Shown: in pieces, positions 1 through 37,458 of the stretch
How the letters are laid out: every line of letters begins with the position of its first letter
How positions within the stretch are numbered: position 1 is the first letter of the stretch
NCBI GenBank assembly: GCA_002790395.1
Contig: PFVB01000004.1
Location: 4,379 to 41,836, forward strand
Direction of reading: 5' to 3'
Source of the DNA: Ignavibacteriales bacterium CG_4_9_14_3_um_filter_34_10
GTDB taxonomy: Bacteria > Bacteroidota > Ignavibacteria > Ignavibacteriales > Melioribacteraceae
Length of the DNA stretch: 37,458 bases
The notes under the pieces: model-generated
What the model saw: only the letters and a program-made list of their open reading frames with translations
Databases searched by the model: none
What the model was told of the DNA's origin: nothing
Position numbers and translations under genes: made by a program

Positions 1-111
1 AAAAAGATCTTTGAACAAATTAGCACCCATTATCGCTTCGCCGGTAATTAATCCATGATATTTTTTTTTAATTTTTTTGCCTTCGATTGTATTTGTCGTA
101 GTTACTAACAT
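1..111 (-). CDS. YbjQ/UPF0145-family protein, N-terminal fragment
   Basis: Only the first 37 codons are inside the window; the gene runs off the left edge. The translation starts [14 protein letters not shown] and continues with [19 protein letters not shown], the usual opening of YbjQ/UPF0145 proteins (a small beta-rich family sometimes called heavy-metal-binding, function not settled). The start is supported by a very strong Shine-Dalgarno AGGAGG three bases before ATG. It is divergent from alr. The family call is from motif memory and the rest of the gene cannot be seen. Confidence 0.75.
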
Positions 112-173
112 GACCCTCCTTTTCGTTATATACAAAAAATAAATAAAAAGTTTTTTCTGAAAGTGAATTAAAT

Positions 174-181
174 TATCTTTG
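174..181 (+). promoter_or_regulatory. Candidate -7 promoter element upstream of alr
   Basis: TATCTTTG matches the Bacteroidota -7 consensus TAnnTTTG and lies 35 bp before the alr start. I see no convincing -33 TTTG at the expected distance, so this is a half-supported promoter. It would drive the alr to folC run. Confidence 0.35.
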
Positions 182-216
182 AACCACAAATTTATTTTAG
201 AATTTTACAGGTAAAA

Positions 217-1326
217 ATGCGGAATACATTTGCTGAGATTAGCTTAAAAAATCTTCAAAATAATTTTCTAGAAATTAAAAGAATTGTCAGGGATATAAAG
301 GTTCTGGCTGTTGTAAAAGCCGATGCCTATGGTCATGGAATGATTCAATGCGTTGATGCCTTATTGAGATTAAAAGCAAAATCTCCTGATTATTTTGGCG
401 TAGCGCTAACGGAGGAAGGAATTGAACTAAGAAAATCAAAATTAACACGTAAGCCAATTCTTCTTTTTTCGCCGCTGGATAAAAATGAAATTGAAGATTA
501 TCTCAGGTTTGATTTAATGCCCACAGTTTCATCTGTAAATCATATTAGAATTTTATCAAAATTAACATTAAAGAAGAAACTCAAAATTCATATAAATATT
601 GATACAGGAATGGGACGGCTTGGATTTGAGTATGAAGAAGCGGTAAAGAATATCAAAAAAATATCTCATATAAAAAACATAATCATTGATGGTATTTACA
701 CTCATTTTGCTTGCTCAGATGAAGCAGATCCGATTTTTACTTTACTCCAAGCAGAAAGATTTAAGAGTATTATTTATAATCTAAAAAAAGAAAGTATCTC
801 TTTTGGATTAGCACATGCTGCAAACAGTGCAGCAATTATTAAATTTCCAGAATCATATTTTGATATGGTTCGTCCCGGAATTTCTCTTTATGGTTATCCT
901 CCCGCTACGGAACTCTCAACAAAAATCAATCTCAAACCGGTAATGAGTTTAAAATCAAAAGTAAGCACAATACGAAAAGTAAAAGCAGGTAATTCAGTAA
1001 GTTACGGAAGATTATTTTTTGCCAAAGAAGATAGTTTTATAGGCTCATTACCAATAGGATATGCTGATGGTTTGAATAGGAATTTAACAAATTCAATAAG
1101 TATTTTAATTAAAGATAAAATGTTTTCGCAAGCAGGTAGAATCACAATGGATAGAATTATGTTTGATACAATGAATCAAAATGTGAAAGTTGGTGATACT
1201 GCAATTTTACTTGGAAATTCAAAATCGCAAAAAATTGATGCTTGGGATTGGAGCAAAATTTTAAAAACTATCCCTTATGAAATCACTTGTGGAATCAGTA
1301 AAAGAGTTCCAAGAGTGTACAGATGA
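217..1326 (+). CDS. alr: Alanine racemase
   Basis: PLP-dependent interconversion of L- and D-alanine in the cytoplasm, supplying D-Ala for peptidoglycan. The N-terminal TIM barrel carries VVKADAYGHG, with the PLP lysine at Lys34. The barrel continues through HINIDTGMGRLGF, THFACSDE and the PLP-phosphate-binding region HAANSAA. The C-terminal beta domain holds the second catalytic residue, the Tyr of SVSYGRLF, followed by LPIGYADGL and the typical GRITMDRIMFD. At 369 residues it is full length. It heads a tight plus-strand run, and its stop overlaps the next start as ATGA. Nothing is missing or unusual. Confidence 0.97.
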   Translation: MRNTFAEISLKNLQNNFLEIKRIVRDIKVLAVVKADAYGHGMIQCVDALLRLKAKSPDYFGVALTEEGIELRKSKLTRKPILLFSPLDKNEIEDYLRFDLMPTVSSVNHIRILSKLTLKKKLKIHINIDTGMGRLGFEYEEAVKNIKKISHIKNIIIDGIYTHFACSDEADPIFTLLQAERFKSIIYNLKKESISFGLAHAANSAAIIKFPESYFDMVRPGISLYGYPPATELSTKINLKPVMSLKSKVSTIRKVKAGNSVSYGRLFFAKEDSFIGSLPIGYADGLNRNLTNSISILIKDKMFSQAGRITMDRIMFDTMNQNVKVGDTAILLGNSKSQKIDAWDWSKILKTIPYEITCGISKRVPRVYR

Positions 1327-2186
1327 AAGATTTCAATAAAGAATATTTGATTCAAACTATTATTGTTGCGTCGAACAATTTGCGTATGCATTCTGATAAA
1401 ATAGAGTGTATTTCGATTATTAAAGAATTTTTATCTGATGATAATGAACTTGAAAAGAAAATATCCTACTTCAAAAAAGTAACAGAACTATCGAAATTTG
1501 GAATTAAACTTGGGGAAATTCATTCTTTTTTGCTGAACAACAAAATTGATTTTCTAAGTCTTTCGGATAGTTTCAAACTACACAGTAACCTTTTAATTAC
1601 GGTATTGAGTTCAGTTCTTGATAATATTTCATCGCAAAAAATTAAAGAATTTTTGAATAATTTTTACGAAAAGCAAGTCAAGGAAAATAAAATCGGAGTG
1701 GATGAATTGACGAATAATTTGTCTAAAACCGAGAAGAGTTTTAAAATCGATACTGAAACAGACAAAATGAAAGAAGAAATCATTTTTGGTGATTTAAGTA
1801 AAGAAGATGATCTTGATTTTGAATCTTTCCAAAGAAGAATTTTAAAACCAATAAAAAGCATTGAAAATATGCTTCAGCGAATGAGAGTCGGGAATTTTAC
1901 TGGCGAAGAAGTTTTATCCTATTCTGAAATCATGAAAGAACATCACGAGCTTTCTAAAAATATTGGCTCTCAAATTATAGCAGAAATGCATCAAACAATC
2001 TCAAAAGGATTGCAATTAATTTATGATAGCAAAATTCAACCTGATGAATATATCATAGAAAGTTTAAGGGCTTGTTTGATAGTGATTGTTGCAACCATAA
2101 AAAATAAATCTGTAGAGATAACAAACTATCTTAATTTAGCGGAAGATTTTTCAGAAAAAATAACAAGATTATCAGAGGATGTATGA
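1323..2186 (+). CDS. Unrecognised helical protein between alr and manC
   Basis: I do not recognise this 287-residue protein. It looks almost wholly alpha-helical, acidic and lysine-rich. It has no signal peptide, membrane segment, nucleotide-binding loop or Cys/His cluster. A low-complexity charged stretch around residues 120-170 (repeated Lys, Glu and Asp) separates an N-terminal helical half from a C-terminal helical half containing RRILKPIKSIENMLQRMR. It overlaps alr upstream and manC downstream by 4 nt each (ATGA), so it is almost certainly translated, with likely translational coupling. The regular codon use and tight packing argue against a spurious frame. Function cannot be inferred from its neighbours, which belong to unrelated pathways. 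Confidence 0.85.
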   Translation: MKDFNKEYLIQTIIVASNNLRMHSDKIECISIIKEFLSDDNELEKKISYFKKVTELSKFGIKLGEIHSFLLNNKIDFLSLSDSFKLHSNLLITVLSSVLDNISSQKIKEFLNNFYEKQVKENKIGVDELTNNLSKTEKSFKIDTETDKMKEEIIFGDLSKEDDLDFESFQRRILKPIKSIENMLQRMRVGNFTGEEVLSYSEIMKEHHELSKNIGSQIIAEMHQTISKGLQLIYDSKIQPDEYIIESLRACLIVIVATIKNKSVEITNYLNLAEDFSEKITRLSEDV

Positions 2187-3250
2187 AAAAATTGTTTGCA
2201 GTAATCATGGCTGGTGGAGTTGGTTCAAGGTTCTGGCCAAAAAGCAGAGAGAAACAACCTAAACAGTTGCTGAACATTTTCGGTCAGGATACGATGATTC
2301 AATCAACATGCTCACGATTGAACGGACTTATCCCGAATGAAAATATTTTTGTAATAACAAATCAACTTCAGCAAGAAGCAATTAGTAAACAATTGCCATT
2401 CATTCCTAAACAAAATATAATTGCCGAACCTTTTGGAAAAAATACTGCCGCTGCAATTGGACTCTCATCTGTAATCATCAATAAAATCGAGAAAAATTCG
2501 GTTATACTTGTTCTTCCTGCCGATCATTTGATAAATGATGTTGATAAATTTCAGCAAACTATAAAAAACGCAAAGGAATTTGCCGAAGAAAATGACGGAC
2601 TGATAACTTTTGGAATTATCCCAACTCGTCCGGAAACCGGATATGGCTATATCCAGGCGGATGAAGAGACAAATAACCAAAAAGTTTTTAAAGTAAAAAC
2701 TTTTGCGGAAAAGCCCAATTTGGCAACTGCTGAAAGATTTATTGAATCGGGGGATTTTTTCTGGAACTCCGGCATGTTTATATGGAAATCTTCAAAAATA
2801 TTAGCTGAAATCAGTAAATACATGCCTGAGCTTTTTGAAGGTCTTGAATTAGTCAGCAAAGCAATTGGGACTAAAAGTTTCAATAAAACTTTAGCCCATG
2901 TTTATGGGCAACTGAAAAGTATTTCAATTGATTATGGTGTTATGGAAAAATCAAAAAATGTTTATTTGATCAAAGGTGAGTTTGATTGGAGCGATGTTGG
3001 AAGTTGGGAAGAAGTTTACTTAAAATCTGAAAAACATGAAAATGGAATGGTTGAGCAAGGAGATGTCTTTTCGATCAAATCCAACGGTTGTTATATTAGT
3101 GCCAGAAAATTCACATCAGTTGTAGGTGCTAATAATTTGATTGTTATTGATACCGAAGATTCTCTTCTTGTTTGTAACAGGAATAACACACAAGACGTGA
3201 AACTTGTCGTAGATTATCTGAAATTGCACAAACGCAACGAATTGTTATAA
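2183..3250 (+). CDS. manC: Mannose-1-phosphate guanylyltransferase
   Basis: Makes GDP-mannose from mannose-1-phosphate and GTP for glycan or polyprenyl-phosphate-mannose synthesis. The nucleotidyltransferase signature MAGGVGSRFWP (residues 9-19), followed by KQPKQLL, opens the Rossmann-like domain. The remaining family landmarks are present: GKNTAAAIGL, LPADHLI, PETGYGYIQ, FAEKPN, WNSGMFIW and FDWSDVGSW. At 355 residues it is the short form, without the C-terminal mannose-6-phosphate isomerase domain of bifunctional enzymes. It overlaps its neighbours upstream (ATGA) and downstream (TAATG). The symbol follows the activity; manC versus cpsB naming is arbitrary. Confidence 0.93.
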   Translation: MKKLFAVIMAGGVGSRFWPKSREKQPKQLLNIFGQDTMIQSTCSRLNGLIPNENIFVITNQLQQEAISKQLPFIPKQNIIAEPFGKNTAAAIGLSSVIINKIEKNSVILVLPADHLINDVDKFQQTIKNAKEFAEENDGLITFGIIPTRPETGYGYIQADEETNNQKVFKVKTFAEKPNLATAERFIESGDFFWNSGMFIWKSSKILAEISKYMPELFEGLELVSKAIGTKSFNKTLAHVYGQLKSISIDYGVMEKSKNVYLIKGEFDWSDVGSWEEVYLKSEKHENGMVEQGDVFSIKSNGCYISARKFTSVVGANNLIVIDTEDSLLVCNRNNTQDVKLVVDYLKLHKRNELL

Positions 3251-3873
3251 TGAAAAAAGTAATTACAGAAAAAATAATTTTAGATTTACATAAGAGCGGC
3301 AAATCAAAACTTCCTTTGTCTAAAGACGATATTATTACTCCGCTTGCGAAAGATAAAATTAAGGAATTGAAAATTATAATCGATTTTTTAACTTCCGAAC
3401 AAATTGAACCACATTCAGATCTCACAAATATAATTTACATTGGCTCAGATCATACAGGATTTGCTTTGAAGAAAGCGTTAAAAATATTTTTGGAAAGTAA
3501 TGGTAAAATTGTGTATGACTTGGGCACTTACGATGAAAAATCTTGTGACTATCCCGATTATGCTGAAGCAGTTGCAAAAAAAGTAAAGTCCAGAAAAGAT
3601 TCATTCGGAATTATAATTGACGCTACAGGAATTCCATCTGCAATAGCAGCCAATAAAATCAAAGGTATCCGCGCAGCTACCTGTTATAATGAATTTACTG
3701 CATGGAGTGCACGAAATCATAATAACGCAAATATTCTTGTTCTCGGAGGCAAAACAATTGGAGAGGAATCTGCAAAAAGTATTCTTTCAAAATGGTTAGA
3801 AACAAATTTTGAGGGTGGACGACATCAAAAGAGGCTTGATAAGATCACAAAAATTGAAAATGATAATTTGTAA
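3250..3873 (+). CDS. RpiB/LacA-family sugar-phosphate isomerase, atypical, with N-terminal extension
   Basis: Residues 60-200 are an RpiB/LacAB fold: GSDHTGFALKKAL (from 65), YDLGTY, CDYPDYAEAVA, IAANKIKGIRAA, and ARNHNNANILVLGG. RpiB isomerises ribose-5-phosphate and ribulose-5-phosphate. In classical RpiB the strand after this ends in ICGTGIG, with Cys as catalytic base. Here it reads IIDATGIP, so Cys is replaced by Asp124 and the second Gly of GIG by Pro. The Glu used by mycobacterial RpiB two residues later is also absent. An extra N-terminal segment of about 58 residues contains LPLSKDDIITPLAKDKIKEL, which resembles the TPLARD-type segments fused to some microcompartment-associated enzymes. 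The fold is clear; activity and substrate are uncertain. Confidence 0.8.
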   Translation: MKKVITEKIILDLHKSGKSKLPLSKDDIITPLAKDKIKELKIIIDFLTSEQIEPHSDLTNIIYIGSDHTGFALKKALKIFLESNGKIVYDLGTYDEKSCDYPDYAEAVAKKVKSRKDSFGIIIDATGIPSAIAANKIKGIRAATCYNEFTAWSARNHNNANILVLGGKTIGEESAKSILSKWLETNFEGGRHQKRLDKITKIENDNL

Positions 3874-3876
3874 TTT

Positions 3877-4647
3877 ATGAAAGCGTCATTGATTGAATCA
3901 GCCGAAGTTATTGATGTAAAAAAATTAACCGGATCAATATTTTTATTGATTGCAAATTCTCCTCAAATAGCTGAAATTATTACTCCCGGTCAGTTTTGTA
4001 ATATCAAAGTCAATGATAATAATTCTCCATTACTTCGAAGACCATTCAGCATTTGCGATGTTGATGGGTCAAATGTTTATTTTATGTTTGATTTGCACGG
4101 AGAAGGAACAAAAATATTATCACAAAAAAAAACAGGCGATAAAATCAGCATTTTAGGTCCATTGGGAAACGGGTTTTCGCTTGATGAAAATATTGACAAA
4201 TTTATTTTGGTCGGTGGAGGTTTGGGTATTGCTCCTTTCCCCTACTTGATTAAGAAAATGAATTTTAAAATCAAGCATGATATTTATCTGGGTGCTCGGA
4301 ATATTGATTTTATTACAGATTATGGATTATCTAATTTGCACATTTCTTCTGATGATGGATCGATTGGATTCAAGGGAACGGTAATTGAGCTACTTGAAAA
4401 AAACATTTCATCATTCAAGAATAGTAAAGTAAAATTCATAGGATGCGGACCAATCCCAATGTTAAAAGCGTTAAAAATATTTTGTAACAAATATAACTTT
4501 GATTGCGATATATCAACTGAAAGTGCAATGGCCTGTGGATTTGGGATTTGTCAAGGCTGCCCAATTGAGAAAGCAAAACCGGATGGGAATTATCTTCTTG
4601 TTTGCAAAGATGGACCTGTATTTAATATCAACGAAATTCAATTATGA
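3877..4647 (+). CDS. pyrK: Dihydroorotate dehydrogenase B, electron transfer subunit
   Basis: FAD and [2Fe-2S] subunit that lets PyrD (class 1B) pass electrons from dihydroorotate to NAD+ in pyrimidine synthesis. The ferredoxin-reductase fold shows the FAD motif RRPFSI (54-59), LGPLGNGF, the NAD-binding GGGLGIAPFPYL, and a C-terminal [2Fe-2S] cluster with Cys220, Cys225, Cys228 and Cys243 in ACGFGICQGC...CKDGPVF, the diagnostic PyrK pattern. The length of 256 residues is normal. It starts 3 nt after the previous stop and overlaps pyrD by 4 nt, matching the obligate heterotetramer they form. Confidence 0.96.
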   Translation: MKASLIESAEVIDVKKLTGSIFLLIANSPQIAEIITPGQFCNIKVNDNNSPLLRRPFSICDVDGSNVYFMFDLHGEGTKILSQKKTGDKISILGPLGNGFSLDENIDKFILVGGGLGIAPFPYLIKKMNFKIKHDIYLGARNIDFITDYGLSNLHISSDDGSIGFKGTVIELLEKNISSFKNSKVKFIGCGPIPMLKALKIFCNKYNFDCDISTESAMACGFGICQGCPIEKAKPDGNYLLVCKDGPVFNINEIQL

Positions 4648-5558
4648 GTTTTGATTTAAGCGTAAATATTGGAAAACTTCATCTTAATAATCCTGTAATG
4701 CTTGCATCCGGCACCGTTGGATATGGAAATGAAATATCAGAATTTACTGACTTGAAAAAGATTGGCGGAATAGTAACTAAATCAATCTCTTTGAAACCGC
4801 GAAAAGGAAATCCACCTCAGAGAATTGTAGAAACTTCTGCAGGGATGTTAAATGCAATTGGTTTGGCAAATGTCGGAGTTGAAGAATTCTTAACATCCAA
4901 AGTGCAATTTCTTAAAAAAATCGGAGTGACATTAATTTGCAATATTGCAGCAAGTTCGGTTGAAGAATACGTTGAGTGCATAAATTATTTAGATAACGAA
5001 GATTTTATCAAAGCATATGAAATAAATATTTCTTGTCCAAACGTTAAAGAAGGCGGCTTAATTTTTGGAAATGATCTCAAGTCAGTTGGAAATATCACAC
5101 AAAAAGTCCGGGCAGCTACTCCAAAAACTATTATCATGAAATTATCTCCAAATACTTCAGATATAAAAAATTTCGCAAAGATCGCAAAGGAAGAAGGAGC
5201 AGATGCAGTTTCGGCAATAAACACTTTGGTAGGAACGTCATTTGACATTTGGACGCGAAAACCAAAAATTAAAAATATTACTGGTGGACTTTCAGGACCA
5301 GCCATTAAACCTGTCGCATTAGCAAAAGTTCTTGAGATTAGCAGAAATGTCGATATCCCAATTATCGGTATTGGAGGAATTTCAACCTGGCAAGATGCAA
5401 TTGAATTTATAATATGTGGTGCATCAGCTATTCAAATTGGGACTATTAATTTTATAAATCCGAATGCCGGTGTTGAAATTTTAGGTGGCATTAATAAATA
5501 CTGCGAACAAATGAACATTCAAAGTATATCCGAATTAACCGCCAGTTATCAAATCTAA
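4644..5558 (+). CDS. pyrD: Dihydroorotate dehydrogenase B, catalytic subunit
   Basis: FMN enzyme oxidising dihydroorotate to orotate. It is a TIM barrel with ASGTVGYG near residue 21, GGIVTKSIS with the FMN-contacting lysine, and AGMLNAIGLANVG. NISCPNVKEGG places the catalytic base at Cys131; class 1 enzymes use Cys where class 2 use Ser. The end of the barrel has KLSPNTSDI, NTLVGTSFD, GGLSGPAIKP and IGIGGIS, plus GASAIQIGT for the FMN phosphate. At 304 residues it is full length. The adjacent pyrK confirms the 1B, NAD-linked class. Confidence 0.97.
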   Translation: MSFDLSVNIGKLHLNNPVMLASGTVGYGNEISEFTDLKKIGGIVTKSISLKPRKGNPPQRIVETSAGMLNAIGLANVGVEEFLTSKVQFLKKIGVTLICNIAASSVEEYVECINYLDNEDFIKAYEINISCPNVKEGGLIFGNDLKSVGNITQKVRAATPKTIIMKLSPNTSDIKNFAKIAKEEGADAVSAINTLVGTSFDIWTRKPKIKNITGGLSGPAIKPVALAKVLEISRNVDIPIIGIGGISTWQDAIEFIICGASAIQIGTINFINPNAGVEILGGINKYCEQMNIQSISELTASYQI

Positions 5559-5559
5559 G

Positions 5560-6816
5560 ATGCAACTCACTGAAGCTTTACAAAAATTATTTTCGCTTCA
5601 TCAATTCGGCATTAAACTTGGATTGGAAAGCACTATCAAGTTATTAAATTATTTAGGCAATCCACAAAAAGAATTAAACTGTTTTCATGTAGCCGGATCA
5701 AATGGAAAAGGAAGCACTTCATCATTTATCGCAAGTATTCTGACAGAAGCGAAATACAAAGTTGGGCTTTATACTTCACCACATCTATTACGATTTAATG
5801 AGAGAATTAGAATTAACGGACTTGAAATTTCTGATGATTATGTTTTAAAATTTATGAAATTGGTGGATAAATATATCGATGATAACTCTCCTACTTTTTT
5901 TGAATTAACAACAGCGATGGCATTTATGTACTTTGCCGATAATAATATTGATTATGCAGTGATAGAAACAGGTTTAGGAGGCAGACTTGATTCAACCAAT
6001 ATAATTGAACCTCTTGCGGTTACTATCACAACAATAAGTCTAGAGCATACAAATATTTTAGGAAATTCTTTAATTGAAATTGCAAAGGAAAAAGCATCCA
6101 TCATTAAACCCAATTCAAAAACATTCATCGGTTTAGTTCCTGAAATAACTCATAATGTATTTTCCGAGTACGCAGAAAATGCTAATTCACAAACCTTCTT
6201 TTTATCGCAATATATCAGTGATATAAACAATTTATTGACTTTGAAGATATTAAAAAATGAATTTAATATTTATTCGACTCCACTTTCCGGTAAACATCAA
6301 TTGGTTAATGCTGCATTAGCTATCCTGACAATTTCTAATTCATTAAAAAATATAGATTCTTTATCAATTTCCAGAGGAATTAGAAAAGTAAAAGAGAACT
6401 CCGGAATTCAATGCCGTTATGAAATATTTTCTAAGTATCCTCGAATTATTTTTGATTCAGCCCATAACCCGGAAGGAGTAGAAAGTTTTGTTGAAGAATT
6501 CAAGAAGGAAAGGAAGAATTATTCAAAAACAATTTTAATTTATGGAACAATGAAGGATAAGGATTACATTAATTCTCTTAAATCTTTGTCATCATATTTT
6601 GATGATATTTATGCCACTACTATAGATTATGAGAGAGCGGAAAGAATCGAAAATATTATCTCGAAAGCAAAAGACAACGGCATTTTCGTCAGAGCCCTCC
6701 ATAATCCGTCTGCTTTCATTAAAAGTTATTTATCAGAGAAAAATTCAAACAAATGCTTGGTTGCTTTGGGAAGTATTTATATATTAGGGCAGGTAAAATT
6801 AAAATTATTATCATAA
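5560..6816 (+). CDS. folC: Folylpolyglutamate synthase / dihydrofolate synthase
   Basis: ATP-dependent ligase that adds glutamate to dihydropteroate and to folates. It is a Mur-ligase-like protein: P-loop VAGSNGKGST (44-53), YTSPHLLRFNERIRI, FELTTAMAF, the metal-binding VIETGLGGRLDSTN, and EHTNILG. The C-terminal domain has RYEIF...IIFDSAHNPEG and ILIYGTMKDKD. The length of 418 residues is normal. It begins one base after the pyrD stop and closes the first plus-strand run; a 129-bp gap with its own signals follows. Whether it does one or both reactions cannot be read from sequence. Confidence 0.95.
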   Translation: MQLTEALQKLFSLHQFGIKLGLESTIKLLNYLGNPQKELNCFHVAGSNGKGSTSSFIASILTEAKYKVGLYTSPHLLRFNERIRINGLEISDDYVLKFMKLVDKYIDDNSPTFFELTTAMAFMYFADNNIDYAVIETGLGGRLDSTNIIEPLAVTITTISLEHTNILGNSLIEIAKEKASIIKPNSKTFIGLVPEITHNVFSEYAENANSQTFFLSQYISDINNLLTLKILKNEFNIYSTPLSGKHQLVNAALAILTISNSLKNIDSLSISRGIRKVKENSGIQCRYEIFSKYPRIIFDSAHNPEGVESFVEEFKKERKNYSKTILIYGTMKDKDYINSLKSLSSYFDDIYATTIDYERAERIENIISKAKDNGIFVRALHNPSAFIKSYLSEKNSNKCLVALGSIYILGQVKLKLLS

Positions 6817-6904
6817 AAACGAGAAAATAAATAAATTTTTGTATGCCACTTGTTCCATTCAACAAGATTTAAATTCAAAAACTTTTAGTACTAATCCTCA
6901 ATTT

Positions 6905-6922
6905 TCTTGGGCTTGTCCAAGA
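6905..6922 (+). other. Small hairpin in the rho leader
   Basis: TCTTGG-GCTTGT-CCAAGA can form a 6-bp stem with a 6-nt loop, ending 23 bp before the rho start. No U-run follows, so it is not an intrinsic terminator. Rho genes are often autoregulated through their leader, so a role is possible but not shown. The remainder of the 6817-6945 gap holds no other structure I can support. Confidence 0.25.
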
Positions 6923-6945
6923 TTTAATCAAAAGGAAAAATTATT

Positions 6946-8199
6946 ATGCCAATGGATATCTCAGAACTTCAATCAAAAAAAATTGTAGATCTATTCAAGA
7001 TTGCAAAAGAATTAGAAATATCAGGTTACAGCGATTTTAGAAAGCAAGAATTAATATTCAAAATTCTTGAAGCCCAAACACAAAAAGATGGTTTAACATT
7101 TTCAAAAGGTGTTTTGGAAGTGTTAAGTGACGGATACGGGTTCCTTCGATCAGCCGATTATAATTATCTTCCATCCCCTGATGATATTTATGTTTCACCT
7201 TCCCAAATCAAAAGATTCAGTCTTAGAACAGGTGATTTTGTAAGCGGGCAAGTTCGGCCACCAAAAGAGGGCGAAAGATTTTTTGCATTACTTCGAGTTG
7301 AAGCTGTAAACGGACGTGACCCAGAGACAACACGAGAGAGAACTTTATTTGATAATTTGACTCCTCTTTATCCAACAAAGAGATTAAAATTAGAATCAGC
7401 ACCCGGTGAGTATTCAATGAGAATTATGGATCTTCTCGATCCAATTGGAAAAGGACAAAGAGGATTAATCGTATCACCACCCAAAAGCGGCAAAACCGTT
7501 TTACTTCAAAAAATTGCTAACTCATTAACTCGAAATCATCCCGAAGTCAAACTAATTATTTTGTTAATTGATGAAAGACCTGAAGAAGTAACAGATATGC
7601 AAAGATCTGTACAAGCTGAAGTAATTAGTTCTACATTTGACGAACCGGCAGAGCGACACGTTCAAGTTGCGAATATGGTAATTGAGAAAGCAAAAAGAAT
7701 GGTTGAAGCAGGAAACGATGTTGTCATTTTGCTTGATAGTATTACAAGACTTGCGCGAGCGCATAACACTGTAATTCCACATAGTGGAAAAATTCTTTCT
7801 GGTGGTGTTGATGCGAATGCATTGCAAAAACCAAAAAGATTTTTTGGCGCTGCAAGGAACACGGAAGATGGCGGTAGTTTAACAATTATTGCAACTGCAT
7901 TAATTGAAACAGGTAGTAGAATGGACGAAGTTATTTTCGAGGAATTTAAAGGTACTGGTAATATGGAAATTGTTCTGAATCGTGATTTATCTGACAGAAG
8001 AATTTTCCCTGCAATGGATGTAAATAAATCCGGTACACGAAAAGAAGAATTGCTGCTCAAAGAGGATGAATTGAACAAAGTCTGGATTATCAGAAAAATT
8101 ATTAGTGACCTTGATCCTGTTGAGGCAATGGAATTTTTACTCGATAAAATGCGTGGAACTAAAGGCAACAAGGAGTTCTTAAATAGCATGAACAGCTAA
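6946..8199 (+). CDS. rho: Transcription termination factor Rho
   Basis: Hexameric RNA helicase that ends transcription. The N-terminal helical domain ([18 protein letters not shown]) leads into the cold-shock-like primary RNA site with DGYGFLR (about 62-68) and YVSPSQI. The ATPase core has Walker A SPPKSGKT (167-174, Lys173), the catalytic [15 protein letters not shown], the Walker B-like [12 protein letters not shown], the Q-loop [20 protein letters not shown] and the R-loop region [10 protein letters not shown]. The length of 417 residues is typical of forms without a long N-terminal insertion. A good AAAAGGA Shine-Dalgarno precedes ATG. It heads a second run with the next gene one base downstream. 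Confidence 0.98.
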
Positions 8200-8200
8200 T

Positions 8201-9448
8201 ATGCAACGCGTATTAATTTTTATTCTGCTTATTAATTCTATTGTCTTCTCTCAAAAATTCAGTAAAAGAGAGATACCAAATCAAACTTATAGCTCGGATG
8301 TGCTTTTTGATATCCATCAATTAAATAGTGATTCCTCGAATATATTTTTCAGTTGCAGGATTCCTTTTGATAAAGCCTATTTTGTTAAAACAAATTCAAG
8401 TTATTTAAGTAACGTAAAAGTCAATTTGGAAGTAAGAGACAGCAGTCAAAATGTATATCGGCGTGAAACCATTTCTACTTCCGCAAATACCGAAACTTTC
8501 GAGGCTACAAATGCAAAGGACAAATTCATTGAAGTAGTTTTTAAATTGAACTTATCCGAAGGAAAATATTCATTACTGCCATCAATCGAATATTCAAATT
8601 CATTTCGTGTTTCCAATTATCCGGGAATTGATTTCAGCATTGATACAAATAAATTATTCTATAAACCAATTATTGCTTCACCGGTTGAAGATACTAAAAG
8701 TGATACAATCCAAATCTCAAATTATGGTGGAAATTTACCCTTCACCAATTCTTCGCCTTTAATGCTTATTCCAATATCCGGTAAAGTTGATTTCCCTGTT
8801 TCGATTTCTATCGAGCAGAATGATAAAATTATCTTTCATACAGAAGTTAAAAAGAACTCGGGTTTTTTTCTTCCAAATATTTCAAATGGTAATTTAGAAT
8901 TGACAAAATATTCCGGCGGGATTGATTTCATCATTGTAAATAATTTCAATAAGAAATTAACCGAAGGAATTACCACGATTGAAATATCAAATTCTAAATC
9001 AAAAGAAATTTTTGAAATGAATGTTTTTTGGTTTAACAAACCGTTTTCATTAAGAGATTCAGAGGAAGCGATTAAACTATTGCGAATAATTGAGAAAGAT
9101 GATGATGTTGATAAAATCCTTGACCAGGACGATGAAAAATATCAGGCACTACTTTTTGACTATTGGCAAAAATATGATCCTGACACTTCTAATTTATTTA
9201 ATGAAGTAATGGAAGAATTTTATATACGCGTTGATAAAGCAGATAAAAGTTATTCCATTTTCGATAAGAGAAAAGGTTCTGCTACAGACAGAGGTAAAAT
9301 ATTTATTAAATATGGCACACCTGATCAGATTATTCGTAATTTCAAACAGATTGATTCTACTACCGAAATTTGGATTTATAAAAGTATGAATCTCCAATTT
9401 AAATTCAGCGATAATTCAGGAACAGGCAATTTTGTATTACAAAAATAA
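8201..9448 (+). CDS. Exported GWxTD-domain protein
   Basis: The N-terminus is a signal peptide (a short basic start, then a hydrophobic stretch LIFILLINSIVF ending SQ). A long beta-rich region follows, then a C-terminal GWxTD-type domain from about residue 290: LFDYWQKYDPD, EFYIRVDKAD, and ATDRGKIFIKYGTPDQI followed by EIWIY. The family name comes from a Gly-Trp-x-Thr-Asp motif; here the Trp position is Ser (KGSATDRG), while TDRG and YGTPD are kept. GWxTD proteins are frequent in Ignavibacteria, Bacteroidota and Acidobacteria and have no established role. It begins one base after rho and its end overlaps pdxA by 17 bp. Confidence 0.85.
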   Translation: MQRVLIFILLINSIVFSQKFSKREIPNQTYSSDVLFDIHQLNSDSSNIFFSCRIPFDKAYFVKTNSSYLSNVKVNLEVRDSSQNVYRRETISTSANTETFEATNAKDKFIEVVFKLNLSEGKYSLLPSIEYSNSFRVSNYPGIDFSIDTNKLFYKPIIASPVEDTKSDTIQISNYGGNLPFTNSSPLMLIPISGKVDFPVSISIEQNDKIIFHTEVKKNSGFFLPNISNGNLELTKYSGGIDFIIVNNFNKKLTEGITTIEISNSKSKEIFEMNVFWFNKPFSLRDSEEAIKLLRIIEKDDDVDKILDQDDEKYQALLFDYWQKYDPDTSNLFNEVMEEFYIRVDKADKSYSIFDKRKGSATDRGKIFIKYGTPDQIIRNFKQIDSTTEIWIYKSMNLQFKFSDNSGTGNFVLQK

Positions 9449-10442
9449 CCTCAATCCAATAATTATTACTTGCGGCGATATCAATGGAATCGGTCCCGAA
9501 ATTAGTCTTAAATCGATTAAGCACTTTGATAAAACCAACAAACATTTTGTATTTATTATTCCCAAGAATGTTTTTGAAAAAGCTGCAACATTAGTGAATT
9601 TTACTAATGATTTTGAAGCTGTAAAAGATTTTTCTGGATTGAATTTTGGGAATAAAAACATTAATTTTTTATTACTTCCGAAAGCCTCATTAAAAACTGG
9701 CAGACCAACAATTAACTCAGGACAAGTTTCATTCGATGCTTTAGAAGCTGCCAGAAAAATAATTGAAGCTAAATTTTCGGATATGCTTGTTACTGCACCA
9801 ATCAGCAAGGAAAGTTTTGAACTTGCGAAAATTGATTTTCCAGGTCATACTGAACTTTTGGGTTCATGGTTCAAATCCGATAAGTTTTTAATGTCATTTA
9901 TTTCTAAATCATTTAAAGCAGCTTTAGTGACGATTCACGAGCCAATCAGTAAAGTCCCTAATTTGCTCTCAAAGAAAAGCATGGAAAAGAAATTAGATGT
10001 ACTTATTAATTCAATCAAATATGACTTTGGCAAAAGTAATTTTAGCCTTGCTATACTTGGTTTAAATCCACATGCCGGAGAAAATGGAAGAATAGGAAAC
10101 GAAGAAATTGAAATCCTTTTACCAACGATTAAAAAATATTCTTATTATAATATTCAAGGACCTTTTGTTCCTGATGCTTTTTTTGCAAATCAATTATACA
10201 GAAAATTTGATTTTATTTTAGGTATGTATCATGACCAAATCTTAATTCCATTTAAGTTGATTAATTTTATCAAGGGAGTAAATTTCACAGCAGGACTTCC
10301 GATTATAAGAACTTCTCCCGATCATGGAACTGCTTTTGATATTGCTTGGCAGAATAGAGCTGACGAAACAAGTATGATTGAAGCAATAAAATGGGCAATC
10401 AAAATAAAACGCCACCGATTAAATTTTCTGAATGACAAATAA
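9432..10442 (+). CDS. pdxA: 4-Hydroxythreonine-4-phosphate dehydrogenase
   Basis: NAD-dependent, metal-requiring enzyme of DXP-dependent pyridoxal-phosphate synthesis. Landmarks are CGDINGIGPEI near the N-terminus, TAPISKESF, the substrate-binding FPGHTELLG, and the three metal-ligand histidines His169 (VTIHEP), His214 (LNPHAGENG) and His267 (MYHDQ). SPDHGTAFDIA closes the protein. The length of 336 residues is normal. The start is a TTG inside the end of the GWxTD gene. There is no in-frame ATG upstream of the first conserved motif, the frame is closed about 42 bases upstream, and CAGG lies 5 nt before the TTG. Confidence 0.94.
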   Translation: MYYKNNLNPIIITCGDINGIGPEISLKSIKHFDKTNKHFVFIIPKNVFEKAATLVNFTNDFEAVKDFSGLNFGNKNINFLLLPKASLKTGRPTINSGQVSFDALEAARKIIEAKFSDMLVTAPISKESFELAKIDFPGHTELLGSWFKSDKFLMSFISKSFKAALVTIHEPISKVPNLLSKKSMEKKLDVLINSIKYDFGKSNFSLAILGLNPHAGENGRIGNEEIEILLPTIKKYSYYNIQGPFVPDAFFANQLYRKFDFILGMYHDQILIPFKLINFIKGVNFTAGLPIIRTSPDHGTAFDIAWQNRADETSMIEAIKWAIKIKRHRLNFLNDK

Positions 10443-11160
10443 AATATATTCAAAAATATCTCTCATTTATGATCATTTAATGAAGGATATAAATTATTCT
10501 GATTGGGCTGATTATCTGTTTGATATTCAAAAACAATATGGAAACGGTGGGAAAGATGCTCTTGAGATTGCTGCCGGAACATGTAAATTATCAGCCTTTA
10601 TGATTAAACATTTTCCAAATTTATTTATCTCGGATCTGTCTTTGCAAATGCTTCTCATAAATCAATTTGCTTCCAATCGTTTTTGTTGTGATATGACTTC
10701 CCTGCCAATAAAAAAACATTTCGATTTTATCTATTCAGCTTTTGATAGTATCAATTATTTACTTAACAAAAACATGCTTAAAAAATATTTTTTAGAAGCC
10801 GATAGAATATTGAAGCCAGATGGGATATTAACTTTTGATGCCAGTCTGGAACTAAACAGCCTGCGCAATATCCATGCATTAAATAGATTCGGAAACGTGA
10901 ACGGTTTTAGATATATTCAAAAGAGTCAATACAATAATCAAACTAAACTTCACATCAATTATTTTGAGCTTTCCGAAAATGGTTCAAATATTTACAAAGA
11001 AAAACATGTGCAGAAAGTATTTCCTTTAGAAACATATTTTGAAATTATTGATAAAACCAACATGTTTGTAGTGGAATGTTTTGATTCATTTTCTTTTTTG
11101 GATGCAAATCAAGAATCAGAGCGAGTTCAATTCATAATTAAGAAAAAGAAGAATGCTTAG
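10432..11160 (+). CDS. Class I SAM-dependent methyltransferase
   Basis: A 242-residue Rossmann-fold methyltransferase. It begins IYSKISLIYDHLMKDINYSDWADYL, a common start for this group. Motif I is ALEIAAGTCKLS (the usual E/DxGxGxG is relaxed to EIAAGTC), then ISDLSLQML, DFIYSAFDSINYLL as motif IV, and RILKPDGILTFDAS as post-motif. The C-terminal part is beta-rich, as in YfnF/YcgJ-like proteins. The substrate cannot be told. It overlaps pdxA by 11 bp and ftsE by 8 bp, so it belongs to the same unit, but this does not reveal its target. Confidence 0.85.
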   Translation: MTNKIYSKISLIYDHLMKDINYSDWADYLFDIQKQYGNGGKDALEIAAGTCKLSAFMIKHFPNLFISDLSLQMLLINQFASNRFCCDMTSLPIKKHFDFIYSAFDSINYLLNKNMLKKYFLEADRILKPDGILTFDASLELNSLRNIHALNRFGNVNGFRYIQKSQYNNQTKLHINYFELSENGSNIYKEKHVQKVFPLETYFEIIDKTNMFVVECFDSFSFLDANQESERVQFIIKKKKNA

Positions 11161-11839
11161 TTTAACAAACATCAGTTTCAGCTATAACAGTCAATCTGTT
11201 TTTGAAGATCTTAATCTTACGGTTAATCAGGGAGATTTTGTTTTTCTCATTGGGAAAAGTGGTGCAGGAAAAAGCACTCTCCTTGAATTAATTTATATGA
11301 ATTTATTTCCGCAAGAAGGCTATATAGAAGTTGGAGACTTTAACACACAGAAAATAAAAAAGAATGATATTGCAATTTATAGACGAAAACTTGGAGTGGT
11401 TTTTCAAGATTTCAAACTAATGGAGGATCGGACAATTTTTGATAATCTTGCTTTTGTTTTGCAAATAATTAATACTTCAAAAAGATTAATAAGAAAAAAA
11501 GCAACAAATGCGTTAACAGAAGTTGGACTTTTACATAAACAGTATAATTATCCTTCCGAACTTTCGGGAGGAGAAAAACAGAGAATTGCTATCGCACGCG
11601 CAATTATAAATGATCCGATGATTCTACTTGCTGATGAGCCTACAGGAAATCTCGATCCTGAAACAGCATTTGAAATCCTGGAAATATTCAAGAAGATTAA
11701 TAAAAATGGTACCACGGTAATAATTGCAACTCACAATTACGATTTAGTAAAGAAAACCGATGCACAAATATTAAAACTTGATTCGGGCAAAATTATTAAG
11801 GTGGTTCTAAAACAAAAACAAATTAACACTAATTCTTAA
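11153..11839 (+). CDS. ftsE: Cell-division ABC ATPase FtsE
   Basis: ATPase partner of FtsX, which controls peptidoglycan hydrolases at the septum. Walker A is GKSGAGKST (34-42), the ABC signature LSGGEKQR (137-144), Walker B LLADEPTGNLDPE, and the H-loop IIATHNYDL. FQDFKLMEDRTIFDNLAFVL is the characteristic FtsE Q-loop segment and separates it from LolD-type ATPases. At 228 residues it is full length. No ftsX lies next to it, as in many Bacteroidota-related genomes where the two genes are unlinked. Its 3' end overlaps the convergent adk by 11 bp, leaving no room for a separate terminator. Confidence 0.88.
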   Translation: MLSLTNISFSYNSQSVFEDLNLTVNQGDFVFLIGKSGAGKSTLLELIYMNLFPQEGYIEVGDFNTQKIKKNDIAIYRRKLGVVFQDFKLMEDRTIFDNLAFVLQIINTSKRLIRKKATNALTEVGLLHKQYNYPSELSGGEKQRIAIARAIINDPMILLADEPTGNLDPETAFEILEIFKKINKNGTTVIIATHNYDLVKKTDAQILKLDSGKIIKVVLKQKQINTNS

Positions 11840-12473
11840 TTGCAGCTAAAATATTTTCTTTAACTGATTCAATTTGATCGGTCCCATTCACTTCAATTAT
11901 ATTAACCTTATTTCTATAGAACTCAAGGACTTGAAAAGTGGTGTTTTCATAAACACTTAATCTGTGACGAATTACACTTTCTTCATCATCTTTTCTTTTG
12001 ATGAAAGAATCCGCTGATTTGCAGTTTGGGCATTCATTCTTTTTTGATATTAAATTAAGATTTACGATGGTCCCACACACACTGCATACTCTTCTATTTG
12101 TCAATCTTTCAACAATTACATCAGCGTCAGCAATTAAGTGAATAAAATAAATATTTTTATTCGGCAATTCGCTTAGAATTTGTTCAAGCAACTTCGCCTG
12201 GTCGATTGTTCTAGGATAGCCATCAAGAATAAATCCGTTTTTGTTCTTTTCAGAAAACAATGTTTCCTTAATTAAACCAGCCATAATATTATCGGGAACT
12301 AATTCTCCACGAGATGTAATTTCCTTGACTTTCAATCCAAGAGCCGACTGATTTTTTACAGCCTCTCGAAGAATATCTCCAGTTGAAATATGGTTAATCT
12401 TAAATTTTTCTGCTAAATATTTAGCCTGTGTACCTTTCCCAACACCGGGAGCTCCAAAAAGTATAATTTGCAT
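11829..12473 (-). CDS. adk: Adenylate kinase (zinc-lid type)
   Basis: Interconverts AMP + ATP and 2 ADP. The P-loop is GAPGVGKGT (7-15), with ISTGDILREAV for AMP binding, GFILDGYPRT and the lid. The lid carries Cys130, Cys133, Cys148 and Cys151 (CSVC...CPNC), the four-Cys structural zinc site typical of Gram-positive and FCB enzymes and absent from E. coli Adk. RRKDDEE-like and IRHRLSVY segments follow. At 214 residues it is the long form. It converges on ftsE with an 11-bp overlap. tadA lies 50 bp upstream on the same strand, so the two may be cotranscribed. Confidence 0.97.
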   Translation of the reverse strand: MQIILFGAPGVGKGTQAKYLAEKFKINHISTGDILREAVKNQSALGLKVKEITSRGELVPDNIMAGLIKETLFSEKNKNGFILDGYPRTIDQAKLLEQILSELPNKNIYFIHLIADADVIVERLTNRRVCSVCGTIVNLNLISKKNECPNCKSADSFIKRKDDEESVIRHRLSVYENTTFQVLEFYRNKVNIIEVNGTDQIESVKENILAAIKN

Positions 12474-12523
12474 TTTTAATCATGTTAGTTTTTGATATTG
12501 AAAAATAATAAAGTTATATCTGT

Positions 12524-12994
12524 TTAAAAAGAATTCTTTCGTTTTTTATCAAAAAAATTTCTCAATAAATATTTTGATTCTTCTTCCAAAAGACCCGAAT
12601 AAACTTTCGGAGGGAAATTAAATTTTCCTGATTCCAGCAGATTCAGCAATGAACCAGCCGCTCCATATTTTGGCTCAAATGTTCCAAAGTAAACACACTT
12701 CAATCTTGATAAAATAATTGCACCTGCACACATTGCACATGGTTCTGCAGTAATGTAAATATCACACTCATTTAGAAACTTGCTGCTTAGAAAATTTTCA
12801 GCAGAAGTAATTGCAATCATTTCAGCATGGGCTGTTGAATCTTGCAGTAATTCAACCTGATTATGCCCTTTGGCTATAATTTTATTATCATAAACAATAA
12901 CTGCACCGACAGGTACTTCATCTTCATCAAAAGCTTTTTGTGCTTCTCTTAATGCTGTTTTCATAAAATTATTTTGCACATCAGAAAATGTCAT
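12524..12994 (-). CDS. tadA: tRNA-specific adenosine deaminase
   Basis: Zinc deaminase that converts A34 of tRNA-Arg(ACG) to inosine. The catalytic HAE motif is His56-Ala-Glu58 (TAHAEMIAI), and the second zinc motif is PCAMC with Cys86 and Cys89. EVPVGAVIV and KGHNQ before HAE, and FGTFEPKYGAAGSL after the second motif, fit TadA rather than cytidine or guanine deaminases. The length of 156 residues is normal. It is divergent from the Crp/Fnr gene across a 118-bp AT-rich gap in which I can support no clear operator. Confidence 0.92.
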   Translation of the reverse strand: MTFSDVQNNFMKTALREAQKAFDEDEVPVGAVIVYDNKIIAKGHNQVELLQDSTAHAEMIAITSAENFLSSKFLNECDIYITAEPCAMCAGAIILSRLKCVYFGTFEPKYGAAGSLLNLLESGKFNFPPKVYSGLLEEESKYLLRNFFDKKRKNSF

Positions 12995-13112
12995 CTTGCT
13001 CGATATTTTTTAATTTTTACTTATAAATATAAGATTTTTTATTTTGAAGAATTCGTAGTTATAAATGAAATGCTTATATTTCTAAAAGCAAAAATAAACT
13101 TATGAGATCAAT

Positions 13113-13802
13113 ATGGCAGATAAGTCAAAACTTTGGTACTTGGAAAACTTTAATCTTTTCAGCGAACTTAGTAAAGACAAAATGATGGAATTGAATCGCA
13201 TGATTAGCGATAAAGAAACACAAGGAGATGAACCCGTTTATTTTGCTGAAGAGCCATCTAAAAATATTTATTTCTTAAAAACAGGCAGAGTCAAAATCAC
13301 AAAATATCTTGCTGACGGAAGTGAAAAAATTATCGCGATTATTAATCCCGGTGAAATATTTGGCGAAATGGCTTACTTCGACGAAGCTCAGAGAACTGAT
13401 TTTGCTATCACGTTAGAACCATCTTTAATTTGTGCAATCAACAAAAATGATCTCGCCTCATTTATTGAAAAAAACCCGGCTTTAAATATTCGGTTGACTA
13501 AAATACTGGGCTTTAAAATCAAAAGTTTTACTGAAAGGATAGGGGATTTAATTTTTAAAGATGCTGATCAAAGAATTGCCTCTTTCATTTTAAGATACGT
13601 AGAAAAAAACGGCAAAAAAATTGGGGATCAGATTTTTATAAAACCTTTCTTAAAACATCAGCATATTGGTGAACTCACTGCTTGCTCCCGACAAACGGTT
13701 AATTATTTTTTAACTGGTTTAAGAGAGAAAGGAATAATTGATTTTGACCGCAATAAATTAATTGTGAACAAAATTTACGAGCTAAAAAAAGTAGTGTCGT
13801 AA
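13113..13802 (+). CDS. Crp/Fnr-family transcriptional regulator
   Basis: Residues 14-130 form a cyclic-nucleotide-binding-like sensor domain (NLFSELSKDKM, YFLKTGRVKI, INPGEIFGEMAYFD). A dimerisation helix follows (about 130-150), then a C-terminal winged helix with QHIGELTACSRQTVNYFLTGLREKGII (about 183-209). Only Cys107 and Cys191 are present, so there is no FNR-type Fe-S cluster. The phosphate-binding Arg of true CRP is not evident; the segment reads AQRTDFAIT. Recognition-helix residues Arg193 and Gln194 (SRQTV) match the RQTV arrangement I recall from CO sensor CooA, whose half-site is TGTCA. It is the only regulator of its kind in a window with seven TGTCAA-N4-TTGACA sites, so it is their best candidate ligand (inference). 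No such site precedes its own gene. Confidence 0.9.
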   Translation: MADKSKLWYLENFNLFSELSKDKMMELNRMISDKETQGDEPVYFAEEPSKNIYFLKTGRVKITKYLADGSEKIIAIINPGEIFGEMAYFDEAQRTDFAITLEPSLICAINKNDLASFIEKNPALNIRLTKILGFKIKSFTERIGDLIFKDADQRIASFILRYVEKNGKKIGDQIFIKPFLKHQHIGELTACSRQTVNYFLTGLREKGIIDFDRNKLIVNKIYELKKVVS

Positions 13803-13839
13803 AATTGACATTTAATCATTTCTTATTTGCATAAATTTA
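13795..13839 (+). promoter_or_regulatory. Crp/Fnr-type operator plus -7 element for the thioredoxin-like/AhpD-like pair
   Basis: TGTCGT-AAAA-TTGACA (13795-13810) matches the window consensus TGTCAA-N4-TTGACA at 10 of 12 arm positions. Exactly 21 bp downstream lies TAAATTTA (13832-13839). The operator overlaps the stop of the Crp/Fnr gene and ends 55 bp before the thioredoxin-like start. Confidence 0.6.
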
Positions 13840-13864
13840 TAAGAAAAAATGAAAGAAATGTTAC

Positions 13865-14122
13865 ATGAATATTAAACTTATTGTTTCTCAGAATTGCAAG
13901 GCATGTGAACGGGCAAAAGAAACACTTGAGTCAATTAACTTAAGGAATTATAAAATCTATTTTGAAACAATTGATATTAAATCATACAATGAGAAAAATA
14001 TTTCGATTACTCCGGCATTAATTATAGATGATAAAATTTTTTCATATGGAGATATAGACATTCAAAAGTTAAACAAAAAAATAAGCGGAGGTTCTTTTGC
14101 CATTTATCAAAATAATCAGTGA
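13865..14122 (+). CDS. Small thioredoxin/glutaredoxin-like protein (CKAC)
   Basis: An 85-residue thioredoxin-fold miniature. A first strand IKLIVSQ leads to the redox motif Cys11-Lys-Ala-Cys14. The helix CERAKETLESI, the strand YFETIDI, and the cis-proline region ISITPALIIDDKIFSYGD follow, as in glutaredoxin-like or MtaR/arsenate-type small thioredoxins. There is no signal peptide, so it is cytoplasmic. It overlaps the AhpD-like gene by 26 bp and is likely its thiol reductant or partner (inference from pairing). Expression is probably controlled by the operator 55 bp upstream. Confidence 0.75.
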   Translation: MNIKLIVSQNCKACERAKETLESINLRNYKIYFETIDIKSYNEKNISITPALIIDDKIFSYGDIDIQKLNKKISGGSFAIYQNNQ

Positions 14123-14654
14123 AGATAATGCTCAAGGGAAATTAAAAGAAGTTTATGAAAATATTATAAAATCACGGGGAAAGTTATCCAACATTATGAA
14201 AATACATAGTTTAAATCCTGATGCTATGATTAAACATATGGACTTGTATAAATCTTTGATGTTTGATAAATCAAATCTTTCACGCGAACTTAAAGAAATG
14301 ATTGCCGTTGTAGTTTCGGTTGCTAATAAATGTGAATATTGCATTTATCATCATGCTGAAGCATTAAATTTTTATTGGAAGGATAAAGAAAAATTAAATC
14401 AGTTTATTAATGATTTCAGAAGCTCTGGCGCTGATCCAAAAACTATTATTTTGCTTGAATACGCAAACGAATTGACAATTTCTCCAAATCATATTTCCCA
14501 ATCCACAATTGATAAAATAAAATCTTTTGGATGGAATGATGATGATATACTTCTGACTAATTTGATTGTAAGTTATTTCAACTTCGTAAACAGAATTGCT
14601 CTTGGACTTGGTGTTGAGTTCTCGCAAGACGAAGTTAGTGGTTATAATTATTAA
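14097..14654 (+). CDS. AhpD-like peroxidase-related protein
   Basis: A carboxymuconolactone-decarboxylase/AhpD-fold protein of the peroxidase-related subgroup, 185 residues. The helical core holds LSRELKEMIAVVVSVANKCEYC and then IYHHAEAL, giving Cys79-x2-Cys82-x3-His86. This is the AhpD CxxCxxxH redox triad, with acidic residues Glu64/Glu67 upstream. The likely role is thiol-dependent peroxide reduction. The start is TTG with GGAGG five bases before it, located inside the end of the thioredoxin-like gene, so translation is coupled. An ATG start is not available before the conserved beginning PFIKIISEDNA. Confidence 0.82.
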   Translation: MPFIKIISEDNAQGKLKEVYENIIKSRGKLSNIMKIHSLNPDAMIKHMDLYKSLMFDKSNLSRELKEMIAVVVSVANKCEYCIYHHAEALNFYWKDKEKLNQFINDFRSSGADPKTIILLEYANELTISPNHISQSTIDKIKSFGWNDDDILLTNLIVSYFNFVNRIALGLGVEFSQDEVSGYNY

Positions 14655-14667
14655 ACGAATAAATCAC

Positions 14668-14925
14668 TTATTCTTCTTCCTTTTTTCCTCGCTTAACCGT
14701 TGCCGCTGAATATACCGAAACGCTGAAAGGCACCAAATACGTTATCAGAAATTTCACTTGATTTATCCCTTCCCAATTGAATGTAACAATAAAGTCATAT
14801 TGGTTTATCAAATTCAATAATGTTCCAACAACAACCATAATTCTCAAATGTGCTTTAAGATTAATTTTGTTTTTTAACTGAGGTCCACAACTTTTAAGTT
14901 TATTTATTATAGTTTTGTTCATCAT
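14668..14925 (-). CDS. nrtS: NrtS-type small nitrate/nitrite transporter
   Basis: An 85-residue membrane protein with two hydrophobic segments: HLRIMVVVGTLLNLINQYDFI (about 26-46) and KFLITYLVPFSVSVYSAATV (about 58-77). The pattern VGTLLNLINQ followed by a short loop and LITYLVPFSVSxYxA is the one I associate with NrtS, a small family linked to nitrate/nitrite transport. The tail is basic then acidic (KRGKKEEE). It lies 21 bp downstream of pgl on the same strand, so it should be the last gene of the gnd-zwf-pgl unit. The family assignment is from memory of a short pattern. Confidence 0.65.
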   Translation of the reverse strand: MMNKTIINKLKSCGPQLKNKINLKAHLRIMVVVGTLLNLINQYDFIVTFNWEGINQVKFLITYLVPFSVSVYSAATVKRGKKEEE

Positions 14926-14946
14926 TTAATTAAGATTATTTATAAT

Positions 14947-15678
14947 CTATAAATCCACAAGAAAAGACGCATCTTTATCTAATAGAAATTTTAAAATGCC
15001 ATTTTTAGGATTAACAAGCGAAGCCGGATAAATTTTCCAGGATTCTTCTTTTACGATTTTGGAAATAATTTCAGCTTTGTTTTTACCTGTTGAAATGAAG
15101 AATATAGTATCAGCATTATTAATAATTCTTCCTGTGATGGTAATTCTATTTTGATTTGTTTGCCCAATGATTGTTACTGCACAAATATCCTGAGCTGAAA
15201 ATAAAGACAAGTTATTTGGAAATATTGATGCGGTGTGCCCATCTTCCCCGATACCAAGCAAAACCAAGTCAAATCTTGGCATACCATTATAAGTCGGGAC
15301 GTTTTGATTAATTACAGCTGAATATCTTTTTGCTTCGGTTATCGGGTTTTCTTCTCCCATTATTCTAAAAATATTATTTAAAGGAATACTAATTTTACTA
15401 ATCAACGAATCAAATACCATCCTGTAATTGCTTTGAATATCTTTTGGAGAAACACATCTTTCATCAACCCAGAACAATTTAATTTTGCTCCAATTAATTT
15501 TGTCTTTATAATGTAACGCCATGTAGCTGAAAATATTTTTAGGACTATTCCCTCCGGATACAACAAGACAGAATGAATCTTCATCAGATAATAAGTTCAA
15601 TTTCGAGATAATAAACTCGGCTAAATATTCTGCAATATCATTACTTTTTTCAAATATTTTAATGGATAATTTATTCAT
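14947..15678 (-). CDS. pgl: 6-Phosphogluconolactonase
   Basis: Hydrolyses 6-phosphogluconolactone, the second step of the oxidative pentose phosphate pathway. It is of the DevB/SOL type, related to glucosamine-6-phosphate deaminase. Motifs are VVSGGNSPKNIF near residue 40, KLFWVDERCVSPKDIQSNYRM, and the diagnostic LLGIGEDGHTASIFP with the catalytic His. The length of 243 residues is normal. Its start overlaps the zwf stop by one base. It lies between zwf and nrtS in a single minus-strand unit. Confidence 0.95.
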   Translation of the reverse strand: MNKLSIKIFEKSNDIAEYLAEFIISKLNLLSDEDSFCLVVSGGNSPKNIFSYMALHYKDKINWSKIKLFWVDERCVSPKDIQSNYRMVFDSLISKISIPLNNIFRIMGEENPITEAKRYSAVINQNVPTYNGMPRFDLVLLGIGEDGHTASIFPNNLSLFSAQDICAVTIIGQTNQNRITITGRIINNADTIFFISTGKNKAEIISKIVKEESWKIYPASLVNPKNGILKFLLDKDASFLVDL

Positions 15679-17198
15679 TATAATTCACAATATATTCCAT
15701 CATTTGAAAGATTTCTGCATGGGTATCTCCATTTCATGTTCTTTCCTTCAATTAATTCATCAGCAATTAGTGGTCCCCAAGTACCCGCAGGATAACCATA
15801 TAGAGGAATATCATTTCCATTTTTCCAACAGTCAATTATTGGAGCTAATATTTTCCATGACTCCAAAACTTCATCTGTCCGTGCAAATAAAGTTGAATCC
15901 CCTTTTATTGCATCATATAAAAGTCTTTCGTATGCAGAAGGAATACGTAAGGACGTTAAGTCTGAATAATGAAAATCCATATTTACATTTTGGACTTCAA
16001 ATCCGCTGCCAGGGATTTTCATGCCGATGTTTAATAATACTCCTTCATCAGGCTGAATCCTGATAACCAATTGGTTACACTGATTATGGGATTTATTATA
16101 CGAGAAAAGAAAATGCGGAGTCTCTTTAAAGTGAATTACAATTTCTGTAACTCTCAAAGGTAATCTTTTGCCTGTTCTGATATAAAAAGGTACTTTTCCC
16201 CATCTCCAATTATCAATGTAAAGTTTTAAAGCAATAAATGTTTCTGAATAAGTATTTTGTCTGACACCTTTTTCTTCACGATAACCTGCGACTATTTCAT
16301 CTTTTATTTTAGCTGATAAATACTGTCCGCGAATACAATTCTGTTTTACATCTTCCTCGGTAAAACGCCGAATTGATTGAAGGACTTTCAAAATTTCATT
16401 TCTGATTGCGACTGGTTCAAGCGAAGATGGAGGTTCCATCCCAACAAGACCGACTATTTGCATCAAATGATTTTGCACCATATCGCGAAGTGCTCCTGAT
16501 GTATCATAATATCCGCCTCTTTGTTCAACACCAATACTTTCGGCTGATGTAATTTCAACATGATGAATAAAATTTCTATTCCATAATGGTTCAAAGATGC
16601 CGTTAGAAAACCTTGTAACCAATAAATTCTGAACAGTTTCTTTACCAAGATAATGATCAATTCTATATATCTGTTCCTCTTCCCAACTTTCAAGAAGCAG
16701 GTTCTTTAAATTAATGGCCGACCCGTAATCATATCCGAATGGCTTTTCAATAATTAGTCTTTTCCATCCATCGGTTTGATTATTTAATCCAACTGATGAT
16801 AAATGCACAGGAATAGTACCATATAAACTTGGAGGAGTTGAAAGATAAAATATTATGTTGCTTTCAATAGAATATTCATTTTGTAGTTTATTTATTCTTT
16901 TTTTTAATTTTTTATAAGAATTGAGGTCATCAAAATCAATGGAATTATAAAAAACATTCATGATAAAATCGTCGATCTTAGTCAAATCATCAGTTTCTCT
17001 AAATCCTTCAAGTGCTGATTTTGTTTTATTCCTAAAATCTTCATCACTTAATTGAGATCGGGAAACACCAAGTAAAATAAACTTATTAGGTAATAATTTT
17101 TGAACGTAAAGAGAAAATAATGCAGGTAATAATTTTCTTTTAGTCAAATCTCCGGTAGCACCAAAAATTATATATATGTGATTTTCACATTTATTCAT
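15678..17198 (-). CDS. zwf: Glucose-6-phosphate dehydrogenase
   Basis: First step of the oxidative pentose phosphate pathway, making NAD(P)H. The coenzyme loop is GATGDLTKRKLLPAL (13-27), then LIIEKPFG, and the substrate-binding signature RIDHYLGKETVQN (179-191). EITSAESIGVEQRGGYYDTSGALRDMVQNH follows, then PFYIRTGKRLP and the C-terminal WGPLIADEL. The length of 506 residues is standard. SAESIGVE replaces the usual SAxExIGVE only by residue choice and keeps the Glu. It lies 12 bp from gnd and overlaps pgl by one base. Confidence 0.97.
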   Translation of the reverse strand: MNKCENHIYIIFGATGDLTKRKLLPALFSLYVQKLLPNKFILLGVSRSQLSDEDFRNKTKSALEGFRETDDLTKIDDFIMNVFYNSIDFDDLNSYKKLKKRINKLQNEYSIESNIIFYLSTPPSLYGTIPVHLSSVGLNNQTDGWKRLIIEKPFGYDYGSAINLKNLLLESWEEEQIYRIDHYLGKETVQNLLVTRFSNGIFEPLWNRNFIHHVEITSAESIGVEQRGGYYDTSGALRDMVQNHLMQIVGLVGMEPPSSLEPVAIRNEILKVLQSIRRFTEEDVKQNCIRGQYLSAKIKDEIVAGYREEKGVRQNTYSETFIALKLYIDNWRWGKVPFYIRTGKRLPLRVTEIVIHFKETPHFLFSYNKSHNQCNQLVIRIQPDEGVLLNIGMKIPGSGFEVQNVNMDFHYSDLTSLRIPSAYERLLYDAIKGDSTLFARTDEVLESWKILAPIIDCWKNGNDIPLYGYPAGTWGPLIADELIEGKNMKWRYPCRNLSNDGIYCEL

Positions 17199-17210
17199 TT
17201 GAACATTCCA

Positions 17211-18107
17211 TTATTTTGATTTTATTGCATGCCCGCCAAATTGATTTCTTAATGCTGCCAATACTTTCATCGCGAATGATTCTATCTGCCTTGATTGAAA
17301 TCTTGCAAAAAGTGAAGATGTAATTACTTGAGCTGGGACATCAAAATCTATCGCAGTCTGAACTGTCCATCTTCCTTCACCACTATCCTGAACATAGTCT
17401 TTAAGTTTATCCAGTTTTGGATCTTCTCTAAAAGCATTTACTGCAAGTTCCAGAAGCCAACTTCTAACAACACTTCCATATTGCCAGGCATCTGCAACTT
17501 TTGTAATATCGATATCAAAAGGAGATTTTTCAAGAATCTCAAAACCTTCTGCATATGCTTGCATCATTCCATATTCAATACCGTTATGAACCATCTTTAC
17601 TAAATGTCCGGTACCGGATTTGCCGCAATACACAAAACCATTTTCAGGAGCCAAAGATTTAAATATTGGCTCAAGATTTTCTGTAACTTCTTTTTCACCA
17701 CCATACATTAAACAATATCCATTCTGTAAGCCCCAAACACCCCCACTCGTACCGCAATCAATATATTTAATTCCAATCTCTGATAATCTTTCTGCACGTT
17801 TTTGGGTATCTTTCCAATATGAATTTCCTCCATCAATAATAATATCATCTCTCTGCAAAAGAGGAATCAAAGCATCAATATTTTCATCAACAGACTTGCC
17901 TGATGGCACCATCAACCATATAATTTTTCTGTCTGGAAGTTTTTCGACCAAATCTTTTATTGACTCTGACGGTATAGCACCTTTTTCAACTGCTTTGTCT
18001 ATCGAAGCAGATGTTCTGTTCCAAACTACAATCTCATGTTTGTTGAACAATAATCGGGAGACCATATTAAAACCCATTTTTCCTAAACCAATAAAACCTA
18101 TTTTCAT
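17211..18107 (-). CDS. gnd: 6-Phosphogluconate dehydrogenase, short (GndA-like) form
   Basis: Decarboxylates 6-phosphogluconate to ribulose-5-phosphate with coenzyme reduction. The N-terminal Rossmann loop is GLGKMG (7-12), then NRTS, IWLMVPSG, IDGGNSYWKDT, the substrate-binding CGTSGGVWGLQNGYCLMYGG, and the catalytic-lysine region KMVHNGIEYGMMQAYAEG. GEGRWTVQTAIDFDVPA closes the helical domain. At 298 residues it is the short YqeC/GndA type rather than the 470-residue Gnd. Short forms often prefer NAD+, but the cofactor cannot be read with certainty. GGAG precedes the ATG. It is the first gene of the operon behind the operator at 18157-18172. Confidence 0.93.
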   Translation of the reverse strand: MKIGFIGLGKMGFNMVSRLLFNKHEIVVWNRTSASIDKAVEKGAIPSESIKDLVEKLPDRKIIWLMVPSGKSVDENIDALIPLLQRDDIIIDGGNSYWKDTQKRAERLSEIGIKYIDCGTSGGVWGLQNGYCLMYGGEKEVTENLEPIFKSLAPENGFVYCGKSGTGHLVKMVHNGIEYGMMQAYAEGFEILEKSPFDIDITKVADAWQYGSVVRSWLLELAVNAFREDPKLDKLKDYVQDSGEGRWTVQTAIDFDVPAQVITSSLFARFQSRQIESFAMKVLAALRNQFGGHAIKSK

Positions 18108-18127
18108 TTATTTCTCCATTTTTATTG

Positions 18128-18172
18128 TAAATTTCTATACAAAAAGACAATTTGTTTGTCAAACTTTTGACA
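18128..18172 (-). promoter_or_regulatory. Crp/Fnr-type operator plus weak -7 element for gnd-zwf-pgl-nrtS
   Basis: TGTCAA-ACTT-TTGACA (18157-18172, plus-strand reading) is a perfect inverted repeat, 50 bp before the gnd start. At the 21-bp position on the minus strand the element reads GAAATTTA, one base off TAnnTTTA. TATAGA two to four bases earlier is an alternative -10. The site also lies 29 bp before the divergent plus-strand glycosyltransferase, too close for an equivalent promoter there. Confidence 0.7.
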
Positions 18173-18200
18173 TATACTCAATATTAATAAATTAATTATA

Positions 18201-19475
18201 ATGAGACTAATTTTATTTAGGATTTTTTTATTTTTGCTTGTTTTTATTCAAGCAGTAATATTGTTTTTTCATACATCCGTAATGGCATATTTCATTACTT
18301 TTTTTCTAGCATCAGTATTTTATTTTGTAGAAGTTTATTTTTTGAAAAATACCATGCTCAGCAAAAAGGCAATCATCTTAATTTCTTCTGCATTTATTTT
18401 TTTAAGAATAATATTCATTACCATTGACCCAATTGGTTCGGATGACTACTACCGTTATTTATGGGATGGTAAAGTATCTGTCAATGGAATAAATCCATAT
18501 AAATATTCACCTGATTCTCCAGAATTAGATTATTTGCATTCTGATAATCTTCCGGATAAAGTTAGTTATCCAAACATTAAAACAATCTATTTCCCGGTAT
18601 CACAGTGGCTCTTCAAAGTTAGCTATTTAGTCAGCAGAGAAAATCCCATTGCGTTAAAATTAATATTGCTGCTTTTTGATATACTTATTCTGATTTCACT
18701 TTATTATTTGCTTAATCACTTTAAAATTGATACGAAATTTTTATTAATCTACTTGGCTTTACCTTTAATTAATTTTCAATTTTTTATTGATGCACACATT
18801 GACCTCGCTGGAGCAGCACTATTATTATTCTCATTGACATTCTACTTTTACAACAAAAAAATATTAAGCTATATTTTGCTTGGGTTATCACTTTCTGTCA
18901 AACCGACAGGCTTATTACTTCTGCCATTTTATTTTCAAAATGAAAATGCTATTAAAGAGAAACTGAAAAGTTTTATCATCCCAACTATAGTCTTTGTGAT
19001 AACTTTTCTGCCTTATCTTTCGACAGGAACCCCACTTGGTACTTTAATAAATTATTCTGTTAATTGGACATTCAACGGATTAATTTATAATACATTAAAA
19101 TTATTTATGAGTAACAATGCTGCAATAAGAATCTGTTCCGGAGTTTTGTTCATTCTCGTGTATATTTATATGTATTTTATTAAAATTGATTTGATTAGAA
19201 AAATTTATTTGTCACTTTTTCTTCTAATAATTTTTTCACCTATTGTTCATCCGTGGTATTTGATTTGGTTTGCTGTGCTGCTGCCTTTTGTGAAAAGTTA
19301 TTCAGGAATCTATTTTGTTAGCGTTGTCAGCGTTACATTTTTAACCGTGATAACATTTCAAACAACCGGAATATGGAAAGAATCAACTGCCGTTTTGATG
19401 ATTGAATATATACCAACAATTGCAATCTTTTTGTATGAAATACTAAAAATTAAAATATTTACTTCATATACTTAG
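18201..19475 (+). CDS. GT-C-type polytopic membrane glycosyltransferase
   Basis: A 424-residue integral membrane protein with roughly ten hydrophobic helices. After the first two or three helices, a conserved loop reads IDPIGSDDYYRYLWDGKV and GINPYKYSP. An acidic DD pair in the first extracytoplasmic loop followed by RYxWDG and NPY is characteristic of GT-C mannosyl/glucosyltransferases that use polyprenyl-phosphate sugars (GT87/MptB-like). FIDAHIDLAGAAL, SLSVKPTGLLLLPF and a later VHPWYLIWF segment also fit. The acceptor is unknown. The GDP-mannose enzyme and the dolichyl-phosphate-type GT2 elsewhere in the window could provide donors, but that link is speculative. Confidence 0.75.
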   Translation: MRLILFRIFLFLLVFIQAVILFFHTSVMAYFITFFLASVFYFVEVYFLKNTMLSKKAIILISSAFIFLRIIFITIDPIGSDDYYRYLWDGKVSVNGINPYKYSPDSPELDYLHSDNLPDKVSYPNIKTIYFPVSQWLFKVSYLVSRENPIALKLILLLFDILILISLYYLLNHFKIDTKFLLIYLALPLINFQFFIDAHIDLAGAALLLFSLTFYFYNKKILSYILLGLSLSVKPTGLLLLPFYFQNENAIKEKLKSFIIPTIVFVITFLPYLSTGTPLGTLINYSVNWTFNGLIYNTLKLFMSNNAAIRICSGVLFILVYIYMYFIKIDLIRKIYLSLFLLIIFSPIVHPWYLIWFAVLLPFVKSYSGIYFVSVVSVTFLTVITFQTTGIWKESTAVLMIEYIPTIAIFLYEILKIKIFTSYT

Positions 19476-19568
19476 CATATTTTTGTGGCAAACTAAGAAT
19501 TCTTAATCGTTACAAATAAAATGAGCAAATAATTATTCCAGCATTGCACAAAGAAGGACAACTAAAAT

Positions 19569-20264
19569 TCACTCTTTAAGCACACTCGTAAATATAAGAT
19601 ACAATATTTTGATTGAAGCTTTCACTGTCCCTTTAAATGTTCCGGTAACTTTTGATTGACCAATTCTCTTTCTATAACTTACGGGAACTTCTGTGCATTT
19701 TAACTTATGTTTGGCTGCTTTTATTTGCATCTCGACTGTCCAACCAAAGTTTCTATCTCGCATATTAAGTTTAAGCAAAGAAGAATACTTAATCGCTCTG
19801 AATGGACCAAGATCGGTAAATTTATATTCCCAAAAAAGTTTAATCAGAAATGTTGACAGCCAATTTCCGAATACCGCTTGAGGTAGCATTGAACCTTTTT
19901 CTCTGTTACCAATAATTCTGGACCCAATTACCATATCGTAATTACTTTCAATAATCGGTTGAAGTATCATTCCCAACTCATCAGGATAATCACTGTAATC
20001 ACCATCAAGAAAAGAGATTACATCAAATTTTTTCGCTTCAATATAATCCAAACCCTTTATGCACGCAGAACCATAGCCTTTCTCGGGCTCATCTAAAACA
20101 GTTACATTCAAATATTTTGCAATGGCTGCAGTCTTATCAGTCGAGCCATTATTTACGACAATAATTTCATCCACATATTTTGGAATGTCTTGAATAACTT
20201 TTGAAATAGATTCCTCTTCATTGTACACCGGAATAATAACTGCTATTTTGAAATCAGAAATCAT
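19569..20264 (-). CDS. GT2 glycosyltransferase, polyprenyl-phosphate-sugar synthase-like, last gene of the arsenosugar unit
   Basis: A GT-A domain of 231 residues: AVIIPVYNEEESISKVI, VVNNGSTDKT, LDEPEKGYGSACIKGLDY, the DxD-bearing SFLDGDYSDYPDEL, GSRI, and FTDLGPFRAI followed by FGWTVEMQIKA. This layout is like dolichyl-phosphate mannose/glucose synthases. No C-terminal membrane domain is present, only a short amphipathic tail. I place the start at the ATG overlapping the arsS stop (ATGA), because it directly precedes the first strand; a longer frame upstream has no family match. As the last cistron of the arsenosugar operon it may supply or transfer a sugar, but it could be a general enzyme. 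Confidence 0.8.
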   Translation of the reverse strand: MISDFKIAVIIPVYNEEESISKVIQDIPKYVDEIIVVNNGSTDKTAAIAKYLNVTVLDEPEKGYGSACIKGLDYIEAKKFDVISFLDGDYSDYPDELGMILQPIIESNYDMVIGSRIIGNREKGSMLPQAVFGNWLSTFLIKLFWEYKFTDLGPFRAIKYSSLLKLNMRDRNFGWTVEMQIKAAKHKLKCTEVPVSYRKRIGQSKVTGTFKGTVKASIKILYLIFTSVLKE

Positions 20265-21274
20265 TCTGATATTGCCCCACCACAACTGCTGCCAGCTCCT
20301 GCAGTGCAGCCAAAACAATGTGAATCAAAAATAATTTTTCTTTTCTGTAATTTTTCGTAACTGAAATTGAAAACAGTAAGTGGCTCATTATCATAAATTT
20401 GTAAATTTAGCATTTGATTAAAATCGCAATCAAATATTTTCCCATCATACGAAACACTCAATAATGACCGGCACATTACTCCTTTTGCTGCAGAAGGATT
20501 AAATGCATTCACTAATTTTTCCATATACTCATCATACGTTCCTAATCGCTCAAGTTGCTCTTTAAACCTATGAATTGGCATGTTAGTAATAGTATAAAGG
20601 TTGTTAAATTTAATCTGATATTTTTCCCATAGTTCTTTCTTAAAATCTTTTTCCAAATCTTGTTGGCATGCCGGTAAAAATGCACCGACTGGATTATAAA
20701 CCAAATCTAATTTCAATTCTGTGTTTTCATTTCCATATCCAACATCATTAAGCATTTTTAAGGATTCAATACTTTTTTGAAACACTCCTTTACCACGCTG
20801 CTTATCAGTAAAGTACTCCTGATAATAAGGTAAGGATGAAATAACTTCAACATTATTATCAGCATAAAATTTTGGCAGATAGAATTTTGATTCTTTGGTT
20901 GTTGGATCACCATCAATTGTTACAGTCAAGTTATGCCGAACCAAAATATGTTTGCCAAGTTTTTTAGCTTCCGTAACAAAATAGTCAAAATTAGGATTTA
21001 ATTCTGGGGCTCCGCCTGTCAAATCAAGATTTATAATTTGAGGATGCTTGACAAGAATCTCCAAACATTTGTCAATGGTTTCTTTGCTCATCTGCTCAGT
21101 TCGTTTGGGAGATGAATCAACATGACAATGCAAGCAAGCCTGATTACATTTTAATGTAACATTTACCTGAAGTGTTTCTATATTTAATGGAGGTAAATCA
21201 AGATTGTTTTCATAAAGTTTCTGTTCGAAATCATATTTTTTAAAGTTCAATACGTGTAAAGCTTCAGTTTTCAT
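20261..21274 (-). CDS. arsS: Arsenosugar biosynthesis radical SAM protein ArsS
   Basis: Radical SAM enzyme that joins a 5'-deoxyadenosyl group to methylated arsenic in the arsenosugar route. The [4Fe-4S] motif is Cys43-x3-Cys47-x2-Cys50 in LKCNQACLHCHVD. LTGGAPELNPNF follows as the SAM-binding GGE-like motif, with PNF. The C-terminal SPASM-like Cys set includes GVMCRSLLSVSYDGKIFDCDFN and the terminal HCFGCTAGAGSSCGG, which is diagnostic for ArsS. Some homologues carry selenocysteine near this end; here all positions are Cys codons and no in-frame TGA occurs. The length of 337 residues is normal. It follows the peroxidase-like gene by 13 bp. Confidence 0.93.
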   Translation of the reverse strand: MKTEALHVLNFKKYDFEQKLYENNLDLPPLNIETLQVNVTLKCNQACLHCHVDSSPKRTEQMSKETIDKCLEILVKHPQIINLDLTGGAPELNPNFDYFVTEAKKLGKHILVRHNLTVTIDGDPTTKESKFYLPKFYADNNVEVISSLPYYQEYFTDKQRGKGVFQKSIESLKMLNDVGYGNENTELKLDLVYNPVGAFLPACQQDLEKDFKKELWEKYQIKFNNLYTITNMPIHRFKEQLERLGTYDEYMEKLVNAFNPSAAKGVMCRSLLSVSYDGKIFDCDFNQMLNLQIYDNEPLTVFNFSYEKLQKRKIIFDSHCFGCTAGAGSSCGGAISE

Positions 21275-21287
21275 TTTTATCCTTTCG

Positions 21288-21620
21288 TTATGCCCCGCTT
21301 TTTTCTAAATTATTCAACATCTGAACACCATGAACCAAAGTCATTCCTGCTGCCATTGCAGCCGCAACATGAATCGCTTCACTCATTTGTTCAGGATTAG
21401 CACCAGCCTCCAATGAAGCGGTTGTATATGCATCAATGCAATAAGGGCACTGTTTGAAATGAGAAATTGCTAAAGCTATCAGTGCTTTTTCTCTTTTCGT
21501 TAAAGCTCCTTCGCTTCCTGTTGCATCGCCGTAATATTCAAAAAACTTTCTCATTAATTGCGGTTTAAATTTTCCAACTTCAGCAAATCGATTTAAATCT
21601 TTTGATTCATAATAATTCAT
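21288..21620 (-). CDS. Arsenosugar-associated AhpD/peroxidase-like protein (CPYC)
   Basis: A 110-residue carboxymuconolactone-decarboxylase-fold protein. LTKREKALIALAISHFKQCPYCIDAY contains the redox pair Cys58-Pro-Tyr-Cys61; the AhpD His is replaced by the IDAY arrangement typical of the arsenosugar-associated subgroup. The C-terminal helix is Ala/Met-rich (HVAAAMAAGMTLVHGVQML). It overlaps the DUF547 gene by 4 nt and precedes arsS. The family is conserved next to arsS and arsM in many genomes. Its chemical role, perhaps protecting thiol or arsenic intermediates, is not established. Confidence 0.88.
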   Translation of the reverse strand: MNYYESKDLNRFAEVGKFKPQLMRKFFEYYGDATGSEGALTKREKALIALAISHFKQCPYCIDAYTTASLEAGANPEQMSEAIHVAAAMAAGMTLVHGVQMLNNLEKSGA

Positions 21621-22387
21621 TGCAATTCTCCTTTTTTATTTAGATTCCAATTATAAGATTTATACGAAATATCCCATTCGAAAATATTTTTAATTATATC
21701 CTCGCCAATGTTATTGGGCAAATATTTCACTGTAAATCTTAAAATGTTTTCATCTGATTTTCCAAAATCTTCTTTATACCAATCAAAAATTTTTGATAAA
21801 TGTGCTTCTCTCTTTTTCAAGTCAAAATGATTCCTTGTTTTGTCATTCAAGAATTTTATTGTCTGCTCCTCTAACTGAGCATCAATTTTTTCTGATTCAT
21901 AAGCTTCATTCCTCAATTCCGGACAGCTAATTGATGCACAAACAATAGCAAAATGTATTCGCGGTTCTTTGAATTGTTTCCTTAAAATTTCGTGCTCAAT
22001 TTCTCCCAATGACATTTTTGTTCTATTTACAGCAATAAACTTTTTATCCCAAACAGTCTTGCCCAAAAGATATCCAATAATTTTACCACCAGAATGTAAA
22101 TCTGTAATACTTTCAACCGGATAATTATCAATTATAACTTTTAGAGTAAATGCATTATATGCATTAATCCAGAAAGCCAATTTTTCATCATGATTTAATT
22201 TATTTAATTCAACTTTCGATAAAAAATCTAAATACTTTTGGAATTCATTATCTTTCTGAAGTTTTTTGTAATCAACCAAACTATTTTTAACATATTTCTT
22301 TAATACTTTTGTAAATATATCATGCTGTTGCGAAAAATCATTTATAAATGTCATAAGTATAATTCCTATAATGAACAATGAACGCAT
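21617..22387 (-). CDS. Exported DUF547 protein of the arsenosugar operon
   Basis: 256 residues with an N-terminal signal peptide (MRSLFIIGIILMTFINDFS, cleavage near residue 20), so it is predicted periplasmic or extracytoplasmic. The DUF547 core is visible: VDYKKLQKD, KLAFWINAYNAFTLKVI, LGKTVWDKKFIAVN, LGEIEHEILRKQF and IHFAIVCASISCPELRNEAY with two Cys. SKIFDWYKEDFG follows. DUF547 proteins resemble papain-like folds and are regular members of arsenosugar loci, but no activity has been shown as far as I know. It overlaps the fused glycosyltransferase by one base and the CPYC gene by four. Confidence 0.85.
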   Translation of the reverse strand: MRSLFIIGIILMTFINDFSQQHDIFTKVLKKYVKNSLVDYKKLQKDNEFQKYLDFLSKVELNKLNHDEKLAFWINAYNAFTLKVIIDNYPVESITDLHSGGKIIGYLLGKTVWDKKFIAVNRTKMSLGEIEHEILRKQFKEPRIHFAIVCASISCPELRNEAYESEKIDAQLEEQTIKFLNDKTRNHFDLKKREAHLSKIFDWYKEDFGKSDENILRFTVKYLPNNIGEDIIKNIFEWDISYKSYNWNLNKKGELQ

Positions 22388-23739
22388 CAGTTTTCAACCC
22401 TTCCTTTAGTAAGTTGATAAAATAATTTTACATCTCTTTTTAATTCGGATACTTTTGGATCTGATAACCATTTATTTAATTCTTCTTCTGTATCAATATC
22501 AATCAGTTTGTTTAAAATGCAAAAAGATAAATTATTTTCATTAAGTTTTTTTATCGTTTCATTTAACACTTGTGAATTACTGTATTCAATATTCTCAAAA
22601 AGAAAAGGATAATACTTTTTCATCGCCAGCAAATAAAATCCGCCATCGAAAGCCGGTCCAATTACAACATCACAACTATTTAGTCCATTTAGTGCTTCAG
22701 TAATTATTGATTTAGAAATATCAGGAACATCCGTACCTATAATGACAACTTTTTCTGCACCAAGACTAAAAACTTTTTGAAAAGCATTTTTCATCCTTTC
22801 GCCCAAATCATCACCAACTTGCAGTGAATAAAAAAGACCATTGCCCAGCCATTTTTTTATAAATGATTTGTCTTTTTTATTTGAATAAAAAACAAAAGTA
22901 TTTGAATTTTTTAATCGCCTTGTTTTTTGAATAACTGCTTCACTTATTTTTTTATAAAGCTCTTTTGCAAAATTAACACCCATTGTTGCTGCAAGTCTGG
23001 TTTTTACTTTCCCTTCTTCAGGATAGCGGGCAAAAATGATTACACTGTTTTTTTTGTTGCTTTTTTTTCTGTTATAATATTTGTTAGTTAAAGTAAACTT
23101 TCGAAAACCAAGTAAATATTTTATTAAAAGAAAACCATTAAATAGCTGCTGCCTAATCAAACCATATTTTAGAAACGTTCTTGCAGAAGACTTAACTTCT
23201 GAATTCAGAACAGCAACTTTATTTTCTTTTGATGCTCTTTGTAATAAGTCAACATCTTCAAAGATATTAAATGGTCTGAAACCTTGTAATTCCCGATACA
23301 AATCTCTCCTGATGCATATACACATATCACCAAATCTTGTAAAGAATGAATCCAATGCAGAGAATTTTTTATAAAAATCAAGAAGCCAGCTATTCACATC
23401 AAACTCGAGTCTGAAACGACAAATTTTATTATCACTGTTGGCGAAGTATTCTTCCAACAAACTAAACCAATTCTCCGGAAGCAATGTATCCGAATGCAGA
23501 AAAATAAGAACATCACCGTTCGCTACTTTAGCTCCTTCAATTAATTGTTTACCTCTTGATTGAAACGCTTCAACAATCTTGACATTTTCGTCACGGGCGA
23601 TTGATAAAGTTTCATTATCACTACAACCGTCAGCAATAATTATTTCTACCGCAGGATTTCCTCTTCGGATAGATTGTATACAATCTTGAATAAAATACTG
23701 TTCATTAAATGTTGGAATAACTACAGAATATTTTATCAT
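22387..23739 (-). CDS. Fused TIGR04283 + TIGR04282-type arsenosugar glycosyltransferase
   Basis: Two enzymes in one chain. Residues 1-225 are a GT2 domain (MIKYSVVIPTFNE, IIIADGCSDNETL, GKQLIEGAKVANGDVLIFLHSDTLLP, GDMCICIRRDLYRELQGF, FEDVDLLQRA), the TIGR04283 layout. After a basic linker (YYNRKKSNKKN), residues 235-430 are a TIGR04282/DUF2064 nucleotidyltransferase-like domain (VIIFARYPEEGKVKTRLA, VGDDLGERMKNAF, VVIIGTDVPDIS, VVIGPAFDGGFYLLAMKKY, DIDTEEEL). In many genomes these are two adjacent genes. I chose the ATG 12 bp after the arsM stop, preceded by TTAGGTAG; an upstream ATG inside arsM lacks family support. Confidence 0.88.
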   Translation of the reverse strand: MIKYSVVIPTFNEQYFIQDCIQSIRRGNPAVEIIIADGCSDNETLSIARDENVKIVEAFQSRGKQLIEGAKVANGDVLIFLHSDTLLPENWFSLLEEYFANSDNKICRFRLEFDVNSWLLDFYKKFSALDSFFTRFGDMCICIRRDLYRELQGFRPFNIFEDVDLLQRASKENKVAVLNSEVKSSARTFLKYGLIRQQLFNGFLLIKYLLGFRKFTLTNKYYNRKKSNKKNSVIIFARYPEEGKVKTRLAATMGVNFAKELYKKISEAVIQKTRRLKNSNTFVFYSNKKDKSFIKKWLGNGLFYSLQVGDDLGERMKNAFQKVFSLGAEKVVIIGTDVPDISKSIITEALNGLNSCDVVIGPAFDGGFYLLAMKKYYPFLFENIEYSNSQVLNETIKKLNENNLSFCILNKLIDIDTEEELNKWLSDPKVSELKRDVKLFYQLTKGRVEN

Positions 23740-23750
23740 AGATAATCTAC

Positions 23751-24821
23751 CTAACAGCAAGCCCCGGTTGAACAAACATTTTCGCCTTTTGTATCAGAAC
23801 TTGCACAAGAGAACAAACCAAAATGTTTTGACTTATCCCCAAGCAAATCAAAATGCCGTGAATATCTTGTTTCTTTCAGCATATCGAAAGTATTTCCGCA
23901 GACCAACATTGGTTTACCTTTTTCGAAATGATGATGATCATCCAAATCAAAATAATGAGGGAAATTCTGTATTGTTCCATTGTACTTTGCAGTTTGTCCA
24001 TAGTCTTCACATTTATCTTCAAGGTTTAATAACTTGAAAACTCTTACAGTGCTCGAATAAAAATTAACAAATCCAATCTGATCTTCTATCACGGGATTAT
24101 CAATTGTAAGTTTTCTTGTTGATAAAATTCTGAAATCATTTATTCCTAGTTTCAAAATCATTCGTCGGAAATCTTCAATGTACATAGCATTAGCAAGACA
24201 TTCTCCGTATAAAACAGGATCATTTTTCAATTCCGAAGGAATTCTCTTATCAGCAAAAACATCTGAGAAATACAATTCACCGCCGGGTTTAAGAACACGA
24301 ATAATTTCATCAAATACAGTTTCTTTATCATCAGAAAGATTAATTACACAATTTGAAATTACAACATCTATTGAATCGTCTTTAATGCCACAAGATTTTA
24401 AGTCTTCAATATAACCTTTGCGGAAATCAACATTGGAATTTTTGAATCCATATTTTCTTGCTTGCTGAGATTTATATTTATTAGCAACTTCCAATTGTTT
24501 ATCTGTCATATCAATACCAATAACAAAGCCATCGTCACCAACCAGTTTCGAAGCAATATAAACATCTCGTCCCGTTCCGCAGCCCAAATCCAGTATAGAT
24601 TTACTATTTATATCAGGTGGAATTGGAGAACCGCAGCCGTAAAATTTATCTAGTATTTCTGGTTCAATTTGTTTAATGATTTCACGCTGCCACATAGGAA
24701 TTGATTCCGATATACAGCATGCACTTGTTTTTAAATCCTGTGCACTTTTGATTTCATTACCATAATAATTCTGCACCAGTTTATTAATATCATTTTTTCC
24801 ATCTATAGCTTTAATACTCAT
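23751..24821 (-). CDS. arsM: Arsenite S-adenosylmethionine methyltransferase (arsenosugar type)
   Basis: Methylates As(III), the first step of the arsenosugar pathway. From the chosen start the protein has 356 residues. SACC is at Cys35-36, YGCGSPIP at Cys63, motif I is LDLGCGTGRD (78-87), then SNCVINLS (Cys148), RVLKPGGELYFSDVF, and GECLANAMY (Cys198). The 50-residue spacing between the last two Cys is as I recall for the As-binding pair of eukaryotic ArsM. The Cys-rich end CSTGACC may bind arsenic too. The start has AGGAG five bases upstream; a frame extending 21 codons further has no such signal and would start about 5 bp upstream of, or within, the proposed promoter region. First gene of the operon. 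Confidence 0.95.
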   Translation of the reverse strand: MSIKAIDGKNDINKLVQNYYGNEIKSAQDLKTSACCISESIPMWQREIIKQIEPEILDKFYGCGSPIPPDINSKSILDLGCGTGRDVYIASKLVGDDGFVIGIDMTDKQLEVANKYKSQQARKYGFKNSNVDFRKGYIEDLKSCGIKDDSIDVVISNCVINLSDDKETVFDEIIRVLKPGGELYFSDVFADKRIPSELKNDPVLYGECLANAMYIEDFRRMILKLGINDFRILSTRKLTIDNPVIEDQIGFVNFYSSTVRVFKLLNLEDKCEDYGQTAKYNGTIQNFPHYFDLDDHHHFEKGKPMLVCGNTFDMLKETRYSRHFDLLGDKSKHFGLFSCASSDTKGENVCSTGACC

Positions 24822-24849
24822 TTTACTCCTTGATAATTTATTAACATGA

Positions 24850-24894
24850 ACAAAATAAAAATATCCCTTAAAACTCTTTGTCAATTTTTTGACA
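24850..24894 (-). promoter_or_regulatory. Crp/Fnr-type operator plus -7 element for the arsenosugar operon
   Basis: TGTCAA-TTTT-TTGACA (24879-24894, plus-strand reading) is a perfect inverted repeat 58 bp before the arsM start. On the minus strand, 21 bp downstream, lies TATTTTGT (24857-24850), a match to TAnnTT. No ArsR gene or ArsR-like site is seen here. Confidence 0.7.
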
Positions 24895-24940
24895 TAAAAA
24901 GATATTATATCATTATCTAATTTATTTTATTTTTATTTAT

Positions 24941-25048
24941 GTTCGTTGTGATATTCCTTTGTGAGCATTTTGTGGTTAAAATTATTTTACTCTGACTGCC
25001 GTTTGATCACCACAAAGGAACACGAAGTTCTTACAAAGGCACACTAAG
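24941..25048. repeat. Inverted CACAAAGG-type intergenic repeat
   Basis: TTCCTTTGTG (24954-24963) and CACAAAGGAA (25011-25020) are perfect 10-bp inverted arms 47 bp apart. They are embedded in longer, imperfectly complementary flanks (GTTCGTTGTG and CACGAAGTTC), with a further ACAAAGGCACAC after the right arm. It lies between the stop of the FAD-ferredoxin gene and the arsM promoter. This wording (CACAAAGGnACACGAAG) resembles dispersed degenerate repeats found in many genomes. It may act as a transcript end structure, but no U-run follows. Confidence 0.4.
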
Positions 25049-25050
25049 AT

Positions 25051-27534
25051 CTATAACCCACTTTTCCAATTATTTAGTTTATCGCTTACATCGATTCCTA
25101 TTTCTTTATAAAGTTTGTTTTTCGAATCTGCTTGTGGCAGACTTCCGAATGATAAAACTTGAGTTGGACAATTGACAACACAAGCTGAACACCGAACACA
25201 TTCAACATCATTCATTGGAATTCCTTTATTTGCATAGTTCATTACATCAATTCCCATATGACAAACTTTTGTGCAGATATTGCAGGAAATACATTTTTTC
25301 TTTTCAGAAAATATTCTATATCGTGAAAAGCGATTTACAATATGCATCCACGCAGCAAGCGGACATCCAAAACGGCACCATACTCTTCCACTTAAAAAGA
25401 AATAAACTCCAACCCCTAAAACACCAGCAAATATCACATCAATTCCGATATAATAAAAGTTGTGAAGAAAATCAGAAGTGTAAGAAATTTTTTCATTGAT
25501 AATTGGAATATTAAAATCATAAAGAACTGATATTAATTTTAATCCTGTGATAATAAAAGCAACAAGTAAAGCCCACTGTCCAAAGTTTTCCCATTTCTTT
25601 GCTTCTGGTCCGTGCAGTGCAAGTGTTCTGTATTCATCACCAAGTGTTTCAGCTAATGCACCGCAACTGCATATCCATCCACAATAAGCTCCTTTTCCCC
25701 AGCGATAAACGATGAAAGGAATAACAACAAATGTTTGTAATAAACTGAAGACCAACCAAAATGTTGTTATGCTAGAACCATATAAATTCGGCATAAAAAG
25801 TGGCCACGCTAATATAAAACCGTATGAATGCCAGTAACTTCCATTTGGAAATACTTGTGTCATTATAAATCCATCGTTACTTCCCAATGCACCAATCTTA
25901 CCAAGATATGGAAGAAGAATTTCGGGGAAAACGAACAACGGTAATATTTGGACGAAAATTAAAGCCCAGGTTTGATATTTAATATATTTAGTTGGTTTCA
26001 CTTTCATTCGATGCAAACCAAAAATCAAAATGGTAAATGAATAAAATGCCGTATACCAAAATGCCTGAGATTTTCCAAAGAGTTCTAAACCAAAATATCT
26101 CCCTCCAAAAAATATAACCGCAAAGAAAGCTCCTACCAAAATGAAATAGAAGTACTTGAATGTCTGCCAATTAAATTTCACCTGAGGAAGATAATCCTTT
26201 AGAAATTTATAAAACACATAAACACCAAGTAATACAAATGCAATGAGAGAGAAATAAGCAATCAATGCGTTGAAGTATTTTGTGAAAGACCAAACTTTGG
26301 ATTCATAAATTATATTGGAAAGAATTATCGCTGGAAGTGAAAAGAATTTATTCCAAAACTCAAATGAGAAAATACTGGAAAAAACATTAGACCATGAATC
26401 AACATTTCCAAAAAATTTATCATGAAATTCAGCACTGCTTTTGCCAAAGCATAAGATGCCTGCAAAGAGAAAAAGTAATACTAACTGTAATTTTGAGAAC
26501 AGAGAAAGTTCTCCTTCAATTCTGATATTACTTCGTTTAAAGAATTCAATTGGCAGTTCTTTGCCAATCATTGTAAAAACCATAGAATTCTTAATTTCAG
26601 TTTCCTTTCGATTTTTATCAGTCAAAATTACACTTTCGTTTTTAATCTCCTTAGCATTAGTCTCAAGCAATAAATTTATTTTTCCTTCAGCAACCAGTTG
26701 TTTCAGCTTTTCTTCATTTTGTTCTTTTGGTCTTGCAAATGAAGATTTCCTATAAGAGAGAGCAACAGATTTAGCACAGTGTGCAACTGCAATTGCGGTT
26801 TCAATTGCTGAATCACCGCCGCCGACTACAAGCACATCTTCATTTTTTGCATCATTTGGATCAATTAGTCTGTTGTAAACTTTTGGTAAATCCTCGCCAG
26901 GAACATTCAACATTCTTGCATTACCGGATTTACCAATTGCAAGAATAACTCTCAGAGTTTTAAAGATTCCATCTTTAGTATGAATTAAGAAATACTCTTT
27001 TTCTTTCTGGATATAATCAACCATTATTCCTTCTTTAATCTCAAGAGAATGATTTTTTATTTGATCATAAAGATCATCCAGCAGTGATTCTTTTATACCA
27101 TTCTTTATTATCAGATCAGATTTCTGTTCATATTCATCAGGTGCAGCTATGATTGGTTTAGCTTTTGGAAAATTTACTATAGTGCTAAATTTTTTTGCTG
27201 ATTCCAAAATCAGATAATTCAAATTTCTTTTTGATGCTTCAATCCCGGCAGCAATACCCGCAGGACCTGCTCCAATAACAACAACATCAAAAATTGATTT
27301 ATCATTATTACTATTTTTTAATTTATTGAATTCAACATCAGCTGATAAATAGTCAATAATTTTTTTACCACTTTCAGCAGCGAGTTTTAATAAAGGAATT
27401 CCGGTCAAATCTCCAATTACAAAAACCCCATTAACTGAAGTCTCACCGTTCTCATTTATCTCAGGATATTTTTCAACTAATCCTGTTGGAACATCTTTTT
27501 GCAACCAATTAAAATATGTATTCAATAATTTCAT
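25051..27534 (-). CDS. FAD/NAD(P) oxidoreductase fused to NapH/NosR-like membrane ferredoxin
   Basis: 827 residues in two halves. Residues 80-350 are a thioredoxin-reductase-like flavoprotein: FAD loop VVIGAGPAGIAAG (GAGPAG 88-93) and NAD(P) loop VVGGGDSAIETA (GGGDSA 248-253). The FAD-closing motif, normally C-terminal, is instead at the N-terminus as GVFVIGDLTGIPLL (36-49), a circularly permuted order. No CxxC disulfide centre is seen. From about 359 there are roughly nine membrane helices, with YCGWICSCGALAETLG and VWCRFGCPL as in NapH/NosR, and a C-terminal two-cluster ferredoxin (CISCNICTKVC, CVRCSACVVNCP). It could move electrons from NAD(P)H through FAD and Fe-S centres to a membrane or periplasmic partner (inference). 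Overlaps the Rieske gene by 4 nt. Confidence 0.82.
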   Translation of the reverse strand: MKLLNTYFNWLQKDVPTGLVEKYPEINENGETSVNGVFVIGDLTGIPLLKLAAESGKKIIDYLSADVEFNKLKNSNNDKSIFDVVVIGAGPAGIAAGIEASKRNLNYLILESAKKFSTIVNFPKAKPIIAAPDEYEQKSDLIIKNGIKESLLDDLYDQIKNHSLEIKEGIMVDYIQKEKEYFLIHTKDGIFKTLRVILAIGKSGNARMLNVPGEDLPKVYNRLIDPNDAKNEDVLVVGGGDSAIETAIAVAHCAKSVALSYRKSSFARPKEQNEEKLKQLVAEGKINLLLETNAKEIKNESVILTDKNRKETEIKNSMVFTMIGKELPIEFFKRSNIRIEGELSLFSKLQLVLLFLFAGILCFGKSSAEFHDKFFGNVDSWSNVFSSIFSFEFWNKFFSLPAIILSNIIYESKVWSFTKYFNALIAYFSLIAFVLLGVYVFYKFLKDYLPQVKFNWQTFKYFYFILVGAFFAVIFFGGRYFGLELFGKSQAFWYTAFYSFTILIFGLHRMKVKPTKYIKYQTWALIFVQILPLFVFPEILLPYLGKIGALGSNDGFIMTQVFPNGSYWHSYGFILAWPLFMPNLYGSSITTFWLVFSLLQTFVVIPFIVYRWGKGAYCGWICSCGALAETLGDEYRTLALHGPEAKKWENFGQWALLVAFIITGLKLISVLYDFNIPIINEKISYTSDFLHNFYYIGIDVIFAGVLGVGVYFFLSGRVWCRFGCPLAAWMHIVNRFSRYRIFSEKKKCISCNICTKVCHMGIDVMNYANKGIPMNDVECVRCSACVVNCPTQVLSFGSLPQADSKNKLYKEIGIDVSDKLNNWKSGL

Positions 27535-28625
27535 TTTTCATCCTTAAGTTTTCTTGAAGCTTTTCTTCCGCCTTTTTCAAATTTTTGATCAAGAGCATTA
27601 TCACCAATCATTAAGCTCCCCATTTTAATTATCCGCTCTACTAATGCCTTCGCACCGTTATGCAATTCAAGATTTTCTTTAACGTATTTAACATTATTTT
27701 CCATGTCCTCAGCAGTCCACCCACGCGAATGAGCAATAAATGGAAACTGAGGAAACTGACAGCCAAGTTCAGCAAAAAAACTCAGCATGCTTCCGGCAAC
27801 ACCCTGAACATTATCTTGTCCGCCTGTGATTATTAATCCAACCACTTTATTTTTAAGGAGATGTTTTCCTGCAATGGTCTCCTGATTTTGGATTGAATTC
27901 ATTCTTTCAACCATTTTAAAGTAAAGAGAACTTGGAGCTCCCCATCTAATTGGAGTAGAAATGATAAAAGCATCTCCCCAGTGAACAAATGCTTCATAAA
28001 TTTTTCCCATCTCATCATTTGGATCTTGCTGAGTAATTGTGCAAGGGAAAGTACACGCCCGTGCAGATTGCGAATAATATCCTTCACAATTTCCGATATT
28101 CATATCATTCAGTTTGAATAATTTCGTTTCGCAGCCAAATGATCCAGCATGTCTTAAAGAGATGTCGAGCAAATAATCTGAGGTGCTGAAACGAGGATAA
28201 TTTTTATTCCTCGCAGTTGTAGAAATTCCAACTATCCTGAGATTGCCGGATTCTCTTTGAATTTTTCTTGTCAGAGGATGAGGTGCATGCGGAAGTTTAT
28301 TCCTTTTTGTGGCAGAATCCAAATCAACAAAAAGATTTCCATTCTCAATCTTAAAATTGTAAGAAGGGACTTTATCTTCTTCAAACCCGGGTTCTCCTTT
28401 TCCTGTTTTGCGATGAAATTTCCAGAAATGCCAAGGACAGACAACAAACTCATTATCAATTTTTCCGGTTCCTAAGGGTCCGCCAACATGATTGCAAACT
28501 CCGGAAATAATACCAAACTCATTGTTCTTGTAGCTCACAGCAAATTTTGTTTTACCAAAATTGATTTCCGTCAATTCCTGCATTTTGAATTTTTCAGCAT
28601 TCCCGATATCGACCCAATTAGACAT
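27531..28625 (-). CDS. Rieske ferredoxin fused to NAD(P)H-dependent FMN reductase-like domain
   Basis: Residues 1-105 are a soluble Rieske ferredoxin with [2Fe-2S] ligands Cys44-x-His46 (GVCNHVGGPL) and Cys63-x2-His66 (VCPWHFWKFHRKTG). A linker (KRNKLPHAPHPLTRKIQ) joins residues 128-330. These form a flavodoxin-like FMN reductase domain: RIVGISTTARNKNYPRFSTSDYLLD, FKLNDMNIGNCEGYYSQSARAC, GDAFIISTPIRWGAPSSLYFKMVERM and GLIITGGQDNVQGV. The tail is basic. It has no signal peptide. It overlaps the downstream FAD-ferredoxin gene, so the two probably form one electron chain. The substrate is unknown. CEGYYSQSARAC carries extra Cys that could hold another centre. Confidence 0.85.
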   Translation of the reverse strand: MSNWVDIGNAEKFKMQELTEINFGKTKFAVSYKNNEFGIISGVCNHVGGPLGTGKIDNEFVVCPWHFWKFHRKTGKGEPGFEEDKVPSYNFKIENGNLFVDLDSATKRNKLPHAPHPLTRKIQRESGNLRIVGISTTARNKNYPRFSTSDYLLDISLRHAGSFGCETKLFKLNDMNIGNCEGYYSQSARACTFPCTITQQDPNDEMGKIYEAFVHWGDAFIISTPIRWGAPSSLYFKMVERMNSIQNQETIAGKHLLKNKVVGLIITGGQDNVQGVAGSMLSFFAELGCQFPQFPFIAHSRGWTAEDMENNVKYVKENLELHNGAKALVERIIKMGSLMIGDNALDQKFEKGGRKASRKLKDEK

Positions 28626-28639
28626 CTATGCCCTCAATT

Positions 28640-30187
28640 TTAAAAGTTAAATAATTTTTCATTTGGAATAAATATTTGAACCTTAGTTCCCTTATTTTTT
28701 TCGCTTTCAACCGTAAGATCAAATCCAAGTACATCATTAATTTTCTTTGCCAATGCTAAACCGAGTCCGTTTCCTTCAAACCTTCTTGTATAACTCATAT
28801 CTTCCTGTCTGAAAGGTTTGAATAAATCTTTCATAAATTCCTCAGAAATTCCAATTCCTGTATCTTCAATTAATAAACTTAACCCACCATTATCAGCACT
28901 CTCAATGCATATTTTTATACTCCCTTCCTTTGTATATTTAACTGCATTATCAATTATTTGTTCAACAGCTTCAAGAACTAACCTTTCATCAGCTTTTATT
29001 CTGCTTGTTGATGAAATACATTCATATTTTATTTCAACCCCATTATTTACTACTGTTTTATACTTCAATAAAATTTCATAAATAATATCCTGAAGATTTA
29101 TAAATTTTTCTGAAAACTTATAACTATTGGAAGTAAGTTCACTGTAAAGGACAATTAACTCAACAGTTCTAATTAGTCTGAGACCACCAATTTTTATTGG
29201 CTCTGTAAACTCGCTAAAATCTTTATCGGTAAAATCAGCTATTTCCATTTTTAATATTTCAATATTCCCGAGAATCACATTAAGCGGTGTTCTGATTTCA
29301 TGCGAAAGCACAGCAAGAAATTCTCCTTTCATATTATCAGAAGCCTGTGCTTTTTTAATTGCTTCTTTCAATTCGGCAATTGTCATAAATAAAGTTTCTT
29401 GCTGATCCAAAATTGTTTGCCTCATTCTTTCTGCTGAAACAACCAGATCACTTATTTCTCCGGAAGCCCTTATTTGTTCGCTTTTTGTATAATCCCCTTT
29501 TGAAATTCTGTCTATTCGTTCAATTACTTTATCAATGGGAGCAGTGAAATATTTTGCTACAATAATACTTAATAATATTATAAAAGGAATCAGAATTAAC
29601 CGAAGCCATAAAAGGAAATCATTTATTGAAGAAATCTTTTGCGATACAGTTTTTGCTGAATGATCAACCTGTACAATGCCAACAATTTTTCCTTCGCTAC
29701 TTTTAATGGGCGCCAATCCTGTTATCCATTCACCATTTTGATCGTGATATAAATCAGTGTAGCTACATAAGTCTTTATTAAAGGAATTTAAGAGAGCAGC
29801 TTTTGCAATCTTATTTGACAACAGATGATGTTCGCCGGTATAAAGTTTTGAATTAGTCATCACACCAAATTGTGCTGTATCTTCACTCAATAAATTTAAT
29901 GTATAAATATCTTCTTTAATATTTATTGCGTTTTTCAGAATTATCAAATGGCTTCGAATCTCATTGAATTTCTCATCCAGAATAATTTGCTGATCATTAA
30001 AATTCAACTTTTCGTAGTCATCACCCGAAATTGTATGAGCTGCAGCAACAGCAATTGATTTTAATTTTTCACCTATTAATTCATAGCTGTTTTCTTTGAC
30101 TTTTGGTAAAGCAACTGCCCAAATAATTTGGATAATTATATTGACAACAATTGTCAATATAATTGAAAGTTTAATCCAAAGTTTCAT
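28640..30187 (-). CDS. Sensor histidine kinase with extracytoplasmic sensor domain
   Basis: 515 residues: TM1 about 7-26, an extracytoplasmic domain about 30-190 ending in a Cache/PAS-like GEWITGLAPIKSSEGKIVGIVQVDHS, TM2 about 191-212, and a HAMP linker (FTAPIDKVIERIDRISKGDYT). A coiled coil precedes the kinase core with H-box LAVLSHEIRTPL (His286), N-box DNAVKYTKEG, G1 DTGIGIS and G2 GNGLGLALAKK. It senses something outside the cytoplasm, plausibly redox or a metalloid given its neighbours (inference). No response regulator is encoded in the window, so it is an orphan here. It lies 14 bp before the Rieske gene and 15 bp after the peroxiredoxin-like gene. Confidence 0.9.
   Translation of the reverse strand: MKLWIKLSIILTIVVNIIIQIIWAVALPKVKENSYELIGEKLKSIAVAAAHTISGDDYEKLNFNDQQIILDEKFNEIRSHLIILKNAINIKEDIYTLNLLSEDTAQFGVMTNSKLYTGEHHLLSNKIAKAALLNSFNKDLCSYTDLYHDQNGEWITGLAPIKSSEGKIVGIVQVDHSAKTVSQKISSINDFLLWLRLILIPFIILLSIIVAKYFTAPIDKVIERIDRISKGDYTKSEQIRASGEISDLVVSAERMRQTILDQQETLFMTIAELKEAIKKAQASDNMKGEFLAVLSHEIRTPLNVILGNIEILKMEIADFTDKDFSEFTEPIKIGGLRLIRTVELIVLYSELTSNSYKFSEKFINLQDIIYEILLKYKTVVNNGVEIKYECISSTSRIKADERLVLEAVEQIIDNAVKYTKEGSIKICIESADNGGLSLLIEDTGIGISEEFMKDLFKPFRQEDMSYTRRFEGNGLGLALAKKINDVLGFDLTVESEKNKGTKVQIFIPNEKLFNF
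30134..30164. repeat. Long perfect palindrome inside the start of the histidine kinase gene
   Basis: AATTATATTGACAA (30134-30147) and TTGTCAATATAATT (30151-30164) are perfect 14-bp inverted arms separated by CAA. It lies 23-53 nt downstream of the kinase start codon, within the first membrane helix. In mRNA it would be a strong, AU-rich hairpin near the ribosome. It contains TTGACA and TGTCAA but in the opposite order to the operators of this window. Confidence 0.6.
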
Positions 30188-30202
30188 TTTAATCTCTCTG
30201 AT

Positions 30203-30829
30203 TTATTTGTAAATTTTTACAGCTTCTAAAAGTAATTTGCCGCTGATTCGTTCTTTGTAATTTGGATTGACATATTCGAAAACAATTTTTCCCTTGTCAT
30301 CAGTAACAAATACACTTGGAACAGGCAGAATGTGGTGATTTTCACCGGAGCTTTTTTCGATATCCATGTTGTAGTTTTTAAGTTTATTTATATAATCATC
30401 TTCAACATGAAATGCAATTCCAAAAGATTTGCATGCATTAGCTTTGCTATCGGAATAAAGTTCATATTTGAGATTATGCTTTTCAATACTAGCAGAAACA
30501 TTGTCAGGCTTATCCATACTGATAGCAATAATTTGAAACCCAAGGTTTACAATTTTATTTTCATAATTCTGTAAATCATTTAATTGCAAATTACAGAAGG
30601 GACACCAGCCACCTCTGTAAAATATTATTGCTGACTTTTTTCCGTTAATGATAGTTTTTAGATCTGCGATCTTATTATCAATTGAGGTTATCACGGCACT
30701 TGGAACAAATTCGCCAATTTTAATCAGGCAAATATCTTCGGCTGATTTTGCAACTTTATATTTATTTTGTTCCATATAACTTCCTGATATTTTAGCAATT
30801 AATAAAAATAAAATAATGATTTTTCTCAT
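30203..30829 (-). CDS. Exported peroxiredoxin-like (AhpC/TSA-family) protein
   Basis: 208 residues with an N-terminal hydrophobic signal segment (KIIILFLLIAKISGS). The thioredoxin-fold core has IIFYRGGWCPFCNLQLNDL, with Cys76 and Cys79 where 2-Cys peroxiredoxins have a single peroxidatic Cys in PxxxTxxC. This GGWCPFC form is that of the peroxiredoxin-like AhpC/TSA group. IIAISMDKPDNV and ILPVPSVFVTDDKGKIVFEYV follow. Cys108-like and other Cys in ANACKSFGI may act as the partner thiol. The likely role is extracytoplasmic peroxide or disulfide chemistry. It follows the Tat protein gene by 35 bp and precedes the kinase. Confidence 0.82.
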   Translation of the reverse strand: MRKIIILFLLIAKISGSYMEQNKYKVAKSAEDICLIKIGEFVPSAVITSIDNKIADLKTIINGKKSAIIFYRGGWCPFCNLQLNDLQNYENKIVNLGFQIIAISMDKPDNVSASIEKHNLKYELYSDSKANACKSFGIAFHVEDDYINKLKNYNMDIEKSSGENHHILPVPSVFVTDDKGKIVFEYVNPNYKERISGKLLLEAVKIYK

Positions 30830-30864
30830 ATAAAAATCTCATTTATTAAATAAATAAACTTATT

Positions 30865-31587
30865 TTAATTTCTTATATCAATAAATATTTCATCTTTACT
30901 AAATTTTTCATGAAGTTTTTCTTTAACATTAATTTTAATATAAGAAATAATTTCATGGTCTCTATCTTCGAATGGTTCTCTATAATTGTCCATTACATAT
31001 TTGCTTATCCATTCATCTCTTTGTTCAAATAGACTGTTAATTTCTTTTGAATATGCTTTAAATATATAATTAATAAACTTAACGACTCTATTATCTTCAA
31101 ACAATTCAGGATTTACAAAGAACTTATCTGCGTATTGATTCAAAGTATTTGCTTTAACGAATTTATCGCCTGTTACCCATCTGTTAACCGTAGCCAATAC
31201 AATTGGAATACCATCTTCATTCATTGAAATCAGAATAAGATGAATTAAATCTCCGTTTTCATCTTTTGCAAAAGTGTGGAAGTGTCCATATTCATTTGGG
31301 CGATGCGCATGGAAAAACAATTGGTATCCACTATTTTCATCCTTAATTCCGCCATCATAAGGGTAATGTGTGTAAGGGTCATAAACATATTCTTTACCCA
31401 TCATAATTTTCCTGACAAGACTACTCCCCTCTCTCTTTAATTCAATTAATAATTGTATAATTTTTTCTTTGAAATCATCAACGGAATCAATAAAATCATA
31501 TAGAGTTTTTGAATAATTAACTTTTGACAAAAACAAAAAGCCGAAAGAGATTAAACTTCCGGCTTTGATAAATTTTCTTCTGTTCAT
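30865..31587 (-). CDS. Tat-exported protein of unknown function (HAHR...GHFHTF motif)
   Basis: 240 residues from the chosen start. The N-terminus MNRRKFIKAGSLISFGFLFL is a twin-arginine signal (RRKFIK), which decides the start; an upstream ATG 12 codons earlier would overlap YceI and bury the motif. The body has VYDPYTHYPYDGG, YQLFFHAHRPNEYGHFHTFAKDENGD and LATVNRWVTGDKF. The closely spaced His (HAHR, GHFH) look like a metal site. I recall a similar pattern in DUF6969-type proteins but am not certain. Tat export suggests folding with a cofactor before transport. It follows YceI by 17 bp. Confidence 0.7.
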   Translation of the reverse strand: MNRRKFIKAGSLISFGFLFLSKVNYSKTLYDFIDSVDDFKEKIIQLLIELKREGSSLVRKIMMGKEYVYDPYTHYPYDGGIKDENSGYQLFFHAHRPNEYGHFHTFAKDENGDLIHLILISMNEDGIPIVLATVNRWVTGDKFVKANTLNQYADKFFVNPELFEDNRVVKFINYIFKAYSKEINSLFEQRDEWISKYVMDNYREPFEDRDHEIISYIKINVKEKLHEKFSKDEIFIDIRN

Positions 31588-31604
31588 TCTGATATTACTT
31601 TTAA

Positions 31605-32348
31605 TTATTTCTTTGGAGCACAAGGATTACAGGGATTGCTCTTTGCCTCTGCCTTTTTCATTGCACAAGGATTGCATTTTTCATTGGATTTACTTGGGCT
31701 ACAAGCACCACATGGATTTGCACTTGAGTTTGCATCACTTGCCACAAAATTAGTTTTTATCTCCACTTCATCATTAAGTTTACCTGAAACCATTGATGGT
31801 ATTTTTATTCCATAATCAGAAAGCTTAATACTAAAGTCAGCATTTGCAACAAGTAAATTTCCGGGTGCTTTTGCTTTTGTCTTTTCACTTTCCTTGAAAT
31901 AAGTTAATGTAGCAGGTACTTCTATTTCTTTTGTAACACCATGTACGCTGAATTTTCCCACCAATGTAACTTTTGTTTTCTGTCCGTCATTTAACTTTTT
32001 TGAAGAGGCATTTTTAATCCCTGTCAATTGAAATACAGCATGAGGATATTTAGCTGAGTTCAGCCACATTTCACTTCGTAAATGTTCATCCCGTAAATCA
32101 ATTCCCGTTTTAATGCCATTTACAGGTACTTTAACTTTACCCATCGGATTTTCAGTTACATCAGATGGATTAATCATAACTGTTGCATCAAGTCCGCTAG
32201 CAAGTCCTACAATTTTTTCAAATGGTGCGTCGGAAATAAAAGATGCCTGATTTCTTCCGTCTTTGGAATCGGCTGAAAAAGACTGGGCAAAAAGATTTAA
32301 GCCAAAGACTAATGTTAATACTATTGTTAATATATTTTTTGTTTTCAT
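31605..32348 (-). CDS. YceI-family lipocalin-like protein with Cys-rich C-terminal tail
   Basis: 247 residues: signal peptide (MKTKNILTIVLTLVFGLNLFAQ), then a YceI domain to about residue 203 (DSKDGRNQASFISDAPFEKIVGLASGLDA, LRDEHLRSEMWLNSAKYPHAVFQL, KVTLVGKFSVHGVTKEIEVPATLTY, DFSIKLSDYGIKIPSMVSGKLNDEVEI). YceI proteins bind polyisoprenoids or quinone-like lipids in the periplasm. The tail is unusual: three CxxC pairs (Cys213/216, Cys225/228, Cys240/243) in NPC-type repeats separated by Lys/Ala spacers. It suggests metal or metalloid binding or redox capacity (inference). It is the first gene of a six-gene unit behind the operator 62 bp upstream. Confidence 0.88.
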   Translation of the reverse strand: MKTKNILTIVLTLVFGLNLFAQSFSADSKDGRNQASFISDAPFEKIVGLASGLDATVMINPSDVTENPMGKVKVPVNGIKTGIDLRDEHLRSEMWLNSAKYPHAVFQLTGIKNASSKKLNDGQKTKVTLVGKFSVHGVTKEIEVPATLTYFKESEKTKAKAPGNLLVANADFSIKLSDYGIKIPSMVSGKLNDEVEIKTNFVASDANSSANPCGACSPSKSNEKCNPCAMKKAEAKSNPCNPCAPKK

Positions 32349-32380
32349 TGTTTGTTCCTTTATTTGTTTTAATTGTTTTT

Positions 32381-32425
32381 GAAATTTATTTTAATTTCTA
32401 TTTACAGAATGTCAACTTTTTGACT
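32381..32425 (-). promoter_or_regulatory. Crp/Fnr-type operator plus -7 element for the YceI to FAD-ferredoxin unit
   Basis: TGTCAA-CTTT-TTGACT (32410-32425, plus-strand reading) has one mismatch from the perfect repeat and lies 62 bp before the YceI start. On the minus strand, 21 bp downstream, is TAAATTTC (32388-32381). It lies just after the stop of the DsrE gene. Confidence 0.65.
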
Positions 32426-32435
32426 TCCGTTCATT

Positions 32436-32966
32436 TTAATAACTGTAATAAACATCTGCATTGTTTATTCGTGATGCTAATTCTTGTAATGTAATTGGTT
32501 CAATATAATTTGGAATATTCCTTTTTCCTTTCACTTCTTTCTCAACACTTGTAAGCACATTCCAAGTGCCATTTACAGAAATTGTTGCTCCTTTATCATG
32601 AAGTAGTTTTAGAAAATCTTCGAAGTTTTTTACTGATAATAAACTTTTATCCTTCACTTGTTCAGAAACTAATTTTTTGAGATCAGCGGGCACTTCATAT
32701 CTGTCAAAATCATTTTTACCTTTTGTAAATTTCAGATTCCAAGCAGCATCTGCATCAAATAAGAATTCTACTTTGTTACCAAGTTTTAAGTTTACCAAAG
32801 CCACATCAAAAGCGACACAAACCGGTCCATCCGCTTTTTTTACATTTGATACAAGGTGAATTATAACTTTCTTTGAGTTTCCGTTACTGCCAATATATCC
32901 TGCAAATAATGCTGATATTAAAACAACAGCAGCAATCAGATATGAATATTTTATATTTTTTTTCAT
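32436..32966 (-). CDS. Membrane-anchored or exported DsrE-family protein
   Basis: 176 residues with an N-terminal hydrophobic anchor or signal (YLIAAVVLISALFAGYIG). The DsrE/F-like fold follows: KKVIIHLVSNVKKADGPVCVAFDVALVNLKLGNKVEFLFDADAAWNL, then FEDFLKLLHDKGATISVNGTWNV. Cys50 in GPVCVAF is the only obvious Cys and not at the usual DsrE active position, so sulfur-carrier activity is uncertain. It lies 23 bp after the AhpD-like gene and is presumably cotranscribed with it. Confidence 0.75.
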   Translation of the reverse strand: MKKNIKYSYLIAAVVLISALFAGYIGSNGNSKKVIIHLVSNVKKADGPVCVAFDVALVNLKLGNKVEFLFDADAAWNLKFTKGKNDFDRYEVPADLKKLVSEQVKDKSLLSVKNFEDFLKLLHDKGATISVNGTWNVLTSVEKEVKGKRNIPNYIEPITLQELASRINNADVYYSY

Positions 32967-32989
32967 GTTATTTCCTTTTAATTGTTTAA

Positions 32990-33538
32990 TTAAGTGTTTA
33001 TAGTTTTTGCAATTGGAAAATCAATTTCTGGTTTAGCTAATCTTCCAATATAATTTGTAAAACTCTTTTCAATAACGAGAGCAACAAGTTCAACCAAAGC
33101 ATCTGACTTAAAACCCATTTCATAGAAAGCATCAATTAACTTTTCATCTGCTCTTCCTCGATTTTCGACTATTGATTTTGCAAGATTTGTCAGCACATTA
33201 TATCTTATATCTTTTATGGTTCCGGCTCTCAATTCCAAAGTTTCTTCCTCTGAAAACCCATTCATCCTGGCAAGTGCAGTATGTGCTGAAACACAATAAT
33301 TGCAGCCATTCGATTCAGAGACAGCAAGAAATATTGCTTCCTGTTCTTTTGCATTAAAAGAACAATTCTTTAATAATTCTGAGAAAGTCAAATATGATTC
33401 TAATGCAACTGCTGAATTGCCGATAACAGCATAAATATTAGGCAGAATACCAATTGAATTTTTGATCCTACCAAATAATATTTTACTTTTTTCAGAAGCC
33501 GTATTATTTGTAACTGCATTCAGTTTATTCATTTTCAC
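32990..33538 (-). CDS. AhpD-like carboxymuconolactone decarboxylase-family protein
   Basis: 182 residues, cytoplasmic. The helical AhpD core is FNAKEQEAIFLAVSESNGCNYCVSAHTALA, giving Cys79-x2-Cys82-x3-His86 with Glu65/Glu67 upstream, the complete AhpD triad. GRIKNSIGILPNIYAVIGNS at the start is typical of the CMD family. It is the third AhpD-like protein of the window and, like the other two, sits in a unit with a TGTCAA-type operator, here 63 bp upstream. The expected role is thiol-dependent hydroperoxide reduction, with the reductant unknown. Confidence 0.87.
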   Translation of the reverse strand: MKMNKLNAVTNNTASEKSKILFGRIKNSIGILPNIYAVIGNSAVALESYLTFSELLKNCSFNAKEQEAIFLAVSESNGCNYCVSAHTALARMNGFSEEETLELRAGTIKDIRYNVLTNLAKSIVENRGRADEKLIDAFYEMGFKSDALVELVALVIEKSFTNYIGRLAKPEIDFPIAKTINT

Positions 33539-33571
33539 ACCTTTTGTTTTTAATTAAAATAACTTCTGATG

Positions 33572-33616
33572 TAAAACTAATTTTAATTCTTTGCTGATTC
33601 TGTCAAGGAATTGACA
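33572..33616 (-). promoter_or_regulatory. Crp/Fnr-type operator plus -7 element for the AhpD-like/DsrE unit
   Basis: TGTCAA-GGAA-TTGACA (33601-33616, plus-strand reading) is a perfect inverted repeat 63 bp before the AhpD-like start. On the minus strand, 21 bp downstream, is TAGTTTTA (33579-33572). It lies 6 bp beyond the stop of the NADH dehydrogenase gene. Confidence 0.72.
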
Positions 33617-33622
33617 AATCAC

Positions 33623-34918
33623 TTACTTAGTTTCATATGGAGATTGATTGATATTGTTTGCAATTAGTCTGGCACTTTTATGAGTGGTGAAATAATTGAA
33701 AGCCCATTGAATTGAGACAAGAATTCTGTTTTCAAAACCAATGAGATATAATAAATGAACAAACAACCAGATAAACCAAGCCGGAAATCCCGACATCCAA
33801 ATTTCATTACGATATGCAACCGCTGCTTTTCTTCCTATAACTGCTAAATTTCCTTTATCAAAATATCTAAATGGTCGCAGACTCTTTTTGTTAGTCAATA
33901 ACTGATAAATTCGTTTTGCCACATATTTACCTTGCTGCATTGCAACAGGTGCAGTTCCAGGAAGCGGTATGTCATCTTTTGTACTGATATTTGCAATGTC
34001 TCCAATTACATAAACATTAGAGTAATCTGTTAATTCACAAAATCGATTTGCAATTATTCTTCCTCCTTTATCAACATCAAGATTATATTTTTTAGATATT
34101 TTTTCAATCAGATTTTCAACTCTTACTCCCGCTGTCCAAATTACTATGTTTGCTTTTATGATTTTAGTTACGTCAATGGAATTAAGCTCTATGACACTTT
34201 GTTCAATTCTTTTCACAAAACTGTTTGTAATAACAGAAACTCCAAGCTGTTCAAGATTGGATTTCGCTTTTTGGGATAATGAATCAGGATAAGTTGGGAG
34301 AATTCTGTTGGTTCCCTCTATCAAAAGAATTTTTGCTTCATTTGTATTGATATTTCTAAAATCACAATGAAGTGTCATTCGGGCTAATTCAGCTATTGCA
34401 CCGGATAACTCAACTCCTGCTGGTCCACCTCCAATGATTGCAAATGTCATATATTGTTTTTTCTTTTCAACATCACTTTCTAATTCAGCTTTCTCGAAGG
34501 AGGATAAAATCAAGTTTCTAATTGATGTTGCATCTTCAATACTCTTCAATCCATAAGAATATTTAGTCCATTCGTTTTTCCCATAATAATGTGTCTTTGC
34601 ACCGGCAGCAAGGATTAAAAAGTCATATTTAATTTTTTGTTTTGATGTAATTACTAAATGATTTTCGAATTCAACATCAATTACTTCTGCATGAACAATA
34701 TTTACGTTCTTCTTATTTTTAAAAATAGCTCTCAATGGGAATGCTATATCAGCAGGAGATAAACCGCCACTGGCAACTTGATATAATAAAGGCTGAAATA
34801 AATGGAAATTTCTTTTGTCAATTAAAGTTACGTTAACATTTTTTTTGCTAAGAATAACTGCAGCATTTAATCCTGCAAATCCCCCACCAATAATTACAAT
34901 ATTTTTCTCAAAACCCAT
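33623..34918 (-). CDS. ndh: Type II NADH dehydrogenase
   Basis: 431 residues from the chosen start. Single-chain, non-proton-pumping NADH:quinone oxidoreductase. The FAD loop IVIIGGGFAGLNAAVIL is near the N-terminus, then RNFHLFQPLLYQVASGGLSPADIA (quinone-site signature), YDFLILAAGAKTHYYG, the second NADH loop FAIIGGGPAGVELSGAIAELA, IVIWTAGV, NVYVIGDIA and APVAMQQGKYVA. The C-terminus has amphipathic/membrane helices (FPAWFIWLFVHLLYLIGF) for membrane attachment. The start is the ATG with AGGAAAAG upstream, adjacent to the first strand; a frame 43 codons longer would run through the proposed promoter and an upstream terminator. It seems to be a single-gene unit. Confidence 0.93.
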   Translation of the reverse strand: MGFEKNIVIIGGGFAGLNAAVILSKKNVNVTLIDKRNFHLFQPLLYQVASGGLSPADIAFPLRAIFKNKKNVNIVHAEVIDVEFENHLVITSKQKIKYDFLILAAGAKTHYYGKNEWTKYSYGLKSIEDATSIRNLILSSFEKAELESDVEKKKQYMTFAIIGGGPAGVELSGAIAELARMTLHCDFRNINTNEAKILLIEGTNRILPTYPDSLSQKAKSNLEQLGVSVITNSFVKRIEQSVIELNSIDVTKIIKANIVIWTAGVRVENLIEKISKKYNLDVDKGGRIIANRFCELTDYSNVYVIGDIANISTKDDIPLPGTAPVAMQQGKYVAKRIYQLLTNKKSLRPFRYFDKGNLAVIGRKAAVAYRNEIWMSGFPAWFIWLFVHLLYLIGFENRILVSIQWAFNYFTTHKSARLIANNINQSPYETK

Positions 34919-34947
34919 CTCTTTTCCTTTAATGTTATTTAATGCTG

Positions 34948-34992
34948 TAAAAATAGCAAGGCTAATTAAAATCATATGTCTTCTAATTGACA
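34948..34992 (-). promoter_or_regulatory. Crp/Fnr-type operator plus -7 element for ndh
   Basis: TGTCTT-CTAA-TTGACA (34977-34992, plus-strand reading) matches 10 of 12 arm bases and lies 59 bp before the ndh start. On the minus strand, 21 bp downstream, is TATTTTTA (34955-34948), a full match to TAnnTTTA. I found this weaker repeat by the half-site and the spacing rule then held. Confidence 0.58.
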
Positions 34993-35000
34993 CAACACAA

Positions 35001-35030
35001 ACAAAAAACCCGATTATCTCTAACCGGGTC
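35001..35030 (-). terminator. Intrinsic terminator of the T9SS-sorted protein gene
   Basis: On the minus strand ACCCG-G-TTA-GAGA-TAA-T-CGGGT forms a 9-bp stem (one G-U) with a GAGA tetraloop, followed by six T. It begins about 26 bp after the stop of the large gene at 35056-37272 and separates it from ndh. Confidence 0.75.
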
Positions 35031-35055
35031 TTTTGAGAGGGTATCATGGGAAATC

Positions 35056-37272
35056 TTATTTTGTAAGAATCATTTTTTTTGAGTAACTAAAACTTCCTGC
35101 CTTTAAAGTATATATGTAAACACCTGATGAAAGATTATCCCCTGATTTATTTTTCCCATTCCATGCAACCTGATATCTTCCCGCAGCCTTATTTTCACTT
35201 ACTAACTGAGCTACTTCCTGACCAATCACACTGTAAATACTGAGTCTTACAGATGAGTTCTCAGGAATATCAAATGTAATTATTGTAGATGGATTGAATG
35301 GATTCGGATAATTTTGATATAGATTAAAATCTGTTACAATCTCAGCATTATCAGTAATTCCAGTTACAAAGTTCAAGTCATATTCTGCTTCAGTTGCAAA
35401 TACCGGCGGTAAATTATCAATTTGATCTGGAGTATACGGTACACCATCACCATCAGAATCATTTCCATTTTCACCCGAACTTTGTGCTTCTGAAAGTTGC
35501 ATTTTATTGCCAACTGTTTTGAAGAATCTTGTGTAAATAATTGGTGCATCTTGTCTATCTAAAACCAATCTTGATTCTCTTAACACACCAGAGAGGGCTG
35601 CAAAGTTAAGGGGAGTATAAGTTGCAATATCATTGCCAAGTGTTGTACGGAATCCTTTTGCTTTTGCGACATAGAAATTGTTAATTAAAAAGTCATATCC
35701 TTTATCTGCTGCATTTTTATATGCAATATCACCGGTTACCTGATATGCAGCGATTAAACCACGAATTGCAGCAGACTGAGACTCAACTGTTGTAGCCGAG
35801 TTATCTACTCCTATACCAATTGTATATCCATTAAAGAATTTTCCATTGCCATCATAAAGTTTATTCAAAATAAAATTGGCTTGTGCAGTGATTGCATCTT
35901 TAACCATGTTCGATAAATCCATACCGTTAAACTCTTCAACAACTTGTTTAAATATCGCCAAAGAATAACCAGCTGTAAAAGTTGAAATTGAACTTTCTTG
36001 CTGAACAGCACCGCCAACTAAATTTGATACATCAATAAAAGTCCCTTCTGCAGAATTAAAATGCATCGCAAGAGTATTCATTGCTATAATTTTTGTAGCT
36101 CCCATAAACAAGTCAAATATACCAGGCATTCCTGTTTGGGCCATAGCAGCAGGAAACGGATCGCCATCAAAAACCGGTTTATAAGCTAAATGTGCTGCAT
36201 CGCTAGTATTATTAGGGTCTGCCATATTCTGAAAACTTACTGTTCCCCAAAGAAATGATATCTGATCCCACAAATAACTCGATGCATCAGTTACAACAAA
36301 TGATGTCGGTTTAGGAGGCATTGATGCACTTACTTCCGTTTCAGTAACTGCAATTTTATGAGGGAAATATTTAATTCCATTTTTGGGATCATAAGTCATT
36401 GGATCGACACTCCCAAGTTGATTTCCATCATAAGCTAAAGAGTTTACAAGAAACATTGTTTTGTTTGCACCTTCTGCAGTAAGTACCTGTCCAATAAATC
36501 CATCAAGATTATTTCCACCATAAAAGATATTATTATTTGAATCGAAATGAATTGAACCTGCTGAATCCGGGGAAACAGAGCCATCAGCATCTATTCCATT
36601 ATCATCTGCATCGTGAAATCCACCGAGCATATCTTTGGCCCATAAATATTGCTTCATTAAAGTTTGTCCCATTGCAGCAAGATTAAGAGTTTTATCCATC
36701 TTATTCCTATCCCATCGTAATGTGCTAAAATCTTCCCAAGCAAATTTTTGTGCATCTATCTTTTGAGGAAGTCTGGGATCGCCACTTACAAATTCAGCAA
36801 ATTGTGGGAAAGGATTTCCCGGAGGTGGCTGATTGGCAAGCATTGAGAAGTGCATTATCATTTTCATCATCTCATCATCTTCTTTGAATCCATTTGGTTG
36901 CATTGTCATTGAACCATCAAAATTTGGATCAGTCTCCATTCCCGCCATTTGTGCGACCATCGGTGACCAAATCATGTGAAGCCCTAACCCAGAACGCGAT
37001 ATAATTGTTCCTAATTGATATCTTGAATATTCATAATTCTCAATGCCCAAAGTATATGATATAGAATCAGGTGAATTAAGTATGAATGGATCAAGATCGT
37101 CTAAATTATATCCTATGGCTTCTGCATACGGCTCGCCACTCTCATTAATTTCGTTGGCAAGAAAAAGCTGCTCATGTGTTTTAAAAATTGTTTTATTAGT
37201 AATTTTGACTTGGCTGTAAATTGATATTACTGCCATAATCATTAAGATAAAAACAGAAAATAACTTTTTCAT
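35056..37272 (-). CDS. Large exported protein with T9SS C-terminal sorting domain, helical-repeat body
   Basis: 738 residues: signal peptide (KKLFSVFILMIMAVISIYS), an unrecognised body, and a C-terminal T9SS type A sorting domain at 650-738 (NLYQNYPNPFNPSTIITF, SVIGQEVAQL, YQVAWNGKNKSGDNLSSGVYIYTL, KKMILTK). Residues 100-144 hold eleven Met (IWSPMVAQMAGM, EMMKMIMHFSML), possibly a soft-metal site. The middle part has helical stretches such as AAIRGLIAAYQVTGDIAYKNAADKGYDFLINNF, like alpha/alpha-toroid proteins. NDSDGDGVPYTPDQID before the sorting domain looks Ca-binding. Function not recognised; secreted or cell-surface. It has AAGGAG before its ATG, its own operator 76 bp upstream and its own terminator. 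Confidence 0.85.
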   Translation of the reverse strand: MKKLFSVFILMIMAVISIYSQVKITNKTIFKTHEQLFLANEINESGEPYAEAIGYNLDDLDPFILNSPDSISYTLGIENYEYSRYQLGTIISRSGLGLHMIWSPMVAQMAGMETDPNFDGSMTMQPNGFKEDDEMMKMIMHFSMLANQPPPGNPFPQFAEFVSGDPRLPQKIDAQKFAWEDFSTLRWDRNKMDKTLNLAAMGQTLMKQYLWAKDMLGGFHDADDNGIDADGSVSPDSAGSIHFDSNNNIFYGGNNLDGFIGQVLTAEGANKTMFLVNSLAYDGNQLGSVDPMTYDPKNGIKYFPHKIAVTETEVSASMPPKPTSFVVTDASSYLWDQISFLWGTVSFQNMADPNNTSDAAHLAYKPVFDGDPFPAAMAQTGMPGIFDLFMGATKIIAMNTLAMHFNSAEGTFIDVSNLVGGAVQQESSISTFTAGYSLAIFKQVVEEFNGMDLSNMVKDAITAQANFILNKLYDGNGKFFNGYTIGIGVDNSATTVESQSAAIRGLIAAYQVTGDIAYKNAADKGYDFLINNFYVAKAKGFRTTLGNDIATYTPLNFAALSGVLRESRLVLDRQDAPIIYTRFFKTVGNKMQLSEAQSSGENGNDSDGDGVPYTPDQIDNLPPVFATEAEYDLNFVTGITDNAEIVTDFNLYQNYPNPFNPSTIITFDIPENSSVRLSIYSVIGQEVAQLVSENKAAGRYQVAWNGKNKSGDNLSSGVYIYTLKAGSFSYSKKMILTK

Positions 37273-37318
37273 TTTGTTACTCCTTATTGTTTGTTAAATA
37301 TTTTTCTAATTTCCGAAT

Positions 37319-37363
37319 TAAACTTACCTGATGAATTCAACTGTTACTGTCAAGGATTTGACA
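37319..37363 (-). promoter_or_regulatory. Crp/Fnr-type operator plus -7 element for the T9SS-sorted protein
   Basis: TGTCAA-GGAT-TTGACA (37348-37363, plus-strand reading) is a perfect inverted repeat 76 bp before the start. On the minus strand, 21 bp downstream, is TAAGTTTA (37326-37319). Confidence 0.72.
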
Positions 37364-37407
37364 TAAATCAATTATAAATAATGACTTTTAGTTTTGGAAA
37401 ATATTTT

Positions 37408-37442
37408 TTTGACTCCGTACCATACTACGTGTATTATATTTG
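37408..37442 (+). promoter_or_regulatory. Candidate Bacteroidota-type promoter reading out of the window
   Basis: TTTG (37408-37411) and TATATTTG (37435-37442), an exact TAnnTTTG -7 element, are separated by 23 bp, slightly long for this promoter class. It would drive a gene to the right of the window. Without that gene the call is tentative. Confidence 0.35.
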
Positions 37443-37458
37443 TGTAAGAAGTAAAAAA

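Follow-up and report, generated by a model that had tools for sequence, protein, structure and literature searches.

Judged by sequence comparison, the six-gene locus at 25051..32348 of the window (the whole 37,458-nucleotide stretch of Ignavibacteriales DNA that was analysed) is a patchwork of two modules and not a conserved six-gene redox system. What, then, might unite its genes? With about even confidence, we read the locus as a thiol, soft-metal(loid) and peroxide stress regulon under the control of a Crp/Fnr protein, rather than as an electron chain of six steps. Peroxide was among the candidates named by the initial annotation, and a thiol/peroxide flavour of the operon is supported.

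All six minus-strand reading frames (32348–25051) are found where the initial annotation had placed them, with the domains it had assigned. The first encodes a secreted YceI-domain protein (31605..32348; PF04264, 87.3 bits, above the cut-off of 23.7) with a C-terminal NPC/CxxC cysteine-repeat tail, a putative substrate or client of the next product, a DUF6969 (PF22308) protein with a twin-arginine-type N-terminus (30865..31587). There follow an AhpC/TSA-type thioredoxin-fold protein with a CPFC motif and an N-terminal signal-like segment (30203..30829; PF00578, 76 bits), which adjoins DUF6969 in relatives as well, and an orphan membrane histidine kinase with HAMP, HisKA and HATPase domains and an extracytoplasmic sensor (28640..30187), assigned by domain profile matches; no response regulator was found among the genes adjoining it. 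The last two genes, likewise assigned by domain profiles, encode a fusion of a Rieske [2Fe-2S] domain with an NADPH-dependent FMN reductase (Rieske-FMN, 27531..28625) and a second fusion, in which a YpdA/TrxR-type FAD domain that lacks CxxC is joined to a polytopic Fe-S membrane domain resembling NapH/NosR (FAD-NapH, 25051..27534). The TTG start listed for DUF6969 at 31623 is probably wrong; we take as the true start M13 (31587), the conserved methionine of MNRRKF. Counted from there, the gaps are 17, 35, 15, 14 and -4 bp, in line with the earlier figure of 35 bp or less; the genes are co-directional and tightly packed, and the reading as a single operon is supported. An Rfam search of the window gave no match.

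How much of this arrangement is conserved? At least eight related genomes (L135, L138, L140, L141, L143, L145, L149 and L153) share a syntenic core of CMD, YceI, DUF6969, peroxiredoxin and kinase together with its operator, near the gene for an orthologous Crp/Fnr regulator. The AhpD-like protein that opens this core in relatives is represented here by CMD2 (32990..33538, minus strand; domain profile). The full six-gene set occurs in one of 115 relatives (genome G112, locus L135), in the same order, with FAD-NapH truncated there by the contig end. Rieske-FMN is rare (4/116 genomes). FAD-NapH forms the second module, which tracks the arsenosugar enzyme ArsS: it is found in 19/21 ArsS carriers versus 3/95 non-carriers (Fisher p about 1e-16; about 2e-9 when collapsed to genera). 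In relatives it usually lies away from the core, and it is also present where the core is missing; beyond the order it stands beside glycosyltransferases or alone, with arsS not seen nearby. Scattering in relatives, which the initial annotation had offered as grounds for dropping its proposal, thus applies to Rieske-FMN and FAD-NapH and not to the YceI-DUF6969-peroxiredoxin-kinase set. Further genes in the window encode a secreted DsrE-like protein (32436..32966, minus strand), assigned by eye with no Pfam or NCBIfam match, whose 68% homologue adjoins FAD-NapH at locus L038; an FAD oxidoreductase of NDH2/SQR type (33623..35047, minus strand; PF07992, 157 bits, and PF22366); a small thioredoxin/glutaredoxin-like protein with a CKAC motif (13865..14107, plus strand; PF13192, 33.9 bits); and an AhpD-like peroxidase-related enzyme, CMD1 (14097..14654, plus strand; TIGR01926, above cut-off).

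The operator that the locus had been said to share with the arsenosugar operon is indeed present at both. The palindrome TGTCAAN4TTGACA stands upstream of YceI with one mismatch (AGTCAAAAAGTTGACA, 32410..32425) and in perfect form ahead of arsM, the first gene of the arsenosugar operon (24879..24894), each time with a TAnnTT box 21 bp downstream; the proposed regulatory link is thereby supported as real. A motif scan places a perfect copy upstream of CMD2 and the DsrE-like gene (33601..33616); another precedes the genes for a T9SS protein and NDH2 (37348..37363) and is conserved in L135, and a third, without the +21 box, separates gnd-zwf-pgl from a divergent gene for a membrane protein (18157..18172). 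A degenerate copy with two mismatches and the +21 box (13795..13810) separates CMD1 and its thioredoxin gene from the gene for the proposed regulator, a Crp/Fnr-family protein with a cNMP-binding domain and HTH_Crp_2 (13113..13802, plus strand; PF00027 and PF13545, above cut-off). The genome has five perfect palindromes, four of them within the window, whereas the reversed control does not occur in it; since there are five perfect copies here and none in 93 of 116 genomes, we rejected a general promoter element as an explanation. Of 27 perfect sites, 25 are followed by the -7-like TAnnTT box at a distance of exactly 21 bp, a geometry that fits a class II activator site near -41. The palindrome is present in 14/16 genomes with the Crp/Fnr orthologue versus 9/100 others (p 2e-10), and this co-occurrence, with the position of the gene, makes the protein at 13113 its probable regulator. 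A comparison of recognition helices proved uninformative for separating motif-binding orthologues, the helix of the class without the palindrome being nearly the same as that of the class with it.

DUF6969 is the least familiar member of the core. It scores 125.6 bits against a Pfam gathering cut-off of 27, its alignment contains six invariant histidines, and the core of its AF2 model exceeds a pLDDT of 90. A profile search of PDB sequences found no solved homologue, and Foldseek against the PDB returned no significant match, none better than E 0.23; for this reason an enzymatic role is argued from the invariant histidines and the gene neighbourhood. No paper on DUF6969 or NPCAAK was found in the literature searched. 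Gammaproteobacterial DUF6969 proteins have no signal peptide, so that the compartment differs between lineages.

The neighbourhood itself is distinctive. In Ignavibacteria, Bacteroidota, Kapabacteria and Proteobacteria, DUF6969 adjoins a secreted cysteine-repeat protein (NPCAAK, SPCGL, CAPK or NPCAPS), which under a strict criterion was found at 33 of 52 loci versus 0 of 171 background windows; about a third of the DUF6969 loci fall outside that criterion, and no clear cysteine-repeat partner emerged from six-frame reading frames at L222, L223 and L225, which are alphaproteobacterial. In this genome the partner slot is occupied by YceI, whose cysteine tail (NPCGAC, KCNPCA, NPCNPCAPKK) is present as the initial annotation had noted, is kept in orthologues and is absent from other YceI proteins of the order. 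Other neighbours vary in theme between sulfur, mercury, arsenic and copper, so the ligand is not fixed: mer genes stand beside DUF6969 at L144 and L173 and an MNIO gene at L230, while on a Burkholderia glumae plasmid DUF6969 is surrounded by arsS, TIGR04282/04283 and two DUF692-DUF2282 gene sets. MNIO (PF05114) accounts for one of the 83 neighbour reading frames at the 20 gammaproteobacterial loci.

In the regulon that we favour, DUF6969 would be metal-dependent and, in Ignavibacteria, Tat-exported, and would modify its partner's cysteine repeats, which in this genome are those of the YceI tail, or load them with metal. Once finished, the tail may bind thiophilic metal(loid)s in the periplasm or serve there as a carrier of sulfane sulfur, and the thiols would be kept reduced by the CPFC peroxiredoxin-like protein, the AhpD-like proteins and the small thioredoxin. 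Rieske-FMN and FAD-NapH have joined the core in this genome, where the core's operator also precedes the arsenosugar operon; FAD-NapH would pass NAD(P)H electrons via Fe-S centres in the cytoplasm, exchanging them with the quinone pool or with a cytoplasmic acceptor that arsenosugar synthesis requires. We infer that DUF6969 is a metalloprotein that would modify or load these cysteine repeats under thiol, sulfane-sulfur or soft-metal stress. A bolder version, advanced tentatively, is that DUF6969 represents a new metal-dependent enzyme family that modifies the cysteines of Pro-Cys repeats in secreted proteins of several phyla, yielding metallophore or sulfur-carrier proteins of a class not yet described, and that in Ignavibacteria it acts in the periplasm, on the YceI tail, under a dedicated Crp/Fnr regulon.

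Could the six genes nevertheless form a true extracytoplasmic-to-cytoplasmic electron chain, in which FAD-NapH feeds periplasmic thiol proteins, as the initial annotation had suggested? The packing of the operon, its unchanged order in G112 and the adjacency of FAD-NapH, Rieske-FMN and kinase in G014 speak for it, but most relatives have the core without FAD-NapH and Rieske-FMN, and the single complete set among 115 relatives does not bear out a six-component chain. FAD-NapH has a cytoplasmic N-terminal FAD domain and, by our count, six membrane spans (one sub-threshold) before the first cluster motif, because of which its Fe-S motifs should all face the cytoplasm, and no carrier across the membrane is evident; we regard such a chain as very improbable. 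Scarcely more probable is an operon for arsenosugar export or detoxification in which all six genes serve arsenic. ArsM (23751..24821, minus strand; start moved from a TTG at 24884), the first gene of the arsenosugar operon, has arsenite methyltransferase models as its best NCBIfam matches, all below cut-off, and ArsS (20261..21274, minus strand; TIGR04167, 427 bits, cut-off 300) is the radical SAM enzyme of arsenosugar biosynthesis. The common operator, the B. glumae island and the co-occurrence of FAD-NapH with ArsS favour this reading. Within the order, however, DUF6969 is found with ArsS no more often than chance would give (6/20, p=0.21), and the core lies mostly in genomes without arsS. 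The expectation that the genes track arsS holds for FAD-NapH and fails for DUF6969, and arsenic as the general purpose of the operon was rejected.

A more serious contender, possible if still doubtful, assigns DUF6969 and the cysteine-repeat proteins to sulfane-sulfur or thiosulfate metabolism, with the repeats ferrying persulfide sulfur among rhodanese, cytochromes and YeeE/YedE transporters. The operon of Ignavibacteria would answer reactive sulfur species rather than metals. Among the 83 gammaproteobacterial neighbour frames are eight Sulf_transp, eight rhodanese and three SoxA/TsdA cytochrome matches; in Leucothrix, (NPCAAK)n is fused to a SoxA-like cytochrome c; in L038 a rhodanese gene diverges from the operator, and in L173 one adjoins DUF6969; and the operator-linked genes include DsrE-like, OsmC and NDH2/SQR-type members. 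In the window, however, the operon has neither a rhodanese nor a YeeE gene as its neighbour, and at other loci the mer, arsS and bufferin-type neighbours suit metals just as well. A separate doubt concerns the operator, which might be bound by another regulator or be a repressor site overlapping the -33 element. Within the right half-site, TTGACA, a TTG stands about 27 bp before the TAnnTT box, and the recognition helix is found outside motif-bearing genomes as well; yet the palindrome follows the Crp/Fnr orthologue, sits beside its gene and has the 16-bp two-fold symmetry of Crp/Fnr sites, and we consider this alternative unlikely.

How does the proposed Crp/Fnr regulon compare with known systems? 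Its operator resembles class II Crp/Fnr-activated promoters in that a 16-bp palindrome, with its centre near -41, precedes a -7-type box, but the half-site is TGTCAA, not TGTGA or TTGAT; the fixed spacing provides a ready promoter assay. FAD-NapH shows domain-level homology in its two halves to NapH/NosR-type membrane Fe-S proteins and YpdA/TrxR-type flavoproteins, which here are fused in one polypeptide, with scores far under the family cut-offs (NapH, TIGR02163, 60.6 bits versus 213; YpdA bacillithiol disulfide reductase, TIGR04018, 148.3 versus 339.9). The arsenosugar cluster (ArsM, ArsS, TIGR04282/04283 glycosyltransferases and DUF547) lies directly downstream under the same operator, whereas the YceI-DUF6969-peroxiredoxin-kinase core mostly occurs without ArsS; the link of FAD-NapH with ArsS suggests that arsenosugar biosynthesis has a redox component not yet assigned. 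The YceI protein shares the PF04264 domain and secretion with its family but adds the conserved cysteine tail and the DUF6969 partner. A literature search for YceI and Ignavibacteria found nothing, and papers on YceI and arsenic, by title and abstract, do not concern this system.

Closest in kind are the bufferins and oxazolins, secreted Cys-rich RiPPs modified by MNIO/DUF692 enzymes (PMC12452194). In both cases a Cys-rich or Cys-repeat protein with a signal peptide stands beside a dedicated His-rich partner in a context of metal stress, and the two systems share the B. glumae plasmid island; as in MNIO/bufferin systems, a secreted Cys-rich precursor-like protein is found here beside a candidate modifying protein, DUF6969. 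By the profiles tested, DUF6969 and MNIO are unrelated, the operon and flanking proteins scanned include no PF05114 enzyme, and YceI, NPC and arsenic go unmentioned in the MNIO landscape paper. The differences lie in the partner (DUF6969, not MNIO), in the Pro-Cys type of the repeats and, in Ignavibacteria, in their position as the tail of a folded YceI protein beside a DUF6969 with a Tat-type leader. The DUF6969 system thus suggests a parallel to the copper-binding bufferins; its constant pairing with a secreted Pro-Cys or Cys-Pro repeat protein across phyla gives the family a testable function, and as a genome-search anchor DUF6969 can lead to new Cys-repeat proteins missed by Pfam and NCBIfam.

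The six open reading frames of the initial annotation, which lie on the minus strand at 32348-25051, are present as claimed and encode, from 5' to 3', a YceI protein with a Cys-repeat tail, a DUF6969 protein (PF22308), a CPFC peroxiredoxin-like protein (Prx), an orphan histidine kinase (HK), a Rieske-FMN fusion and a FAD-NapH fusion. They are separated by gaps of 17, 35, 15, 14 and -4 bp when the DUF6969 start is placed at 31587, most likely the correct position because homologues begin at this methionine (MNRRKF) in the alignment. Do these genes form a single system? We compared the window's genome with 115 related ones (116 in all); the relatives are partly incomplete, and open reading frames of fetched genomes were called in six frames. 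The six genes are two modules. The unit that recurs is CMD2-YceI-DUF6969-Prx-HK, CMD2 being an AhpD-like protein, usually with a Crp/Fnr gene, a small thioredoxin-like gene (Trx) and the AhpD-like CMD1 at most a few kb away. DUF6969 occurs in 20 of the 116 genomes and the Rieske-FMN fusion in 4. The full six-gene order was found once more, in G112, where a contig end cuts FAD-NapH.

Co-occurrence of the six families with the arsenosugar enzyme ArsS, which is present in 22/116 genomes, was borne out for FAD-NapH and not for DUF6969. FAD-NapH tracks arsenosugar biosynthesis: ArsS is found in 19/21 genomes with FAD-NapH versus 3/95 others (Fisher p 1e-16; 2e-9 after collapsing by genus; phylogeny is not fully corrected for in either value), while DUF6969 shows no link across the same 116 genomes (6/20, p 0.21). 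FAD-NapH homologues with 61-73% identity are mostly solitary, or lie beside arsenosugar genes or zwf/gnd/pgl. Since relatives outside the order are solitary or accompany glycosyltransferases and DUF2064 (G164, Pseudoalteromonas plasmid), the role of FAD-NapH may be wider than arsenic. On the Pseudoalteromonas plasmid (L310) and in locus L306 the fusion sits within glycosyltransferase clusters that include GT2 and DUF2064; arsS was not seen around it in these fetched stretches. Its flavin half is YpdA/TrxR-like and lacks CxxC, its membrane half is NapH/NosR-like, and it scores below the cut-off of both the YpdA and NapH families. Topology suggests that all its cluster motifs are cytoplasmic, which argues against the proposed electron chain in so far as it delivers directly to periplasmic proteins.

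The operator TGTCAAN4TTGACA, said to be common to the six-gene and arsenosugar operons, indeed precedes both YceI (32410, one mismatch) and arsM (24879, perfect). Of five perfect copies genome-wide, four are inside the window; the fifth, on C198, lies 60 bp ahead of a DUF6789-YjeF_N operon, which in relatives adjoins the CMD2-YceI-DUF6969-Prx-HK core. Behind this copy are DUF6789, a small membrane protein and YjeF_N (L131:996-2437); DUF6789 is also found in the vicinity of DUF6969, both in Flavobacteriales (L172) and in B. glumae. A perfect motif occurs in 14/16 genomes with an orthologue (identity at least 70%) of the Crp/Fnr protein encoded at 13113-13802, versus 9/100 others. Of 27 distinct perfect sites, 25 have a TAnnTT box beginning exactly 21 bp beyond the palindrome, on one side or both; any other offset occurs 0-4 times. 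Taken with the Bacteroidota-type -7 element, TAnnTTTG, this spacing puts the predicted palindrome centre near -41, the position typical of class II sites. On our reading, the regulator would act by class II activation, though it may instead be a repressor whose site overlaps the -33 region. Window sites with the box precede YceI, CMD2, arsM, the T9SS/NDH2 genes and Trx-CMD1. The perfect palindrome at 18157-18172, flanked by the gnd-zwf-pgl operon and a divergently oriented gene for a membrane protein, has none, and the gnd site of G030 (L038:14709, one mismatch) has one. NADPH supply may belong to the regulon. Downstream of another perfect operator, 35056-37272 encodes a 738-aa T9SS-tailed protein of unknown function, whose 74% homologue in G112 (L135) follows the same operator.

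With what does DUF6969 travel, if not with ArsS? The operon's YceI proteins end in NPC/CxxC repeats that are absent from two unrelated YceI proteins of the order. In a genome-wide scan DUF6969 turned up in Flavobacteriales, other Bacteroidetes, Kapabacteria/OPB56, one deltaproteobacterium and Leucothrix/Thiotrichaceae, and at each locus save the deltaproteobacterial one (L174) it adjoins a secreted Cys-repeat protein: YceI with the same tail (L172), CHPK/CNPK peptides (L173), CAPK peptides (L175, L176) or (NPCAAK)n fused to cytochrome c (L177-L180). DUF6969 is also present in 30/369 gammaproteobacterial genomes, with (NPCAAK)n, (NPCAPSARGG)n or (SPCGL)n partners; the partner is (CAPK)n on a Burkholderia glumae plasmid and (NPCSA)n in Ciceribacter. 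When four PC or CxPK motifs in about 45 residues were strictly required within 1.5 kb of DUF6969, 33/52 DUF6969 loci qualified versus 0/171 background windows from the same sets of loci, a background modest in number. Among the remaining loci, L205 (CCG) and L204 (CAAT) still encode Cys-rich secreted peptides, and L190 a shorter YceI tail. Eight partner proteins gave no match above any NCBIfam cut-off, and four of these none in Pfam.

Across 24 aligned DUF6969 sequences, H86, H105, H107, H114, H116 and H128 are invariant, as are Y87, D95, E111, W149, D220 and E224, a pattern from which we infer a metal site. The AlphaFold2 model (mean pLDDT 81, most of the core >90) had no significant Foldseek match in the PDB, nor did the sequence profile match there. 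Ignavibacteria and other Bacteroidota carry an RRxFLK-type leader; gammaproteobacterial members have no visible signal. Synteny, operator architecture, co-occurrence, tail conservation and the invariant residues are the observed basis of a model in which DUF6969 would act metal-dependently on the Cys repeats, the finished tail would bind metal or sulfur, and the Prx, AhpD and Trx proteins would carry out thiol repair. Such a function would be novel relative to the literature searched, with few subscription journals within its scope.

The neighbours of DUF6969 share a theme of thiols, sulfane sulfur and thiophilic metal(loid)s. Among 83 neighbour open reading frames at 20 gammaproteobacterial loci were 8 Sulf_transp, 8 Rhodanese and 3 SoxA/TsdA cytochrome proteins, and mercury-resistance-type genes (MerR or MerT, MerA-like) directly adjoin DUF6969 at L144:1375-4379 and L173:4133-9753. 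Fe-S and FMN glutamate-synthase-type fusions beside DUF6969 operons (L144:7608-9233, Rieske; L234:7679-9220, CDGSH) recall the window's Rieske-FMN fusion. Two different lineages share a further gene pair immediately downstream of DUF6969, encoding an outer-membrane-like protein that bears an ACCS motif and then a DUF3179 protein (L142:6778-8834, L172:10957-13043). An MNIO gene lies beside DUF6969 in L230, and one island of B. glumae pBIN_2 (L247, 25000-60000) unites DUF6969 and its CAPK-repeat peptide with arsS, arsenosugar glycosyltransferases, DUF6789 and two DUF2282-DUF692 gene sets of the bufferin type.
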